A DNA stretch of 46,608 nt from a virus. This document shows positions 1 to 46,608 of this stretch, in pieces. The stretch covers positions 1 to 46,608 of the IMG/VR virus record IMGVR_UViG_3300027965_000072. One strand, written 5' to 3'. How positions within the stretch are numbered: position 1 is the stretch's first letter; every line of letters begins with the position of its first letter. The translations under genes were made by a program, and so were the position numbers. Below the pieces are notes generated by a model. That model was not told the DNA's origin, did no database searches, and saw only the letters and a list, made by a program, of their open reading frames with translations.

Positions 1-75
1 GGATCTAATGACGATAGCAACACTCAGCGTCGAGTCGCGTCGATCACGTTCCTGCAGGAATAAGGATGGCTTTCA

Positions 76-125
76 ATGGAGGCGCGGGTCGGAATCGAAC
101 CGACGAATAAAGGTTTTGCAGACCT
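76..125. repeat. attL: attL core: 50-bp direct repeat of tRNA-Cys 3' end
   Basis: These 50 bases are identical to 46482..46531. Read on the minus strand they are the anticodon loop, T arm, acceptor 3' strand and CCA of tRNA-Cys, but the 5' half of the tRNA is missing here. A tRNA 3' end duplicated at both ends of an element, with an integrase next to one copy, is the usual mark of tyrosine-recombinase integration. The base pairs after the core (accgcg) also match the start of the tRNA acceptor strand, which may be chance. Confidence 0.93.
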
Positions 126-257
126 ACCGCGAGCGTTGAAAACAAAGCCACGGTCCGATAGTTTTCGCCGCCTGCACGTCCGAGTCTCACCGGAGCACCT
201 CTATAGTGACCGTCACGAAAGTTCGGCTTTTCGGATTTGAGTGTTGAAAGACATTGC

Positions 258-497
258 TCATCGCTTCTTTTTCTTTCGGTGTAGTCGTGGGGAATCCCCA
301 TAAAAGTCCTTGATTGCCTTCGGCTTCTTTAACTTCATTTCCAGACGGACCTTGACGTACTCGGTATCCGTCTTCCGTTTCTTGCCGCCGTAGAGCATCT
401 TCGCTCGGATCGCATCGAACGAGTAGCCCCGGCCACCCTGATTAACGCTTCGAGTCAATCCATTCATGGCTTCGGTGTAGGCGTTCGTCTTGCCGCG
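258..497 (-). pseudogene. ISL3-family transposase C-terminal remnant
   Basis: About 79 codons of a transposase C-terminus are readable, beginning near KTNAYTEAMN and continuing through GRGYSFDAIRAKMLYG to a lysine-rich end. The NAYTE...N and GYSF...RAK pattern is typical of the end of ISL3-type DDE transposases. The DDE catalytic domain is absent: upstream of about 497 the frame runs into unrelated sequence just behind the integrase. The stretch after the stop (about 205..257) may hold the old IS end, and it carries a short palindrome GTGAC-C-GTCAC at 206..216. The remnant lies between attL and int, inside the element. It is not expected to be functional. Confidence 0.75.
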
Positions 498-534
498 GCA
501 TAGAACGCCACACCGGGCGCTGTTACCAGCATCA

Positions 535-1674
535 TCATTCCCCCACCGCCTTCTTCCCCTGCATCGCAGCCCGCTGCGCCTCCGCCGAAGGATGCACATA
601 CCGGTGAATCGTCCTCAGCGAAGAATGCCCCAGGATCGCCGCGACCACCGCCACCGGCACCCCCTCCTCGATCTTCCGCGTCGCAAACGTATGACGGAAG
701 TCGTACACCACGAACGACACGCCTGCCTCCAGGCAGATCCGGTCATGCGTCGTGTTCAGGTTCCCCAAGTGGTGCCCCGGATGCCGCTCGCTCGGAAACA
801 GCCACTCGCTCGGCAGCTTCGCCCGCCGCTCCAAAATCGCCACGCTCGCATCCGTCAGGTACAGCGTCCGCCGTGCCGCGCGCGTCTTGCCACCTTCGAT
901 CTTCTGCGTCTTTGCCGCCGCATCGAAGGACCAGACCCGTGCCGCCAGCAGCTCCTCCGGCCGCGCGCCCTGCTCGAGCATCAGCCGGGCCAGGTCCGCC
1001 ATGTTCGGCTGCGCATCCTTCACGCTCTTGATATGGATCGCGTGCAATGCCGCCGCGGCTTCGAAATACAGCCGCTCCTCCTCCGCCGTGATCACATGCT
1101 CCCGCACCGCCTCCCGATCGCTCGGGATCGCCACCTCGCGGCGCCCGTCCGGCCCGCGCCCCAGCGGATTCGCCTTCGCCAGTCCGCGCCGGCACGCATA
1201 CTTCCCGAAAAACACCGACAGCGCATGCAGATCGTGCCGGATCGTCACATCCCGCACCGCGTGCACGCGCGCCCGATGCTCGCGGTACGCCTCGATCGCC
1301 GCCGCGCCGATCTCCGCCACCGGCATCTCGCCATAGAACTCGATCGCCGACTGGAAGCTGACGCGCAGCCGCTCCGCCGTCGCCGGTTTCGCCCGATACT
1401 CGACGTCTTTCGCCCACGTCAGAAATGCCTCGGCCGCCTGGCGAAACGGCGCCGACTCGCCAAGCCGCACCACCGCTGCCGCCGCCTTCGGCCGTAGCCC
1501 GGCGCGTTCGATCTCCACCCTCCGCGCGGCCGCGAACTCTTCAGCCGCGCTCCGATTTGAGACGTCGCCGGCGTACCCGGTCGGTCCCGAATACTCCCTG
1601 CCCCGGAAATTGAAGCGGTAATGCCACTGGCCGTCCCGCACCCGCACGTTGCGCCCCTTCGTCAGATCGTCCAT
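535..1674 (-). CDS. int: Tyrosine-family site-specific integrase
   Basis: 379 aa. It catalyses integration of the phage into the tRNA-Cys gene and, with a directionality factor, excision. The N-terminal part (about 1-180) looks like the arm-binding and core-binding domains, and the C-terminal part is a phage-integrase catalytic domain. Visible catalytic residues are R238 in GARPEEL, a lysine in GGKTRAARR, R327-H328 in YDFRHTFATR, H350 in LGHSS and the nucleophile Y359 in HRYVHP. The first His of the usual HxxR box is a Tyr (Y324). The ATG at 1674 was chosen because AAGGAG lies 7 nt upstream; the frame is open to 1716. It overlaps the end of the excisionase-like gene by 134 nt in another frame. 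Its place beside attL is as expected for an integrase. Confidence 0.95.
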   Translation of the reverse strand: MDDLTKGRNVRVRDGQWHYRFNFRGREYSGPTGYAGDVSNRSAAEEFAAARRVEIERAGLRPKAAAAVVRLGESAPFRQAAEAFLTWAKDVEYRAKPATAERLRVSFQSAIEFYGEMPVAEIGAAAIEAYREHRARVHAVRDVTIRHDLHALSVFFGKYACRRGLAKANPLGRGPDGRREVAIPSDREAVREHVITAEEERLYFEAAAALHAIHIKSVKDAQPNMADLARLMLEQGARPEELLAARVWSFDAAAKTQKIEGGKTRAARRTLYLTDASVAILERRAKLPSEWLFPSERHPGHHLGNLNTTHDRICLEAGVSFVVYDFRHTFATRKIEEGVPVAVVAAILGHSSLRTIHRYVHPSAEAQRAAMQGKKAVGE

Positions 1675-1882
1675 AGCCCTGCTCCTTCCGGAGCGATTGT
1701 AGCCACCTTTCGACATCCTCTGCCGCGTACTTAATGGTTCGGTACCCGATCCGGAGCGCCCGCGGCCCGCGCCCGTCCAGTCTCCAATCGTCGAGAGTCC
1801 GCTCCGACACCCCCAGCTTCTCCGCCAGTTCCCCGGGAGAGTAGAGCCGCTGCTCGATCAGCGGCTGCAGCATCGCGCTCAC
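1541..1882 (-). CDS. xis: Excisionase-like small MerR/HTH_17 DNA-binding protein
   Basis: 113 aa. Residues about 13-65 (YSPGELAEKLGVSERTLDDW ... EDVERWLQS) form a winged helix-turn-helix of the excisionase/AlpA type, which places a recognition helix in DNA and bends it. Such proteins set the direction of integrase action or act as small regulators. The GTG at 1882 overlaps the TGA of the ParB-like gene (GTGA), so translation is probably coupled; an ATG at 1873 is the alternative. The last 45 residues are Arg/Gly-rich and overlap the integrase start in another frame, so the functional part is probably only the first 70 residues. The xis role is inferred from position and fold type. Confidence 0.75.
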   Translation of the reverse strand: MSAMLQPLIEQRLYSPGELAEKLGVSERTLDDWRLDGRGPRALRIGYRTIKYAAEDVERWLQSLRKEQGYGRSDEGAQRAGAGRPVALPLQFPGQGVFGTDRVRRRRLKSERG

Positions 1883-3909
1883 TCCGCGGCGGCCTCCTGT
1901 CCATGCAGCTCGGACCAGCGCTGCCCCTGGTGCTCGGCCATCTGCTCCCACTCCTCCTGCGCCGCGACGGCCTCGATCCGAACATCATCCACCCAGGCCG
2001 CGATCTTCCTCTCCGCCGCCAGCGCCTTCTTGGACGAGCCGTTCTTGTCCCCGGCGCCGGCCACAATCGCGTCCAGCCCGCCGAGCAGCGCCAGGTACGG
2101 GCTTGGATAAACCAGCCCGGATGCATTCGGATATCCACCCTCCCGCGACTCGCCGTTGTCCACCTCATGGGATTGCCGCCAGCCGTCGCCGCACTGCACC
2201 AGATACACACGCGCAGTACACCCCGCCAGCTTGCTGTCCACGACAGTGTAGTGGTCCGGCGCGAACATGCCGTCCGCGTCCGGCTCCGCCGGGTCTCTCG
2301 GGGTGTTCAGCCGCGCCGAAATACGAAGCCAGTCCCCGCGCCGCGCAATCGCCGTCTCGATCCCCGATGCCGGCCCGGCACTCTTCCCGCTCGCTTTCTT
2401 CGGCGCCGCCCGCTCCGCCTTCACCTCCGCCTCGATCCCGCGCCAGTCCACCCCCGCGGCCTCGCACCGCTCCCGCAGCTCCTTCGAAACGCCCTTCTCG
2501 CCGTACCCCCACACCACCAACTCCGGCGCCAGAACAATCTCCTCCATGAGCCGCGCTAACCCGGGCAACAGGAGATCGCCCACCGGAATCGTATCCGCAT
2601 CCCACTCCGGATGACGCTTGCGAATCAGCGCCTGAGTATCCCGGCCGAGCCGCTCCCACACCGCCTCGATCCACTCCTCCAGCCGGTCCGTGAGCCAGGC
2701 CTGCCCCGCCAGCGTCAGGTCCTCCGGCACCGCCACAGCCGCCAGCAGCGCATCCACGATGCGCCCGCGCACCACCTTGTCCGTCTCGATCCGCTTCCGC
2801 TCGGCCGCCTGCTCCTTCTTCCACTTCTCGTCCCAAGCGCTCGGGCCGCCCCCCCCGTGCACCTTGCATTTGCGATCGCAGCAAATCTCGACCGTCTTCC
2901 CGACGCCGCGCCCATGCACCACCAGCGCCTTCCGCGCCGAGTCGCAGGCCTTCTCTTTGCCGCCGATCGTCTTGTACTCGCCATCGTCCAGCGTCCCCTC
3001 GCGGCGCTCGTCCCGCGGCCAATAGTCGTACCCCACCCGGATCAGCGCCAGCGGCTCCCCTGCCTTCTTCGCCGCCGCGATCTCCCGGTCCAGATGCGCC
3101 TCCCGCTTCTGCTCGTAGCAAGCCGCATCCGTGCAGATGGTGGCCTTCCCCTTCAGCTCCGGATACAGCGCCGCGCAATTCGCGCTCAGCTTCGGACACT
3201 CCGCGCACGCCGGCGCACCCTTCACGAGCCCCGCGTCCTTCGCATCGAACCCGCCGTGCCGGATATCGTGGTGCAGCTCCCGGTGGATCCACTCCTGCAG
3301 CTCCCGCACCGTAGCCCCGCGCCGGCATTCCTCCAGCGCCCCCTCCTGGTGCGCCTCGCCTGGAATCCGCGCGATCCGCACCGCCTGGTGTAGATTGATC
3401 GCCCGCTCCCGGAATGCCTTCTGCCCCGCTTCGCACAGGTCCGAGAGCTTCAGCATCTGCCGCACCCAGCTCTCGCCCTTCTGGATGCGCGCCGCCAGCC
3501 CCTTCGGCGTGTCGCCCGCCGCCTCCAGCAGCCGCCGGTACCCGAGCGCCTGCTCCAGCGGATGCACGTCCGCCCGCTGATCGTTCGCGATGATCTGCAG
3601 CTCGAGCGCCTTGACGTCGCTCATCTCCTCGATCAGCCCGGGCACCGTCGCCAGGCCCGCCAGCTTCGCCGCCCGCCACCGCCGCTCGCCGTCGACGATC
3701 TCGTACCGCTTCCCCAGCGGCCGCATCAGGATCGGCACCTTCATGCCGTCCTGCTTCAGGCTCTCCGCCAGCTCGCCCAGGCTCTTCTCGTGGAACGTAA
3801 CCCGCGGATTCGTCTTGCTGGCGACGATCGCCGCCATCGGCACCGCCGGCTCATACCGCCGTCCGGCCGGCTTCTCCGCACGCGTGTGCGCCTTCGCTGC
3901 TGCTGCCAT
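1879..3909 (-). CDS. parB: ParB-like partition/DNA-binding protein, large phage form
   Basis: 676 aa. Residues about 20-100 are a ParB N-terminal domain with the GERRWRAAKLAG motif (the CTPase-type GERRxRA box). Residues about 120-185 hold a helix-turn-helix around TPKGLAARIQKGESWVRQML. A Cys-rich block follows (CAECPKLSANC, CTDAACYEQK, CCDRKC), as seen in large plasmid and ICE ParB-like proteins. The C-terminal 350 residues are not recognised. The ATG at 3909 was chosen because an AGGAGAAGGA stretch lies just upstream; the frame is open to 4044. No ParA is visible. One of the dispersed palindromes (3878..3889) lies in its first codons. The role could be partition, transcription control or nuclease activity. 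Its sites may be the dispersed CACGTG palindromes, which is inference. Confidence 0.85.
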   Translation of the reverse strand: MAAAAKAHTRAEKPAGRRYEPAVPMAAIVASKTNPRVTFHEKSLGELAESLKQDGMKVPILMRPLGKRYEIVDGERRWRAAKLAGLATVPGLIEEMSDVKALELQIIANDQRADVHPLEQALGYRRLLEAAGDTPKGLAARIQKGESWVRQMLKLSDLCEAGQKAFRERAINLHQAVRIARIPGEAHQEGALEECRRGATVRELQEWIHRELHHDIRHGGFDAKDAGLVKGAPACAECPKLSANCAALYPELKGKATICTDAACYEQKREAHLDREIAAAKKAGEPLALIRVGYDYWPRDERREGTLDDGEYKTIGGKEKACDSARKALVVHGRGVGKTVEICCDRKCKVHGGGGPSAWDEKWKKEQAAERKRIETDKVVRGRIVDALLAAVAVPEDLTLAGQAWLTDRLEEWIEAVWERLGRDTQALIRKRHPEWDADTIPVGDLLLPGLARLMEEIVLAPELVVWGYGEKGVSKELRERCEAAGVDWRGIEAEVKAERAAPKKASGKSAGPASGIETAIARRGDWLRISARLNTPRDPAEPDADGMFAPDHYTVVDSKLAGCTARVYLVQCGDGWRQSHEVDNGESREGGYPNASGLVYPSPYLALLGGLDAIVAGAGDKNGSSKKALAAERKIAAWVDDVRIEAVAAQEEWEQMAEHQGQRWSELHGQEAAAE
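3878..3889. promoter_or_regulatory. Dispersed palindrome, site 1 (GCACGCGTGTGC)
   Basis: One-mismatch version of the 12-bp palindrome found eight times in the element. It lies about 20 nt inside the ParB-like coding region. Confidence 0.7.
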
Positions 3910-4052
3910 CGCTTCCTTCTCCTGCTTTCCTTTCCTCGCCTGGAACGCGGCGGAAACCCGGCCCGGCGGACTGGTGGGTTGGACACCGGCTCCGGCTCCC
4001 GCCGCGATCGAGGCGGCCTCGTCCTCCCCCGAGGCCAAGGCCACCCGCCCCG

Positions 4053-4310
4053 TTACGACCCCGTCGATGCCGCCGCCGGCCGCTTCGCCGCGGTCGCCGC
4101 CGCGATCAGCGCGTCCAGCGCGCCGTTGTACGCCGTGACCGCATCCGCTTCGGCCGAATTCGCCGCCGTCAATGCCTGCTGCGCCGCGTCGAACTTCTGC
4201 TTCGCCTGCTGCTGCGTCCCATCGGCATTGCTCAGCGCCTGCTGCGTCGCCTCCACATTGCTAATCGCCGTCCCCAGATCCACCGGAGCCGGCTGTGTCG
4301 CTGTTCCCAT
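4053..4310 (-). CDS. Small Ala/Gln-rich coiled-coil protein
   Basis: 85 aa, not recognised. The sequence is Ala- and Gln-rich with heptad-like spacing (ISNVEATQQALSNADGTQQQ and onwards), suggesting one long helix. It starts at the ATG at 4310, 50 nt inside the end of the upstream gene, so translation may be coupled. It is the last of the small genes before the ParB-like gene, and 142 nt without an obvious gene separate the two. It might be a helical oligomer or scaffold; no function can be assigned. Confidence 0.6.
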   Translation of the reverse strand: MGTATQPAPVDLGTAISNVEATQQALSNADGTQQQAKQKFDAAQQALTAANSAEADAVTAYNGALDALIAAATAAKRPAAASTGS

Positions 4311-4578
4311 CGCTTTCTCGTCCTTCTTTCTCAGAATCGCCGGCCCAGCGGAACAACCCGCCCTGTTCCGCCACCGCCCGGCCCTGCACTCGCAACTCGT
4401 CGAGGGCGCGCCCGCATTCCCGCGCGCCGATCCCCGTAATCTCCACCAGTTCCGCCAGCGTCGCCGCACCCTCCTGCTCGAGCGCCGCCACAACCGCCTC
4501 GCGCTGCCGTTGCCGGGCGCGCCGTTCGCAGCGCATCCGGATCGCATACTGCACGCGCGGATCGTGGATCGCGGACAT
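4261..4578 (-). CDS. Small winged-helix-like protein
   Basis: 105 aa. The central part (REAVVAALEQEGAATLAELV through ECGRALDELRVQGRAVAEQG) has the layout of a small winged helix: helix, turn helix, recognition helix and a two-strand wing ending in LFRW. It may bind DNA and act in regulation, but no family is recognised. The C-terminus is acidic and Ser/Gly-rich. The ATG at 4578 is preceded by GGAGGG at 5 nt; the frame is open to 4722, so an N-terminal extension is possible. The 150 nt between 4579 and 4731 then hold no other gene that I can support. Confidence 0.6.
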   Translation of the reverse strand: MSAIHDPRVQYAIRMRCERRARQRQREAVVAALEQEGAATLAELVEITGIGARECGRALDELRVQGRAVAEQGGLFRWAGDSEKEGRESDGNSDTAGSGGSGDGD

Positions 4579-4731
4579 CCGAACCCTCCGGCCTTCCGCC
4601 GCCGTCGAGGAACCGCTCATTCCACCCATGAGCGGCTTCTCGAAAGCGCGGCCGGGCCCGAACCCGGCCGCCGAGAGCCCTACAACCGATCCCTTTTCGC
4701 CACTACCTCCTTTCCCTCGCATTTGGACCGC

Positions 4732-5061
4732 CTACCACAACCGCACCAGCAGCCACGTAACCGCCGCGCCGTAACTCGCGAGCATCACCGCCGCGTAGAG
4801 CAGCGCATTCCGCTGCCGCCGCCACCGCCGGGCGCGCCCGCACCACGTCTCGGCTGCGCCCCGATGATCCTGCACCCGCTGCTCGGCCCGCTGCCGCTCC
4901 TCCCGCTCCGCCAGATACCGCTCCACGCGAATGAACGCCGCCGCATCCGTATGCCCGGGCTGCAGCGCGCGCGTGAAGGCCTCCGCCGGCGAGAGGGCGC
5001 CCCGCGGCGTCACCGTCTCCAGTTCCCGCAGCATCAGCTCGTCTTTCCACGAAAGGTCCAT
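4732..5061 (-). CDS. Hypothetical protein with C-terminal membrane segment
   Basis: 109 aa, not recognised. Residues 40-85 are charged and helical (VERYLAEREERQRAEQRV and onwards), probably a coiled coil. Residues about 88-107 (ALLYAAVMLASYGAAVTWLL) form one membrane segment, so the protein is probably tail-anchored with its helix in the cytoplasm. It starts 3 nt after the stop of the neighbouring two-segment membrane protein, which suggests a joint role at the inner membrane, such as superinfection exclusion. That role is a guess. Confidence 0.7.
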   Translation of the reverse strand: MDLSWKDELMLRELETVTPRGALSPAEAFTRALQPGHTDAAAFIRVERYLAEREERQRAEQRVQDHRGAAETWCGRARRWRRQRNALLYAAVMLASYGAAVTWLLVRLW

Positions 5062-5064
5062 CGC

Positions 5065-5277
5065 TCACCCCCGGCGCCGCCGCCAGTCCGCGATCGATTC
5101 CACCACCAGCCACGGCCAGGCCAGCATCACGACCGTAAGACAGAGCGCCAGGTCTATGGCTGCCCACCGCCGCAAATCGTGGCGGATCTCAGGGTCGCTC
5201 CAGGCCAGCACGCTCAGCATCAGGCCGATCGCCGCGTACGCTGCCACGACGGCCCATCCCGTTCCTGCGTCGATCAA
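5065..5277 (-). CDS. Small protein with two membrane segments
   Basis: 70 aa. Two hydrophobic stretches (GWAVVAAYAAIGLMLSVLAW and AIDLALCLTVVMLAWPWLVV) are separated by a short charged loop (SDPEIRHDLRRW), so it is a helical hairpin in the inner membrane with an Arg-rich C-terminal tail. The likely start is TTG at 5277, which overlaps the upstream TGA (TTGA); the frame extends to 5304. It forms a pair with the next membrane protein. Function unknown. Confidence 0.65.
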   Translation of the reverse strand: MIDAGTGWAVVAAYAAIGLMLSVLAWSDPEIRHDLRRWAAIDLALCLTVVMLAWPWLVVESIADWRRRRG

Positions 5278-5843
5278 GCGGCCCTCCCCGGCGCCAGGCG
5301 CCATGCACCGCCATCCTGCTGCAGCACGTCCCCGGCCTTCGACATCTGGTGCAGGATCAGCGTCACCGTCGCCGCGTCCAGCGTCTCGTCCCCATCCTCC
5401 CGGAGCTGCCCCGTCAAGCGCTGCACCGGCAGCGGGCCGTACTTCTTCAGCGCCGCTGCGATGTTCTTCCGCCGTGCCACCGCCGGATCGCCCTGGATGC
5501 CATCCAGCCGCACGTACATGCGCCCTTCAAAGTCAGCAAACACCAGCCGCAGATCGAGCCGCTTCGCGCGCGCCCGCAATGCCGCCTCCGCCCGCCGCTC
5601 CGGAAATTCCAGCGCCGGCGCCGGCTCGCCCTTCGCCACCGCCTGCACCGTCCGCTGCTTCAGGTCGGCGAGCTGCGCGTCGTACGGCGAGATCCGCTGT
5701 CCGCGCCCCGTCCACAGCAGTCCGCGTCCCTCCAGGCCGGCCACCACGTCCCCCGCCACCACCGTCCCCTGCACACCCCTAAAATCGGGCTTGCGCCGCG
5801 GCGCGGCCGCTGCCTGCGCCGCCGCCTTCTTTGCTGCCGCCAT
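5274..5843 (-). CDS. Hypothetical protein, basic N-terminus, possible winged-helix C-terminus
   Basis: 189 aa, not recognised. The N-terminus is Ala/Lys/Arg-rich. The middle (residues about 85-125) is strand-rich (RLDLRLVFADFEGRMYVRLD). The C-terminal 60 residues (IAAALKKYGPLPVQRLTGQL ... ATVTLILHQMSKAGDVLQQD) have the helix pattern of a winged helix, consistent with nucleic-acid binding. The ATG overlaps the upstream stop (TAATG at 5841..5845). Its place in the small-gene chain points to an early or lysogenic function. Confidence 0.7.
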   Translation of the reverse strand: MAAAKKAAAQAAAAPRRKPDFRGVQGTVVAGDVVAGLEGRGLLWTGRGQRISPYDAQLADLKQRTVQAVAKGEPAPALEFPERRAEAALRARAKRLDLRLVFADFEGRMYVRLDGIQGDPAVARRKNIAAALKKYGPLPVQRLTGQLREDGDETLDAATVTLILHQMSKAGDVLQQDGGAWRLAPGRAA

Positions 5844-6154
5844 TACTGTCCTTCCTCCTGCGCCCGGCGTTGCAGCCGGTCGATCTCCGCCGCGATCAGC
5901 GCCCCCGCGATCGCAAGCTGCTTCAGCCGCTCGTGCTTTTCCCGCTTGTCCCACCGCGGATGCCACGGCCACGCATCCGCGAACTCCACCACGCCCCGCC
6001 GCTCGCGCTTTTCGAACAGCGGCACCGGCGTTGCATACACCGCCGCCGCCAGCGCCATCTCCCCGCGTGCGTGCGTATCGTCGTGCGCGGCCGTCCAGCC
6101 CTCGACCTCCGCCTGCCGCCGCCGCTCCGCCGCGATCATCTCCACCCCCGTCAT
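5843..6154 (-). CDS. Phage-conserved protein resembling dATP/dGTP diphosphohydrolase N-terminal family
   Basis: 103 aa. The pattern IAAERRRQAEVEGW, then HDDTHARGEMALAAAVYA, a WPWHPRWDKR segment and a final KQLAIAGALIAAEIDRLQRR helix matches a small phage family often annotated as dATP/dGTP diphosphohydrolase-like. The acidic and His residues of the DDxH..GE stretch could bind metal. If that assignment holds, it would change nucleotide pools during infection. The identification rests on my memory of the motif. It overlaps its upstream neighbour by ATGA. Confidence 0.65.
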   Translation of the reverse strand: MTGVEMIAAERRRQAEVEGWTAAHDDTHARGEMALAAAVYATPVPLFEKRERRGVVEFADAWPWHPRWDKREKHERLKQLAIAGALIAAEIDRLQRRAQEEGQ

Positions 6155-6357
6155 TGCACCGGCTCCCCGTCCGGCTCCGCCGCGGCCGCCGCGCACAAAT
6201 TCGACGCGCGCTGCGCGGCCACCGCAAAGAGATCGTTGTAGCGGCGCTGCGCCGCATCGAGAAGCTCCTTCGCGCGATCGCGCTGCCGCGCGGCCTCCGC
6301 CAGCAGCGCCGTCGCCTCGCGATACTCCGCCACCGCCTTCCGCATCGCGTCCGTCAC
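6151..6357 (-). CDS. Small coiled-coil protein
   Basis: 68 aa, not recognised. It is almost entirely one charged, Ala-rich helix (VAEYREATALLAEAARQRDR and onwards), predicted by eye as a coiled coil, with a short Pro/Gly tail. The GTG start overlaps the upstream TGA (GTGA), and its own stop overlaps the next ATG (ATGA), which supports it as a real gene in a coupled chain. Confidence 0.65.
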   Translation of the reverse strand: MTDAMRKAVAEYREATALLAEAARQRDRAKELLDAAQRRYNDLFAVAAQRASNLCAAAAAEPDGEPVQ

Positions 6358-6755
6358 TGGCAGGCCTCCAGGATCGCCGCGCAGATGGCCAGCGCCAGCG
6401 TCGGTCCCGCGCCCGCAGTCGGGCACCCCACGATCGTGCAAACATACCCGCCGCCGGAGTACGCCGCGAACCGGCCCGAAAGCGAAAAACTCCAGCACCG
6501 TTCCTCAGTCAACGCGACCAGCGTCTCCACCGCGGCCGCATCCGAGGTCGAACACTGCGGCGCCGCGTCCGCTCGCCGCTGCACTCCACGCCCGCGGGTA
6601 CCGCATAGGCACGTTGAATCCATATGCCACCACCCGCACACGCCGCACCGGTCCGCCGGCCATCGCCAGCCCGCGGCCGCCGCCACCCGCGCGTCCAGCT
6701 CCGCGCCCGCCTCGTCCTCTTCGATCCGCCGGTGTCCCGTCGCCGTAAACGTCAT
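6354..6755 (-). CDS. Phage-type hypothetical protein with Cys motifs
   Basis: 133 aa. A Cys cluster at residues about 37-52 (CGVCGWWHMDSTCLCG) could bind zinc. The C-terminal part (RFAAYSGGGYVCTIVGCPTA then GPTLALAICAAILEAC) has the layout of small phage proteins that end in a GPT-A-A-I helix, a type often found among phage accessory genes without known function. Its ATG overlaps the upstream stop and its TGA overlaps the next GTG, so it is embedded in the coupled chain. Confidence 0.65.
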   Translation of the reverse strand: MTFTATGHRRIEEDEAGAELDARVAAAAGWRWPADRCGVCGWWHMDSTCLCGTRGRGVQRRADAAPQCSTSDAAAVETLVALTEERCWSFSLSGRFAAYSGGGYVCTIVGCPTAGAGPTLALAICAAILEACQ

Positions 6756-7198
6756 GCCGCCACCCCCGCCGTTTCCCGCAGCTCGATCAGACACGACGAA
6801 TCCTCCAGTCCCCGCTTCCGCGCCCGCCCGCACTTGTGGAAGCTCCGTTCCATCGGCGCCTCCGGCCGCAGCCCGCACACGTCCGCCAGGCTCACGCCCA
6901 TCAGCAGGCAGGCCGTCGCCGCCGTGACCACGCCGGCCCGCCGCACCGCCGCCTCGAGCTCCCGCAGCCGCACCCGCAGGATCTCCTCGAGCGTCGCCAC
7001 GCCCAGCCCCGGCCACCGCTTCCCCAGACTGCGAAGGCTGAGCCCGCGCTCGAAATCCCGGCAGATCCGCTCCCCGACCACCGGAAGCACCGGCCGGATG
7101 CCCGCTCTTTGCCGCGTGATATCAGCAGCTTGGCGCGCGGTCCGCCCCGTTTCCGCGGATGTCGTGCGAGGATGAGGAACATGCAGCGCCGTCGCCAC
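6752..7198 (-). CDS. Putative DNA-binding protein with helix-turn-helix-like segment
   Basis: 148 aa. Residues about 45-85 (ICRDFERGLSLRSLGKRWPG through VATLEEILRVRLREL) look like a homeodomain-like helix-turn-helix. The C-terminus is Cys-containing (FHKCGRARKRG, SSCLIEL). It could be a regulator of the early region. The GTG at 7198 directly follows the TAG of the tiny upstream ORF, with GGAGGAGG a few bases upstream. The assignment is tentative. Confidence 0.65.
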   Translation of the reverse strand: MATALHVPHPRTTSAETGRTARQAADITRQRAGIRPVLPVVGERICRDFERGLSLRSLGKRWPGLGVATLEEILRVRLRELEAAVRRAGVVTAATACLLMGVSLADVCGLRPEAPMERSFHKCGRARKRGLEDSSCLIELRETAGVAA

Positions 7199-7285
7199 CT
7201 ATGCCTCCTCCAGCGCCAGCAGCCGCGCACACGCGTGCGCCCCGGCGAGTCTGGCCCGCAGCACCCGCCCGATCACCCTCTCCAT
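7199..7285 (-). CDS. 28-aa ORF between two coupled genes
   Basis: Translates as a short basic peptide (MERVIGRVLRARLAGAHACA and 8 more residues). It starts inside the end of the preceding gene and ends one base before the next GTG. Its third quarter carries one of the dispersed palindromes (7227..7238). It may serve only as a translation bridge, and the final codons supply the strong Shine-Dalgarno of the next gene. No function is suggested. Confidence 0.4.
   Translation of the reverse strand: MERVIGRVLRARLAGAHACARLLALEEA
7227..7238. promoter_or_regulatory. Dispersed palindrome, site 2 (GCACACGCGTGC)
   Basis: One-mismatch version of the repeated 12-bp palindrome, about 30 nt upstream of the gene starting at 7198. 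Confidence 0.7.
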
Positions 7286-7386
7286 CGCCCCACTCCGTGC
7301 GCAATTTCACACCACGCCAGGAAAAGTACGAACACGCACACCCCCACGAAAACGCGAAAAGCCCAGTGCAGGATCGCCGCGCTCAT
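7273..7386 (-). CDS. 37-aa single-span membrane peptide
   Basis: The translation is dominated by one hydrophobic helix (FRVFVGVCVFVLFLAWCEIA), preceded by a short N-terminus and followed by a Gly/Arg tail. It starts one base before the stop codon of the ribbon-helix-helix gene, so the two are probably co-expressed. Small phage membrane peptides of this kind can act in superinfection exclusion or toxicity; the sequence gives no specific clue. Confidence 0.6.
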   Translation of the reverse strand: MSAAILHWAFRVFVGVCVFVLFLAWCEIAHGVGRWRG

Positions 7387-7387
7387 A

Positions 7388-7567
7388 CTAGGCCGCCGTG
7401 CTCCCGAACTCCCGCCGCAGCAGGTCGACCAGCACCGCCCCCACGGTCGTGTCCTCGTCCAGCGCCCGCTGATGCAGCGCCTTCTTAAGCGCGCGCGGGC
7501 ACCGGAACGCCACAACCGCCGGCTTGTCCGTTTGCCTCACTGATTCGCTATGTTGGGGTATTGACAT
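7388..7567 (-). CDS. Ribbon-helix-helix-type small regulator
   Basis: 59 aa. After an 18-residue polar start, the sequence AVVAFRCPRALKKALHQRAL through TTVGAVLVDLLRREF has the strand-helix-helix layout of Arc/MetJ/CopG-type repressors: one strand for the major groove, then two helices for dimer formation. It is the first gene of the leftward chain and is divergent from the Xre gene, 60 bp apart. The inverted and direct repeats between the two genes are its likely operator. It may act as a Cro- or Arc-like partner in the lysis-lysogeny switch. Confidence 0.75.
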   Translation of the reverse strand: MSIPQHSESVRQTDKPAVVAFRCPRALKKALHQRALDEDTTVGAVLVDLLRREFGSTAA

Positions 7568-7627
7568 GTTGCTTTGTTGCCATGGTAGATCGTACTCATA
7601 CTCATACGAGTATGTCAAGAGGTTTTT
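7561..7627. promoter_or_regulatory. Divergent promoter/operator region of the lysogeny switch
   Basis: It holds an inverted repeat CATACTC-ATAC-GAGTATG (7596..7613) next to a direct ACTCAT repeat. On the minus strand TTGACA (7611..7616) and TACGAT 18 nt further form a plausible promoter for the ribbon-helix-helix gene, with the palindrome between the two boxes, a classic repression layout. The plus-strand promoter of the Xre gene is not clear. The AT-rich composition stands out from the GC-rich surroundings. Confidence 0.7.
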
Positions 7628-8488
7628 TTGAAGAACCCCGTACGCAAGTTCCGCGAAGCCCTCGGCGTCAGCCGCACGCAGCTCGCCGTCGCGATCGGCA
7701 AGTCGCCCCAAATCCTTGAAAAATACGAGGCCGAGCCCTCCGCCGAAATCATCCAGTCACTCGAGCGATACGCCGCCTCTATCGGACGCCCCGACGCCAT
7801 TCCGCTCCTCGACCCGGAGATCACCGCCCACCAGATCGCCGCCACCACCGCCGCTGCGCCCCCCGCGGACGCCATACCGTTCCCCGGCATCCTCTCGGAC
7901 CTCTCGGACGACGACGTCTGGCTCGTCCACCAGCTCGTCAACATCCTCCGCGACCGGCCGCAAGGCGATATCTTCCATCTCCTCGAAACCACCCTGCAAA
8001 AAGCGGCCAGGGCATACGTCGCCGCGCCCCAAGGTAAACCAGCGAAAGCATCCCGGCCCTCCCCGCGGATAGTACGTTCTACCCAACCAAGATCAGGACC
8101 AGAAGTACCAGAATCCGTGCTAAATGTATTGCATAATACAGCCTCGGACCCGGACTTCCAGCAGTGCATCCTGGCGTTGGGGGAGATCTGGGCAGCGGGG
8201 GATTTGGACGCCAGGGATTCAATCATCCGGAACTGCCGCACATTTGCGCGGTTAGCGATGGCTGTGAAGAGGATACAAGGTGGGAAACCTGATCGTGTTG
8301 CGGCGCCAGGTAGCGCCGATTTCCAAGGACGAGTGGAGAGCCTTTTGGAGGACGCGAAGCGAATTGAACGAGAGCCTGACTTGCGCGAACGCGAAGCTCC
8401 GCCTCCTGAAAGAGGCGGACCGGGAGTGGAACCGCTGGAAACAGGAAATATTCGAAAGACTGGCGGCCGGCGCCGAAATCGAGGATGA
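7628..8488 (+). CDS. Xre-type HTH regulator, likely lysogeny regulator
   Basis: 286 aa from a TTG start at 7628 with AAGAGG 6 nt upstream. Residues about 3-35 (PVRKFREALGVSRTQLAVAI then KSPQILEKYE) form a helix-turn-helix of the Xre type. The middle part is helical (DDVWLVHQLVNILRDRPQ). A second helical block (QQCILALGEIWAAGDLD) follows. The last 60 residues are Arg/Glu/Pro-rich and overlap another ORF in a different frame. There is no LexA/CI-type peptidase motif, so induction would not use RecA-driven self-cleavage. Its position opposite the ribbon-helix-helix gene suggests a repressor or switch protein. Confidence 0.75.
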   Translation: MKNPVRKFREALGVSRTQLAVAIGKSPQILEKYEAEPSAEIIQSLERYAASIGRPDAIPLLDPEITAHQIAATTAAAPPADAIPFPGILSDLSDDDVWLVHQLVNILRDRPQGDIFHLLETTLQKAARAYVAAPQGKPAKASRPSPRIVRSTQPRSGPEVPESVLNVLHNTASDPDFQQCILALGEIWAAGDLDARDSIIRNCRTFARLAMAVKRIQGGKPDRVAAPGSADFQGRVESLLEDAKRIEREPDLREREAPPPERGGPGVEPLETGNIRKTGGRRRNRG

Positions 8489-8507
8489 CGGCAGGATAGC
8501 CGGGTAG
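8280..8507 (+). CDS. Small charged helical protein overlapping the Xre gene
   Basis: 75 aa from a GTG at 8280 with GAGG about 8 nt upstream. The composition looks like a true protein: a Trp/Arg/Glu-rich helix (KDEWRAFWRTRSELNESLTC and onwards). It is in a different frame and overlaps the last 209 nt of the Xre gene. Either both frames are used, or one is the true C-terminus reached by a frameshift. Phage lysogeny regions often hold such small helical proteins. Function unknown. Confidence 0.5.
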   Translation: MGNLIVLRRQVAPISKDEWRAFWRTRSELNESLTCANAKLRLLKEADREWNRWKQEIFERLAAGAEIEDDGRIAG

Positions 8508-8527
8508 CCCGCACGCTGAGGAAAGTC

Positions 8528-9079
8528 ATGATGAAAGCAACCCTCTTTTTCTGCTGCGTCTGCCTCACCTTGGCGGGCGCCCTGTTCGGCCAGGACGCCA
8601 CAACCGACGACCACCCCGAGCTCCGCGGGTGGTCCTCGGCGCGCTGGGGCATGAACCTCGCCGAGCTCCGCGCCGCATTCCCGGCCGCTCGCCCCATCGA
8701 TCCGCCGCAGCGTAACCTCGGCGCCCTCCAGCGCCTCCGCGCCGCCGGCGTCGCCTTCGGCCCCGTTCAGGCCACCGCCGCCTTCGAATTCGACCCCAAC
8801 GCGGACCGCCTCGTCGCCGTCACCCTCGACCCCGATCCCGCCATCTCCGCCACATCCGCCTTTTCGCAGCTCCGCGCCGCCCTGGTCGAAAAGTACGGCA
8901 CGCCGGCATCCGAAGGCACCGCCACGCACCGCACCGCCTCCGGCTCCGTGCTGCGCAACCGCGTCGTACAGTGGCGCATGAAACACACCACCGTCACTCT
9001 CACCTGGTACGGCGAAGGCGACCCGGTCGGCATGGTTGCCGCCCGCTACTCCGAACGCAAGAGCGACTCATCCCTTTAG
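8528..9079 (+). CDS. Secreted protein with Sec signal peptide
   Basis: 183 aa. Residues 1-21 (MMKATLFFCCVCLTLAGALF then GQ) form a signal peptide, so the mature protein is exported. The mature part begins with acidic residues and a WSSARWGMNLAELRAAFP segment of the WGM kind seen in periplasmic proteins. It ends with strand-rich sequence (TTVTLTWYGEGDPVGMVAAR). GAGGA lies 7 nt before the ATG. It sits in the immunity region on the plus strand, where genes expressed in the lysogen are usual, so it is probably a conversion gene. No family assigned. Confidence 0.75.
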   Translation: MMKATLFFCCVCLTLAGALFGQDATTDDHPELRGWSSARWGMNLAELRAAFPAARPIDPPQRNLGALQRLRAAGVAFGPVQATAAFEFDPNADRLVAVTLDPDPAISATSAFSQLRAALVEKYGTPASEGTATHRTASGSVLRNRVVQWRMKHTTVTLTWYGEGDPVGMVAARYSERKSDSSL

Positions 9080-9086
9080 ATTCCGA

Positions 9087-9117
9087 TTGACAATAGACTA
9101 TTGTCACGATACAATAG
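9087..9117 (+). promoter_or_regulatory. higBA promoter and operator
   Basis: TTGACA at 9087..9092, a 17-nt spacer and TACAAT at 9110..9115 make a near-consensus sigma-70 promoter. A perfect inverted repeat GACAATAG-A-CTATTGTC (9089..9105) covers the -35 box and spacer. A further half-site ACAATAG (9111..9117) overlaps the -10 box. HigA-type antitoxins bind such sites, so autorepression is likely. Transcription should start at about 9121-9123, which is the GTG of higB. Confidence 0.85.
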
Positions 9118-9121
9118 TCTC

Positions 9122-9397
9122 GTGATCGAAAGTTTCCGCAGCAAGGCGCTCGAACAGTTGTTCAACGGCAAGCCCAAGCTGGTGGAAGCGTCCCTGCGCC
9201 GCAAGGTCGAAAACATCCTGGTCGCCCTGGCCGCCGCCCCGGAGATCGCCGCCATGGATCTCCCCGGCTTCGATCTCCACCAGCTCCAGGGCGACCAGGC
9301 CGGAACGTGGGCCGTCAAGGTCAATAAGAATTGGCGCATCACTTTCCGCTTCGAAAACGGCAGCGCCCACGATGTCGATTTCGTGGACTACCATTAG
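9122..9397 (+). CDS. higB: HigB-family toxin (RelE-like mRNA interferase)
   Basis: 91 aa. HigB toxins cut mRNA on the ribosome. The sequence has the family layout: N-terminal [15 protein letters not shown], middle [20 protein letters not shown], then LPGFDLHQL and the C-terminal [17 protein letters not shown] ... DVDFVDYH, including the conserved W-I-F strand and final DYH. Start: GTG at 9122. Because the promoter predicts transcription to start at this codon, the mRNA would be leaderless. higA follows 8 nt downstream. The pair probably stabilises the prophage or defends against other phages. Confidence 0.92.
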
Positions 9398-9405
9398 GAG
9401 AAACC

Positions 9406-9690
9406 ATGCAGATGAAGAACCCGCCCCATCCCGGCCGCATCGTCAAAGACGAATGCCTCGCGCCGCTCGGCCTGACCGTCACCGCGGCCGCTCGTGTCCT
9501 CGGTGTCACCCGCCAGACTCTCAATAACCTGGTCAACGAAAAGGCCGGCATCTCTCCCGAAATGGCCGTGCGTCTCGCCAAAGCCTTCGGGAGCACCGCG
9601 GAGGCCTGGCTCCGCATGCAGGTAATCTACGACCTCGCCCACGTCCCCGAATCCGAAATCGCCGTCAAACGCTACAGAAAGGCGTCCTGA
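9406..9690 (+). CDS. higA: HigA-family antitoxin, Xre HTH
   Basis: 94 aa. The sequence [20 protein letters not shown], then [20 protein letters not shown] and the [20 protein letters not shown] segment are characteristic of HigA/VapI-type antitoxins: a five-helix Xre domain that binds the operator and neutralises HigB. TAGGAG lies 6 nt before the ATG. Its TGA sits in a 10-bp palindrome (TGAGCGCTCA, 9688..9697) that also holds the stop codon of the convergent beta-helix gene. Confidence 0.92.
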
Positions 9691-9694
9691 GCGC

Positions 9695-11935
9695 TCACCG
9701 CACCACACCGCCGGCCAGCCGCCCCGTCACCGTAGAGGTCCCCAAGCCCGTTGTAAACGATCCCGTCGCCTTGTAGCCACCAATCACAAACCGGTAGTAG
9801 TACGTGGTGTTCGGCGCCAGCCGCCGGTCGTGTCCGTTCTGGATCACCCCCGAGCCCACGATCAGCTTCCGGTGCGATCCCGTCACGATCGTCCCCGCCC
9901 GCTGGTCCGTATCGCTCAGCGGAAAGTAATCCGGCCGCACGTCATCCACCACCGTGTACGGCCCGGTCTCGTTCGGCAGGTTCGTGCTGGTCGTGACCTC
10001 GATATTCGCGGTCTGTCCCGAGAGCGGCGTGGGCACCGTGTAATCGAACGCGACATTCTCCCAGCCCGGCGTCACCGTGAAATCCGTAATCATCGGCAGC
10101 TGCGTCATGTCGACGCCGATGTCCTTCCCGTCCGTGCCCGCGTTGTGGTACGGAGAAGAAGCCGTCACCGCATAATTGCCCGCCGCGGCGCCCACGAAAG
10201 GATTGCTCCATGCCTGATAGAAGTTGCCCACGCAGGTACCGTGCCCGGTGCACGGCTCGTAAATCGACTGGCTGCGCCCGGGCACGGTGTTGTTCTCGAA
10301 CTCGCCGGTTTGCACCCGCAGACTCCACGCCCCGGTGTTGGCCCCCACGTAGTTCATGCCTTCCCCGTCGCAGTTTGCGCTCATGAATCCGTCCTGCAAC
10401 AGGTTGTTGGTGACGTTGAGGCCGTTATGCCAGGGTGGTCCCGAACACCCCGCGCCCGCCACGAACCACATCGCATAGTAAGTCCACTGCCCCAGGTAAT
10501 CCGTGTTGTGGTTGATCGTGTAGTTCGTCACCCCATTCGTCAGATAGATGCCGTACTGGTTGTATCCGCAGGGGGAGCCGCTGGTGGATGTGCTGGCGCA
10601 GAGAATGCGCGAGTCTTTCCAGCTCAGATTGTTCGAGAACGTATACCCGCTGGAGTTGCCGCCGCCCGGATATTCCGGCACCGCGTAACTGGTGGTGGAA
10701 TAGGCCAGCGTCGCATCCATGCCGCTCGCCCCGAAGAGGCGCGGCGTGTTCACCAGGAGATTGTTCTCGATGTCCACATTGTTGTTCAGCCACCCCGGCT
10801 CCTCGATCTCCACGATCTGGTTCGCCGTGTTGGTGAAGGTGCCATTCGTCGAGTAGGCCCGCGTCGTCGTCGCAGTGCTGGAGGAGGTCACCGTCGCAAT
10901 CGGAATCGCCTCCCACGCCGATCCGGTATTGATCGCGATGACTCGCCCCACCCACGCGGAAGTGAGCGCCCATGCGCCAGTAAAGCTGAGCTGGTTCCCG
11001 CCGCTGATGGTCACCGTCGCGCCGTTCGGAGCCGTGCTGCTCTGCATGATCGGGTTGAACCACAGACCATTCGTCTGATTGCCGCAGCCGTTGCCGCCAT
11101 TCTCGAACCAGTTCCACTTGATGGTCGCGCCGTTCATCTGCTTCAGTTCGAACGGATTCTTCAGGCACAGCGACCGCCCGATGTAATTCGGGCTGTTGCT
11201 GTACCACTTGTACGGCTTGTAGAAAATGTTGTGCTCGACCACCATGTTGGCGCTCGGCGGATCCACATAACCGAGATCCGCGCCGCCCACCAGCACGTTC
11301 TCGCTCGCGCCCACAATCCAGTTGTTTGTCAGCGTGATCGGCCCCGGGCCGCCCCAGGACGCGACACCCTGTCCGTCCTGCGCATCGTACGGCGTCTCCT
11401 CTACCCACGAATCCGCCATCGTGAACCCCTGCGTGTTCGCCACAATCGCGTGATGAACGTCCGTGTTAGTGAAATTGCCGTGGATGTACACCTGCTCCAG
11501 CGTGATCGCCCCAGGCAGGCTCGTGTCTGAACTGGCCGTCTCCGCCAGGCACACGAAGCATTCGATCGCCGTCGTTCCCGAATGCGTGATCTCCACGCCG
11601 CGGATCGTGACGCCCGAAACGTTCGGAGTCTGGGCCGGAATCACAATCCCCTGGTTGTTGGTCAGAACGATCTTCGGAAAGTAGGCCGAGTGCGATGGTG
11701 TAATCCGAATCCCCGCCGCCGGAAGCAGCGATTGGTTCCCCACGATCGTCACGTTGCTCTTGGTCAGGGTGTCGCCCGCCGTGTTGATCGTGCCCGAGAG
11801 CACCAGCGTGTCTCCGGCCTGCACCGCTGCAAACGCGGCCGTCAAGGACACATAGTCGCAACCCGAGGTGCACACCGTGTGCGTCGCCGCCTGCAGAGCG
11901 GCCGCCATTCCCAGCACCACTGCCAGTCTCTTCAT
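9695..11935 (-). CDS. Secreted right-handed parallel beta-helix protein
   Basis: 746 aa. A signal peptide (MKRLAVVLGMAAALQAATHT) is followed by a pectate-lyase-like solenoid: repeated turns with NNWIV, EHNIF, IENNLLVN, FSNNLSW and TINHNTDY patterns (about residues 60-560). The C-terminal 130 residues are a fibronectin-III-like domain with a TTYYYRFVIGG strand. Beta-helix proteins bind or cut polysaccharide; phage tail spikes share the fold, but spikes do not carry Sec signals. The ATG overlaps the LamG-like gene stop (ATGA), so it is the last of a coupled trio. A variant palindrome GCACAC-C-GTGTGC lies at 11871..11883 in the signal-peptide region. Likely secreted or surface-attached cargo. 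Confidence 0.85.
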   Translation of the reverse strand: MKRLAVVLGMAAALQAATHTVCTSGCDYVSLTAAFAAVQAGDTLVLSGTINTAGDTLTKSNVTIVGNQSLLPAAGIRITPSHSAYFPKIVLTNNQGIVIPAQTPNVSGVTIRGVEITHSGTTAIECFVCLAETASSDTSLPGAITLEQVYIHGNFTNTDVHHAIVANTQGFTMADSWVEETPYDAQDGQGVASWGGPGPITLTNNWIVGASENVLVGGADLGYVDPPSANMVVEHNIFYKPYKWYSNSPNYIGRSLCLKNPFELKQMNGATIKWNWFENGGNGCGNQTNGLWFNPIMQSSTAPNGATVTISGGNQLSFTGAWALTSAWVGRVIAINTGSAWEAIPIATVTSSSTATTTRAYSTNGTFTNTANQIVEIEEPGWLNNNVDIENNLLVNTPRLFGASGMDATLAYSTTSYAVPEYPGGGNSSGYTFSNNLSWKDSRILCASTSTSGSPCGYNQYGIYLTNGVTNYTINHNTDYLGQWTYYAMWFVAGAGCSGPPWHNGLNVTNNLLQDGFMSANCDGEGMNYVGANTGAWSLRVQTGEFENNTVPGRSQSIYEPCTGHGTCVGNFYQAWSNPFVGAAAGNYAVTASSPYHNAGTDGKDIGVDMTQLPMITDFTVTPGWENVAFDYTVPTPLSGQTANIEVTTSTNLPNETGPYTVVDDVRPDYFPLSDTDQRAGTIVTGSHRKLIVGSGVIQNGHDRRLAPNTTYYYRFVIGGYKATGSFTTGLGTSTVTGRLAGGVVR

Positions 11936-13077
11936 TGGATGATCAGCCCTCCGCCCGCAAAAGCCGCCCCGTTATCCGTGCCCACGGTGTAGAAAGTCGA
12001 CCCCGGCTTCTGGTTGTTGTAGCTCGCCGTGATCCAGGCCGTCGAGCGCACCACATTCGAGATCCGCGCCTCGTCGATCGTGCCCACCGTGTGCGTGCCA
12101 GAGGTAGAACCGCCGATAACGTTCGCGTACCCGCTGTATACCGCCGATGTGCCCGTATAGGTCGCTGCCTGCAGCCCGTTGATGTAGAGCGTTCCGGTCT
12201 GCCCCGAGCCGATTCCTGTGATCGTGTAGACCAGGTAATACCAGGTATTCAGCGATGGGTTGGCATAAGACATCGCCGCGCCCCAGGTCCCATCCCCGCT
12301 GTCCGCCACACCGGTGAAGTAAGGCGTCGAGCTGGCATAGCTGACTTCCAGGCCATACCCGTAAGTCTGAGCACCCTGCACCTTGCCGAAAATCGAGGAG
12401 TAAATCGTGCCGCTGAAAGCACTGAGATTCACCCACGCCGAAAAGGTCGCGGGCCCCGAGGTCGGCGGATCGGCCGCCAGCGCGATGTAGCTGTTCGCCG
12501 CCGCGAAGCTCTCACCGTATCCGACCAGCCCCGTCACTTGCGCCGGCTCATTGGTCGTGTTCGTGCTGTTGTTCCCGTTAGAGGTGCTGTCCTTGTAGTC
12601 GGCCGCCGCGCCCGTTCCCGCCTCCTTCAGGTGCCACACGCCCTTGTAGTTCGCATCCCACGTCCCCGCCACATTGCCCTGGAACGTCGTGACCGAGGCC
12701 TTCCCGTACCACAGGTAAATCACCGTGCCGTTGCTCAGCGATGGCACATTGATCCACACCACTGCCTGTCCGGTGGTCGCGCTGTAAAGCTCCCACTCGA
12801 ATGCCAGCACCGTGCTGCCCGCCGCATCCGAAGTGAAAATCACATCGCACGCCACAGTCATCGATCCCTGCGCGCAGGTATTCTGCACCATACCGCCATT
12901 TGCCGCCGTTTTCAGAAACGGGAACGTCCCCGAGACGAGCATCGGGAAATTCGTCTGTGTGCCCGGCACCTGGCCGCCGTTCACGCTAATCGTGCGGTAA
13001 TGGCTGTAGCCGTTCGCCCACGGCTGCGCCAGCGCGGCCGTCGACGCAAGCACCAGCGCCAGAAGGATGCGCCTCAT
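11932..13077 (-). CDS. Secreted DUF2341/LamG-like (concanavalin-type) protein
   Basis: 381 aa. Signal peptide at 1-20 ([20 protein letters not shown]). Residues about 20-115 match the DUF2341 type (YSHYRTISVNG ... AVVWINVPSL ... IYLWYG). Residues about 150-365 form a LamG-like jelly roll (KGVWHLKEAG, FSAWVNLSAF, TWYYLVYTIT, TGTLYINGLQ, IDEARISNVVRS). Both modules are typical of carbohydrate or surface binding. The ATG at 13077 overlaps the upstream TGA, and its own stop overlaps the beta-helix start, so the three cargo genes form one translational unit. No catalytic residues are visible, so binding or adhesion is more likely than hydrolysis. Confidence 0.85.
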   Translation of the reverse strand: MRRILLALVLASTAALAQPWANGYSHYRTISVNGGQVPGTQTNFPMLVSGTFPFLKTAANGGMVQNTCAQGSMTVACDVIFTSDAAGSTVLAFEWELYSATTGQAVVWINVPSLSNGTVIYLWYGKASVTTFQGNVAGTWDANYKGVWHLKEAGTGAAADYKDSTSNGNNSTNTTNEPAQVTGLVGYGESFAAANSYIALAADPPTSGPATFSAWVNLSAFSGTIYSSIFGKVQGAQTYGYGLEVSYASSTPYFTGVADSGDGTWGAAMSYANPSLNTWYYLVYTITGIGSGQTGTLYINGLQAATYTGTSAVYSGYANVIGGSTSGTHTVGTIDEARISNVVRSTAWITASYNNQKPGSTFYTVGTDNGAAFAGGGLIIQ

Positions 13078-15101
13078 TGGTCGCACTCCAGCACCAGCGT
13101 CGCCTGCGTTGCGCCGGAAGCCGCCGTCAGCTTGATGCCGACAATGTCATTCTGCGCCACCAGCGTTGTCCAGCCGGTGAGCGTCGTGGAGTGAATCGCC
13201 GTGCCGGTCGAGATCGCCGGCGCCGCCGAAGCCACGATGGAGTTAGCCGAGGTCGGAATCGCCGTGCCGGTCGCCACCTTCCACACATCGAAACTCGCGG
13301 TCCCGGTATCCACCGTGATGTTCCACGCCGAGAGCGTGCACGCGTACGGCACCGTCAGGTACTTCACCTGGCCGGCGGAGAGCGCCGTGCCGCCCCCGTC
13401 GAACGCCCAGCCGATCGCCCGCTTCGCCGGTGCGTACGAGGCGGTCGCCGCGTTGCCCGCATATGGCAGCAGATTCCCGCTCGTGTCGCGGATCTCGAAC
13501 GCCGCGGCCGTCGAATTGAAGAAGGCCACATTGACCGCGTTGTTCATCCATTGCCACCCCGTCACGCCATCGCCATTGCACAGATACACACGCCCCGAGT
13601 TCGTCCCGCCGCCCGTCACCACATACCAGAGCGGCGTCGTGCAGGTAGGCATCGCGGCGTACGTTCCGCTGGATTCCGGCGCAGCAGGCCCGGAAACCGC
13701 CAGCGGGCCCGTGCTCCCCGACTGGAACGACTTGCAGGTCAGATTCCCCGAGCCGTCATCCGTACACCCCGGCAGCGTTCCCGCGCCGACCACCTGCATC
13801 GAGGTGCCGTCATAGTCGAGCAGATAGAGCCCGCCCGCGGTCAGCATGCCATTGCCAAGCGCCACACCCGCCTGCGTCAGCACATTCTTGACGCCGAGCC
13901 CGTTCACATTGATCGTGGTCGCGCCGGTGTTCGTGTTCGCCACCTTCACCAGCAGCGGGCTCTGGCCATAAGCGGAATAAGCGGTCGCTGGCGCGCAGGT
14001 AATCGCGTTTGGCGTCGCCGAAGTGTCCGCGCAGTATACCGTGTTCGCCAGCGACGCCGGCGTCACCACCCCGGCCGGCCCCGTCGGACCGGTCGGACCG
14101 GTCGGACCGGTAGCTCCGATCTGCGACCACAGATTCCAGTTCGCCGGATTGAAGCTCGCCCCGCTCGTAAACGAGGTGCTCGCCTCATAGGTCTGCCCGC
14201 CATACGTCACCACATCGTACGGATTGTAGGCCGTCGCCGTCTGCCACGCCCCGCGGAAAGTGAATCCCTGCCCCTGCGGTCCGGTCGGACCGGTCGGCCC
14301 CACCGCCCCGGTCGGCCCGGTCAGCCCTTGCGGTCCCGTAGGCCCCGTAGCCCCCACCGGCCCCACCAGGCCAGCGATCGACAGGTTCCAGTCCGCGTGC
14401 GTCCCCGATCCGCCGATCCCGCCGCACACGCCCGCCGCGGCCGCCGTCGCAGTAAACGTCAGCGATCCCGTGCCGCTGTTGTAGGCCGTGATCGGCCCCG
14501 TCATGTAGGCCCCCGGCGTCCCGCTGGACGCCAACTGCAGGCATGCCCCCACCGTATAGGCCAGCCCCGGCTGAGTCGTGAGGCTCACGGTGCCAGCTCC
14601 GATCGCCAGCGCCGTCGCGCTCGTCGCCGCGTATCCCGAGGGATACGCCGCCACCCAGTCCCCCGCCGCCGCGCTCCACACCCACAACTGCCCGTCCGCC
14701 AGCCCAGCCCCGTTGATCCGGTGCACGCTCACCACCCCCGCTGGCCCGGCCGAATCCCACAACTGCGGAATCGTCAGCGTCGCGGCCGTCGCCGGCACCA
14801 CCCACCGCTCCTCGCCCATCGGCAGGAGCTGCCCCGCCGCGTTCAGCATCCGGTACTGCGCGCGATAGGTGCAGCCGAAGCAGCCGGCCAGGCTGAAATC
14901 CACCACGCCCCCCGCGCCCACCGTCACCGTCCGGTTGCTCGGCGAAAGCGTCGGGCTCCCCACCGGCCCCGACACCACGATCTGGCTCCCCGCCGGCCAC
15001 GCCGTCTGCCCGTCGTTGAGCAGCAGCGTCCAGTGCACATGCGTCTGCGCCGCCGCCAGGCCGCACCAGGCCACCGCCAGAATTGCGAATTTCCCCCTCA
15101 C
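13074..15101 (-). CDS. Secreted collagen-like protein
   Basis: 675 aa from GTG at 15101 (AAGGAG 6 nt upstream). Signal peptide [19 protein letters not shown]. The N-terminal 240 residues are strand-rich. Two Gly-X-Y runs follow, a long one ([20 protein letters not shown] and onwards, about residues 250-285) and a shorter one ([16 protein letters not shown]), separated by a carbohydrate-binding-like [20 protein letters not shown] segment. The C-terminus (about 300 residues) looks like a trimeric fibre head. Collagen-like repeats are common in phage fibres, but a Sec signal and a position after the endolysin argue for an exported product. A perfect palindromic site (15120..15131) lies just upstream of the Shine-Dalgarno. 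Confidence 0.82.
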
Positions 15102-15119
15102 GCCCGCTCCTTTTCCCTC

Positions 15120-15131
15120 GCACACGTGTGC
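15120..15131. promoter_or_regulatory. Dispersed palindrome, site 3 (GCACACGTGTGC)
   Basis: Perfect copy, extended to a 16-bp palindrome TCGCACACGTGTGCGA (15118..15133). It lies in the 34-bp gap between the endolysin stop and the start of the secreted cargo operon, so it is well placed to control the cargo genes. Confidence 0.75.
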
Positions 15132-15135
15132 GAGC

Positions 15136-15489
15136 CTACGCCCCGATCGCCAGCACGTCCCGCAACGGCGTGTCCGCCGCCACCTGCCCGCCGAACCCCT
15201 CGAGCACGAACCGCAGATACCCCGCCGTGTCGTTCTCCTCCGGCGGTGCCCACTGCGCGATCGCCTCCCCGAGCGTCAGTCCCCGGTCCGCATACAGCCG
15301 GAGCTGCCGCTCGAGGTCCGCCCACCCGTCCGCGTCCGAATCGATCGCCCCGATATCGTCCGGCCCGATCCCCGCGTGCGACGCGTGCGGGGAGTGCCGC
15401 AGATCCCCCGGATTGTGCCGCCGCGCCGGCAGCGTCCCCGCGCGAAAGAACCCCTCCTCCGTCGCGATCAGTTGCGCCAGGCGCGTCAC
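15136..15489 (-). CDS. Endolysin (lysozyme/transglycosylase-like muramidase)
   Basis: 117 aa. The sequence LAQLIATEEGFFRAGTLPAR, then RHNPGDLR, then DGWADLERQLRLYADRGLTL and IAQWAPPEEN...YLRFVLEGFG is the layout of small phage muramidases with a lysozyme-like fold. The Glu in ATEEGF is the likely catalytic residue, and the Trp-Ala-Pro segment closes the fold. It would cut peptidoglycan at lysis. It starts by ATGA overlap with the holin-like gene, the usual holin-endolysin order. Confidence 0.85.
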   Translation of the reverse strand: MTRLAQLIATEEGFFRAGTLPARRHNPGDLRHSPHASHAGIGPDDIGAIDSDADGWADLERQLRLYADRGLTLGEAIAQWAPPEENDTAGYLRFVLEGFGGQVAADTPLRDVLAIGA

Positions 15490-15641
15490 TGGTTATGGTC
15501 CTTCGCCGCGACCAGCCCCGAGGCCGCAAAGACCGCCGCTGTCGCCTGGATCTTCGCGCTCAGATCCTTCGGCGCCCAGATCGGCGCGATCGCCGCCGCG
15601 AGCGTCAGCACGCCCGCCACCGTCGTCCGCCAGTTCTTCAC
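15486..15641 (-). CDS. Holin-like small membrane protein
   Basis: 51 aa from GTG at 15641, which overlaps the upstream TGA. The sequence KNWRTTVAGVLTLAAAIAPI, then a short polar loop (WAPKDLSAKI) and QATAAVFAASGLVAAKDHNQ fits a well-known type of small phage membrane protein with two short helices and a GLVAAKDHN end. It is usually called a holin because it sits next to the endolysin, as here. It would permeabilise the inner membrane so that the endolysin reaches the wall. Confidence 0.8.
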   Translation of the reverse strand: MKNWRTTVAGVLTLAAAIAPIWAPKDLSAKIQATAAVFAASGLVAAKDHNQ

Positions 15642-15817
15642 TTCTCCTCCTTCGGCGAAAGATTCAACCGCTCCGCCAGCCCGCGCCACTTGGCCAGCTC
15701 GTCGAGCAACGGCTGTACAATCTCCGCCTTCATGCGGTCAATGGCCTCGTTCACCACGCCGCGGCCGCGGTCGATCGCCTCGTCAATGGTTTGCTTGCTC
15801 TCAACGTCCATCGCCAT
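15638..15817 (-). CDS. Small helical protein upstream of the holin
   Basis: 59 aa (MAMDVESKQTIDEAIDRGRG and onwards, ending LNLSPKEEK). AAGGAGA lies just before the ATG at 15817, a strong ribosome binding site. Its TGA overlaps the holin GTG. The sequence is a charged amphipathic helix without membrane segment, suggesting a coiled coil. It could be a soluble holin regulator or a structural helper; not recognised. Confidence 0.75.
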   Translation of the reverse strand: MAMDVESKQTIDEAIDRGRGVVNEAIDRMKAEIVQPLLDELAKWRGLAERLNLSPKEEK

Positions 15818-15823
15818 TTCTCC

Positions 15824-16006
15824 TTACTGCAGCCGCGTGCCGATCCTTGCTTCTAGATCTGAGATCTGGTTGACCACAGAGTCCCGCTGCGCCGTAACTT
15901 CAGCTAACTTCCGATCCACGATCGCCAGTAGTTGCTTGAGTGATGCAAGCATGTTTATTAGCGCGTCTTTTGTTTCAGTGTCCATTGCCTCGCTCTCAAC
16001 GCCCAT
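15824..16006 (-). CDS. Small coiled-coil protein
   Basis: 60 aa. The stretch DALINMLASLKQLLAIVDRK continuing to VNQISDLEARIGTRLQ has clear heptads and is predicted as a single coiled coil. The ATG at 16006 lies inside the end of the upstream gene (11-nt overlap); an internal ATG at 15985 is an alternative start. It belongs to the chain of small genes before the lysis pair. Function unknown. Confidence 0.65.
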   Translation of the reverse strand: MGVESEAMDTETKDALINMLASLKQLLAIVDRKLAEVTAQRDSVVNQISDLEARIGTRLQ

Positions 16007-16250
16007 TGGCCGCCTCCCGCCCCAGCGCCCACAGCGCCATCCCTGCAAAGTGATCCCGCCGCGCCGCAAACCGCAGATCCCGCCGCGCCGCCAATTCGTA
16101 AATCGCCTCCAGCGCCCGATAGGCCAGATACAGCCGCATCTCCGAACAATCGAGCACCCGGCCGATATCCACGCCGCAATCCGCCACCACCCCGACGCCC
16201 GGGTCCTGCGCCAGCAGATCGCTGACCGCCAGTTGCGTTACGATCTCCAT
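15996..16250 (-). CDS. Hypothetical protein
   Basis: 84 aa, not recognised. The sequence is Ala/Leu-rich and helical (MRLYLAYRALEAIYELAARR through HFAGMALWALGREAANGR) with two Cys residues near positions 25 and 35. There is no signal peptide. It lies between the possible outer-membrane protein and the lysis genes and is coupled to the next gene by overlap. Confidence 0.65.
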   Translation of the reverse strand: MEIVTQLAVSDLLAQDPGVGVVADCGVDIGRVLDCSEMRLYLAYRALEAIYELAARRDLRFAARRDHFAGMALWALGREAANGR

Positions 16251-16257
16251 CGCCGCC

Positions 16258-16833
16258 TCAGAACGTCTTGCGGATGTCGAGCAGGTACGACGGCTTCACC
16301 GCGTTCGCGCCCGCCGGCGCCGCCGGAGCCGCCACGTAATCCGCGTGAAACACGATCGGCAGATGAAACTTCTTTTTGCTGGCCAGGTAGCCCAAGTCGA
16401 ACCCCACCGCCGCCCCGCCCCCGAACGTCGCCGTAGTCACCGTCCCCGACCCCGAGGCTGCCTGCACCACCCCGAGATGCCCATCCCCGATAAATTCGAA
16501 ATACCCGCTGTGCACCAGGTGGTATTCGAACCGCTCCGAGAGCAGCGCATACCCCGGCGTCGGATTGCTGGCCCCGATCCCCGTCGTGATCGTCGTCACC
16601 AGGAACGCATTGGAGCACGTCCCCGTCTTGACCCCGAACCCCGTGCTCAGCGACGGCAGCTTCGCGAACTGGTCGTATCCGATCGCCGTCGACCCGAAAT
16701 ACGAATACGGCGTGTTCGGTGCCCCCGCCGGACACTCGGCCGCGGCCGGAGCCGCCGGCGTCGTGTTGATGGCCTGCCCGCACGCGCACACCGCGAGCAC
16801 GGACGCAAGAGTGATTACAAGCATCGCCTTCAT
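16258..16833 (-). CDS. Exported protein, possible outer-membrane beta-barrel
   Basis: 191 aa. Signal peptide at about 1-21 (MKAMLVITLASVLAVCACGQ). The mature protein is rich in Gly and aromatic residues with alternating strands (ALLSERFEYHLVHSGYFEFI, GGGAAVGFDLGYLASKKKFH). It ends in SYLLDIRKTF with a terminal Phe, the usual BAM-recognition signature of outer-membrane barrels. About 160 residues would suit an 8-strand barrel. It lies in the late operon between fibre genes and lysis genes. Likely roles are receptor masking in the lysogen or a lysis-related outer-membrane function; both are inference. Confidence 0.65.
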   Translation of the reverse strand: MKAMLVITLASVLAVCACGQAINTTPAAPAAAECPAGAPNTPYSYFGSTAIGYDQFAKLPSLSTGFGVKTGTCSNAFLVTTITTGIGASNPTPGYALLSERFEYHLVHSGYFEFIGDGHLGVVQAASGSGTVTTATFGGGAAVGFDLGYLASKKKFHLPIVFHADYVAAPAAPAGANAVKPSYLLDIRKTF

Positions 16834-16868
16834 TGGCTCTTCCCCTGTGATGGGAAATTCGGCTGCCC

Positions 16869-17300
16869 TTAGCCGACCGTGATGGAGCCCGTTGCTACGC
16901 CCACATTCCCGTTCGCATCCGTGACCACCACGGCATAAGCGAACGTCCCGGCCGCGGCCGGCGTCCCGCTGATCTGCCCCGTCGACGCATTGATGCTCAG
17001 CCCGCTCGGCAACCCATACGCCGCAAAGGTGTATGCCGGAGTGCCCCCGCTGGCCGTGACCGTCTCCGGCGTGATCGCCTGGCCGTGCGTTGCCGTAATC
17101 GCTGGCAGCGTTACGGCAATCGCAGTGCAGTCGAACATCGGCTGCATTTTGTTACAGCTCACGAGCGATGCGCCCGCCCCGCCTTGCGAGAGCGCATATG
17201 CGATTGCATCGGCGCCGCTGGCTTCCCCGGAGATAATACTCGGGAAATTGATCGGCGCGCCCTGCGCGTTGGAAACGATGATGTTGTAGATGCTTCTCAT
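16869..17300 (-). CDS. Ig-like (He_PIG-type) domain protein
   Basis: 143 aa. Residues about 62-143 form one immunoglobulin-like domain of the putative-Ig (He_PIG) type: TATHGQAITPETVTASGGTP, YGLPSGLSINASTGQISGTP and a final strand ATGSITVG. The N-terminal 60 residues are not recognised. There is no signal peptide. Ig-like domains on phage structural proteins give weak binding to cell-surface sugars. Its ATG overlaps the upstream TGA. It probably decorates the tail fibre or tail tip. Confidence 0.75.
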   Translation of the reverse strand: MRSIYNIIVSNAQGAPINFPSIISGEASGADAIAYALSQGGAGASLVSCNKMQPMFDCTAIAVTLPAITATHGQAITPETVTASGGTPAYTFAAYGLPSGLSINASTGQISGTPAAAGTFAYAVVVTDANGNVGVATGSITVG

Positions 17301-17638
17301 TCTTCTCCCTCCGGAAGAAACTTGTCCAGCAGCGGCTCCATCCATTTGCGATCGCCGCCGGCATGCTGAAACGAGCGCAGTGCCGTCTCGATGCGGCGCA
17401 CGTCGCGCTCGTTCAGATCGAAGTCCAGCGGCTCCGGCGGATTTTCCGGTTTGTTGTCCCAGGTTGCCGCCCCGCTTTCCGCCTCCACGTAGTGGATGGC
17501 GGCCTTTTCCTCATCCGCCAGGTCCAGCCGGTCCATCAGCGTGTAAACGCGCCTCACCTCGATATGGCCCCATCCGCGGTGCGCCGCCACTACGGCCCGC
17601 AGATTCAGGCGCTCATTGAATGTAAGAGTTACTTTCAT
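17297..17638 (-). CDS. Small protein following the tail fibre
   Basis: 113 aa, not recognised. It is acidic with several Trp (HRGWGHIEVRRVYTLMDRLD, GAATWDNKPENPPEPLDFDL) and a C-terminal KWMEPLLDKFLPEGEE. It starts 2 nt after the tail-fibre stop and overlaps the Ig-like gene by ATGA. The position suggests a fibre assembly chaperone or a fibre-associated protein, without sequence support beyond that. Confidence 0.65.
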   Translation of the reverse strand: MKVTLTFNERLNLRAVVAAHRGWGHIEVRRVYTLMDRLDLADEEKAAIHYVEAESGAATWDNKPENPPEPLDFDLNERDVRRIETALRSFQHAGGDRKWMEPLLDKFLPEGEE

Positions 17639-17640
17639 GC

Positions 17641-20097
17641 TTAGACGTACCCGTTGTAAATTCCGTAAGTCAACTGAAGCCGCTTCTGCCCAACGTTCGA
17701 CCCGTTGACCACAAGATTGCAGTAATTTCCGGTGTCCGCGTCCTGAATGCCGATGTCGATCACCCCGGAAACCCCGCTGTACCCGCCGACAGTGAGGGAG
17801 GAGCACGTCACGCTGTAGCTTGGGCAATACACCCCCGCGCCCGTGAACTGGCCGGATGAGTTGATCGCCGTGGTGCCGTTGATGACAAGGTAATTGAAAT
17901 AGGCAGGGTACGACGGGCTATAGACCCCATAGCCGGAGTACGAACTGCTGGCGTAAAAGGCGCCCTGGAACGTAGATGCAGAGAGAGTGCCTGAGATCGA
18001 TAGGCCGCCGGCTCCAATAGACAGGCCATAGCAGTACGTTGTGCCGCCGCCGAAATATGCCGCATAGGATGGGCAGTAAACGCCGTATCCGCTGTAGGCA
18101 CCGAAAACGTTCAGGCCGTATCCGGCGTTCAGCAAGCCCGACGAGGTGACGACCATCGCTCCGTTCAGTTGGAGGTAGTTGCTGAGAACGTTCAGACCCG
18201 ATCCGCCCGCCGACAGTTGAATATTGTTTGTATTGATGGTGACGCCATTCGTTCCGTCACTGAGCTGCATCCGGTTCGGAAAGACCGTTGCCGAATACCC
18301 GGAATAGCTGCATGTCAGGCCGGCAAAAGACGTAGAGGTAGTAGAGGTTATCTGCAGGCCGTTCGACGTGGAACTAGCGAAGATCGTCGACGAGCTCGTG
18401 TAAACCGTAATCCCCGTCCCCGACCCCGCCAGCGCGCTCCCGCACTCGATACTCCCCGCCAGATGGGCATTCCCCGACGTATCGAGCCAGATTTTCGGGT
18501 TCGTCGGATCAGTGCCCCCGATCCATACGTTCTGAAACCACGCGCCATAGTACGTCGTGCCGCCGATCGCCTTGCTGCCAAACCAGCCGATCACACTGCC
18601 GCCGTTGACAATCTGCTGCACCGTCTGCGCGGCTCCGGCTCCCGTATTGATCGGCCCCGTCACGCCCGACCACGGCACACTGCTAGCGCTCCCGGCCGTT
18701 CCAGCGCTCGAAGCATAGCCCGCTGTGGTGGCGTTGGTAGCGTTGGTCGCATTGGTCGCGTTGGTAGCGTTCGTGGCATTAGTCGCATTGGTGGCGTTCG
18801 TCGCGTTCGCCACCGCTCCAGAAACCTGCGATCCCTGGACTTGGGCATTCGCCGGGTTAAGCTCCAAGTCGAAGTAAGCCGCCCCGCCAGGCCATGCGTC
18901 TTGAACAGTCTCCGTGCCGCCGGTCCCGCCATCCTGTCTGGTGGCTACACCCATCGTAAACCGGTACACGACGTCTCGCGTGCTCGGCACCGGCCAGCCG
19001 CCCACCACCGCCTGAACCTGCCCCGCCGCGATCGTCGATACCAGCGACATAAACGACGCGTGGTCCTGCACGTTGTACCCGTTGCCGTTCGGCCCGGCCC
19101 AATCCCCCAGCGCCAGCGACGTCGCCTGCGGCCCCTCCGCCGTGAACGTCGAAGGCGTCCCCGGTGTCGCGTAATAACCCGTCTGCACGTACAGCCGCGC
19201 ATAGAAAAACTTCGGGTCGCTCAGCGGCAGCGTGAAGGTGATCGTCGTGTTCCAGAGGTTCGCGCCGCCAGGCCCCGCGTAGTAGTTAATCGCCGGCGTC
19301 CCGCTCACCGACGCCACGTTGTTCGCGAACACGCCCGGAGGGCTCACGCTAACCGTGCAGGACTGTACCCCGGCTGCGGTGGTAATATCCGTCGCCGAAT
19401 CCACCGTCCCCGGAGCCACATACACCGTCACGGTTTCAGCCGCCGCGGTCGGCGGATAGATCGTCGTTGCCCCACCCTTCTTACCGAGGTAAATTGTGGT
19501 AGGGCCGCTCAGCACAAACCAGCCGTGCCACAGCCTGCCATACTGCGGGCTATTGGTCGCAATGGTGATCGGAATGGGGTACGCCGGCGCCGACACCGCC
19601 ACCGCCACCACCGCGTGCAGATCCCCACTGGTGCCCTGCCAGCGGTCCGTGGTATCGTCCGTCGCCGTTGGCGCATTCACCTCGTAGGCGGGAAGCGACA
19701 ATCCGCTAATGATGTACGGGCTCGGCGTCGGAGCTCCCGCAGTGTTGACGGATACGAACTCCGCCGCGAGCCCGGATGCTCCAGCAAACCCCGGCGGAAG
19801 AACCTCGGTCGGAACAACGCGCCCGTACGCTACCGAGGTACCGGCGCTTGCGGCCAATAACGCCTTGTCGAGAGTAAACGCCAGCAGGGCTTTCCCCGTG
19901 CCGGATGCGGCATTCAACAGGTACACGTCTACATGGTCCAGCGTACCTAGGGCCGACGGCACATTGACCGACCCGGATAACGCCGCCATTACCGCGTTCC
20001 CCACCATTTGCAGCACGATCGTGCACGTCGCCGTCACGTTCGGCGCCGCCGCCGGCGGCGTGTACCCCGGAGCCGATTTGAGAATCCACTCGCCCAT
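17641..20097 (-). CDS. Tail fibre protein with NAT repeats
   Basis: 818 aa. The N-terminal 370 residues are strand-rich and probably attach to the tail. A run of nine Asn-Ala-Thr triplets (about residues 431-457) makes a fibre shaft of the kind seen in lambda-like side fibres. The C-terminal 340 residues carry strands of the type KIWLDTSGNAHLAG (a common shaft-to-head element) and degenerate repeats with YSGYGVYCPSYAAYF and YSGYGVYSPSYPAYF. It would bind the host receptor. It has no Sec signal, in contrast to the collagen-like protein downstream. The Tyr-Ser-Gly-rich repeats are unusual. Confidence 0.85.
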   Translation of the reverse strand: MGEWILKSAPGYTPPAAAPNVTATCTIVLQMVGNAVMAALSGSVNVPSALGTLDHVDVYLLNAASGTGKALLAFTLDKALLAASAGTSVAYGRVVPTEVLPPGFAGASGLAAEFVSVNTAGAPTPSPYIISGLSLPAYEVNAPTATDDTTDRWQGTSGDLHAVVAVAVSAPAYPIPITIATNSPQYGRLWHGWFVLSGPTTIYLGKKGGATTIYPPTAAAETVTVYVAPGTVDSATDITTAAGVQSCTVSVSPPGVFANNVASVSGTPAINYYAGPGGANLWNTTITFTLPLSDPKFFYARLYVQTGYYATPGTPSTFTAEGPQATSLALGDWAGPNGNGYNVQDHASFMSLVSTIAAGQVQAVVGGWPVPSTRDVVYRFTMGVATRQDGGTGGTETVQDAWPGGAAYFDLELNPANAQVQGSQVSGAVANATNATNATNATNATNATNATNATNATTAGYASSAGTAGSASSVPWSGVTGPINTGAGAAQTVQQIVNGGSVIGWFGSKAIGGTTYYGAWFQNVWIGGTDPTNPKIWLDTSGNAHLAGSIECGSALAGSGTGITVYTSSSTIFASSTSNGLQITSTTSTSFAGLTCSYSGYSATVFPNRMQLSDGTNGVTINTNNIQLSAGGSGLNVLSNYLQLNGAMVVTSSGLLNAGYGLNVFGAYSGYGVYCPSYAAYFGGGTTYCYGLSIGAGGLSISGTLSASTFQGAFYASSSYSGYGVYSPSYPAYFNYLVINGTTAINSSGQFTGAGVYCPSYSVTCSSLTVGGYSGVSGVIDIGIQDADTGNYCNLVVNGSNVGQKRLQLTYGIYNGYV
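18727..18807 (-). repeat. Nine 9-bp units encoding Asn-Ala-Thr
   Basis: Nine codon triplets AAY-GCN-ACN in tandem. Third positions vary between units, so the protein repeat is kept while the DNA has diverged, which argues for selection on the shaft. Confidence 0.9.
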
Positions 20098-20100
20098 GCG

Positions 20101-23100
20101 CTATAGCCCCTCGATCACCACGCACGCCGCCGCGCCGCCGGCCCCCGGCGTAATCTGGTAGTCCGCCGTCGAACCGTTCAGGCTATCCCCCGTGTTCTCG
20201 CGCAGCCACACCGAATGCGTGCTCCCCGCGGCCAGGTTGAACGTCAGATCCTTGCCGCTCATCCCGCTCTCCGCCGGCAGCAGCAGGTACACGTCCTGCG
20301 TCGTCGCCACGATGTTGTACACCGCGGCCTCCGCCGGCAGCACAAACGGGCTCCCCGTCGTGCCCGCCCCCGCCAGCGCCGGCGAGCTCGTCCCGTTGGT
20401 GATCGCATACGAGATATCGGCCCCGGCTTGCAGCAGCAGCCCCTGCGTCGAGTTCCCCGTCAGGCACACGTAATGGACCGGCGAATCCCCCCAGCCGTTC
20501 GTCACGCTGCCGCCCACGCTCACCAGCTTCGTTCCCGGCAGCGGTTGCAGCAGCGACCAGTCCGCGAACGCCGCCGAATTCACGAAGCTCAGCGGAAATG
20601 CGCACGTCTGCACCGTCTGCTCGACCGCCCAGCAGCTCGCCCCGTTCGCCGCGGCCGCCGCCGTGCTCCCGAGCTGCCCGCGCGCAATCGGCACCACGCC
20701 GCTGCTCGGCGCGCCCGTTGCCTGCACGATCTCCGCCCCGATCTGCAAATAGTCGCCCGAAGCCACATGCGAGGCGTCCGTCAGCGTGACAGTCGCATCG
20801 CTCGCGCCCAGCGCCGCCGCCAGCGTAGTCAGCGGACTATTTGGCAGCACGTAATAGAAAGTCCACGTCCCCGCAGTGATCGAATAAGCATTCGTCAGGT
20901 CCGAGAACGCCAGCCCCGTCACTTCGGCAGAGCTCCCGTCCCCGCCAGCCTCCACCGCGAACGTCGGCGGCACGGTCGGACCCACCCCCACCTTCGGCGC
21001 CGATCCATACTGAGGGTCCTGCGCATTCCCGTGCGAATCCAGATACCACGAATCCTCGTGATGGTGCCCCGCCAGCGTGATCGTCTGCCAGTTCTTCGCC
21101 GGCTTGATCTCCGTGAGCCGGATCTGCTGATCCGTCATCCCGTACTTCGTGCTATTCACCGTCACGATCTGCCCGATGCGCAGCTTGCACCCGCGGAAGC
21201 TCGTCTCCCACTCCCAGAAGTCCGTCCCGCGCGTATCGCCTTCCGGATTCCCCCGGTGGATCTTGTTCAGCCCCAGCCGCGCGCACCGCAGCGCATGGTT
21301 GTAGCTCGCGATCCCCTCCGGCTGCACCTGCAAGCCGCCCTGCACCGTGCGCCCCACCCGCGCCACATCGTCCGAATCCACCAGGCTGAACGTCGAAATC
21401 GCGTAATCCTGCACCGGGTCCTGGAATCCGAAGGTGATCCGGTTCGGCATCTGCGCCACCGGCATCGGCCGCCGCTTCAGGTTCCAGCTATTCGTCTCGT
21501 CGAACCGGTACGCCGTGTACCCGTTCGCGGCCGTCCCGTCCCGCAGCGTGCTCGCGATCGCCGTGCTGTAGTTGCTCCCATCCACCGCTGCCGGCTGCTG
21601 CTCCGCCAGCGGGCCCTCGATCCGGAACCCGATCGTCCCGTCCTGCTCCTGCGTCAGCATCCCGCCCACCGACTGCCGCAGCCCCCGCATGATGTCCGCC
21701 GCGCTCCGCCGCTGCCGCAGCGCGACGGAATTCGAAAACCGCGGCTGCGTATAGTTGTTCCCCGAGCCGTCCTGCGTCGTAATCAGCGCGTTGCAGATCG
21801 CGTCCGAGTCGCTGAAGGTAGTGCCGTTCAGATCGCCCGGCTGCACCCCGCACCAGCTCAGCAGCTCCTGCGCCAGGCCCGGCGCGGGGCCGCCCCCCGA
21901 TTGCGTGACCTGGTTGTAGTACATCGTGCCGCCGCTGCCGCTGCCCGCCGGCGCAAAACTCCCCTGGAGCGTCGCATGATCGTATGGCGGAGGGTCGAGA
22001 AACCGCATGATCCACGAACCGTCCGCGTAATGGAACCCGGCGCCCGTGATCGTCACCGCCGCACCATCGTAAGGGTCCGTGGTCAGGGTCAGCGCGCGCG
22101 CAAAGTGAATCACGATGGGCCCCGGATTCCCGCTCGATCCCGCGTTCGCCGACACAATCGCGATCGAACTCGGCGTCACCAGCGTTCCGCCCACCGACTT
22201 CTGAGCCAGCACCTGAATCGTCGGCACCGTCTCCGGAGACACCACCGATTTCGGCACGCGCCACTCGATCACCGTCAGGTTGCCGTAAGGATCGCCCAGC
22301 CCGTTGTACCCGGCGTCCGGGTTCGGCGTGCCGTCACGCTGCCCATTGTTCGTGTAGGCCCAGTAGTAATCCGTGCCGCCGGCCGTGTTCTGCGTGCACT
22401 CCACCCCGTTCACGATCACCCGCTGCACCGCCACCTCGCCGAACCCGATCGCAGCCTCGCCGCGCGTGTAGTTCCCGTCCCCCATCTGGTTCAGCACCGC
22501 CACGGACATCCAGGCCATGCCGCCCAGCCACAGCGGCCAGTACTCGTTGTACTTGGCCGAGGTGTCCGCGTTGGTCCAGGAAACCTCGTTCCCGCTCACG
22601 TACTCCACGCCCGTGTCCGTCGTTTTCGGCACGAACGTCACGTTCCCGCGCCGGCGCGGCTGCGTGCAGGTCTGCGTGGTGTAGTTGCAGGGCGGCGCCG
22701 TCGTCAGGTCCCGCGTCTCCCCGCACAGCCAGTACGGCGAATCCTGGTAGGACGTCGCCGCCGCGGCCGCCGCCCGCTGCGCCACCGTCGTCGGATTCAC
22801 CCACGGGCACGTCACCTGGATCGGCACCGTCGGCAGCAGGTAATTCGCCAGGTTCAGCTTGGATTGCGCCGCCACCGTCAGATACTGCTCGTCGCTCGCC
22901 GGCTCGTCGCACACCCCCACGAACGGCACGAACTGATCCGTCGAATACGTCCCCGCCGAGAGATCCATCAGCGCAAACCGCAGCGTAAGTGCCGCGCCCT
23001 TGAAGCCGTGCCCCCGCTCGTACGCCGTGAAGGCAGCCGCGTCCGGGTCCGCCAGCTTCAGCGTCACCGAGGGCACCCGGTCGATCCCCTGCTGGCTCAG

Positions 23101-23280
23101 CACCTGCAACTGGTCCACCTGCTGGTCGTCGATCCGCGCCTCGTAGGTGTGCCCGTTGAACGTCGCCGGCACCGACGCCACATACCACGCCGTGCCATCC
23201 GGAAACGCGAAGTCGCAGAACACCACCGGCCGCGGCGCCGCCGCCTCTTCCTTGCCCGTGTTGATCGTGTAGCCGCCCAT
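20101..23280 (-). CDS. Tail-tip/baseplate hub protein (gpJ-like central tail protein)
   Basis: 1059 aa. Size, place after the minor tail proteins and directly before the fibre, and a multi-domain strand-rich sequence fit the central tail-tip hub that attaches fibres and contacts the cell. Segments in order: an N-terminal hub-like domain (residues about 10-140, VFCDFAFPDGTAWYVASVPA ... FVPFVGVCDEPA), a Cys-containing insertion (CPW, CGE, CNYTTQTC, about 165-210), a middle domain with DIMRGLRQSVGGMLTQEQDG (about 535), and a C-terminal part with carbohydrate-binding-like strands. I chose the ATG at 23280; a GTG inside the palindrome at 23301 is also in frame. The family assignment is by layout more than by motif. 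Confidence 0.75.
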   Translation of the reverse strand: MGGYTINTGKEEAAAPRPVVFCDFAFPDGTAWYVASVPATFNGHTYEARIDDQQVDQLQVLSQQGIDRVPSVTLKLADPDAAAFTAYERGHGFKGAALTLRFALMDLSAGTYSTDQFVPFVGVCDEPASDEQYLTVAAQSKLNLANYLLPTVPIQVTCPWVNPTTVAQRAAAAAATSYQDSPYWLCGETRDLTTAPPCNYTTQTCTQPRRRGNVTFVPKTTDTGVEYVSGNEVSWTNADTSAKYNEYWPLWLGGMAWMSVAVLNQMGDGNYTRGEAAIGFGEVAVQRVIVNGVECTQNTAGGTDYYWAYTNNGQRDGTPNPDAGYNGLGDPYGNLTVIEWRVPKSVVSPETVPTIQVLAQKSVGGTLVTPSSIAIVSANAGSSGNPGPIVIHFARALTLTTDPYDGAAVTITGAGFHYADGSWIMRFLDPPPYDHATLQGSFAPAGSGSGGTMYYNQVTQSGGGPAPGLAQELLSWCGVQPGDLNGTTFSDSDAICNALITTQDGSGNNYTQPRFSNSVALRQRRSAADIMRGLRQSVGGMLTQEQDGTIGFRIEGPLAEQQPAAVDGSNYSTAIASTLRDGTAANGYTAYRFDETNSWNLKRRPMPVAQMPNRITFGFQDPVQDYAISTFSLVDSDDVARVGRTVQGGLQVQPEGIASYNHALRCARLGLNKIHRGNPEGDTRGTDFWEWETSFRGCKLRIGQIVTVNSTKYGMTDQQIRLTEIKPAKNWQTITLAGHHHEDSWYLDSHGNAQDPQYGSAPKVGVGPTVPPTFAVEAGGDGSSAEVTGLAFSDLTNAYSITAGTWTFYYVLPNSPLTTLAAALGASDATVTLTDASHVASGDYLQIGAEIVQATGAPSSGVVPIARGQLGSTAAAAANGASCWAVEQTVQTCAFPLSFVNSAAFADWSLLQPLPGTKLVSVGGSVTNGWGDSPVHYVCLTGNSTQGLLLQAGADISYAITNGTSSPALAGAGTTGSPFVLPAEAAVYNIVATTQDVYLLLPAESGMSGKDLTFNLAAGSTHSVWLRENTGDSLNGSTADYQITPGAGGAAACVVIEGL

Positions 23281-23297
23281 CGCATGCGAAGCGGCGC

Positions 23298-23309
23298 GCA
23301 CACGTGTGC
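23298..23309. promoter_or_regulatory. Dispersed palindrome, site 4 (GCACACGTGTGC)
   Basis: Perfect copy in the 48-bp gap between the gene ending at 23329 and the start of the hub gene. Confidence 0.75.
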
Positions 23310-23328
23310 ACGCCGCCGAATCCCCCGA

Positions 23329-23616
23329 TTACTCCGCCGGCGTAAAATCCAGATAATAGGTCGAGCCGACGCGGAACTCATCTTTCAGCGCCGCATTGCT
23401 CAACAGGAACGTCATGCTCCCGCTCGGCGTCGCCTCGGCGAAGCTCCGGTTCTCCGCCGACAGCCCGTTGTCATAGACGGCCGTCATGGTGATCTCCCGC
23501 ATCGGCACATCGGTTTCCTGGCCGCCCTGGTAGCACTTGGACACATGCGGTCCATTCGCCCCCTGATAGCCCATCTCGGCCACCTTCGTCACTGTAAACT
23601 TTGCTCGTACGTTCAT
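23329..23616 (-). CDS. Small tail-module protein
   Basis: 95 aa, not recognised. The ATG at 23616 has AAGGAG 10 nt upstream. The sequence is strand-rich (VRAKFTVTKVAEMGY, REITMTAVYD, TFLLSNAALKDEFRVGSTYY). It is placed between a DUF2460-like protein and the hub, where siphophages keep small tail-tip or hub-cap proteins. A structural role is inferred from position only. Confidence 0.65.
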   Translation of the reverse strand: MNVRAKFTVTKVAEMGYQGANGPHVSKCYQGGQETDVPMREITMTAVYDNGLSAENRSFAEATPSGSMTFLLSNAALKDEFRVGSTYYLDFTPAE

Positions 23617-23630
23617 TGCGTTTTGGCTCC

Positions 23631-24356
23631 TTAGCTCACCAGTTGCTGCACTTCCAGCCGCAGATCGTTCTCGTTCGGCCCCAGCACCCGCCACTGCGCC
23701 CGGTCCGACGCAAACCGGCTCGAGTACACCGTCCCGCTGTCCGGGTCCCGGAAGAGGAAACTGCGCCACCGCCCCGCGTTCAGCCGGTAGTAATCCCACA
23801 GCGCCTGCGCCTCCGTGTCCGTCAGCGCCGCACCGCCCACCGCCCATCGCCGCAGCGCGTTCAGCCGCCGCGCATAGGCGTACCGGCCGCCCTCCGTCCG
23901 CACCGAGGCCGTATCGAAGTTCTCCGCATGCGTGAACGGCAACTGGACCACCGCCCCGCTCAACAGCACCGGAAACGACGAGGCCAGCGCGCCCGTGTCC
24001 ACCGCCCGCGCCGCCGTCGTCAGCTTCACCGACCCGCTCCAAAGCGTCGGCCGCCCCGCCTGCTCCGTGAACACCAGCTCGTCCGCATCGAAGGACAGCC
24101 CGGTGTAATTCGTCGTGCCGCACATCAGGCTCACCGTCTGGTCGTATGCGCCCTTGCAGGCCTCGAACACCGCCAGAATCGCGTCCCGGTCCGCCAGCGC
24201 CAGATAGGTATACGGCAGCGTCCACGACTCCACCCCCGGCGACAGCATCCACCGCTGCTCCGTGCCGTCGATCCCCGTCGCAATCCCCGTCGTGAAGGAC
24301 AGCTCGTGCACCACCGGCGTCCCCCACGCCGGCGTGGTCGGATACACCTGCGCCAC
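23631..24356 (-). CDS. DUF2460-like distal tail protein
   Basis: 241 aa from a GTG. The C-terminal section (GGAALTDTEAQALWDYYRLN, GRWRSFLFRDPDS, SDRAQWRVLGPNENDLRLEV) resembles the DUF2460/gene-transfer-agent tail family, with the FRDPD-type loop. The N-terminal half (VVHELSFTTGIATGIDGTEQ, SWTLPYTYLAL) is strand-rich and fits a distal-tail ring. It probably joins the tail tube to the hub. Confidence 0.7.
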   Translation of the reverse strand: MAQVYPTTPAWGTPVVHELSFTTGIATGIDGTEQRWMLSPGVESWTLPYTYLALADRDAILAVFEACKGAYDQTVSLMCGTTNYTGLSFDADELVFTEQAGRPTLWSGSVKLTTAARAVDTGALASSFPVLLSGAVVQLPFTHAENFDTASVRTEGGRYAYARRLNALRRWAVGGAALTDTEAQALWDYYRLNAGRWRSFLFRDPDSGTVYSSRFASDRAQWRVLGPNENDLRLEVQQLVS

Positions 24357-24360
24357 GCGC

Positions 24361-24663
24361 CTACGCCTCTTCCTTCAGCCGGTTCCACACGGTCTGAATC
24401 GAGCAGCCCGTCCGCTCCGCGATCTGCGCCACGGTGTAACCCTCCGCTCGCAGCCGCCGCACCACCTCGGCGCTCGGCCCCGTCTTGCGCCGCGTCGGCC
24501 GGCGCGGGCGAACCGCGTCCGCTTCCAACTCGCCCCGGTCCTCCATCCCCTCGCACGGCGCCGGCCGCTGGCGCTCCGTGATCACTTCATCGCACGCCAC
24601 CCCGTCCCGCATCAGCACCCGGCACGGCGGCACCGTCTCCCTCTCGCCAGCCCTCATCCCCAT
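24361..24663 (-). CDS. Small HTH protein (resolvase-type HTH) in the tail operon
   Basis: 100 aa. The last 40 residues (SAEVVRRLRAEGYTVAQIAE then RTGCSIQTVWNRLKEEA) are a helix-turn-helix of the Hin/resolvase HTH_7 type without the catalytic domain. The preceding part has a few Cys (PPCRVLMRDGVACDEV, APCEGM) that might bind metal, and a basic linker RPRRPTRRKTG. A DNA-binding protein between the tape measure and tail-tip genes is unusual for a siphophage. The ATG at 24663 follows an A/G-rich stretch. It may be a late regulator or a moron. Confidence 0.7.
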   Translation of the reverse strand: MGMRAGERETVPPCRVLMRDGVACDEVITERQRPAPCEGMEDRGELEADAVRPRRPTRRKTGPSAEVVRRLRAEGYTVAQIAERTGCSIQTVWNRLKEEA

Positions 24664-24673
24664 TTCCCTTTTC

Positions 24674-24697
24674 CTCGGCGTCTCGGCGTCTCGGCGG
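24674..24697. repeat. Short tandem repeat of TCGGCG(TC)
   Basis: Three near-identical units of ctcggcg(t) in the 50-bp gap between the tape-measure stop and the HTH gene. This kind of ...GGCGTCTCGGCGGTGAA... sequence is reminiscent of intergenic repeats seen in several bacterial phyla, which I recall but cannot check here. Confidence 0.55.
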
Positions 24698-24713
24698 TGA
24701 ATGGTGAATTGCT

Positions 24714-27700
24714 TTACCCCATCCGCTGCTGCAGCGCCGCCACCGTATCCTCCGCGTTCCCGCCCTGCACCGCCCCCGCGATCCCCGCGCTCAGCGCTGC
24801 CGGATTCCGCAGCAGGAAATCCTGCAAGCTCACCGAGTCCATCGCATACAGCGTGTTGCTCACCTGGATCTGCCGGCTCTGCCCCAGGAAATTGGTATCC
24901 GTGTACTTCCCCGAAGCGTCGAGCGAATACTCCGCCCCGCTCGGCATGGTGAAGCTGCGCTCCTGCGCTTCCTTCTGAAGCTGCTGCTGCCGCTGCTGCT
25001 TCGGATCGCCCAACAGCGCCGTAATCAGCCCCAGCCCCATCCCCACCGCCATCCCGATCGGCCCCGCCTCGCTCAGCGACTTGCTCAGCAGCGGCAGCAC
25101 CGAGCCCATCATCCCCGCGAAGCTCGCCCCCGCCGAAAGCCCGCCGCGCAGGCCGCCTTCCGAAACCCCGTTGTAAATCCCGAATCCGCCGGCCGCCAGC
25201 GCCGCCCCGATCCCCAGATCTTTCCCCCAGCCGCCGCCGGCATAATTCGCCGGGTTCCCTGTCAGACCAACCGACCCCCACGCCAGCCCCGGATTGAATC
25301 CCACGCCGCCCGGCAAGTTGGCCAGGTCCGCCGGCGTCGGCGCGGCTCCGTAATCCAGCGGATTCCCCGTCAGCCCCGCCAGCCCCCATGCCAGCGACGA
25401 ATTGAACCCGGACCCCGGCAAAGCAGCCAGCGCCGCCGGACCCCCCGTCAGCCCCGCCAGGCCCCACGCCAGCGACGGACTGAACCCGCCATCGCCCATC
25501 GGCAGCGCCCGCATCGCCGCCGTATTCGCGATCGTCGCCTGCGTATTGGCATCCAGCGCCACCTTCTGCGCATCCGGTCCGAACGGCGTCCCCGCCAGCA
25601 GGTTCCCCAGGAAGCTCCCCGCTCCCGCGTGCGGAATGAGCTGGCTGATCTCCTTCCAGCCCATCTGCGCGAAGTTTCCCACCACCGTGTCCGCCAGCCC
25701 CAGCCCCTGCTGCCGCGCAAAATCCCCCAGGTGCCCCGTGCGCCCCGCATTGAAGGCCCCGACCGCGAGCGATCGCCACTTCTCCAGCCGCTGCTGCTCG
25801 AGCTCCGCCAGCTTCAGCTCCCGGTCCAGGTCCGCGTCGTACATCTCGCGATGCAGATCCGCCAGCGCCTTCGCCTGGTCGATCGCCTTCGCGTGCAGGT
25901 CCTCTTCCTGCTCCGCGGCCGCCATGTCGAACGTGTAGAGCTGCTGCGCCAGCGAGAGCCGCATCGCATACCCCGCCGCGATCGCCTCGCCCTCATGCCC
26001 GGGCCCGAGTTGGAGCTGCTGCAGCCGGTCCTGGCGATTCACCGTCCGCACGATGTCCTGCCGGTTCGTCTCCTGGTGAATCCGAGCGATCTCCTCCCCC
26101 GTCCGGACGCCGGCCTCGACCTCGGCCAGAAACCCCTTCACGGCCTCGCCGCTCTCTTTGCCCAGCAACTGGTACACCGGGGTCCAGGCCGCCGACGCCT
26201 CCGCCGCGCTCCGCGCCGCCAGCTTCTCCCCCTGCTTCTCGAGCTCCTCCTGCTGCTTCTGCATCTCGACCGACACGCCGCCAAATGCCGCCGCCGCCGC
26301 CCGCGCCGGATCCGCTCCCCTCGCGATCAGCGCATCCATCTGCTGCAGAATGCGCTCCACCGGGCTCGAGCCGGCCTCGAACATCTGCTTCTCGAACGCA
26401 TCCAGCGCGTGCTCTGCGTCCAGCGCATCCTTCGCCGCCTTCGCCCGCGCCTCCAGCCCCGCCACCACTCCCTTCTGCTCGGCGATCTGGTCCGCGATCG
26501 GCCCCGTCACCGAATACGGCGCCTTGAGCTGAATCTGCGATTGCAGTTGCCCCTGCAAGTCCCGCAGCTTGTTTCGCGCCGCCTCCATCTCGCCGGCATC
26601 GCCCATCGGTGCCAGCGCGCTCGCAAAAGACAGCGCCGAGGCATCCACCGCCACGGGAGCACCGAACCCCGCCGCGATCCCCCGGTTCCGCTCCGCCTGG
26701 AGCGCATCCCGGAAGCGCTTCTCCTGCGCGTCCGAGACGTAACCGGCCGCCTCGAGCGCCCCGAACCGCCGCTCCAGATCCTCCGCCGGCGTCTTCCCGA
26801 TTTGCCCCATCAGCGCCTGCACCGCCGCCGCGCCGATGTCCGAGACGTCCCCCGTCACGCCCCGCACCGCGATCGAAAACGTCGCCGCCAGCGGCTCCTT
26901 GATCCGCGCCGCAAACTCTTCCCACCGCGCCTCGGCCTCGGCGATTTGCTTGTGGTACTGCTCCCAGCTATGGATGTCCTTCTCGTCGATTCCTAACCCC
27001 AGCTCTTTCGCGCGCTCCAGGTTCTCGCTCAGCCCAATGATCGTCGGCATCAGCTCGATCCCCGCGCGTCCGAACACCAGCAGCGCTTCGGCGTTCCGCT
27101 TCGCCGGCTCCTCGATCCGGTTCAGCGATTCCGAAATCTGCAGGAAGATATCCGACATCGGCCGCAGCTTGCCGTTCGCATCGTAAGCCTGCACCCCGAG
27201 ATCCGCCAGCCCCTGCCGCGCCCGCTTGCCCTCTTCGCTGGTATCGCCGAGGCCCTGGCTCAGCTTCCGCATCGCCGCCTCGAACACGCTCACATCCTGG
27301 CCCGCCGCCCGCGCCGCAAAGCTGAACTGCCCGACCTCCTTCGTCGTCAGCCCGGTCCGTAGCGCCGTGTTCTCGATCTGCGTCGCGTATTCGCCCAGCG
27401 CGTGCGCCGCTTCGAAGGCCGCCGTCCCCGCCGCGCCGAAGATCCCGGCCGCCGCGGCCAGTCCCGCACCCAGGGGTCCCACCGCCCTCAGCGCCGCCTC
27501 GGAGGCCTCCCCGATCGCCTGCAGTGGGTTCTCGATCCCCTCTTTGACCTTCTCCGCGAACTCGCCGAACCCGTCGTGCTCGTTGAGAGCCTCGCCGTGC
27601 TTGCCCGCGCCCTCGATCGCCGCGCCCAACCGCTCGAAGGACTGCGCCAGCCGCTCGACGTCCGCCGTCCCGACGCCCTGCGCCGAGACCACGCTGCTGA

Positions 27701-27716
27701 ACTGCGTTACTGGCAC
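24714..27716 (-). CDS. Tail tape measure protein
   Basis: 1000 aa. This is the longest late gene. It sits after the tail tube and G/GT chaperones and before the tail-tip proteins, as tape measures do. The N-terminal part has the tape-measure pattern of alpha-helical and Ala/Gly-rich membrane-like stretches (GPLGAGLAAAAGIFGAAGTA) and TTKEVGQFSFAARAAGQDVS. The middle (about 360-650) is coiled coil. The C-terminal third is Gly/Leu-rich with three degenerate repeats and a hydrophobic block. At roughly 1.5 angstrom per residue the tail would be about 150 nm. It scaffolds tube length and is ejected with the DNA. Confidence 0.9.
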   Translation of the reverse strand: MPVTQFSSVVSAQGVGTADVERLAQSFERLGAAIEGAGKHGEALNEHDGFGEFAEKVKEGIENPLQAIGEASEAALRAVGPLGAGLAAAAGIFGAAGTAAFEAAHALGEYATQIENTALRTGLTTKEVGQFSFAARAAGQDVSVFEAAMRKLSQGLGDTSEEGKRARQGLADLGVQAYDANGKLRPMSDIFLQISESLNRIEEPAKRNAEALLVFGRAGIELMPTIIGLSENLERAKELGLGIDEKDIHSWEQYHKQIAEAEARWEEFAARIKEPLAATFSIAVRGVTGDVSDIGAAAVQALMGQIGKTPAEDLERRFGALEAAGYVSDAQEKRFRDALQAERNRGIAAGFGAPVAVDASALSFASALAPMGDAGEMEAARNKLRDLQGQLQSQIQLKAPYSVTGPIADQIAEQKGVVAGLEARAKAAKDALDAEHALDAFEKQMFEAGSSPVERILQQMDALIARGADPARAAAAAFGGVSVEMQKQQEELEKQGEKLAARSAAEASAAWTPVYQLLGKESGEAVKGFLAEVEAGVRTGEEIARIHQETNRQDIVRTVNRQDRLQQLQLGPGHEGEAIAAGYAMRLSLAQQLYTFDMAAAEQEEDLHAKAIDQAKALADLHREMYDADLDRELKLAELEQQRLEKWRSLAVGAFNAGRTGHLGDFARQQGLGLADTVVGNFAQMGWKEISQLIPHAGAGSFLGNLLAGTPFGPDAQKVALDANTQATIANTAAMRALPMGDGGFSPSLAWGLAGLTGGPAALAALPGSGFNSSLAWGLAGLTGNPLDYGAAPTPADLANLPGGVGFNPGLAWGSVGLTGNPANYAGGGWGKDLGIGAALAAGGFGIYNGVSEGGLRGGLSAGASFAGMMGSVLPLLSKSLSEAGPIGMAVGMGLGLITALLGDPKQQRQQQLQKEAQERSFTMPSGAEYSLDASGKYTDTNFLGQSRQIQVSNTLYAMDSVSLQDFLLRNPAALSAGIAGAVQGGNAEDTVAALQQRMG
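25252..25495 (-). repeat. Three degenerate repeats in the tape measure
   Basis: Protein repeats of the form GF(S/N)xxLAWGLAGLTGxP appear three times (SPSLAWGLAGLTGG, NSSLAWGLAGLTGNP, NPGLAWGSVGLTGNP), separated by 15-20 residues. Confidence 0.85.
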
Positions 27717-27964
27717 GCGATCTCCTCCTTCGCCGTCCGCAGCACCACCCCGCCATGGCGCTCCCGAATCTCCGCTTCCGGCATCCCCAGCCGCAGCAGG
27801 TGCTTCGCTTCCCGCACCCGCTCGTTAAAGGCCGGATTGCCCGAGCCGCCGAGGTCGATCGCAAGCGCCCGCACCGGCCGCCAGCCGCGAGCCGGCGCCC
27901 TCGGAATAACCTCGTCCGGGCCGCCCTCGCCCGGCGCATTCAGCACCTCTCGCCGCTCGCTCAC
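27707..27964 (-). CDS. Hypothetical protein upstream of the tape measure
   Basis: 85 aa from a GTG that overlaps the J-domain stop (GTGA); GTG at 27973 is also in frame. The sequence ends FNERVREAKHLLRLGMPEAE then IRERHGGVVLRTAKEEIACQ, a helical, charged part. No family is recognised. Its stop overlaps the tape-measure start. The place suggests a tape-measure-associated chaperone or tail-assembly factor, which is inference. Confidence 0.65.
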   Translation of the reverse strand: MSERREVLNAPGEGGPDEVIPRAPARGWRPVRALAIDLGGSGNPAFNERVREAKHLLRLGMPEAEIRERHGGVVLRTAKEEIACQ

Positions 27965-28233
27965 CGCCACCACCCCAGCGTCACGGAGCTGCCGGTGCTG
28001 AACGCGAAGGCCATCCGGCTCTGCCGCAGCGCCGCGTCATACCGCGCACGCCGCTCCGGATCGCGTAGTTGCTCCCGGGCCCAATTGAGCGCCTGCGCGG
28101 CCGCCGGGCCGGCGCCCGGATTCACATCCGGATGCACCTGCCGCATCAGGGCCTTCCACGCCGCCTCAATGACCTCCGCGCACGCCGTCTCCTGCACCTG
28201 CAGCACTTCGTACGCCGTCAGTTCCCGCGTCAC
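27961..28233 (-). CDS. J-domain (DnaJ-like) co-chaperone
   Basis: 90 aa. Residues 6-68 form a J domain: AYEVLQVQETACAEVIEAAW, KALMRQVHPDVNPG with the invariant HPD, then QALNWAREQLRDPERRARYD. The J domain stimulates DnaK ATPase activity, so the protein would recruit the host Hsp70 to a phage client. No zinc finger or substrate-binding domain follows; the 20 C-terminal residues are short and end GWWR. The GTG at 28233 overlaps the upstream stop. It lies among tail-assembly genes just before the tape measure, so the client may be the tape-measure or tail-assembly complex. Confidence 0.88.
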   Translation of the reverse strand: MTRELTAYEVLQVQETACAEVIEAAWKALMRQVHPDVNPGAGPAAAQALNWAREQLRDPERRARYDAALRQSRMAFAFSTGSSVTLGWWR

Positions 28234-28307
28234 TCCCGCACCCTCCGCAGCACCGCCTCGATCTCCTCCACGCTCAGCCACACCCCGCTCGCCAGCCGCC
28301 GCACCAT
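28230..28307 (-). CDS. 25-aa ORF before the J-domain gene
   Basis: Translates as a short amphipathic helix (VRRLASGVWLSVEEIEAVLR) and ends in the GTGA overlap with the J-domain gene. No start codon is in frame between 28307 and the upstream stop at 28340. It may only couple translation. A palindromic site lies at 28326..28337, just upstream. Confidence 0.4.
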   Translation of the reverse strand: MVRRLASGVWLSVEEIEAVLRRVRE

Positions 28308-28325
28308 CGCGACCTGCCACTCGTC

Positions 28326-28337
28326 GCACGCGTGTGC
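28326..28337. promoter_or_regulatory. Dispersed palindrome, site 5 (GCACGCGTGTGC)
   Basis: One-mismatch version in the gap between the zinc-ribbon stop at 28340 and the next ORF. Confidence 0.7.
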
Positions 28338-28339
28338 GC

Positions 28340-28531
28340 CTACTCCCGGGCCCGCGCCGCCGCCCGCTTCGCCGACTGCCGGGCCGCCGCCCGCGCCACG
28401 CGCTCCCGCGTCCGCTCCGCCTGGCACGCCGGGCACCGCGACTGCTGCGGCGCCGTCGCCGTGAACTCCCGTGCGCACCGGATGCAGACCCGCGGGCGCG
28501 GCGTCCATTTCCTTGCCCGATCCCAAATCAC
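28340..28531 (-). CDS. Small zinc-ribbon protein
   Basis: 63 aa from GTG at 28531, which overlaps the upstream stop (GTGA). Two Cys pairs (VCIRCAREF and SRCPACQAER) about 13 residues apart form a classic zinc ribbon. The C-terminus is a highly basic Arg/Ala helix, suggesting nucleic-acid contact. It lies in the tail-assembly region between a structural protein and the J-domain gene. Function unknown. Confidence 0.75.
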   Translation of the reverse strand: MIWDRARKWTPRPRVCIRCAREFTATAPQQSRCPACQAERTRERVARAAARQSAKRAAARARE

Positions 28532-29139
28532 GCAGCCCGCTTCCACAGCCGCTTCGCTTCGCTCAGCGCGGCCGCCCCGATCAGCCCCATCCCGGCCAGA
28601 TACTCCGCCGTCCCGCCCTGCCAGATCTCCGCCGCCAGCGCCGTCAGCTTCGCCACGCTCTCCGCCGTCCAGCCCCACCACGGCGCGCGCCTCTCGTTCG
28701 CCCGCGCCTTGATGCGCGCCTGGTTCGATGTGATCGAGATCGTCGCCTGCCGGTCATCCAGCGAATTGATCCGGATCTCATCGAGCATGTGCCCGTCTTT
28801 CCCCGGTCCGTACAGATCCCGGACCGGCTGCAGCCCGTGCGCCGCTTTCCAGTCCGCGTACGTCTTCCGCGTGAACTGCGCGCGCCCGTTCACCCGGGCC
28901 ACGAACACCGCCCGCTGCCCGCCCTTCAGCGGCGGCATCGGCGTCCCATCCGACCCGATCCCCGCCCGCGCCTGCGCCACCTGCAGCGCGATCCCGTAAT
29001 CCGCGAGCTGCTTCACCTGCTCCGCCTTCACCCAATCCGCATCCCGCCGCGTCCGCACCCGCCGCCCTTCGAAGTCGCGAAACCACGCCACTTCGCCCCC
29101 GTCCTTCCGGTGCGTGATCTGAATCTTCGGCATCGGCAT
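28528..29139 (-). CDS. Minor structural/virion-morphogenesis-like protein
   Basis: 203 aa. The middle and end (LYGPGKDGHMLDEIRINSLD, SNQARIKARANERRAPWWGW, TAESVAKLTALAAEIWQG) resemble phage virion-morphogenesis proteins with an RAPWxG loop. The C-terminus has a hydrophobic Gly-rich stretch (AEYLAGMGLIGAAALSEA). The position after GT and before the tape measure fits a tail-assembly or tail-completion role. Start ATG at 29139; a second ATG at 29133 is equally possible. Confidence 0.55.
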   Translation of the reverse strand: MPMPKIQITHRKDGGEVAWFRDFEGRRVRTRRDADWVKAEQVKQLADYGIALQVAQARAGIGSDGTPMPPLKGGQRAVFVARVNGRAQFTRKTYADWKAAHGLQPVRDLYGPGKDGHMLDEIRINSLDDRQATISITSNQARIKARANERRAPWWGWTAESVAKLTALAAEIWQGGTAEYLAGMGLIGAAALSEAKRLWKRAA

Positions 29140-29156
29140 GGTTTTTCGGAAATGGT

Positions 29157-29633
29157 CTAGCGCCTCGACTGGCTCCGGATGTAATCCGCCTTCGCCCGCT
29201 CGAACTCCCCGTCCGCCCGCTCGACTTCCCGGCTCAGCAGCGCCACCGTGTCCACCCACCGTGCCGGCCACAATGAGCTGTCCGCGCCATACAGCACCCC
29301 GCCCGTCGCCCGGTGCACCCGCTCGGCCCTGTGGTAGCGGTCGACCGCCTCCACCGCTCCGTGCTCCCGCTCGAGCAGCGACCGCGGACACTCCCGCGAC
29401 TCCACATCCACCGCCCACTGGATCTTGCCGTCGCCGGTCTGGTATCGCGCCTTCCAGACGGCCTTGCCGTCCGGATCTACGGCGTCATACCGGTGCTCGG
29501 GGCACTGGCACTTCCCGGGCCCGTGGTATTTCCGGCATCCCCGGCCGAAATCGTCGCCGAGCTCCCGGCAGCGGCCGCACTTCCACTGCTCCCTGCCCCA
29601 TCCACCGCTGCGGCCGAAGTGGAGGGCGATGAT
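29157..29633 (-). CDS. T part of the GT tail assembly protein, reached by -1 frameshift
   Basis: 158 codons in the -1 frame, read after slipping at 29633..29639. With the first 181 codons of G they give a GT protein of about 339 aa. The part carries a zinc-ribbon-like Cys set (WKCGRCRELG, RGCRKYHG, KCQCPEH) and a helical C-terminus (ALLSREVERADGEFERAKAD). GT-type proteins hold the tape measure and recruit tail-tube subunits. The composition is protein-like, while the zero-frame tail of G in the same DNA is low-complexity. Confidence 0.75.
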   Translation of the reverse strand: MIALHFGRSGGWGREQWKCGRCRELGDDFGRGCRKYHGPGKCQCPEHRYDAVDPDGKAVWKARYQTGDGKIQWAVDVESRECPRSLLEREHGAVEAVDRYHRAERVHRATGGVLYGADSSLWPARWVDTVALLSREVERADGEFERAKADYIRSQSRR

Positions 29634-30175
29634 AAATTTTCCGCCTCTTCCGCCAGCAGCCCCAGCTCGCGCTTCACCTCGCGCGCAATCTCGCCGCGCA
29701 GCTGGTCCGGGCCGTCCTCGAGCAGCTCCTCGATCCCCGCCGGCTGCCCGTCGATCTCCAGGCCCTCGATCGACACCACCACCACGCGCATCGCCGCCGG
29801 CTCCAGCTCCCGCTTCTCGATCCGCCGGATCGCGGCCGAAAGCTCCGCCCACCGCCGCAGCTTGTCATCCGGGAAATCCACGCTCCCCATCGGGAACCGC
29901 TCCAGCGCTTCCGTCTCGCTCGCTCCCGCCGCGATCGCCGCCCGCCGCTCCGCCGCGCCCTCAGCGCGTGCCTTCCGCATCGCCTCCAGGTAATCGCGAT
30001 TGAGCGGCGTAAACTCCTCGAACAGCGGCCGCAGTTGTGCCTGCGCGCCGGCCTGCTGGTCCTCCAGCGCCTCCCGCCGCCGCTCGTTCATCCGCCGCAG
30101 AACGAACACTACCCCCGGCATCGTCCGCGATTCCACCCGCCGTTGCGATACGTAATTCACACTCCCACTCCCCAT
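29477..30175 (-). CDS. Tail assembly chaperone G
   Basis: 232 aa in the zero frame. Residues 1-180 are charged and helical (VFVLRRMNERRREALEDQQA, LNRDYLEAMRKARAEGAAER, RRWAELSAAIRRIEKRELEP). The last 50 are a Ser/Ala/Gly-rich low-complexity tail. G-type chaperones coat the tape measure before tube assembly and lie, as here, between the tail tube and tape-measure genes. The start at 30175 overlaps the preceding small gene. The slippery heptamer is at codons 180-181, and the T frame begins there. Confidence 0.78.
   Translation of the reverse strand: MGSGSVNYVSQRRVESRTMPGVVFVLRRMNERRREALEDQQAGAQAQLRPLFEEFTPLNRDYLEAMRKARAEGAAERRAAIAAGASETEALERFPMGSVDFPDDKLRRWAELSAAIRRIEKRELEPAAMRVVVVSIEGLEIDGQPAGIEELLEDGPDQLRGEIAREVKRELGLLAEEAENLSSPSTSAAAVDGAGSSGSAAAAGSSATISAGDAGNTTGPGSASAPSTGMTP
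29633..29639 (-). promoter_or_regulatory. -1 ribosomal frameshift heptamer A AAT TTA
   Basis: The minus strand reads A AAT TTA in the G frame, a canonical X XXY YYZ slippery site. Tandem slippage gives AAA TTT in the T frame. An AT-only heptamer is rare in this GC-rich DNA. About 20 nt downstream GCAGCGG can pair with CCGCTGC further on, a possible stimulatory stem. Confidence 0.8.
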
Positions 30176-30396
30176 ACTGCCCCGCCGCCATCCGGCCGCA
30201 CCATCCGCTCCAATCGTTCGACCTTGGCCGCCGCTCTCTGTGCCGCCGCGCGCAGCTCCGCCAGGTCCGCGCGCCACGGGCCGGCCGGCGCGCCCGCCAG
30301 CGCCACGGCCGCGGCGCTCAGGATGATCGTGAGCTCGTCATTGAGCTCCATCGTCAACGCCGCGGCCACCGCGCGCCTTCGCTCTTCCACCGTCAT
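30157..30396 (-). CDS. Small helical protein resembling a HisKA dimerisation domain without its His
   Basis: 79 aa. The sequence ALTMELNDELTIILSAAAVA, a short loop, and DLAELRAAAQRAAAKVERLE has the two-helix layout and spacing of histidine-kinase dimerisation domains (usual AHELNNxLT motif), but Met stands where the phospho-accepting His would be. It starts 7 nt after the tail-tube gene and overlaps the start of G. This may be a chance resemblance of a helical hairpin that acts in tail assembly. Confidence 0.6.
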   Translation of the reverse strand: MTVEERRRAVAAALTMELNDELTIILSAAAVALAGAPAGPWRADLAELRAAAQRAAAKVERLERMVRPDGGGAVWGVGV

Positions 30397-30402
30397 GCGC
30401 GC

Positions 30403-31425
30403 CTACCGGATCGTCAGTTGCAAATGATCCTTCGCGCCCACCGAGGTCGGGTACGCCATGCTCCCGCTGAAATCCACCTTGCGACGGATTCCCTCGTCGC
30501 CGTACTTCGGCTTCGCCAGGATCACATTCTTGACCAGCCAGTCCCAGGTGTTCCCCGCCACCGTACCGATCGCGAACTCCACGTTCACCGGCGTGCGGTC
30601 GTAGGCCTTCACCTTGAGGCCGGTCAGCGCCGCCGAATCGTCGTCCGTCAGCGAGAAGTCCACCGTCACCTTCCGCGGCCCCGGCACGCCCTGCCGCGGA
30701 AACGCGCTGTTCGTGTCCTTCCGCAATTCGCGCCCGATATCCAGCGTGATCCGCCCCGTCAGCAGCGTCGTGTATGCGGTGCCATCCAGCGTGGCTGTCA
30801 CCTGGAAGCCCGGCGGAAACGTCCCGTTCACCACCGGCGAGGCCGGCTCGTTGGGAAATGCCGTCAGGCCGCCCTTGGCCAGCGGATCGGTGTTGGAGTC
30901 GCCGATCTGCGCCGGCGTCAGCACCCAGCCCGATTCGAACCCGAACGTCAGCTTCGGCTCGTCGCCGCCAAACTCCACCACCATCTTGTTGATCAGCGAG
31001 TTGAAGGCGCACATCTGCTCGGCCGTATTCGGCTGATTGAAATTCCAGATGGCCAGGTAATAGAGCAGATCGTCGAGCGTATACAGCACTGACGTGCCCG
31101 CGGAAATCGTCGGCGCCTTGCCGAACGCCGCCTGCAGATAATTCTTGCAGTCCGGCGCGACGCCCGCGGCGCCGTTCCCGGCCATTGACAGCACCGCCTG
31201 CCCCCGCGCTGTGCGGCGGCCGCCCTGCGTCGGGTACGCGTCCAGCGTCCCCGTCTTGTCCGTCCGCGCGATCTCCGCCTGGTCGGCATCCGTCGTCAGG
31301 CTCTCGATCAGGCAGCAATCCGAACCCGCCACCGTCGCTGCGCCGGCCGAGTTGGGAATCGCGTCGAACGCGGTCTGAATCTGCGGATAGGACCGCTGGT
31401 ATATCCGTAAGACGTCGTTAGCCAC
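30403..31425 (-). CDS. Major tail tube protein
   Basis: 340 aa from a GTG. The strand-rich sequence with KVTVDFSLTDDDSAALTGLK and the N-terminal DCCLIESLTTDADQAEIART, DAYPTQGGRRTARGQAVLSM segments fits the phage tail-tube family seen in many long-tailed phages. Its place between head-tail completion genes and the G/GT chaperones is the expected one. It would polymerise into hexamer rings around the tape measure. The start overlaps the upstream TAA region. Confidence 0.8.
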   Translation of the reverse strand: MANDVLRIYQRSYPQIQTAFDAIPNSAGAATVAGSDCCLIESLTTDADQAEIARTDKTGTLDAYPTQGGRRTARGQAVLSMAGNGAAGVAPDCKNYLQAAFGKAPTISAGTSVLYTLDDLLYYLAIWNFNQPNTAEQMCAFNSLINKMVVEFGGDEPKLTFGFESGWVLTPAQIGDSNTDPLAKGGLTAFPNEPASPVVNGTFPPGFQVTATLDGTAYTTLLTGRITLDIGRELRKDTNSAFPRQGVPGPRKVTVDFSLTDDDSAALTGLKVKAYDRTPVNVEFAIGTVAGNTWDWLVKNVILAKPKYGDEGIRRKVDFSGSMAYPTSVGAKDHLQLTIR

Positions 31426-31762
31426 GCTTCACCCCTGCCACCTGCTGGTCCGTCGCCTGCGCCTGATGGGCCGCTTCCGCCTCCGCCGCGAACGCCGCCG
31501 CGGCAATCCGCGCCTGCTTCACCTTCGCCTGGAAGTCCGCCGGCGCGCGCCGCAGCGCCCCGAAGCTCCCGTACTGCTTCAGCTCGTCGCCCGTGAAGGC
31601 CTCCGCCGCCGGATCGTCCGCCGGCAGGATCACGCAGCCGCCCCGCGCCGCATCCGCCGCCTGCGCCTCGTCGAGCTCCTCGACCTGGCCGAACGCCGAG
31701 AACCGGAGCACGCCCATCAGCTCGCTCGGCAGGCCGCCCACGAATAGGAACTTTCGCTTCAT
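31418..31762 (-). CDS. Small structural protein, head-tail region
   Basis: 114 aa. N-terminus MKRKFLFVGGLPSELMGVLR, then an acidic middle with GGCVILPADDPAAEAFTGDE, then an Ala/Gln-rich helical tail. ATGA overlap with its upstream neighbour. Not recognised. The position between tail completion and tube genes suggests a tail terminator partner or assembly protein. Confidence 0.65.
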   Translation of the reverse strand: MKRKFLFVGGLPSELMGVLRFSAFGQVEELDEAQAADAARGGCVILPADDPAAEAFTGDELKQYGSFGALRRAPADFQAKVKQARIAAAAFAAEAEAAHQAQATDQQVAGVKRG

Positions 31763-32295
31763 AGATTCACCTCGAAACCCGCGCTGTACGTCACTTCCTG
31801 CACCCAGCCCACATGCTGCTGATCGAGATCGAGCCATTCCTGCTCGATCGGGTTATCCCAGCTCAAATCCTTCCGGTACGCGATCCCCGCCACGTCGAGC
31901 CCGCCCAGCAGCACGCCCATCAGCGCCGCCTCCACGCACTCCCGCAGGATCGCCAGCCGCCGTACGTGTTTCCCCCGCACCGCCAGAAAGAACCGCCAGT
32001 GCGCCTGTACTACCCCCGAAAACGCCCGAGCCTTCGTCCGGTTCAGGTCCTGCCCCGCGCCGATCCACCACGCCACCGCCGGCAGCTCCGGCTCGTCGAG
32101 CGCCACCAGTTGCCCAAGCGTCCGGTCCCCCAAATAGCAGTTCGGCACGCCCTGCGGATCGCGCGGCCAGTTGAACGCACACGCCTCGATCCCCGCCGCT
32201 TGGCACGCCGCTGCGAACCCGGTATTAAAGCCCAGCACCAGCGCATCCTCGATCGCCGCCCGCACCTGCCCGGAGACCGGCACCGCCGCAATCAT
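31759..32295 (-). CDS. Tail completion/terminator-like protein
   Basis: 178 aa. The order is gene after head-tail connector and before the tail tube, where the tail terminator (gpU- or gpZ-like) usually lies. Conserved-looking features are AVAWWIGAGQDLNRTKARAF and a C-terminal strand TYSAGFEVNL. No clear motif is recognised. The start overlaps the stop of the connector gene (ATGA). Confidence 0.6.
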   Translation of the reverse strand: MIAAVPVSGQVRAAIEDALVLGFNTGFAAACQAAGIEACAFNWPRDPQGVPNCYLGDRTLGQLVALDEPELPAVAWWIGAGQDLNRTKARAFSGVVQAHWRFFLAVRGKHVRRLAILRECVEAALMGVLLGGLDVAGIAYRKDLSWDNPIEQEWLDLDQQHVGWVQEVTYSAGFEVNL

Positions 32296-32624
32296 TCCGG
32301 AATCGCCTCGACCTTCCGGTGCACCGCCAGTTTCGTGAGCTGATACGGCCGCTGCACCACCCGCGCCACCTCATACACCGACCCGTCCGCCCACACCACC
32401 CGGTCCCCCTTCTGCGGATTCACCACCACCACGGGATCCACCTCGAGATCCGCAAAGTATCCCGGCGTCCCCGATTGCAGCAACGTCGGCGCGCACAGAA
32501 TCGCCACCGTCGCGATCGCCCCATCCGTATCGGCGCCCTTCGCGCCGATGTAAGTAATCGGCTCCCCGAACTCCGCCAGCGCGGCGCTCTGCAGATCGGA
32601 ACTGGCGAGAGAGAAATCGGACAT
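32292..32624 (-). CDS. Head-tail connector/joining protein
   Basis: 110 aa. The strand-rich sequence with PGYFADLEVDPVVVVNPQKG, DRVVWADGSVYEVARVVQRP resembles small head-tail joining proteins (gpFII/HK97 gp10-type), with an OB-like GDRVVWxDGxxYxV motif. It follows the capsid gene after a 75-bp gap that contains a palindromic site. It would plug the head-tail interface. Confidence 0.7.
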   Translation of the reverse strand: MSDFSLASSDLQSAALAEFGEPITYIGAKGADTDGAIATVAILCAPTLLQSGTPGYFADLEVDPVVVVNPQKGDRVVWADGSVYEVARVVQRPYQLTKLAVHRKVEAIPE

Positions 32625-32649
32625 GGAGAACCCCTACGGCGCGGACCGC

Positions 32650-32661
32650 GCACACGTGTGC
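32650..32661. promoter_or_regulatory. Dispersed palindrome, site 6 (GCACACGTGTGC)
   Basis: Perfect copy in the 75-bp gap between the major capsid stop and the head-tail connector start. Confidence 0.75.
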
Positions 32662-32699
32662 ACGGCCCGCGCCCGGCCTGCGGGAAAAGGCGGCGTCGC

Positions 32700-33764
32700 C
32701 TAGCTGATCGTCACTTTCTGGATCAGGTTCGGCTTCAGGCACACCGGCAAGGGATTCGACTGGCACTCCACTTCGATGCCCTTGTCGTAATCCATCAGCT
32801 TTTGCTTGGCGTAGAACGGCACGCCTTCCGTGTTCACCGTCTCGATGTAGTCCGCCGGAGCGAAGTACGTCTTGAAGGCGTTGGTCCCCAGCGGAAACAC
32901 GTACGCCGATCCCGCGTCGATCATCGGCTGCGAGGCGCCGGTCGAGTCGCTCACCGACCCGGAGTAGTTGATAAAGGCCACGTCGCCGAAGATAAACGGC
33001 CGCCCGATCGCGTTGAACAGCCCCTGCGCGTCCGGCGACACGGCTCCGCCCGAGAGATCCTGCGCCAGCGTCTGCCCCGTGTTGAGGAAGTACTGGAAGG
33101 CCTTCTCCACGTTCGGATGCGTCGTGAACGCATCGTAGAAGTCGTCCGCGCAGAGCGCCACGAAACTGGTCATCAGCTCGCCGCGCAGCGCCGCCTGGAT
33201 GGACCGCTTCGTCGCCGAAACCTTCGCCCGCACCGCCGTCGTGGTGACGTTGAGCGCGTACGCCGTCGAGTTCTGGGCGATCCCGAAAGCGCCGTAGAGG
33301 TCCAGGATCGTGTTGCCCTTTCCGTCCTTGACCAGACCGCTCTTCAGCACCCCCAGCCGCATCCACTCCAGTGTCTGGTCGAGCTTGGCGCGCATCTCCC
33401 GCATCTTCTTGGCCAGAAGCTGCTGCACGGTCAGTGTCATGTCCGTGCCGGGAGCGCGGCGCCCCATGACGTCCGCCGCCAGCACCTGGTCGTTCACCGG
33501 GAAATGCGGGACGCTAAACGTCACGAGCTTTCCGACGCTCGTTTTGTTCGCGACGCCCGGGCTGCCCCAGTTGCTCTGCGGCAGCAGTTGGTTCGTGACC
33601 GGGTCGTAGTCGACGCCCACCAGCGGCTGCGACACGCCCTCATCCCGGAACAGGCCGAGCGCCCCCAGGCGCCCGTATTGCGGCGTGATGTCGTTCACCG
33701 CCGCCGTAAGCGAGAGGACGTCGAAGGCGTCCCCGGTGACGATATTTGCGAGATTCACACTCAT
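32700..33764 (-). CDS. Major capsid protein, lambda gpE family
   Basis: 354 aa, the usual length of the gpE family. Recognisable features are the N-terminal ALGLFRDEGVSQPLVGVDYD, the DQTLEWMRLGVLKSGLVKDG helix-loop, DDFYDAFTTHPNVEKAFQYF, and the C-terminal strand GIEVECQSNPLPVCLKPNLI. It forms the HK97-fold icosahedral shell. The gene is in the right place after the decoration protein. The stop is TAG, which shows that TAG is an ordinary stop in this phage. Confidence 0.92.
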   Translation of the reverse strand: MSVNLANIVTGDAFDVLSLTAAVNDITPQYGRLGALGLFRDEGVSQPLVGVDYDPVTNQLLPQSNWGSPGVANKTSVGKLVTFSVPHFPVNDQVLAADVMGRRAPGTDMTLTVQQLLAKKMREMRAKLDQTLEWMRLGVLKSGLVKDGKGNTILDLYGAFGIAQNSTAYALNVTTTAVRAKVSATKRSIQAALRGELMTSFVALCADDFYDAFTTHPNVEKAFQYFLNTGQTLAQDLSGGAVSPDAQGLFNAIGRPFIFGDVAFINYSGSVSDSTGASQPMIDAGSAYVFPLGTNAFKTYFAPADYIETVNTEGVPFYAKQKLMDYDKGIEVECQSNPLPVCLKPNLIQKVTIS

Positions 33765-33792
33765 GGTTCTCTTCGTCTCCTTTTCTGGCGCC

Positions 33793-34617
33793 TTACACGC
33801 CGTAATCGTTGCGGACCTGGATGCCCAGCGCCAGAAGCTGCGCGATCGCCGCCGTCTGCTGCGGTCCCGAGATTCCCACCGGCCACACCAGGCCGTTGGC
33901 CTTCAGCACCGCGGGCCCCTGTCCCGCCACCAGCGCCGTCGCCGTGACATCGGCCGACGTCGCATCCGCGTTGTATAGCAGCACCGCCGCGGCGTTCTGC
34001 GATCCGTCGAGCGCCGCCAGGTTGAGCTGGACGTACTTTCCGGAGCCGGCGGCTACCGTGACCGTGAACCCGTCGCCCGCCACGAAATGCGTCGTCGCAT
34101 TGTCCGCCAGTGCAAATTTGATCCGGTCGTTCCAGGTGATCGTGGCGCCCGAGCCGAACTCCATCTCTCCCAGCGATACGCCCTTCGGGTCGAGCACTTC
34201 GACTCGCCCCGTCGCCAGAATCTTGACCTGGTAGATGCCGGCGATTGCCCCCGATTGAAGCGGCGCCGTCGCATCCATCGTCAGCGTACCCGTCCCGGTA
34301 TTCGAGCCGCCGCCGCCCTGCCCGGCCGCCGCTACCGTGGCCGTGCCGAGACTAATCTGCCCGAGCACCTCGCCGCGGACGTGCTTCGCTCCGCTCGCGA
34401 TCGTGATCGCCGCGCGCGTCAGGTTGATGTCCTTGCCCTCTTCCCAGAGCACTACATCGCTCAGGCGCGGCAGTTCGTTGATCGTGGTGCCCACGACTCC
34501 CAGGCCCAGCGCCAGCGCCATCACCTTCGGCATCAGCCCCGGAATGAGCGCTACCAGAATCGCCAGCGTCAGCACGATCGCCGCGCCGGTCAAAATGCAG
34601 GTTCGAAATTTCAGCAT
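33793..34617 (-). CDS. Head decoration protein, lambda gpD-like, with N-terminal hydrophobic stretch
   Basis: 274 aa. The C-terminal 220 residues match the decoration family: LSDVVLWEEGKDINLTRAAI, ...GEVLGQISLG, DGSQNAAAVLLYNADATSAD and a final LLALGIQVRNDYGV. The trimer binds the capsid threefold. The N-terminal 50 residues (TCILTGAAIVLTLAILVALI, MPKVMALALGLGVVGT) are strongly hydrophobic, which is unusual for a soluble decoration protein. A start at an internal Met would shorten it but no good start follows. ATG at 34617 is preceded by AGGAGG, though at a loose spacing of 11-12 nt. Confidence 0.8.
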   Translation of the reverse strand: MLKFRTCILTGAAIVLTLAILVALIPGLMPKVMALALGLGVVGTTINELPRLSDVVLWEEGKDINLTRAAITIASGAKHVRGEVLGQISLGTATVAAAGQGGGGSNTGTGTLTMDATAPLQSGAIAGIYQVKILATGRVEVLDPKGVSLGEMEFGSGATITWNDRIKFALADNATTHFVAGDGFTVTVAAGSGKYVQLNLAALDGSQNAAAVLLYNADATSADVTATALVAGQGPAVLKANGLVWPVGISGPQQTAAIAQLLALGIQVRNDYGV

Positions 34618-34619
34618 GT

Positions 34620-34955
34620 TTACTTGCCCTCCTTCGTTCGGATGCCGAGGCCTTTCATGACCGCGGCCCACGGCTTCGCTTTGCCTTGCTGTCCGGCGCC
34701 CGGTTCCGGCGGGTGCACCGAAGGATCCACCTCGGTACCCCTTTCCGCCCCGGCCCGTGCGTTCAGCAGGGCCGTGCCCACCTGCTGGGCGCTCTGGTTA
34801 CCTTTCAGAAACTCCTCGGCCTTTGCCGCCGGCACACCCGCCACCGCGCAGAGACTCACGATCTCCAGCGCTTGCGCGTAGCCGGCCTTTCGGGCTTCGC
34901 TGAGCTTCGCTTCGAATTCGGCGGCCGTGATTGCCGCCGCGTTGTTGTCCGCCAT
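34620..34955 (-). CDS. Nested scaffold protein from internal start (Nu3-like)
   Basis: 111 aa, in frame with the C-terminus of the protease. AGGAGG (34962..34967) stands exactly 6 nt before the ATG at 34955, a near-perfect internal ribosome binding site. The product is helical (AAEFEAKLSEARKAGYAQAL) with a Gly/Pro-rich end. Lambda makes Nu3 scaffold the same way from within gene C. Confidence 0.75.
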   Translation of the reverse strand: MADNNAAAITAAEFEAKLSEARKAGYAQALEIVSLCAVAGVPAAKAEEFLKGNQSAQQVGTALLNARAGAERGTEVDPSVHPPEPGAGQQGKAKPWAAVMKGLGIRTKEGK

Positions 34956-36233
34956 TGCGGTCCTCCTCGCGGCAGCAGCCGCAGAGCCTTCGAGCTTCGG
35001 AACGTCCTTGCCGGCGTCCCGCAGATGCGCCGCCAGGTGTGCATGCACGCCCTCGCGGTCTGCGTCCGGAATATCGGCGCCGCCGCGCGCCCCGTTCAGC
35101 GCCGCGATCCCCGCCGAGCACGCCTCCAGGTTCGCCGCCCCGACCTTCCCGTCCGCGCCCACCTCGTGGTGGATGAACTTATAGGACGCCTTCGCATCCT
35201 TGTTTCCGTCCGCCGATACCCAGGCGTGCGATTCGCGCAGCGGCTTTTCCTCGCTCGGCAGCCGCGCCTCGTTTGCCGGACCGTCCCACGAACCGTCCGA
35301 CGTTGCCGTGTGATGCACCGCAATTGCTGGCATTCTTCCTCCTAATGCGGCCGCGGCCGCGATCAAAGTCCGTTTCCCGCTGTACACCGCCTGCCGGAGC
35401 AGCTCCAGCGCATCATCCATGGTCCCGACGCCATCGGCCAGCCCAGCCTTCACCGCATCGTCGCCCATGAAGACCGCCGCCTGCGTCCCGCGCACGCGCG
35501 CCGCCGTAATCCCGCGGTTGCGCGCCACTGCGCCTACAAACATGCCGTAGCACTTATCCACGGACTCTTGAATGGCAGCCTTCGCCTCATCCGTCAACGG
35601 CTCATGCGGATTGCCGTCGTTCTTCCGGTCTCCGGCATAGATGGCCGTGTACTTCAAACCGATCTTGGCGTCATAGCCGGATTCATCGCAGTGCAGCGCG
35701 ATGACCCCGATGCCCCCCACCTCGCCGTCCTGCGGCACCACAATCTGGTCCGCCGCGCTCGCCTGCAGGTAAGCCGCCGAACATGCATACGAGCCGAAGG
35801 CGCACATCGGCTTCTGGCCGCGCAGGCCGTACAGCAGATCCGCGCAGTCGTACATCCCCTTGACCTCGCCGCCAGGTGAATCGAAGTCGAGCAGAATCCC
35901 CCGCACCAGCGGGTCCGCGATCGCCTGCTGAACGCCCGCCGCCAGCGTCGGATACGCAACCAATCCACTGAAGGCATCCAGCCCGCTCGCCTTGCTCACC
36001 AGCGTTCCGCAAACCGGCACGATCGCCAGCCCGTCCTCCGTCACCGTGTACGGATCGTCCGGCTCGTCGGGCCCGTCGTCCTCGTCGTCATCCCACGGCC
36101 CCGCGAGTAGCTTTCCCTCCACCAACTTCGGCGCGATCGCCGCCACGATCACATCCGCCTTCCCGCGCTCGATCGCCAGCGGCGTCCCGAATACCCGAGC
36201 CGCCAGCCGCGGCAGCGCGAAATCCGCCTTCAT
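34620..36233 (-). CDS. S49-family capsid maturation protease with scaffold domain
   Basis: 537 aa. Residues about 65-290 are an S49/SppA-like peptidase: ILLDFDSPGGEVKGM (the oxyanion region), S152 in YACSAAYLQAS as the nucleophile, EVGGIGVIALHCD. Residues about 310-415 form a separate domain (SWDGPANEARLPSEE, AWVSADG, YKFIHHEVG, GVHAHLAAHL), which I have seen fused to prohead proteases. The last 111 residues are the likely scaffold. Lambda gpC/Nu3 has the same arrangement. The ATG overlaps the portal stop. Confidence 0.88.
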   Translation of the reverse strand: MKADFALPRLAARVFGTPLAIERGKADVIVAAIAPKLVEGKLLAGPWDDDEDDGPDEPDDPYTVTEDGLAIVPVCGTLVSKASGLDAFSGLVAYPTLAAGVQQAIADPLVRGILLDFDSPGGEVKGMYDCADLLYGLRGQKPMCAFGSYACSAAYLQASAADQIVVPQDGEVGGIGVIALHCDESGYDAKIGLKYTAIYAGDRKNDGNPHEPLTDEAKAAIQESVDKCYGMFVGAVARNRGITAARVRGTQAAVFMGDDAVKAGLADGVGTMDDALELLRQAVYSGKRTLIAAAAALGGRMPAIAVHHTATSDGSWDGPANEARLPSEEKPLRESHAWVSADGNKDAKASYKFIHHEVGADGKVGAANLEACSAGIAALNGARGGADIPDADREGVHAHLAAHLRDAGKDVPKLEGSAAAAARRTAMADNNAAAITAAEFEAKLSEARKAGYAQALEIVSLCAVAGVPAAKAEEFLKGNQSAQQVGTALLNARAGAERGTEVDPSVHPPEPGAGQQGKAKPWAAVMKGLGIRTKEGK

Positions 36234-37804
36234 CGCCCTTCCTCCGTCCCCGGCGCCGGCTCCGTCCCCGCCAGATCCCCGTTGTCTCCGGGAGGCACCA
36301 CTTCCGTCACACGCGAAGCCCCGTACACCGGCACGATGCTCATCTTGGCCTCGCGAATGTGGTCGCGCTGGATCTCCGCGTCCACTTCCTCCACCCTCCT
36401 GCCGCGCTTCGCCACTTCCGCCTCGCGGCTCGTCAGCGCCGATTCGATCTCCATCCGCACCGACTGCACATCTTTGACCGGGTCCACCCACTCCCACGGC
36501 TGCCCCGTCCAATCGACATTGAGGTATTCTTCTGGCCGCTTCCGGTAGTCCCGCACGTCGATCACGCCCGCCAGAGCCGCTGCATCCAGCCAGGCCTTCC
36601 ACAGCGGCCGGCAGAACTGCTGCACCACCACCTGCTGCTGAAACTGCTGCCACATCCGCCGCAGCGCGATCAGCCGCACGCGCGCCGACGAGTAGTTCAC
36701 TTGGTTCATGTCGCCGGTGAGCATGTCGTAACTCACCCGCATCGCCGTCGCGATCTGCTGCTGCTGCACCCGCACGAACGATTCGTACGTCCCGGGCACG
36801 CCTGGATGCGCGTAGAACCCGAACTTCTCGCCCTTGTTCGTGTCCAGCATCGTGACCTGGCCGGCCTCCGACTGGACGAACCCCGTACCCTCCGGCGCCG
36901 GATCGTTCCCAACCTGGCCCCGTGCCTGGTCCTGCAGCGGGTCCATGTCCGGATCGTTCGTCTCCCGCCAGCCGAACAGGTAGGCGCCCAGCTTTTCTTT
37001 CAGCCGCTCTGCACTGTCGAAGTCGTCGAGATCCGCCAGAGCCTCCAGGATCGGCGCCAGCGGCGTGATGCCGCGCACTTGCGCCCCCTGCCAGAACTCC
37101 ACCAGGTGCAGCACCGCGCCCGCCGGCACCCGCACCACCTCGTACACGTTCGGCCACACGCTCGCGTCGCCCGGATGGTGCCGGTAAAACGCATAGGCCA
37201 CCCGCTGGTGCACCTGGTCGAACTCGATGCCGCCGCGCATGATGTTCCCCGGCAGCATCCCATCGCAGCTCATGCGCCACCACGCGAGCTGCTCCGGCTC
37301 GATCAGCTCGAGCTGCAGCGGAACGCGCAGCCCGGTCGGCGAGAGGTCCGACGCTCTCCGGCTCCGCAGCCGCGCAAAGGCTTCGCCCGCCACAGCAACT
37401 CCGCGGCACACCAGCGCCTCGATTCCCCAGAAGTCCTGCAGGCTGTCTGGCTTCCCATCCAATCCGATGCGCCGCTCCGCGCTCGCCTGCGGCGCCCACA
37501 GCGCAAACTCCCGCTCGATCCGCTCCCGGATCGCAGGGTCCGAATGCTTGGAGTGCGGCCGAATCCCCGTCCCAATCGCCTCCGACACAAACGCGTTGAT
37601 TCCGACATGCGCCAGCCGGTTGTTCAGGTCCGCGCCGCGGGCCCGCGCCAGCAGCATCGGCCCATCCGCCAGCGCCAGATTCGTCGCGCCGCGCGTCGAG
37701 GCGGGCATGGTAATCGTCCGCCGCCCCAGCCGCGCTCCGTAATACCCGCCCTCACCCACCGGCCGCCCCAGGAAGGCGTTGGCCAGCGTCCGGAAATAGC
37801 CCAT
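36230..37804 (-). CDS. Portal protein, lambda gpB family
   Basis: 524 aa. Family features are YYGARLGRRTITMPASTRGA at the start, FVSEAIGTGIRPHSKH, FARLRSRR, QLELIEPEQLAWW, GGIEFDQVHQRVAYAFYRHH, PAGAVLHLVEFWQGAQVRGI, and MRVSYDMLTGDMNQVNYSSA. The dodecamer is the DNA entry channel and terminase dock. It follows the gpW-like gene directly and overlaps the protease by ATGA, as in lambda-type heads. Confidence 0.92.
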   Translation of the reverse strand: MGYFRTLANAFLGRPVGEGGYYGARLGRRTITMPASTRGATNLALADGPMLLARARGADLNNRLAHVGINAFVSEAIGTGIRPHSKHSDPAIRERIEREFALWAPQASAERRIGLDGKPDSLQDFWGIEALVCRGVAVAGEAFARLRSRRASDLSPTGLRVPLQLELIEPEQLAWWRMSCDGMLPGNIMRGGIEFDQVHQRVAYAFYRHHPGDASVWPNVYEVVRVPAGAVLHLVEFWQGAQVRGITPLAPILEALADLDDFDSAERLKEKLGAYLFGWRETNDPDMDPLQDQARGQVGNDPAPEGTGFVQSEAGQVTMLDTNKGEKFGFYAHPGVPGTYESFVRVQQQQIATAMRVSYDMLTGDMNQVNYSSARVRLIALRRMWQQFQQQVVVQQFCRPLWKAWLDAAALAGVIDVRDYRKRPEEYLNVDWTGQPWEWVDPVKDVQSVRMEIESALTSREAEVAKRGRRVEEVDAEIQRDHIREAKMSIVPVYGASRVTEVVPPGDNGDLAGTEPAPGTEEGR

Positions 37805-38032
37805 CTACCGCTGACCTCCAAAAAGCAGGAACGTCCGCGGCTTCGGCCGCCGCGGCGGCGCATCCGATGCTTGCTCGTACAGCGACTTGAAATAGCCGAT
37901 CGCCGCCATGATGTCTTTCGTGTTCCGGTACACCAGGTGCTTCCCCTCGTGGATCACTTCCGCGTAGGCCTTCCCCAAACCCGCTTCGAGTGTGGCCACG
38001 ATCCCGTCGAGCTGTGCCGTCGTATACGCCAT
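37805..38032 (-). CDS. gpW-like head-tail joining protein
   Basis: 75 aa from ATG at 38032. The sequence YTTAQLDGIVATLEAGLGKA, VIHEGKHLVYRNTKDIMAAI, GYFKSLYEQ follows the gpW/gp6-like layout: a helix, beta-hairpin with VYR, and a second helix. It lies between terminase and portal, the expected position. The basic C-terminal tail is longer than usual. It would help join the head to the tail. Confidence 0.8.
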   Translation of the reverse strand: MAYTTAQLDGIVATLEAGLGKAYAEVIHEGKHLVYRNTKDIMAAIGYFKSLYEQASDAPPRRPKPRTFLLFGGQR

Positions 38033-38033
38033 G

Positions 38034-40556
38034 TCACACCAGCCGGATCTGCATCCGCGGCCGCGCCGGCGGCATCGCCGCTGCGACGCGGAACCCCGTC
38101 CTGTGCCCCGCGTCCCCCGGTCCCTGCTCCGGCGCACGCGTGTGCGCGCTCGCCGGCGTCGGAACCGGCGCCACCGGAGCGCTCAACGCAAACGCCCGCT
38201 GCTGCGGCCCGAGCGCCACTTCCAGCGCCGCCCAGTTGTGCTCCCGGAACCGCGGCACGCCCAGCAGCCAGGCCGCCGCCATGTTGTACACCCGGCAGTC
38301 CAGCGCCTCGTTCCGGGACCGATTCTTCCGCCACACCTGCCGCGTGCGTCCGCTCCGCAGCTCCTCCGTCACCAGATCCTCCGCGCAGAGCTGGCGGAAG
38401 TACTCGTCGCCGTACGGCTCGCTCTGCGGGAAATGGCAGTAACCCTCCGGCCACTCCCACCCGCGCCGGATCTCATCCGAGCTCGGCGGCCGCTTCTTCA
38501 GATCGCCGTACAGCCGCTCCTTGAAAAAGCCCACTGCCACGTGCCGGATCTGCACGCCGCTCGGAAGCGTCCGGCCGGCGAAGGTCACATCCTGCGCCAC
38601 CGGACGGCTCACCGGCATGCTCCACCGCGGCTCGCCCTTGATCGCCACCACTTGGCTCTTCCGCTGCTGCCGCACCCACTCGTACACCGTCTGCGTCTGG
38701 TCGCCCGAGTCCACAAAGCACAGCGTGACATCCAGCTCGCCGCCGCCCTCGCATGGCGTCACCTCCGCGATCCACGCCGCCAGCCGTTCCCACGGCGACG
38801 GCGCATCCGCCGGCCCGCTCAGCCGCGACGTGTCGCCCTCGAACACCTGGTAATCCACCGACCAGGTCTGTCCGCGACGGCCCCATGCCACCTTCTCCGC
38901 CTCGATCCGGTCTGGCTGGACGTCCGCCGCCGCCGTCAGCAGCAGCCCACCCCGCGGCACCATCCCGACCGGGTAGTCCTCGCGCCGCGCCAGCAACAGC
39001 TCCCACTCCGGCGCGTCGCCCTTCTCCATCCAGTTCTCGGCCAGCGTGGTGTTGACGAACGTTTTGTAGTCCTGCGGCTTGTCTTTCTTCTGCAGGAAAT
39101 CGAGCACGATCTCCCACAGCTTCCGCTGCAGGCTGTACAGCTCCGAAATCCAGAATCCCGCGATGCCGTTGAACGGCTTCTTCGCGATCCACCGGCCGCC
39201 CCGCACAGCAATGTGCCGCTCGTGATCGTCCCACGGCTGGTTGCAGCGCTCGCAGTAGTAACGCGCTGAAAAGGCCTGCTCCTCCCGCGTCGGAAGCCCA
39301 TCGTCCCATCGGACATTGCTGAAGAACTTCCCCATCAGGCTCTGCTCCGCGCCGCAGTGCGGGCAGGGCACGAACCACTCCCGCTGATCGGAAACCTCGT
39401 ACGCGGTATCGATCTCCGAGCCCGCGATCGTCGGCGAACAGGTATCGATCTCCTTCGCCCGATGCCGGAAGCTGACCAGCCGCTTCCGCCCGAGCTGGAT
39501 CGGGTTGCCCTCGTCGCCGGCCGTCACCGGGTACTTGTCGACCTCGTCGCAGAACAGGTACCGGATCGGCTTTCCCGCCACGTTCATCGGCGACCCGGCC
39601 GAAGTCACGATCAGCCGGCCGCCGCGGAAGGCCTTCGGCGCCTTGCCGTGCTTCGTCAGCCGGATTTTGCCGTGCAGCCGCTCCGTATCCCGCACCATCG
39701 GCGTTAAGTGCTCGTCGACGAAGTCCTTCGCGTCGCTCTGCCGCGGCGTAAGCACCATGATCGGCCCCGGATCGGCGTCGATCGCCCGCGCGATCGCATG
39801 CTTGATCACCGTCGTCTTAAGAATCTGCGTCGACGACTTGATCACCACCCGCCGGATCGCCGGATCGGACGTCGCATTCAGAGGCTCGATCTGGAATGGC
39901 CAGGCGTGGAACCGTCCCGGCTCCGCGGCAGTCTCCGGGCTCAGCACGGCGTACCGGTTTGCCCACTCCGCCGTCGAGATTTGCCGCGGCGGAGCCCACA
40001 GTCCCGCCAGATAAACCGCCAGCGCCAGCCCGGCCGCCGTAGCTACCGCCGCGACCTTGTACTGGCTGATCTCCTCGAGCGCCTCGCGGATGGCATGCTC
40101 CACCACGTTCTGGCAGGCGACCGGGTCCGTCAGCTTCGCCAGCTCGTCCCCGATCTTGTGTGGCGCCAGCAGCGCGCGGCCGACCGCGTTCGTGATCAGC
40201 TCGCCCACAACTTCCTTCACTTCCGCGACCTCGATCACCTCGCTCTTGTCCCGCTCGAGCGCCAGCCGTTGCCGCTCCAGCTTGACTTCCGTCAGCTCGC
40301 GCTCGGCATCGGACTTCGATCGCTCCTCACCAGCCGGCGGCTCGAGCGGCAGCATCGCCGGTGCGGCCTGGCGCTGCATCGTCTCGGACGTGTTAGCCGC
40401 CCACTCTGCATCGGCCACTGCGGCGTCAATGGAGCCATCCGGAAGCGCATGAATCCGCCCCGAGGCAAGCGCCTTCTGGACCGCGGCCAGACTCCCGCCG
40501 CTCAGCCCCCTGGCCTTCCTCGATTCGGCGTATTTGCGCTGGCTGATTCCCTGCAT
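38034..40556 (-). CDS. Terminase small-large subunit fusion (lambda gpA-type TerL)
   Basis: 840 aa from ATG at 40556 (GTG at 40562 also in frame). Residues about 1-170 look like a small terminase: ISQRKYAESRKARGLSGGSL, a charged helix, then VVGELITNAVGRALLAPHKI. Residues about 185-840 are a lambda gpA-type large subunit: AEWANRYAVLSPETAAEPGR, Walker-like QILKTT with K247, FCDEVDKYP as Walker B, a zinc finger (CPHCG ... CERC), AADVQPDRIEAEK in the nuclease. gpA is about 640 aa, so the extra length is the TerS part. No stop separates the two. A palindromic site lies in the C-terminal codons (38134..38145). Confidence 0.88.
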   Translation of the reverse strand: MQGISQRKYAESRKARGLSGGSLAAVQKALASGRIHALPDGSIDAAVADAEWAANTSETMQRQAAPAMLPLEPPAGEERSKSDAERELTEVKLERQRLALERDKSEVIEVAEVKEVVGELITNAVGRALLAPHKIGDELAKLTDPVACQNVVEHAIREALEEISQYKVAAVATAAGLALAVYLAGLWAPPRQISTAEWANRYAVLSPETAAEPGRFHAWPFQIEPLNATSDPAIRRVVIKSSTQILKTTVIKHAIARAIDADPGPIMVLTPRQSDAKDFVDEHLTPMVRDTERLHGKIRLTKHGKAPKAFRGGRLIVTSAGSPMNVAGKPIRYLFCDEVDKYPVTAGDEGNPIQLGRKRLVSFRHRAKEIDTCSPTIAGSEIDTAYEVSDQREWFVPCPHCGAEQSLMGKFFSNVRWDDGLPTREEQAFSARYYCERCNQPWDDHERHIAVRGGRWIAKKPFNGIAGFWISELYSLQRKLWEIVLDFLQKKDKPQDYKTFVNTTLAENWMEKGDAPEWELLLARREDYPVGMVPRGGLLLTAAADVQPDRIEAEKVAWGRRGQTWSVDYQVFEGDTSRLSGPADAPSPWERLAAWIAEVTPCEGGGELDVTLCFVDSGDQTQTVYEWVRQQRKSQVVAIKGEPRWSMPVSRPVAQDVTFAGRTLPSGVQIRHVAVGFFKERLYGDLKKRPPSSDEIRRGWEWPEGYCHFPQSEPYGDEYFRQLCAEDLVTEELRSGRTRQVWRKNRSRNEALDCRVYNMAAAWLLGVPRFREHNWAALEVALGPQQRAFALSAPVAPVPTPASAHTRAPEQGPGDAGHRTGFRVAAAMPPARPRMQIRLV
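38134..38145. promoter_or_regulatory. Dispersed palindrome, site 7 (GCACGCGTGTGC)
   Basis: One-mismatch version, inside the last 40 codons of the terminase gene, about 100 bp upstream of the gpW start. Confidence 0.65.
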
Positions 40557-40687
40557 GACCACCTAGCTACCGACTACCTGACAACCCCTTGACCACCCCG
40601 ATTTTTCAGTAACTTGAACTCGCCCGCCGCCATCAATTTACCCGCGCGCCGGGAGGGCCCAGGAAGGACCCGCCGGACCCCGGAGGG

Positions 40688-40999
40688 TCAGCCGCGGATT
40701 GCTGTCCAGATCGTCCCCGCATTCCGCGCCACGAGCCCCAGCAGGAACGCCAGCACCGCCATGATCGCCGGCCGCACCCAAGCCGCCCACTCCTGCGTCG
40801 CCCGTCGCTCGCCGCGGCTGCTGCCCTGGATCGTCGCCACCGACGTCTCGATGCTATTCACGTGATCCCACAACCGCGCGACGTTCCCGTTCTGCCGCTT
40901 CACCTGGTCCGTCAGGTCCGTCGTCCGCTGAATCAGCGTCGACAGCTTCTCCGTTACCTCGAGCCGCCATTCGTGATCGTGCAGTGAAATCTCCGCCAT
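40688..40999 (-). CDS. Coiled-coil membrane protein upstream of terminase
   Basis: 103 aa. Residues 10-60 form a coiled coil (EKLSTLIQRTTDLTDQVKRQ through LWDHVNSIETSVATIQG). Residues about 77-99 (AIMAVLAFLLGLVARNAGTI) make one membrane segment near the C-terminus. The layout recalls XhlA-type phage membrane proteins that act with holins, but here the gene is far from the lysis cassette. 125 nt without a gene follow (40563..40687). Confidence 0.7.
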   Translation of the reverse strand: MAEISLHDHEWRLEVTEKLSTLIQRTTDLTDQVKRQNGNVARLWDHVNSIETSVATIQGSSRGERRATQEWAAWVRPAIMAVLAFLLGLVARNAGTIWTAIRG

Positions 41000-41012
41000 T
41001 CAGTCCGCGCCC

Positions 41013-41171
41013 TCACTCCACAGGTTCCGGAACATCGCCAGCCAGGCCGTGCACCGCCGCGACTTCGTACAGCGGCGCGGTAGCAGCGACCGGAGCGATC
41101 GTCACCTCCGCCTCGGGCCCCTCGGCATCGAAGGCCCCGCGCTCCTCCGCCAGAAATCGCCCGGCGCGCAC
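41013..41171 (-). CDS. Small acidic protein
   Basis: 52 aa from the GTG at 41171, which lies one base after the upstream stop. The frame extends to 41252, with an extra N-terminal RTCCRCGAERD, but that part overlaps the upstream gene by 80 nt and is less likely. The sequence is acidic and Ala/Val-rich (AEGPEAEVTIAPVAATAPLY). Not recognised. Confidence 0.5.
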   Translation of the reverse strand: MRAGRFLAEERGAFDAEGPEAEVTIAPVAATAPLYEVAAVHGLAGDVPEPVE

Positions 41172-41172
41172 G

Positions 41173-41529
41173 TCACGCTCCGCGCCGCACCGGCAGCAGG
41201 TCCGGATTGAACCGCCGCGGATCAAACCGCGCGTCCTCCGGCCAATGCACATAGCGACCGGTATCTTCGTCGTACAGCTTCAGAATCGTCACCGCGTGAC
41301 CGCCGAGCTGCTCGCTATACGTGAATCCAGGATCGCGGCCGCCGCGGCCGCCGTCGCCTTCATCCCCGACCATCTGCGTAACAAGGAGCCGCACAATCGC
41401 GCCCGTCTTGCGCGCTCGCACCACTTCGACATTCGATGCCCGCGCGAGCTGCCGCGCCCGCGCCGGGTCGCACCGCTCGACCAGACGTTCTCCCGCATAC
41501 ACGGGAATTTTCCCTGTCGATAGAGACAC
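41173..41529 (-). CDS. Hypothetical protein, first gene of the late operon
   Basis: 118 aa from a GTG at 41529. Features are a helical start (DPARARQLARASNVEVVRAR) and a C-terminal strand-rich region (GGHAVTILKLYDEDTGRYVH, WPEDARFDPRRFNP). No family is recognised. It lies directly downstream of the candidate promoter at 41626..41655 and so opens the leftward transcript that goes on to terminase and the head genes. A late activator or antiterminator would fit this position but has no sequence support. Confidence 0.6.
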   Translation of the reverse strand: MSLSTGKIPVYAGERLVERCDPARARQLARASNVEVVRARKTGAIVRLLVTQMVGDEGDGGRGGRDPGFTYSEQLGGHAVTILKLYDEDTGRYVHWPEDARFDPRRFNPDLLPVRRGA

Positions 41530-41625
41530 TCGTATTGAGCGAAAAGGGTGTGCGGACTAGTTTTTCGACCGGCCCGGCAGTCGCACATCTGCACAGCGGC
41601 TTTCGGGAGCCGTGTGCTCGGTCCT

Positions 41626-41655
41626 ATTCTGCACTGAACGAACTGTACGTGTCAA
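41626..41655 (-). promoter_or_regulatory. Candidate leftward promoter for the late operon
   Basis: On the minus strand TTGACA (41650..41655), an 18-nt spacer and CAGAAT (41626..41631) resemble a sigma-70 promoter. It faces the gene at 41529. Confidence 0.5.
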
Positions 41656-41685
41656 AACATTTTTTGCTCGGACTGTTCGCGCCCC

Positions 41686-42061
41686 AGTGGTCCCAGTATT
41701 CCTCGTCTCCGGTCCCAGTTAGCCGCACTTTCTAACCGCCTGAAAAACAACGTGTGGTCCCAGTGGTCCCAGTGGTCACGATGAATTACGCGTGTAATAT
41801 ACGCATTTGTGGGTGTGTTTTGGAAAGCCGTAGGTTTTTCGCAGGGCTTTCGCTATGCACACAAAGGCAGAGGAAAAGAACGCCGCGCAGCGCCGCCGCA
41901 CAACCTGACAGGCTCGCGCAAGCCGGTTGAGGCCACGCCGCAAATTTCACGCGCTATACGCGCGGGTAGGCCGGACCACTGGGACCACTGGGACCTATCG
42001 CGTGGATTGTGTAACTTAGGAAGAATTAGACAACTGGGACCTTACTGGGACCTGTGGGACC
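41686..42061. other. Inverted iteron clusters, candidate replication origin
   Basis: A 600-bp non-coding region (41530..42130) holds repeats of GGTCCCAG at 41689, 41711, 41756, 41765 (a truncated copy follows at 41774) and of the reverse complement CTGGGACC at 41979, 41988, 42034, 42045 (one-mismatch copy at 42054). In both clusters two copies are in tandem with a 9-bp period. Between the clusters is an AT-richer stretch with inverted repeats (GAAAGCC...GGGCTTTC around 41824..41854). The region lies just downstream of the primase-helicase gene. Iterons facing an AT-rich centre are typical of origins. Confidence 0.75.
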
Positions 42062-42098
42062 GCTCCGAGAGGAAAGAATCGGCAGATAGCTCCTGTAT

Positions 42099-42115
42099 CG
42101 GGGGCTGCGCCCCCG
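42099..42115. terminator. GC-rich hairpin downstream of the replication operon
   Basis: CGGGGGC-TGC-GCCCCCG forms a 7-bp stem with 3-nt loop, 16 bp past the stop of the last replication-operon gene (42131). No T-run follows on either strand, so it may be a weak terminator or part of the origin region. Confidence 0.45.
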
Positions 42116-42130
42116 AACCCCGCGCGCCGA

Positions 42131-42319
42131 TCACAGCGGGTACTCCCAAAACCCGAACTCGTCCAACCGGCCGTAGCCGCGCGTCAAAAGCCCGTCGATG
42201 CCAGTCGAGCAGCTCGGCCGCACACCGGCCGCCGCCAGGAAGCATGCGATCTCATGCCGCATCTCGGCTGGGATCGGATTCGGCCCAGGCCCGAAACAGC
42301 GCACGCGATAGAACCTCAC
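42131..42319 (-). CDS. Small protein coupled to the primase-helicase
   Basis: 62 aa from the GTG at 42319, which overlaps the stop of the helicase gene (GTGA). The sequence FYRVRCFGPGPNPIPAEMRH, IACFLAAAGVRPSC, DGLLTRGYGRLDEFGFWEYP is not recognised. It is the last gene of the replication operon before the iteron region and could be an origin-binding or replication accessory protein, which is inference from position. Confidence 0.65.
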   Translation of the reverse strand: MRFYRVRCFGPGPNPIPAEMRHEIACFLAAAGVRPSCSTGIDGLLTRGYGRLDEFGFWEYPL

Positions 42320-44838
42320 ACCAGCACCGCCTGCTGCGCCGAGGCCAGCCGCGCCGCCGGCGTATAAGGCCGGTACACCCATGCGCGGCCGCCGCCTGAC
42401 GTCCGGATCTTATGCCGCTTCCACCCCTGCACCCGCAGAATCGCCGCCACGCGATTCGCATCCGCCTGGCTAAACCGCCCCTTCTGAATGTCCAGACAGT
42501 CCGACATGATCCGGTCGATCGAAACCTCTTCCACGTCGCGCAGAAAGGTGCGCACCAGGACATCCCACGGGTCTTCGCGATAGCGCGCAGCCTGCTCCTC
42601 TTGAGCCGTGGCCACGACTTCCTGCTGATCGAGCCACCACGCCTCGCCCTGCTCGAACCGCACCCGCGCCTCGGCCCACAACTGGGGACAGTCCCGCTCG
42701 AGCGCCTTTTGATCGATCGCGCCACACGTCACCGGCCAGAATCGCCGTGCGCCCGTCTCATCTCGATTCCACACGTCTTGATTCGTGGTCGCCGCAAAGA
42801 TGCACTGCCGCGGAATGTTGACCAGTCGCCCCGCATACGGCGGCCGGTACCGCTCCGTCGTGCGTGACATGAAGGCCTTGACGCCCTCCACCTCGGCCTT
42901 AGTCATACTGTTCAGCTCGGCGACCTCGATAATCCACACGCCGTGCGTCTGCAACGAGGCATCCTTCGACTCCATCGCCTCGATCTGATCCGTGAACCAC
43001 TCCTCGTTCCGCGCCAGAAGCTTCAACGCGGTCGATTTCCTCGCGCCTTGCGGCCCCTCCAGCACCAGCGCGCAGTCCGCTTTACATCCCGGCCGCATCA
43101 CGCGCGCCACCGCCGAAATCAGCCATTTCGCGCCCACCGATGCCAGGTAGAGCGGCCGCCGGTCCGGCTCCGCCTCCACCGGCGCGGCGCCCAGATACCG
43201 CTCCAGCCAGATATGCAGCCGAGGCTCGCCATCCCATTCGAGCGTCTTCAGCCACTCCCGCACCGGATGAAACGCATGATCGTAGGCCACAGACTCCACC
43301 GCCCGCCCCGCAATCTCGATCGACACCTCGATATCGCGCCGCTGCAGCCAGTCCGCCGTGCGCACGTCGTGCATGTTGGTCCACTCGCCGTCCGGCATGT
43401 CGATCGGCGGCCGCTTCCGCGCCACCGTCCGCACTGCGAACTCGTCATGCCAGAGCACGCCCTGCCACTCCGGAGCATGCCGCAGCGCCGTAATCGCATT
43501 GGCCAGGTTCCCGCGAGGCTGCCCGTTGCCGGCGCGCAGCAGCAGCGATCGCCAGTGCGGCTCCTCGCCGCCGCCACCGTCGCTGCCCCCATCGCCGCCA
43601 CCGCGCCGTGCCTTCGCGATCGCCTTCCGCACGTCCCGCAGCTTCAGCCGCCGATCGAAGTGTCCAGCGAGCCGGGCCAGCGCCTTACCGCACGCGATAT
43701 CGTCGGCAGCCGCCATCCGCGGCACCAGGTCAAAGACCGCAATCGGATCGTCCGCCGCGACGACCGCCTCCACCGCCTGCATCAGCTCGAAGGTCTCGGC
43801 CGGAATCACCTTCTCCGTCGACGAGCTCGCCGGCGCCGGCGCTGGACACGACGGCTTCGGTGCCGATCGCCCCGCAATGCCCAGCACCACCGGCGATTTG
43901 ACCTTCGCCTGACACGCATCGCAGAAGCGTGCCCCGCCGAGCGAGTGCCGGATCTTCGCGCAGCTCGCCGGCCCCGCGTCCCGGAGCGCGTGCGCCAGCT
44001 TGGCGGATGTCTCGCGCGCCGAATATCCCGGATACGCGCTGCTCACGTCCTGCGCGATCTGCTCGCCGTTCTCGCAGCGCCCGAGAATCGAGAGCTGCGC
44101 ATACCACTCCGGTTCGCTCAGCGTCCGCGCATTCTCGACGCTCCACTGTAGCCAGGCGCACCCGCGCGCGATCGCACCGAAATCCGCCGGCGGCCACATA
44201 TTCCCGCCCGATACCGGCTTCTTGCCCTCACTGCCCTCCGCAATCCTGGCCTTAACCAGCTCGATCAGCCAGCCCGGCGCCGCCGGAAGCTCGCCCGCCG
44301 GCTCGATATCCCAGAAATAGGCATCGCCGCCGGCATGCGCGAGCGACGGCGGCATTACGACGTTGTGCCCCTCGAGCAGGACCTCCAGGCCTTCGTCCAG
44401 CTTGATCGAGCCCTGATCCGTATCGAGGCCCTCGGGCCACCGGAAATGCTCGTGCGTCCCCTTGCCGCCGGTCACAGCGGTCGGACACTCGATCGCGCCA
44501 TGCTGCTCGATCAGCCGCCCGCGCGACCAGTCCCCGCCATTCCGCGGGTCCATATCCAGCACCAGCGTGCCGGATGCCTTGCCGGACACGACCCCAACGT
44601 TGGCCAGAGGCCACGCATTCCACCAGTCACGGATGCGCCGCGGATCGGTGGAAGCCCGCTCCGCCCATTTCGCGAATCGCGGATGCTTCCCCGGCGTCGG
44701 ACACGATTCGCGCCCGTTCTCGGCGCGCCACTCCTCGCAGGTGCACTTCCCCTCCGCCGTCAGGTTGTGCAGCGGAATGACGCGCCACCCGCGCTTCGCG
44801 TAATCGAGCGCCGCCTGGAGCAGGATTTTCGCGCTCAT
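42316..44838 (-). CDS. Primase-polymerase and VapE-type helicase fusion, replication protein
   Basis: 840 aa. Residues about 10-200 are a bifunctional primase/polymerase (prim-pol) domain: GWRVIPLHN, then GVVSGKASGTLVLDMDPRNG with the catalytic Asp cluster, and EGHNVVMPPSLAH. Residues about 575-760 are a VapE-type (virulence-associated E) ATPase: LVLEGPQGARKSTALKLLAR with Walker A near residue 598, HGVWIIEVAELNSM, PRQCIFAATTNQDVWNRDE, GARRFWPVTCG. The protein would open and prime the phage origin. It overlaps the upstream zinc-ribbon gene by ATGA. Confidence 0.92.
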   Translation of the reverse strand: MSAKILLQAALDYAKRGWRVIPLHNLTAEGKCTCEEWRAENGRESCPTPGKHPRFAKWAERASTDPRRIRDWWNAWPLANVGVVSGKASGTLVLDMDPRNGGDWSRGRLIEQHGAIECPTAVTGGKGTHEHFRWPEGLDTDQGSIKLDEGLEVLLEGHNVVMPPSLAHAGGDAYFWDIEPAGELPAAPGWLIELVKARIAEGSEGKKPVSGGNMWPPADFGAIARGCAWLQWSVENARTLSEPEWYAQLSILGRCENGEQIAQDVSSAYPGYSARETSAKLAHALRDAGPASCAKIRHSLGGARFCDACQAKVKSPVVLGIAGRSAPKPSCPAPAPASSSTEKVIPAETFELMQAVEAVVAADDPIAVFDLVPRMAAADDIACGKALARLAGHFDRRLKLRDVRKAIAKARRGGGDGGSDGGGGEEPHWRSLLLRAGNGQPRGNLANAITALRHAPEWQGVLWHDEFAVRTVARKRPPIDMPDGEWTNMHDVRTADWLQRRDIEVSIEIAGRAVESVAYDHAFHPVREWLKTLEWDGEPRLHIWLERYLGAAPVEAEPDRRPLYLASVGAKWLISAVARVMRPGCKADCALVLEGPQGARKSTALKLLARNEEWFTDQIEAMESKDASLQTHGVWIIEVAELNSMTKAEVEGVKAFMSRTTERYRPPYAGRLVNIPRQCIFAATTNQDVWNRDETGARRFWPVTCGAIDQKALERDCPQLWAEARVRFEQGEAWWLDQQEVVATAQEEQAARYREDPWDVLVRTFLRDVEEVSIDRIMSDCLDIQKGRFSQADANRVAAILRVQGWKRHKIRTSGGGRAWVYRPYTPAARLASAQQAVLV

Positions 44839-45032
44839 GCTGTTTTCGCGCGGCCGCTACCTTGGCCCGTCCTCAGCCGTTCGAACACGGCCCAGCGAAA
44901 CCACCGGTCATACGAATAGAACCAGCGCATCTCCCGCACCGTCTGGCACTGCGGACACACCAGCGCCCGCTCTTCCACCGGCAGCGGGATCGGCGTCCCG
45001 CACTGCGGATTCACACAGGGCAGCGTGATCAC
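44835..45032 (-). CDS. Small zinc-ribbon protein of the replication operon
   Basis: 65 aa. Two Cys pairs (CVNPQCG and CPQC) form a zinc ribbon in the first 30 residues. The C-terminal half is aromatic and basic (REMRWFYSYDRWFRWAVFER). It is coupled to the primase-helicase by ATGA overlap, 9 nt after the end of ssb. It is probably a replication accessory protein; function not known. Confidence 0.75.
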   Translation of the reverse strand: MITLPCVNPQCGTPIPLPVEERALVCPQCQTVREMRWFYSYDRWFRWAVFERLRTGQGSGRAKTA

Positions 45033-45041
45033 TCGGCCTCG

Positions 45042-45431
45042 CTAGAACGGCACGTCCTGATTCGGTCCCGGATCATCTGCCGGCCCGCGGCCGCCCCGAT
45101 CGCCGCCGCCCAGCAGGATCAGATCCTCACAGACGATCTCCGTCACGTACCGCTTCACGTTGTCCCTGTCCGTGTAATCGCGCGTCTGGAGTCTTCCCTC
45201 GACCAGCACCTACTTACCCTTGGTGAGGTAGTCCGCCACGCGCTCGCACTGCCACAAAATGCAGCGGTGCCATTCCGTCTGCTCTTTGGCCTCGCCCGAC
45301 TGCTGATCCTTCCACTTCCGCGTCGTCGCGATCGAGAACTGCGCGTATTGCTTGCCGTTCGGCGTGAACTTGACCTCGGCGTCCTTCCCCAGGTTGCCGA
45401 GCAACTGCACCCGGTTGATCGATCGGCTCAT
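45042..45431 (-). pseudogene. ssb: Single-stranded DNA-binding protein interrupted by an in-frame amber
   Basis: The open frame from ATG 45431 gives an OB-fold SSB (INRVQLLGNLGKDAEVKFTP, FSIATTRKW, WHRCILWQCERVADYLTKGK), then TAG at 45210..45212. The same frame continues with VLVEGRLQTRDYTDRDNVKR, VTEIVCEDLILLGGGD and the acidic end PNQDVPF, the full SSB C-terminus, to TAG at 45042. The product would be 129 aa with one amber. Families have Gln, Tyr or similar at this place (KGKxVLVEGRLQTR). Both halves are otherwise intact. The frame before the stop would give 73 aa without the last OB strands. The start overlaps the upstream TGA. Confidence 0.9.
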
Positions 45432-45652
45432 GCCCGTTTCCTTTCCACGCTGCCCCGCTCGCTCTCTACCGGCTTCCGCTCCGCCAGAAACGCGCGGCAA
45501 AAGGCCAGCGCCTCCCGCTCCTCCGGCCGGAGATCGCACGGCCGGAGGAACTCGATATGCTGCAGCAACGCGCGCGCTGCATCGAGCACGCGCCGCCGCT
45601 GCCTCTCCAGTACCTGCGCCGCCTGGAAGGCATAGTCCGGCTCAGCTCTCAT
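45428..45652 (-). CDS. Small helical protein
   Basis: 74 aa. It is a charged helical protein (AFQAAQVLERQRRRVLDAAR, LLQHIEFLRPCDLRPEEREA, FCRAFLAERKPVE) with an Arg/Glu-rich end. The ATG at 45652 lies 11 nt inside the end of the upstream gene, and the stop overlaps ssb by ATGA. The two small genes upstream of ssb have similar helical, Arg-rich character and may be related to each other. Function unknown. Confidence 0.65.
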   Translation of the reverse strand: MRAEPDYAFQAAQVLERQRRRVLDAARALLQHIEFLRPCDLRPEEREALAFCRAFLAERKPVESERGSVERKRA

Positions 45653-45854
45653 GTCGGCTCCCCGCCGCCGCGACCGCCGTCTCAATCCCCAGGGCAGCCC
45701 GGCATTCCCGCACCATCTCGGCCTCCGTCGCCGACAGCCGCCGCTCGTCGACGCGATCCAGCACCGCCCGCGCCGCCGCGCGGACCTCGCCATAACTTGC
45801 CTTCAGCGCCGACAGAGCGGCACGCTGCGTTCGCACCACTGAGACCTCCGTCAT
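45642..45854 (-). CDS. Small helical protein
   Basis: 70 aa from ATG at 45854, overlapping the upstream TGA. The sequence VRTQRAALSALKASYGEVRA, ARAVLDRVDERRLSATEAEM, RECRAALGIE is one long amphipathic helix with a break. It resembles the next gene (ARAxLxxxDxxxLxxxExE-x-CRA pattern), suggesting two copies of one small family. Function unknown. Confidence 0.65.
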   Translation of the reverse strand: MTEVSVVRTQRAALSALKASYGEVRAAARAVLDRVDERRLSATEAEMVRECRAALGIETAVAAAGSRHES

Positions 45855-46288
45855 CGGATCGACCTCGCCTGGTAGCGCATCCACCACCCCAGTCCGCGCC
45901 CGCACCACTGAACGGCTCCGCACCCGCACTCGAAGGTCTGGCGGCGGTATTCAATCCGCTCGTTGCAGCCAAGCCGATGCTGCACGCGATCCCACTCTTG
46001 GTAGCTCCGCGCCGGTCGTTCAATGTGCACGCCGCCGTCCCGACCACGCGAGAACGAATAGGGCCGAACGAGCCACCCGCGGACATAAAAGGAAATCTCG
46101 CGGATACCCCAGCAATACGGCACCGTCAGTGCCGGCGACGGCGCCTTTGTGGCCAGTCGCTCCCACACATCGAGCAGCCAGGGGCGCTCTCCGGGCAGGA
46201 TCGCAACCGATCCAGGGGCTCCAGAAGCAACAAATTGCAGAGCGCGCCGCAGATCAGGCGAAAGTTTTGGGGAAAAAGCGAAGCTCAT
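45851..46288 (-). CDS. Hypothetical protein, first gene of the replication operon
   Basis: 145 aa from the ATG at 46288; an in-frame upstream GTG at 46318 overlaps the palindrome region. The N-terminal half (LSPDLRRALQFVASGAPGSV, AILPGERPWLLDVWERLATK) is helical. The C-terminal part is aromatic with two Cys (FECGCGAVQWCGRGLGWWMR), possibly metal binding. No family is recognised. It is the first gene after attR and the helically phased repeats, so its promoter and control are likely in 46289..46470. Confidence 0.65.
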   Translation of the reverse strand: MSFAFSPKLSPDLRRALQFVASGAPGSVAILPGERPWLLDVWERLATKAPSPALTVPYCWGIREISFYVRGWLVRPYSFSRGRDGGVHIERPARSYQEWDRVQHRLGCNERIEYRRQTFECGCGAVQWCGRGLGWWMRYQARSIR

Positions 46289-46302
46289 TCGCGCGCCCCG
46301 AC

Positions 46303-46314
46303 GCACACGTGTGC
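46303..46314. promoter_or_regulatory. Dispersed palindrome, site 8 (GCACACGTGTGC)
   Basis: Perfect copy, 15 bp upstream of the first gene of the replication operon, near three phased direct repeats. Confidence 0.75.
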
Positions 46315-46327
46315 GCACCCAGCGAGG

Positions 46328-46368
46328 GTCGGACGGAAAGGACGAAGGGTCGGACGGAAGTCGGACGG
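46328..46368. repeat. Three helically phased GTCGGACGG direct repeats
   Basis: GTCGGACGG occurs at 46328..46336, 46349..46357 and 46360..46368. Start-to-start distances are 21 and 11 bp, two turns and one turn of the helix. They lie between attR and the first replication gene, so they could be operator sites or integrase/Xis arm sites. Confidence 0.7.
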
Positions 46369-46481
46369 GATTCCGCTCTTCGCCGAGCCTTCGCCGTTTC
46401 CGGCCGCATAATCGCCCGGTTTGGCGCTCCGAATCAGGCTGCCGGAATTGCTGTAAGTTGTTGGATTTTTAGCTGCTTTTG

Positions 46482-46531
46482 ATGGAGGCGCGGGTCGGAA
46501 TCGAACCGACGAATAAAGGTTTTGCAGACCT
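46482..46531. repeat. attR: attR core: 50-bp direct repeat of tRNA-Cys 3' end
   Basis: Identical to 76..125. It forms the 3' part of the intact tRNA-Cys, so the phage supplied the 3' end that keeps the tRNA functional. Confidence 0.93.
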
Positions 46532-46557
46532 TGGCCTTACCACTTGGCTACCGCGCC
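46483..46557 (-). tRNA. tRNA-Cys (GCA), intact, with encoded CCA
   Basis: Minus strand. The acceptor GGCGCGG pairs with CCGCGCC, the anticodon GCA sits in CTGCAAA, the T arm is GTCGGTTCGAATCCGAC, and the discriminator T is followed by an encoded CCA at the 3' end. About 75 nt. The 3' 49 bases belong to the att core, so the tRNA 3' end is phage-derived. Confidence 0.95.
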
Positions 46558-46608
46558 ATACCGGGGTGGGGCTATTCGCACGATACCGCGCCTGCCGCCT
46601 CGAAGTCA

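What the first reader, a model, noticed from the sequence alone, without database searches (positions are those of the whole stretch)
9695..13077. LamG-like and beta-helix proteins form one coupled secreted cassette with the collagen-like gene
The three genes overlap by ATGA and each has its own signal peptide. Together they resemble a surface carbohydrate-binding or -modifying set (DUF2341/LamG, pectate-lyase-like solenoid, FN3-like end). A palindromic site stands at the start of the operon. This looks like a lysogenic-conversion module that could change host surface, biofilm or superinfection behaviour. I do not know it as a described system.
Basis: partly seen in the sequence, partly recalled or inferred. 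Interest (0 to 1): 0.82.

Follow-up and report, generated by a model that had tools for sequence, protein, structure and literature searches.

The report
Exported fibre-lectin cassette in soil prophage
A virus integrated in a soil bacterium carries three linked genes for fibre-like and sugar-binding proteins that bear export signals, which ordinary virus tail fibres do not have, and similar pairs occur in other viruses of these bacteria and in the bacteria's own slime-making gene clusters.

Summary
The trio is real: collagen-like fibre (15101-13074, GTG), DUF2341-LamG lectin (13077-11932) and a solenoid-like protein (11935-9695), minus strand, ATGA overlaps, each with a Sec-type signal peptide by a home-made scan. 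It closes the late strand of a complete prophage in a tRNA-Cys gene; the host is probably Bryobacterales (Acidobacteriota). The palindrome upstream is one of eight dispersed copies, so it does not mark this operon. Relatives extend the finding. The fibre's C1q/TNF-like knob recurs in phage and chromosomal proteins: 12 of 13 with a complete start pass the scan. In five loci the fibre 3' end overlaps the next gene in the same register, although that gene is LamG in three and a beta-helix in two. One LamG pair lies in a chromosomal exopolysaccharide cluster. Isolated Tunturiibacter phages Tunturi 1, 2 and 4 carry analogous signal-peptide fibre/spike genes; Tunturi 1-2 have no annotated integrase. 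Best reading: a late-expressed, Sec-exported, modular fibre plus carbohydrate-module cassette acting on host exopolysaccharide; whether virions pick it up is open. Lysogenic conversion is possible but unsupported. I found no description in print in my searches. Export, virion association and function are untested.

The parts
13074..15101 (-). Gene 1: signal peptide (about residues 1-18), beta-type N-terminal region, collagen-like GPT/GPV repeats (DNA 14057-14361), CBM5/12-like stretch, C1q/TNF-like trimerising knob at the C-terminus; 675 aa from GTG 15101
13074..13421 (-). C-terminal knob domain (ends ..ECDQ) shared with phage fibres and with secreted host proteins
11932..13077 (-). Gene 2: signal peptide + DUF2341 + LamG (concanavalin A-like lectin), 381 aa, start codon overlaps gene 1 stop (ATGA)
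9695..11935 (-). Gene 3: signal peptide + Cys-rich solenoid-like body (beta-helix by eye only) + weak FN3-like end, 746 aa, ATGA overlap with gene 2
15117..15134 (.). Perfect 18-bp palindrome between endolysin-like gene and gene 1; one of eight dispersed GCACACGTGTGC-type sites
15136..15489 (-). Endolysin-like gene (phrog_873 E 1.1e-9; also matches a late part of the tape-measure profile phrog_2276), directly upstream of the trio
16258..16833 (-). Another signal-peptide gene of the late strand (191 aa, no family); possible accessory
17641..24356 (-). Tail genes upstream: 818-aa fibre-like protein, 1066-aa tail protein (phrog_1101), 241-aa gene; none called with a signal peptide
69..125 (.). 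Left copy of the 57-bp att-type repeat (96% identical to 46475-46531)
46475..46557 (-). Right att-type repeat (46475-46531) overlapping tRNA-Cys (46483-46557)

Best explanation
The trio is a modular cassette of Sec-exported proteins made with the lysis and tail genes when the prophage is induced. Gene 1 makes a trimeric collagen-stalked fibre with a C1q/TNF-like knob; gene 2 a DUF2341-LamG lectin; gene 3 a solenoid-like, Cys-rich protein. After export the proteins fold outside the cytoplasm (probably with disulphides) and bind or process the host's exopolysaccharide coat, helping progeny leave or re-enter slime-coated cells. Coupling by overlapping start/stop codons keeps the fibre and its carbohydrate module in step, and the partner behind the fibre is exchangeable. 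SHOWN: gene order, overlaps, signal-peptide-like N-termini, domains, recurrence in other phages, the shared pair in a host exopolysaccharide cluster. INFERRED: actual export, late expression, disulphides, sugar target, benefit. OPEN: whether the exported proteins are also taken up by virions.
For: Signal peptides: trio all called. Knob family: of 14 ORFs examined, 13 have a complete 5' end and 12 of these pass a scan that tries several start codons with no score threshold (L063 weak; L069 fails for lack of K/R; L014 is cut at its start). Same fibre-partner junction register in 5 loci with unrelated partners: LamG in window, L014, L062; beta-helix in L002, L012. The signal peptide is an add-on: SP-less homologues begin where the mature forms would, LamG in L005 and beta-helix in L010. 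It is attached in different contexts: the mature start of Tunturi_4 gp114 matches residue 486 onward of Tunturi_2 gp17, 49% over 685 columns, both with SP. Exopolysaccharide link: L062 carries SP-fibre + SP-DUF2341-LamG + SP-protein beside asparagine synthase, GT1, heparinase II/III and GT2 genes; knob proteins of L064, L068, L069 and the best hit of gene 3 (L071) lie among polysaccharide genes too. Late position. Cysteine: in Tunturi_2, 85 Cys in 4112 residues of 5 SP proteins against 26 in 6026 of 18 others, of 23 late genes taken.
Against: No SignalP-class predictor was available; the scan also of 50 early genes of Tunturi_2 (3 of 23 + 2 of 27; several look like lipoproteins) and a probable holin in the window (6 of 28 window genes called). 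The cysteine contrast is weak in the window itself (LamG has 2; tail proteins at 17641 and 20101 have 9 and 15), and the SP-less beta-helix of L010 also has 8. No expression, secretion or binding data. No catalytic family was found for the window's proteins. PHROGs calls gene 1 tail-fibre-like and one relative, L087, is a tailspike by profile, which would fit virion parts as well.
Confidence: 0.5

Rival explanations
1. Virion spikes routed through Sec: the proteins are the receptor-binding fibres/spikes of the virion, exported and folded in the periplasm, and joined to particles during or after lysis.
For: Relatives sit inside head/tail modules: L002/L003/L012 near major head protein and head-closure genes, L009 before the portal gene, L014 before a structural gene. 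L087 gene 14469-16346 has a signal peptide yet matches tail spike, tail fibre and pre-neck appendage PHROGs and Pect-lyase_RHGA_epim. Tunturi_1 gp14 is annotated tail spike, Tunturi_2 gp13 tail fiber. In-vitro addition of spikes to particles is known for P22 (recalled).
Against: The window has other fibre-like genes without a signal peptide (17641-20097, 20101-23301). No virion data; I know of no tailed phage that builds spikes this way (recalled). Homologues in exopolysaccharide clusters have no virion to join.
Confidence: 0.22
2. Lysogenic conversion: the trio is expressed from the prophage and changes the lysogen's surface, biofilm or superinfection.
For: Prophage state, exported carbohydrate-type proteins, homologues in host exopolysaccharide clusters, end-of-operon position.
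Against: No minus-strand promoter-like site from 15136 to 9695 and continuous late strand (consensus scan only, Acidobacteriota promoters may differ). Analogous cassettes in Tunturi 1/2, lytic isolates with no annotated integrase.
Confidence: 0.15
3. Ordinary cytoplasmic tail fibres whose signal-peptide-like starts are remnants of genes captured from host secreted proteins.
For: PHROG tail-fibre matches; host homologues with signal peptides; SP-less homologues in other phages.
Against: Signal peptides persist across divergent phages and are attached at different domain borders.
Confidence: 0.1
4. Chromosomal insertion unrelated to the phage (transferred host exopolysaccharide genes).
For: L062 pair in a chromosomal exopolysaccharide cluster with the same overlap.
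Against: The same pair lies amid phage structural genes in L014 and the fibre family in L002, L012, L004, L063, L066; the trio lies inside the att repeats.
Confidence: 0.03

Closest known systems
Collagen-stalked tail fibres with C1q/TNF-like or other knobs (PHROG 5073, 819, 10972; BFVD collagen/C1q hits)
   Same: Stalk-knob architecture and late/tail location
   Different: Signal peptides; coupled exported lectin and solenoid genes; homologues in host exopolysaccharide clusters
Tailspike depolymerases with pectate-lyase-like folds (P22/K1-type spikes, recalled)
   Same: Solenoid and lectin modules aimed at surface polysaccharide; L087 matches tail spike PHROGs
   Different: Known spikes are made in the cytoplasm without signal peptide (recalled)
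Sec-exported phage endolysins (Lys44 of phage fOg44; SAR endolysins)
   Same: Phage late protein with a Sec signal (review PMC6116005, passages seen)
   Different: Those are lysis enzymes; these are fibre/lectin/solenoid proteins
Secreted fibre + DUF2341-LamG pair in an Acidobacteriota exopolysaccharide cluster (L062; knob proteins of L064, L068, L069)
   Same: Same order, same overlap register, signal peptides, same knob
   Different: Chromosomal; no phage genes noticed in the 20-kb stretch L062
Bacillus exosporium collagen/C1q-type proteins (BclA recalled; BxpB/ExsFA structures)
   Same: Surface protein with a C1q/TNF-like head; weak fold similarity (best E 5.9e-3, none <= 0.001)
   Different: No sequence relation tested; other biology

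Membership tests
Virion tail fibre / tailspike | Encoded in the late/tail module | tested here: met
   Minus-strand run after tail and endolysin-like genes
Virion tail fibre / tailspike | Fibre architecture (stalk plus trimeric knob) | tested here: met
   Collagen stretches and PHROG tail fibre matches; knob model pLDDT 65, BFVD best E 2e-7 to a phage protein, several hits to collagen/tail fibre proteins; trimer itself not modelled
Virion tail fibre / tailspike | Made in the cytoplasm, no export signal | tested here: not met
   Signal peptide called in all three
Virion tail fibre / tailspike | Present in virions | not testable with these tools
   No proteomics; the main text of PMC11924767 has no hit for mass spectrometry, SDS-PAGE or signal peptide (term counts)
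Lysogenic-conversion module | Own promoter / transcription apart from the late operon | tested here: not met
   (consensus scan only)
Lysogenic-conversion module | Expressed in the lysogen | not testable with these tools
   No transcript data
Lysogenic-conversion module | Confined to temperate phages | tested here: inconclusive
   Tunturi 1/2 cassettes are analogous, not homologous by BLASTP to the window's proteins
Sec-exported proteins | n-region K/R, hydrophobic core, A-X-A-type cleavage site | tested here: met
   home-made scan; SignalP not available
Sec-exported proteins | Observed cleavage/export | not testable with these tools
   Experiment needed
Host exopolysaccharide-cluster fibre-LamG pair | Knob fibre followed by overlapping SP-DUF2341-LamG | tested here: met
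   Window, L014, L062
Host exopolysaccharide-cluster fibre-LamG pair | Lies among polysaccharide genes | tested here: not met
   Window trio is in a prophage
Pectate-lyase-like beta-helix (gene 3) | Profile match to a beta-helix family | tested here: not met

The most novel reading that the evidence does not exclude
Tailed phages of Acidobacteriota build carbohydrate-binding spikes through the host Sec pathway: fibres, lectins and beta-helix spikes are exported, disulphide-folded outside the cytoplasm and fitted to virions during or after lysis. The module pool is shared with the hosts' own exopolysaccharide gene clusters, so phage and host draw on one set of slime-binding fibres.
Probability: 0.2. 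Interest if true: 0.9.

Novelty: new variant of a known kind. Interest (0 to 1): 0.6.

Why it matters
Tail fibres and spikes are taken to be cytoplasmic products built straight onto the virion. A recurrent family of fibre/spike-like genes with export signals in phages of one abundant soil phylum, shared with the hosts' slime gene clusters, would mean either a new assembly route or a new class of released anti-slime proteins. Because Tunturi 1, 2 and 4 and their hosts are isolated, the question can be tested directly.

Tried and rejected
Close-relative scans of IMG/VR with single proteins gave little: 3 loci for the fibre, 1 for LamG, 0 for gene 3, 0 for the 1066-aa tail protein. GenBank phages gave 1 short match for the fibre and none for LamG or gene 3, and none for the N-terminal domain of the L063 fibre or for the L002 beta-helix. 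PDB sequence searches: no match. The AlphaFold model of LamG was useless (pLDDT 39.8) and was not searched. In one search the L014 LamG was translated in a wrong frame, so its cysteine count there is void; the frame was corrected for the alignment. In one search the automatic gene choice hid the signal-peptide fibre and beta-helix genes of L012 and counted other frames or long forms as 'no SP', so the pooled counts there (161/8051 against 233/24067) are rough. The idea that the palindrome is an operon-specific operator was dropped. Of nine regions asked for around related integrases seven were delivered and two did not exist; five (L084-L088) were read: L084 and L087 show SP lectin/spike genes, L085 shows one 204-aa SP gene between its tape-measure and J-like genes, L086 looked chromosomal by eye and L088 showed no fibre cassette. 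Tunturi_3 (25 genes of the first 50 kb) and the fibre region of Tunturi_5 (6 genes) show no such cassette; the rest of these two genomes was not examined. Of 14 regions fetched, L067 (same contig as L014) and L073-L075 were not tabulated.
Full report
WHAT THE WINDOW IS. The window is a 46,608-base IMG/VR virus record. A 57-bp repeat at 69-125 and 46475-46531 (96% identical) frames nearly all of it; the right copy overlaps a tRNA-Cys gene and an integrase lies just inside the left copy. It therefore reads as a complete integrated prophage. Host: tRNA-Cys plus right flank (134 bases) was matched in 228 of 257 genomes of one order, as expected for a tRNA; the best match extends through the flank (G412, 87% over query 5-134). 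Integrase relatives at E <= 1e-40 are in 19 of 257 of these genomes (best 61% identity), many next to the tRNA-Cys match. The genome that defines this order, G001, is the one in which L014, titled Bryobacterales, lies. A Bryobacterales host (Acidobacteriota) is likely but inferred.

THE TRIO. On the minus strand, after terminase, portal, head, tape-measure and tail genes and an endolysin-like gene, come the collagen-like fibre, the DUF2341-LamG protein and the third protein, joined by ATGA overlaps. All three pass a home-made signal-peptide scan; so do 16258-16833, 8528-9079 and the probable holin 15486-15641, 6 of 28 genes tested. DUF2341 and LamG are above Pfam cut-offs; the third protein has no profile match and its solenoid nature is by eye. 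No promoter-like site lies on the minus strand between 15136 and 9695.

THE KNOB FAMILY. The last 140 residues of the fibre hold a domain found in four IMG/VR contigs besides the window, two of which carry the same sequence, in 2 contigs of the genome collection and in 10 of 399 genomes of the class. A model of it (pLDDT 65) resembles C1q/TNF-like heads and phage fibres: PDB best E 5.9e-3, none at or below 0.001; BFVD 30 hits at or below 0.001, among them collagen and tail-fibre proteins. Of 14 ORFs with the domain, 13 have a complete start and 12 of these give a signal-peptide call; the scan tried several start codons and used no threshold, so this is generous.

ONE JUNCTION, SEVERAL PARTNERS. 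In window, L014, L062, L002 and L012 the fibre's last codons contain the start of the next gene in the same register: a 4-nt overlap (ATGA or GTGA) in the first three, a 13-nt overlap in L002 and L012. The next gene is SP-DUF2341-LamG in window, L014 and L062 and an SP-beta-helix-type protein in L002 and L012 (beta-helix by eye and by mutual homology; no Pfam match for L002). In L065 the partner is another SP protein, in L004 the SP beta-helix follows after a 288-nt gap, and in L064 an SP gene overlaps further; in L015, L063, L066, L068, L069 and L070 no such overlapping partner was found by that script. The partner thus looks exchangeable.

PHAGE CONTEXT. L002/L003/L012: late regions with a major head protein (phrog_283) and a head-closure gene (phrog_578). 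L009: SP beta-helix just before the portal gene (phrog_156), after a gene that looks like a terminase by eye, and another SP gene after the major head protein. L014: LamG followed by a structural gene (phrog_399). L063: knob fibre in a 6.69-Mb contig near a J-like tail protein. L066: knob and collagen fibre near tail-type genes. L087: in a genome of the same order, an SP gene that matches tail spike, tail fibre and pre-neck appendage PHROGs and Pect-lyase_RHGA_epim, a few genes after a major-head-protein gene. L084, whose integrase is the closest to the window's (61%), carries an 869-aa SP-LamG protein with 24 Cys that overlaps an M23 peptidase gene.

ISOLATED PHAGES. Tunturi_2 has SP calls in gp12, gp13 (tail fiber), gp14 (pectin lyase; tail spike in Tunturi_1), gp16 and gp17 (virion structural protein): 5 of 28 late genes, all within gp12-gp17. 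Tunturi_1 matches these five at 97-100% protein identity, with only 3 residue changes in the first 25 positions, all in gp17. Tunturi_4, another lineage, has the pair gp113-gp114 with signal peptides; gp114 matches an inner part of Tunturi_2 gp17. No case was seen in the parts of Tunturi_3 and Tunturi_5 examined. [quoted passage not shown]

SP-LESS COUNTERPARTS. L005, a 49% GC phage contig, has a collagen-like protein followed by DUF2341-LamG that can start at MAYSNGYTY, just where the window's mature protein would begin (a TTG start 17 codons upstream is also open). L010, with the beta-helix family downstream of a 1799-aa tape-measure-like gene (by eye), starts MALSSASVWEVRP, again at the mature position. 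Their hosts are unknown.

HOST COUNTERPARTS. L062 (G140) holds the SP-fibre, the overlapping SP-DUF2341-LamG and a third SP protein next to asparagine synthase, glycosyltransferase, heparinase and GT2 genes. Knob proteins of L064, L068 and L069 and the best hit of gene 3 (L071; 12 of 250 genomes matched at E <= 1e-15) are also among polysaccharide genes: deacetylase, epimerase, DegT, UDP-glucose dehydrogenase, flippase, DUF3485, asparagine synthase. LamG relatives at E <= 1e-20 occur in 10 of 299 genomes of the class, many as parts of longer frames.

READING. A cassette that keeps signal peptides across unrelated phages, exchanges its carbohydrate module at a fixed junction and has twins in exopolysaccharide clusters most likely works outside the cell on exopolysaccharide. 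Late position speaks for action at the end of the lytic cycle. Whether virions carry the proteins is undecided; L087 and the Tunturi annotations make it a serious rival. Cysteine content fits export in Tunturi_2 (85/4112 against 26/6026) but is not decisive in the window.

LITERATURE. Ten searches of the open PMC library (listings seen) and passages of PMC11924767, PMC6116005 and PMC12923769 gave no description of signal-peptide fibre cassettes; subscription papers are not held.

Noticed in passing
window 3878, 7227, 15120, 23298, 28326, 32650, 38134, 46303: Eight dispersed palindromic sites GCACACGTGTGC (<=1 mismatch; 0.2 expected); the exact site occurs at one place in each of 2 of 5 related host genomes (about 34 Mb). 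Could be parS-like for the ParB-like protein 1879-4044 or stoperator-like; the copy 15 bp before the fibre start codon might silence it in lysogeny.
   Followed up: partly
window 69-125 and 46475-46531: att-type 57-bp repeat and tRNA-Cys: complete integrated prophage.
   Followed up: yes
window 9101-9690 +: HigB/HigA-like toxin-antitoxin pair (phrog_3066, phrog_1381) converging with the trio.
   Followed up: no
window 8528-9079 +: Small signal-peptide gene; L084:4474-4995 looks alike by eye at a corresponding place of the prophage with the closest integrase.
   Followed up: partly
L003:3774-4802, L012:3923-4699, L009:8142-8990: Signal-peptide genes directly after the major head protein, no PHROG match for the two tested.
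   Followed up: partly
L076:4010-5209 (Tunturi_2 gp79): 'Tail protein' with a lipoprotein-type signal MNTKILLLSLLLTGC on the early strand.
   Followed up: no
L002:1500-2012 and L009:1435-1899: Small signal-peptide proteins just before the fibre or beta-helix gene, 45% identical between two phages.
   Followed up: no

Follow-up and report, generated by a model that had tools for sequence, protein, structure and literature searches.

The window, which is the whole stretch of 46,608 nucleotides analysed (IMG/VR virus record IMGVR_UViG_3300027965_000072), contains a complete prophage integrated at a tRNA-Cys gene. A 57-nt repeat, which copies the 3' part of the tRNA-Cys, is found at both prophage ends with a 96% match (Table 1), and this repeat and the integrase gene confirm that the element is a prophage, as the initial annotation had stated. 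The repeats also enclose ParB (1879-4044) and primase genes, and the late genes lie on the minus strand, heading towards position 9695. A HigB/HigA-type toxin-antitoxin pair on the plus strand (9101-9690) faces the end of this late gene run. The palindrome GCACRCGYGTGC shows eight exact copies in the window (positions 3878, 7227, 15120, 23298, 28326, 32650, 38134 and 46303), where 2.6 are expected even allowing one mismatch; one copy falls in the gap that separates the lysis gene from the start of the fibre gene, and as the phage has its own ParB, these copies may be ParB binding sites. Homologues of the tail-tip protein, mostly of about 1300 residues, occur widely in Bryobacterales (203 of 257 genomes). 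This points to a domesticated tail or gene-transfer-agent-like element present almost throughout the order; no relative of the protein was found among phage records.

Table 1. Features of the prophage and of its fibre-type gene, with positions in the window
Feature	Position	Strand	Basis or remark
Attachment-site repeat, integrase side	69..125	+	Repeat comparison
Tyrosine integrase	535..1716	-	
Third signal-peptide gene, 746 aa, parallel beta-helix predicted by sequence pattern	9695..11935	-	Signal rule
Second signal-peptide gene, Laminin_G_3 lectin-like domain and DUF2341	11932..13086	-	Pfam, signal rule
Sec-tagged, collagen-containing fibre-type protein, 675 aa	13074..15101	-	GTG start; frame open to 15125
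C-terminal knob of the fibre, phrog_35197 type	13077..13469	-	Beta-sandwich model, conserved Cys pair
Second short Gly-X-Y run, 5-6 triplets	14066..14119	-	Approximate limits
CBM5/12 (chitin-binding-like) module, residues 285-321	14139..14249	-	Below Pfam cut-off
First Gly-X-Y (collagen-like) run, about 12 triplets	14268..14375	-	
N-terminal beta-rich domain	14685..15047	-	26-30% identity with L006, L008 and L026 proteins
Signal peptide, residues 1-18, predicted cleavage AAA/QTHVHW	15048..15101	-	Rule-based
Ribosome-binding site AAAAGGAG	15107..15114	-	5 nt before GTG 15101
Endolysin-like protein	15136..15489	-	Weak PHROG support
Small membrane protein, holin-like	15486..15689	-	Position and hydrophobicity
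Further signal-peptide gene, upstream of the lysis genes	16258..16833	-	Signal rule
818-aa tail-fibre-like protein, without signal peptide	17641..20097	-	Signal rule
Tail-tip protein, without signal peptide	20101..23301	-	PHROG and signal rule
Tape measure protein	24714..27716	-	
Major capsid protein	32700..33764	-	
Portal protein	36230..37804	-	
Terminase, GpA type	38034..40562	-	
Attachment-site repeat, tRNA-Cys side	46475..46531	+	Repeat comparison, tRNA call

Sec signals were assessed with a rule of our own and not with SignalP. According to this rule, the fibre-type protein carries the signal peptide that the initial annotation had read there, with an n-h-c organization, an Ala-X-Ala-type site and a valid start; the Gly-X-Y runs described in the same annotation are real, although short. 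The protein matches Pfam Collagen with an E-value of 0.004 and 17.3 bits, under the gathering score of 27.2, and CBM5/12 with 5e-5 and 23.8 bits, under the gathering score of 26.2. Its sequence matches PHROG tail fiber families (phrog_5073, 5e-16; phrog_819 and phrog_10972); however, tail fibers would be expected to lack an export signal and to be assembled in the cytoplasm, whereas this protein has a signal peptide by our rule. The C-terminal part matches the unnamed family phrog_35197 (9e-15), and no virion-binding domain was recognised in the protein. Among cultured phage records it has one match, through the CBM module alone, which shows 66% identity over 38 residues with a tail fiber of Tunturi_5. 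The AlphaFold2 model of the knob is a beta-sandwich (pLDDT 78) without Foldseek matches in PDB at an E-value of 0.001 or better, the best match being the disulfide-linked Ena endospore appendages (0.0045); searches against solved structures with the knob and the N-terminal domain gave nothing below 0.2. BclA-type bacterial collagen-like surface proteins, which are not phage proteins, also join a collagen run to a C-terminal beta-sandwich, and the weak structural matches of the knob include the exosporium ExsF/BxpB folds, none of which reaches an E-value of 0.001.

The two neighbours of the fibre gene on its 3' side, at 11932-13086 and 9695-11935, also encode signal peptides by our rule, which the initial annotation had omitted. 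The three genes (fibre, lectin-like and beta-helix) form a cassette placed after the tail and lysis genes with almost no spacing, showing overlaps or small gaps, so that gene order supports a late timing of the cassette. The 9695-11935 protein shows no Pfam or PHROG match, and single-protein scans with it and with the tail-tip protein gave no viral relatives. The rule was positive in 18 of the 262 mechanical ORFs of at least 60 residues in the window (7%), one of which is the small membrane protein at 15486-15689, as expected of a membrane segment. The run of three signal-peptide genes among 26 late genes gave a permutation p of 0.08, which is weak alone. The total cysteine content did not separate the exported proteins of the window from its replication proteins, so we rely on the cysteine pair of the knob and on the tailspike comparison described below. 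The fibre gene lies downstream of the gene initially annotated as an endolysin, an identity that is only moderately supported, with the 15136-15489 product matching both the endolysin family phrog_873 (1e-9) and a tape-measure family (3e-10). In addition, a head-decoration-type gene (33793-34671, phrog_49) encodes a hydrophobic N-terminus, and its relative in the prophage G228 (region 3272-4075) passes the signal rule.

Scans with the knob domain recovered four distinct viral contigs and two Acidobacteriota genome contigs. In the order of one of the latter, a Bryobacterales MAG, the knob was found in 10 of 257 genomes, those of both contigs included. Twelve knob loci were read in frame, two of which are cut off upstream, and the signal rule was passed by nine of the remaining 10 (eight of nine distinct loci, as L003 and L008 are nearly identical); the tenth, L026, is negative by the rule and looks signal-peptide-like by eye. 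This count leaves out three weak matches (G028, G029 and G157), two of them positive by the rule and one unflagged, with no Lys or Arg before the hydrophobic stretch. In an alignment of 11 sequences, both cysteines of the knob pair are present in 10 and both absent in one, a pattern that points to a disulfide bond and therefore to folding outside the cytoplasm. Signal peptides and cysteine pair together reinforce the export that the initial annotation had suggested for this protein. In the podoviruses L006 and L008, the knob gene is located between genes that, by reading their sequences, resemble coat and tail accessory genes of the P22 type, and adjoins other signal-peptide genes, one of them directly after the coat gene. 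This last gene has a homologue, also with a signal peptide, at the same place in G524 with 40% identity. The post-coat protein (L006 3923-4699, L216 12762-13559) is common to two P22-like Acidobacteriota phages, and its gene stands where a decoration gene might be found.

The prophage G040 (L030) shows four signal-peptide genes between structural and lysis genes, which encode a tailspike, a 169-residue protein, a 185-residue protein made of signal peptide, collagen and knob, and a 670-residue protein. Two to four consecutive signal-peptide genes are found in the prophages L030, L026, G050 and G169. The L006 fibre and the G436 tailspike are positive by the rule; two beta-helix proteins (L008 and L009) and the G160 fibre failed it and look signal-peptide-like by eye only. 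Further copies of the knob lie in chromosomal, exopolysaccharide-type surroundings.

The first of the four G040 genes belongs to the PHROG tail spike families, and the start predicted for its mature form aligns with Met1 in the tailspike of Xanthomonas phage PBR31 and of an uncultured podovirus 'colanidase'. The domain has four cysteines in L030 and none in these two counterparts. According to the part of the PBR31 paper available (PMC10975493), the N-terminal part of its tailspike apparently binds the virion. We used the N-terminal domain of the L030 tailspike (A4) as a probe. In IMG/VR, none of 56 loci with this domain (38 distinct) showed a signal peptide, and the proteins start at the domain itself. 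In cellular genomes, A4 was found in four of 257 genomes of the order and in 10 of 399 in an even draw of the class Terriglobia, draws that overlap and unite in 11 genomes. A signal peptide directly precedes the domain in all 11 (10 by the rule and G513 by eye), one of which, G523, is a marginal match (E 7e-4). The difference between 11 of 11 and 0 of 56 gave a Fisher p of 3e-11, or 1e-9 by the rule alone; as a contrast between lineages, it draws on the genome set. By our reading, six of the 11 genes lie among podovirus-like structural genes (G040, G099, G186, G436, G524 and G367), G523 is beside a terminase-like gene, G289 comes from a contig of 3.6 kb, and three (G028, G382 and G513) show chromosome-like contexts. 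No untagged tailspike was recognised in the stretches read in G099, G186 and G524. The median cysteine content of the mature tagged tailspikes was 1.69%, versus 1.11% in 35 control proteins (p 0.004; p 0.0006 without G523 and G289). The fibre of the window is not a member of this tagged tailspike class and has a different N-terminal domain; what it has in common with the class is limited to signal, position and knob type, its knob matching that of a G040 gene.

Chance hydrophobic N-termini or wrongly assigned start codons could imitate signal peptides, given the 7% background of the rule in mechanical ORFs and the uncertainty of GTG starts. Their recurrence in diverged homologues, the contrast of tagged and untagged tailspikes, the good ribosome site and the cysteine enrichment argue against such an origin, and we regard non-functional signals as very improbable. 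Export of the late adhesins through the host Sec pathway is, judged from these sequences, highly probable. The assumption behind the initial annotation, that phage fibres need no Sec signal, is called into question by these wider data for this host group.

A related terminase was found in 63 of the 257 Bryobacterales genomes. The late regions of 30 prophages were sought, and the 15 with at least 18 kb downstream were counted, the rest being too short; two more reached 13-14 kb. Signal-peptide genes end the late module in three of these 15 terminase-positive prophages: G050 has two, the first encoding a collagen protein, G169 has two and G204 has one. Most other sampled prophages are a different element without such cassettes, with single rule-positive genes elsewhere, and G228, the closest by its terminase, stops where the cassette would begin. 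The family phrog_15455, with matches in 101 of the 257 genomes, was dropped as these appeared to be host pectate-lyase-like proteins.

Among cultured phages, the podovirus Tunturi 2, which infects Tunturiibacter (Terriglobia), shows five rule-positive products in six consecutive genes between a tail gene and the endolysin (gp12, gp13, gp14, gp16 and gp17; permutation p 0.0016), and none in the other 21 late genes examined. Three of them are annotated as tail fiber (gp13), pectin lyase (gp14) and virion structural protein with 34 cysteines (gp17). In the siphovirus Tunturi 4, gp113 (tail protein) and gp114 (virion structural protein) are rule-positive, and gp114 shows 49% identity with gp17 of Tunturi 2 over 664 residues. 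Neither Tunturi 3 (20 genes) nor Tunturi 5 (eight genes) showed a positive among the chosen late genes that these counts cover. Predicted Sec-tagged adhesins are thus a feature of some Acidobacteriota phages, and the pattern is not universal. Outside this phylum, PBR31 and BcepC6B, from Proteobacteria hosts, each show a signal-peptide fibre-type protein of another family between tailspike and holin (QIN95346.1, 'putative structural protein', and gp19, respectively); in its C-terminal part, this protein is similar to virion tail fibers from Pectobacterium and Klebsiella phages. A literature search in open-licence papers found no description of signal peptides on the tail fibers or tailspikes of these phages. 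In the available part of the Tunturi paper (PMC11924767), the terms "signal peptide", "mass spectrometry" and "SDS-PAGE" are absent from the main text; the portion of the PBR31 paper seen (PMC10975493) mentions a signal peptide for the esterase gp40 alone; and the sections seen of two papers that name BcepC6B (PMC3765740, PMC8579659) contain nothing on its signal-peptide fibre-type protein.

The cultured phages bear on the initial proposal that the host exports the adhesin in the lysogenic state. The element is an integrated prophage with other likely cargo, the HigB/HigA pair, and export is likely, so a dormant prophage might express an adhesin that benefits its host. Exported accessory proteins such as Lom and Bor of phage λ come from genes near tail or lysis genes, are expressed in the lysogen and leave the cytoplasm, but they are not fibre or tailspike proteins. 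Against lysogenic conversion, the cassette continues the late gene run closely, which argues for late co-transcription, and sister cassettes are found inside podovirus virion modules, as well as in Tunturi 2 and Tunturi 4, which are lytic isolates. According to the accessible part of their description, the Tunturi phages have lytic cycles, and an integrase or recombinase is named in Tunturi 3-5 and none in Tunturi 2 (PMC11924767). We therefore consider expression for the benefit of the lysogen improbable.

Our preferred reading, to which we give an even chance, is that the fibre of the window, which belongs to a virus of soil bacteria, is a late phage adhesin, predicted to be Sec-exported, and one member of a three-gene cassette that would reflect a recurrent habit of Acidobacteriota phages, whose fibre or tailspike-type proteins bear a signal peptide ahead of the usual protein. 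Textbook assembly of tailed phages is wholly cytoplasmic. Starting from what is observed (signal peptides, gene order, lineage contrast and cysteine enrichment), we tentatively propose a two-compartment arrangement, which we rate as rather less than evenly probable, in which heads and tails would be built in the cytoplasm and adhesins in the periplasm, both being joined only during lysis. The adhesins would be made late in infection, threaded through Sec and cleaved, and would fold in the periplasm with disulfide bonds; once holin and endolysin opened the inner membrane and the wall, the finished adhesins would meet the capsids, and join or coat them on their way out. Virion attachment as the main use of the exported adhesins comes close to an even chance, on its lower side.

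The main rival to virion joining is soluble or cell-surface action, in which the exported proteins would never join virions and would act outside the cell late in infection. They might bind and mask receptor glycans, which would block both superinfection and renewed binding to debris; alternatively, they might cut host exopolysaccharide so that progeny can spread. The CBM5/12, Laminin_G and beta-helix-type content with a lectin-like gene beside the fibre, the pectin lyase annotation of Tunturi 2 gp14, the untagged fibres present in the window phage and the chromosomal relatives all speak for a role off the particle. Having an untagged fibre and a tip protein, the window phage need not rely on the exported fibre, and the knob also occurs in secreted host proteins encoded close to exopolysaccharide-type genes, in keeping with a role at the cell surface. 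Furthermore, in PBR31 and BcepC6B the exported fibre-type protein adjoins a normal tailspike and has its C-terminal part in common with virion tail fibers of other phages. On the other side, the tagged tailspikes retain after the signal peptide the N-terminal domain thought to bind virions and occupy the standard tailspike position, which favours use on the virion, and three of the stretches that carry them have no recognised untagged tailspike. We see action off the virion as a serious possibility, well short of an even chance.

Collagen runs, beta-helix, N-terminal tailspike domain, knob and place in the gene order are those of the tail fibers and tailspikes of tailed phages, such as P22/PBR31-type tailspikes and the PHROG tail fiber families; however, the 56 IMG/VR tailspikes and the two reference members begin at the domain, while those described here carry a Sec signal peptide and extra cysteines. 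The coat proteins of filamentous phages are virion proteins that also take the Sec or a membrane route, but there the entire particle leaves by extrusion across the envelope, whereas the phages considered here are tailed and lytic and assemble their particle in the cytoplasm. If the virion adhesins of the phages of one bacterial phylum do take the Sec route, the secretion and disulfide machinery of the host would bear on host range, on receptor binding and on the timing of lysis. Should they act off the virion instead, these phages would be releasing a late set of lectins and lyases into the soil, and genes now listed as 'carbon-cycling' cargo may in fact serve infection. With two isolated phages whose hosts are in culture, the choice between virion and off-virion use is open to immediate testing. 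Finally, many of the exported proteins terminate in a short hydrophobic stretch whose last residue is Gln (IIQ, IVQ, VVQ or CDQ), for example those encoded at 11932 in the window, L008 9799 and L009 10181, and overlapping ATGA start-stops may explain part of these endings.

Follow-up and report, generated by a model that had tools for sequence, protein, structure and literature searches.

A viral genome that encodes a stand-alone J-domain protein beside its tape-measure gene raises the question of whether that protein helps to build the tail or came to lie there for other reasons. The window considered here is the whole stretch of 46,608 nucleotides that was analysed, and an initial annotation had proposed that its J protein could enlist the DnaK of the host for folding or holding the tape measure or G/GT complex, and that the neighbouring orphan protein may be its adapter.

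A J-domain gene in the late operon

The J-domain gene was placed at the right coordinates by the initial annotation but lies on the minus strand (28233..27961), and encodes a 90 aa protein from a GTG start with a GGAGG-type ribosome-binding site upstream. The protein matches the PF00226 DnaJ profile at E = 1.5e-12 and 47.8 bits (cut-off 27.8) over profile positions 2-63 of 63, the HPD motif is intact at residues 34-36 between helices II and III, and by sequence it is matched as well by the DnaJ models of NCBIfam and by 25 solved J domains. The assignment is far beyond chance, and the stand-alone HPD-containing J domain described beside the tape-measure region is real; it is the one J domain in the whole 46.6-kb viral record. 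In common with the J domains of E. coli DnaJ and CbpA, of the same family, it has the HPD and a helix III-IV motif (ERRARYD, like QKRAAYD), but the protein ends 24 residues past the Pfam match and has neither the G/F region, nor the zinc-binding domain, nor the C-terminal substrate-binding domain that characterise type I and II DnaJ/CbpA proteins, in agreement with the earlier remark that it has no substrate domain. Helix II is also not basic. A basic patch on this helix forms part of the surface with which J domains dock on DnaK. Here helix II (EVIEAAWKALMRQV) has a net charge of 0, with one Lys and one Arg remaining, as compared with +5 in E. coli DnaJ, +3 in human DNAJA1 and +1 in L002, the nearest relative, and DnaK binding could therefore be weak or altered.

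The AlphaFold model of the J protein, built on two sequences, has low confidence (mean pLDDT 55.6), and its helices (7-12, 19-33, 39-55 and 59-80) have the order and placement seen in J domains. A fold search with this model gave DnaJ domains as the two top matches, neither of them significant (best E = 0.12) because of the low confidence of the model. Only a single sequence represents this kind of J gene, and this lone occurrence, together with the weak basic patch and a C-terminus that is short compared with that of L002, could point to a horizontally acquired J-protein fragment that is expressed and has little or no function. However, the frame is open with a normal third-position GC of 0.86, the HPD and helix III/IV motifs are intact and the gene has its own ribosome-binding site, and we regard such a passenger as quite improbable.

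The surrounding late operon is read entirely leftward, from the major capsid protein (Phage_cap_E) through small head-tail genes, the tail tube (Phage_tube_2), the G/GT tail assembly chaperone pair and the gene that we call vm to an insert that contains the J gene, and then the tape measure. The vm gene (28528..29112, minus strand, start provisional) is a conserved gene of tail/head-completion type; in relatives the tape measure follows it directly. The tape measure (27716..24714, minus strand, 1000 aa) matches the PHROG tape measure family at E = 1.3e-19 and falls just under the cut-off for Pfam PhageMin_Tail; its GTG start has an AGGAGG on its 5' side, within the end of the orphan gene, with which it shares a short overlap. 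Start/stop overlaps and ribosome-binding sites are present throughout the operon, the J gene included, so that translation of the J gene would be tied to that of the late tail genes, and its product is accordingly predicted to appear late in infection.

The G/GT pair (29157..30277, minus strand) consists of two overlapping open frames, 30277..29477 and 29852..29157, of which the G start is provisional, and the overlap contains a slippery heptamer for a -1 frameshift, A_AAT_TTA, at 29639..29633 on the minus strand. This is a retrovirus-type heptamer, as opposed to the better-known G/A-rich ones of lambda-like phages. The same heptamer occurs at the matching place in five diverged relatives (L011, L033, L034, L043 and L021), and the ordinary tail assembly chaperones are thereby accounted for. 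We considered the J gene as a part of G/GT and rejected this, since a separate frameshift pair is present upstream. As with lambda-type G/GT, the window pair is encoded between tail tube and tape measure, and the J gene lies in the same operon, but it is a different gene from the G/GT pair with its conserved slippery site.

An insert at the vm/tape-measure junction

The 811 bp insert (27717..28527, minus strand) separates vm from the tape measure. Its GC content is 73.7% as compared with a genome mean of 66.7%, which places it in about the top 0.5% of genome pieces of the same size, and it contains a zinc-ribbon-like gene, a possible 25-aa micro-ORF, the J gene and an 85-aa orphan, mostly joined by stop-to-start overlaps. 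The zinc-ribbon-like protein (28531..28340, minus strand, 63 aa) has a CxxC...CxxC arrangement and an Arg/Ala-rich tail, and its gene starts with a GTG that overlaps the preceding gene's stop codon; no relative of the protein was found in phages or in related loci. A weak match to it in L036 (E = 0.005) was rejected, as it arises upstream of the gene, from vm sequence read out of frame. The micro-ORF (28230..28307, minus strand, 25 aa) is a weak candidate; its stop codon and the start codon of the J gene overlap. The start of the orphan gene (27964..27707, minus strand, 85 aa) and the stop codon of the J gene overlap as GTGA. The orphan belongs to no known family, and neither the phage collection nor any related locus contains a match to it. 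Three helices are predicted in its C-terminal half (residues 44-84) with a pLDDT of about 96, and a fold search returned helix-turn-helix-like matches only, none of them significant.

The relatives are arranged differently at this position. In three viral contigs with a vm 71-75% identical to that of the window (L011, L033 and L034), the stop codon of vm and the start of the tape-measure gene share a TGATG; vm and tape measure are directly adjacent in an Acidobacteriia prophage contig (L043, vm 55% identical), and vm also directly adjoins the tape measure in the more distant L008, L009 and L012. The J gene and orphan are absent from the junction in all of the close relatives found (L011, L033, L034 and L043). 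The tape measures of L011 and the window can be aligned from residue 1 to the end at 37-41% identity, and because they align from the first residue the difference is placed at the junction itself. PF00226 gave no match in 24 related viral records, each scanned over its full length and most of them fragments, whereas the absence at the junction is direct. These 24 are eight capsid relatives, the tape-measure fragment L003 and fifteen more (L036 and L037 lie in records already counted), and the searches may have omitted near-identical records of the window. Searches with the tape measure or the distal-tail protein alone yielded almost no relatives, and alignments of capsid, vm and hub were more productive for viral contigs; against bacterial genomes, the hub alignment found no relative and the capsid alignment found one Acidobacteriia prophage contig (L043).

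The initial annotation was correct in calling the position of the J gene unusual, and nothing lies between vm and tape measure in the relatives. With the insert absent from their junctions, parsimony favours a gain in the lineage of the window over repeated loss. Because the closest relatives do without it, the J gene appears to be an optional, inserted addition rather than a regular component of tail building, and the comparison shows it, as far as these sequences go, to be accessory and to lie outside the ancestral tail-assembly machinery, of which the separate G/GT pair is the representative. In the manner of a moron, the insert lies between two conserved genes and is missing from otherwise collinear relatives. 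A moron would also carry its own promoter and terminator; a scan restricted to sigma-70-type sites gave no promoter-like sequence on either strand of the insert, nothing resembling a terminator was found on the coding strand, and the insert genes are coupled.

How do these data bear on recruitment of DnaK to the tape measure or G/GT complex, with the orphan as substrate adapter? The location of the J gene in an insert directly upstream of the tape measure, the tight translational coupling, the lack of a substrate domain in the J protein itself and the confidently predicted helical C-terminus of the orphan are all consistent with it. However, homologous tape measures, including that of L011 at 37-41% identity, have no J gene there, the window has an intact standard G/GT pair of its own, and the weak fold matches of the orphan are helix-turn-helix-like and not significant. 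The anticipated conserved link to tail genes was not borne out at the junction in near relatives or in the 24 viral records, and neither was a conserved J/orphan pair found, so that the proposal, possible as it is, has lost its main prediction. We therefore consider it improbable, and a dedicated tail-assembly co-chaperone is not supported by the comparison; a place beside the tape measure is by itself no evidence for a role in tail assembly. A related suggestion is that the insert is a portable late cassette in which zinc-ribbon protein and orphan would bring the J domain, and host DnaK with it, to the nascent tape measure or another late phage protein. This appears very unlikely, and if true it would be a tail-assembly aid for the window phage that its relatives do without.

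Comparison with other phage J proteins and a proposed role

Phage J-domain proteins are known, and their roles are mostly without experimental work. Among those examined, RB43 Rki is the one that has been studied experimentally: it is the early-expressed product of gene 057w of a T4-like phage, about 237 aa with an N-terminal J domain, it binds DnaK and stabilises sigma-32, its deletion impairs phage growth, and its C-terminal domain is required for its toxicity (PMC3486835). The window protein resembles Rki in being phage-encoded, with an HPD-containing J domain and host DnaK as the expected target, but at 90 aa it is without the large C-terminal domain and is encoded in a late tail operon. 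AXL3 gp60, a 111-aa DnaJ-domain protein of a Stenotrophomonas siphophage (PMC7504290), is likewise small and nearly J-only, although its gene lies in a DNA replication and repair module and not in a tail operon beside the tape-measure region.

The closest J relative is in L002 (IMGVR_UViG_3300050821_014117), with 53-54% identity over the J domain and EVIEAAWK in common, and was the only hit in a second J-profile scan of viral contigs. The L002 protein differs in being 141 aa long and in having an unrelated gene context without recognised tail genes; in this 51.7-kb, otherwise unclassified viral contig, the region around the J gene (L002:7489-8420) encodes small proteins that have a membrane-helix-like stretch at the C-terminus. 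In the annotated phages Rhizobium N65, Edwardsiella ZHS, Alteromonas R7M, Bacteroides BF1-TP2 and Brevundimonas Polewnik, the J gene has genes for replication, repair or other non-tail functions nearby, and that of Polewnik ends the early block next to a convergent lysis/tail-tip block. A gut phage contig without annotation carries its J gene close to a gene for a sigma factor. None of the annotated phages examined has a J gene beside the tape measure, and a literature search, mostly without subscription papers, found no report of one.

Could the J domain compete with host DnaJ for DnaK, altering heat-shock control or blinding a DnaJ-dependent defence sensor? Rki provides a precedent through its action on sigma-32 (PMC3486835), phage sensing by bNACHT25 needs host DnaJ (PMC12169576), and an accessory distribution is typical of genes for host takeover and counter-defence. 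Rki is expressed early, however, whereas the J gene here is in a late operon, and Rki toxicity needs a C-terminal domain that is missing from the 90-aa protein. As a full account we find this unlikely, if still a serious candidate.

The reading that we consider probable is of a genuine J-domain-only, Hsp40-type accessory co-chaperone, gained by insertion, made late and engaging host DnaK. The J gene and two other small genes would have been inserted where a conserved tail gene meets the tape-measure gene, and the J protein would be made together with the late tail proteins through stop/start overlap. The HPD loop would then most likely dock on host DnaK and trigger ATP hydrolysis, and DnaK may thereby be drawn to late phage proteins or away from its host duties. 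We infer both DnaK as partner and the accessory role. The outcome may be recruitment of DnaK to late phage proteins, a reading to which the late operon lends slight preference, or interference with the work of DnaK in the host or with DnaJ-dependent sensing (PMC12169576), for which the accessory distribution speaks slightly. A minimal J protein co-expressed with tail genes would offer a compact test of late redirection of host Hsp70 by phages.

Lifestyle, host and other genes of the phage

A tyrosine integrase is encoded at 1716..535 on the minus strand (Pfam E = 5.2e-20), and the phage is therefore probably temperate. The prophage at L043:10001-20800, in an Acidobacteriia metagenome-assembled genome, has related capsid, tube, G/GT, vm and tape-measure genes, and this one prophage with related head and tail genes suggests an acidobacterial host for the window phage. 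In the distal tail region (24356..23631 and 23301..20101, minus strand) there is a DUF2460 protein as in gene-transfer-agent-like tails, and the 1066-aa hub-like distal-tail protein has no Pfam family and no match in the phage collection. The plus strand carries a toxin-antitoxin pair at 9101..9690, with a HigB-like toxin (Pfam E = 3.1e-15) and, after it, an antitoxin-like gene of helix-turn-helix type, and an 840-aa fusion of a primase-polymerase and a VapE-like helicase is encoded at 44838..42316 on the minus strand.

Follow-up and report, generated by a model that had tools for sequence, protein, structure and literature searches.

The locus between the terminase and vapE genes

The window, that is, the whole stretch of DNA analysed here (46,608 bases), is a virus record and, as far as can be discerned, an incomplete genome; the genes recognised in it are encoded on the minus strand. 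An integrase gene (535-1716) and the gene of a 721-aa ParB-like protein (1879-4044) stand side by side in its left part, and the tail genes, including that for the tail fibre, come after this end. A ParB-like partition protein and an integrase are odd neighbours for an integrating phage. Further right lie the genes for the portal (36230-37804) and the terminase large subunit gpA (38034-40562), then the array described below, and then, on the right side, a gene for a Prim-Pol and VapE helicase protein. The right end carries a tRNA-Cys gene (46483-46557), which may be cargo of the phage or serve as an attachment site, and an Rfam search of the window returned a tRNA only. With terminase, portal, tail and integrase genes of its own, the element is a phage and not a PICI or other satellite.

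The VapE protein, a putative initiator of 840 aa (42316-44838, minus strand), consists of a Prim-Pol domain (residues 10-190), a VapE-like helicase domain (530-749; Pfam VapE, E = 3.5e-73), and a C-terminal winged helix (residues about 757-824, encoded at 42367-42570 on the minus strand). By profile, the VapE part matches PriRep1 with dsDNA (PDB 7PDS, E = 1.2e-98), which is also its best fold match (TM 0.77). Modelling of residues 425-840 with AlphaFold2 (mean pLDDT 90.6) predicts the winged helix, with residues 791-803 as its third helix; this is the presumed recognition helix, encoded at 42430-42468 (minus strand). Between vapE and the array lies one small gene of 62 aa with a GTG start (42131-42319, minus strand), which overlaps the vapE stop; no family was found for its longer ORF of 83 aa. 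The array begins about 260 bp 3' of the vapE stop, in a stretch (approximately 41530-42130) between terminase and vapE where the longest stop-free frame has 115 codons.

Eight exact copies of GGTCCCAG occur in the window, all of them within 41689-42061: four forward copies, starting at 41689, 41711, 41756, and 41765, are followed by four reverse copies, starting at 41979, 41988, 42034, and 42045. Shuffled versions of the window hold 1.4 copies on average, and none of 100 shuffles reached at least eight; no other 8-mer equals the density of GGTCCCAG per 400 bp anywhere in the window. The two outer copies on the left (41689-41696 and 41711-41718, plus strand) are followed by an inner tandem with copies 9 bp apart (41756-41777, plus strand). 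This tandem is mirrored on the right by a second one (41974-41995, minus strand), and together they form a perfect 22-nt inverted repeat with arms 196 nt apart. The outer cluster on the right (42034-42061, minus strand) contains a ninth iteron, the near-copy GGTCCCAC at 42054-42061. Outward from the centre, each side shows a 9-bp tandem, a jump of 45-46 bp, and outer copies at 9-22 bp; in other words, the spacings are 22/45/9 on the left and 9/46/11/9 on the right.

The centre, the presumed melting zone, spans 41778-41973. Its AT fraction is 0.55 at 41778-41880, as against 0.33 for the genome, and this AT-richer part fills only the left half of the approximately 200 bp. The only DnaA-like sites in the array have one mismatch each (41835 and 41853), and the total for the window is at chance level. 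A DnaA-dependent iteron plasmid origin was rejected on this ground and because the iterons face each other. A hairpin-based origin, including one with a long stem-loop of the pRN1 type, was likewise rejected, because the centre folds no better than shuffled sequences (z = +0.86). GC skew gives no guide to the origin here, since the window codes its recognised genes on a single strand and its skew keeps one sign at the kilobase scale.

A preliminary description of this stretch had proposed two opposed iteron clusters, with two of the left copies in a 9-bp tandem, an AT-rich centre, and hairpins, next to a primase-helicase gene. The opposed clusters, the tandem, and the neighbouring gene are all borne out, with the small overlapping gene in between, and the AT-rich centre holds for its left half. 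The count of four copies on each side stands for the left; the right has five if the near-copy is included. The hairpins had to be given up.

Facing arrays 3' of vapE in related elements

Viral contigs were scanned for the iteron tandem, and the matches comprised many triplet-repeat (collagen-like) genes, which we excluded by requiring facing clusters, and a few facing arrays beside helicase genes. Such matches lend some colour to the idea that the array is a chance repeat or the remnant of a collagen-like coding repeat, in which GGTCCCAGT would read Gly-Pro-Ser. However, the copies face each other, their spacings are not all multiples of three, the stretch is intergenic, and no shuffle reached eight copies; the layout and its recurrence beside vapE refute this explanation, to which we give practically no weight.

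The same word in the same layout lies beside VapE helicases at four loci (L029, L072, L077, and L042) whose proteins are 35-51% identical to that of the window; a fifth, L016, is the same phage on another contig, with a 100% identical protein. The spacing at L029 is nearly that of the window (left 19, 11, 44, 9, 9; right 9, 9, 44, 11, 20), and the two share the word while the primase part is a Prim-Pol in the window and a Toprim in L029. Facing arrays of GGTCCCA also lie 3' of helicases of two unrelated types, neither of them VapE, at L008 (6598-6917; DUF3854 + DUF927) and L019 (768-882; RepB_primase + DUF5906), which suggests convergence on, or exchange of, one origin word.

For a wider survey, we formed 39 clusters from the VapE relatives at 80 genome loci, 80 viral loci, and those found before, and compared the best facing 7-mer array of each cluster with 100 dinucleotide shuffles (p about 0.01). 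Of 36 clusters, 22 had a significant opposed array 3' of vapE; the control regions gave 0 of 38 (upstream), 2 of 39 (inside vapE), and 0 of 33 (further downstream). The figure of 22 is a low estimate, because the 7-mer score missed degenerate arrays that are visible by eye (L139, L141, L144, and L188). The words vary (GGTCCCA, TCCGGGT, GTTCCCA, GTGTTCC, GTCACCA, GTCCAAC, GTACCCA, CTGCAAC, TGTCCCA, and others), and the geometry is kept, with opposed tandems of 9-bp spacing on either side of a more AT-rich centre. In 19 of 20 clusters, the AT content of this centre exceeds that of its flanks (p = 8e-5). The centre typically measures 67-126 bp in relatives (median about 86 bp); with its roughly 200 bp, that of the window is the widest. 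Other words occur in the named phages Pseudomonas U5, Marinobacter PS3, Paenibacillus Bob, Corynebacterium Adelaide, Pasteurella PMP, Lactobacillus PLE2, and Streptococcus Javan589; QT1 and Javan168 were not counted, as the shuffle threshold is weak for named AT-rich phages. The preliminary description had named absence of the repeats from related phages with the same replication module as a refuting outcome, and in essence the opposite was seen: close relatives retain the opposed array, and in distant ones the layout remains but is built from a different word.

No such array was found 3' of vapE in the VapE phages of Bacteroides, Phocaeicola, Croceibacter, and Xanthomonas, in ep3, or in Bcep781-like phages, nor within about 3 kb in many VapE loci of the Rhodobacterales type. 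The rule of a facing array 3' of vapE therefore holds for much of the VapE family and not for the whole of it. Some loci without an array adjoining vapE have one 0.6-3.4 kb downstream, past inserted genes. At ten loci (L150, L152, L155, L165, L185, L224, L352, L364, L366, and L369), an array whose word fits the recognition helix lies 1-3.4 kb downstream, apparently pushed off by inserted genes.

Several further observations concern these regions. In VapE phages, the origin gap is often followed directly by a VRR-NUC nuclease gene and then an SNF2/DEAD-type helicase gene (L137, L138, L299, L300, and L301). Some arrays 3' of vapE (L160, L171, and L229) have one reversed iteron in each outer spacer, giving a small palindrome on each side that is itself mirror-symmetric. 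In the APSE-7 record (L305, 1137-1237), a putative origin is annotated upstream of vapE, whereas it is on the 3' side of the gene that GGTTGTTAC repeats face each other; the annotation may be wrong.

Covariation of the iteron word with the recognition helix

We compared the base that follows the C-C-A core of the iteron with each column of the last 430 VapE residues at the 65 loci whose word could be read. Among 403 columns, the top four correspond to residues 795, 791, 798, and 786 of the window protein; in the AlphaFold2 model, residues 791, 795, and 798 share one face of the recognition helix, and residue 786 stands just before it. The pairing of residue 791 with the base is nearly a code: glutamine goes with G at 12 of 12 loci, arginine with A at 12 of 14, and lysine with C at 35 of 38, counts that partly reflect phylogeny and amount to an effective n of about 30, the sequences being partly metagenomic and sharing ancestry. 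When residue 791 alone was used to predict the base at held-out loci, with near-duplicates removed, 12 of 14 predictions were right. The exceptions to residue 791 alone are R..M..G with CCAC (L179 and L195) and K..M..A with CCAA (L148), all of which fit a joint reading of residues 791 and 798 that was chosen after the fact.

Switches are also seen over short evolutionary distances. Within one 70% cluster, the close relatives L029 and L077 (NRVA, GGTCCCAGT) differ from L220 (NRVV, GGTCCGGGT) in both helix and word. In a tree built without the winged-helix domain, base and residues switch together at nested places (L256 in the L180 group, L231 beside L160, and L215). When the K-M-G motif was tested against base C on a tree, agreement was found in six of seven independent pairs and disagreement in none (p = 0.03, a guide only, as the motif was picked after seeing the data). 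Among the displaced arrays, 0.6-3.4 kb downstream of vapE, the rule for residue 791 is kept in about 13 of 14 readable loci, several of which are closely related. A pairing that is kept over kilobases and intervening genes points to recognition and is hard to explain by other causes.

Because the columns that covary best with the iteron lie in the recognition helix of VapE, VapE itself is likely to be the iteron binder, as judged from sequences and a model. Another initiator, or a host protein, might instead bind the iterons and leave VapE merely to unwind the DNA, as could be imagined from the same word beside the non-VapE helicases of L008 and L019. We regard this as very improbable: the top columns fall within VapE's own recognition helix, a host factor would not account for words that differ among close relatives, and the switch of the primase part between the window and L029 leaves the word unchanged.

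The same covariation bears on a role of the array in transcription. A putative sigma-70-like promoter, a good match but by consensus only, adjoins the array just past its end (41626-41655, minus strand, read from 41655 to 41626 on the coding strand) and is directed into the packaging genes, so that VapE or a phage regulator bound to the array might switch or silence this promoter, with the origin lying elsewhere. Initiators bound to iterons often repress transcription as well, and the array may serve autoregulation in addition to an origin role. As the sole function, however, an operator seems very improbable, for the window has no iteron copies at its other promoters, and the array in relatives stays beside or downstream of vapE despite changing neighbours and covaries with the helicase. 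In addition, arrays of the same layout in PICIs are proven origins (PMC6092414).

A candidate phage origin and its counterparts in known systems

We infer that replication of a temperate phage starts in this region, at an origin of the pri-rep-ori type of SaPIs and PICIs, with the VapE primase-helicase as its own origin-binding protein, and we hold this reading with high confidence. It upholds the preliminary description of a candidate phage origin whose initiator binds iterons on both sides, in that the array recurs beside vapE and covaries with the VapE recognition helix. In the proposed mechanism, the C-terminal winged helix of VapE would read GGTCCCAG, and one VapE ring would assemble on each of the facing clusters. 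The two rings would then melt the AT-richer centre and depart in opposite directions, making replication from the firing origin bidirectional, while the Prim-Pol domain would prime.

Beyond this phage, satellite-type origins are probably a general origin class of phages with VapE helicases, in which the iteron word would co-evolve with a winged-helix code at residues 791, 795, and 798 (Q..N..A would read CCAG, R..M..S CCAA, and K..M..G CCAC), so that origins could be predicted from the protein even kilobases away. Most phages have no mapped origin; with a layout that can be recognised from sequence alone and a rule linking residue to base, origins can be predicted in many temperate phages and prophages. 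It is also conceivable that differing origin words would allow related elements to coexist in one cell, none firing the origin of another. Among open-licence papers, no text joining VapE, iterons, and helicase was found; such a description may exist outside these.

Several known replication systems share parts of this organisation. Phage P4 alpha differs from the VapE system of the window in its Toprim-type primase, its helicase family, and its split ori/crr layout. It resembles that system as a primase-helicase fusion whose winged helix binds origin repeats (PMC4234260). ORF904 of pRN1 likewise combines an AEP primase, an SF3 helicase, and a winged helix, with the origin 3' of its gene (PMC4234260), but this origin has a long stem-loop instead of iterons. 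SV40 T antigen and papilloma E1 are also helicases that recognise their own origins, with a double-hexamer logic, but their origin-binding domain is N-terminal (PMC7581432) and their sequences are unrelated. At the SCCmec Cch2 origin, a self-loading helicase uses its C-terminal domain to bind direct repeats that lie 3' of its gene (PMC7581432); this origin has only three AAGTG iterons, and the helicase is of the D5 type.

The closest solved relative of the window VapE is the VapE-type PriRep1 (PDB 7PDS), and the Streptococcus VapE satellites Javan431 and Javan337 have opposed short repeats 3' of vapE, as in the window. In the SaPI/PICI pri-rep-ori systems (SaPIbov1, SaPI1, and EcCICFT073), an initiator helicase, sometimes fused to a primase, has its origin directly 3'. 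PICI origins lie 3' of rep, comprise two iteron sets around an AT-rich region, and function on a plasmid (PMC6092414), and SaPI Rep, like Cch2, binds iterons through its C-terminal domain (PMC7581432). The window has the same elements, namely an initiator of the Rep/PriRep family, a candidate origin region 3' of it, and two iteron sets flanking an AT-rich region; unlike those satellites, it belongs to a phage that itself encodes terminase, portal, tail proteins, and integrase. A 2018 paper described this origin organisation as unique to PICI/SaPI elements. A satellite-type origin in full-size phages would weaken that exclusivity and support the view that phages and satellites have exchanged replication modules or inherited them from a common ancestor.
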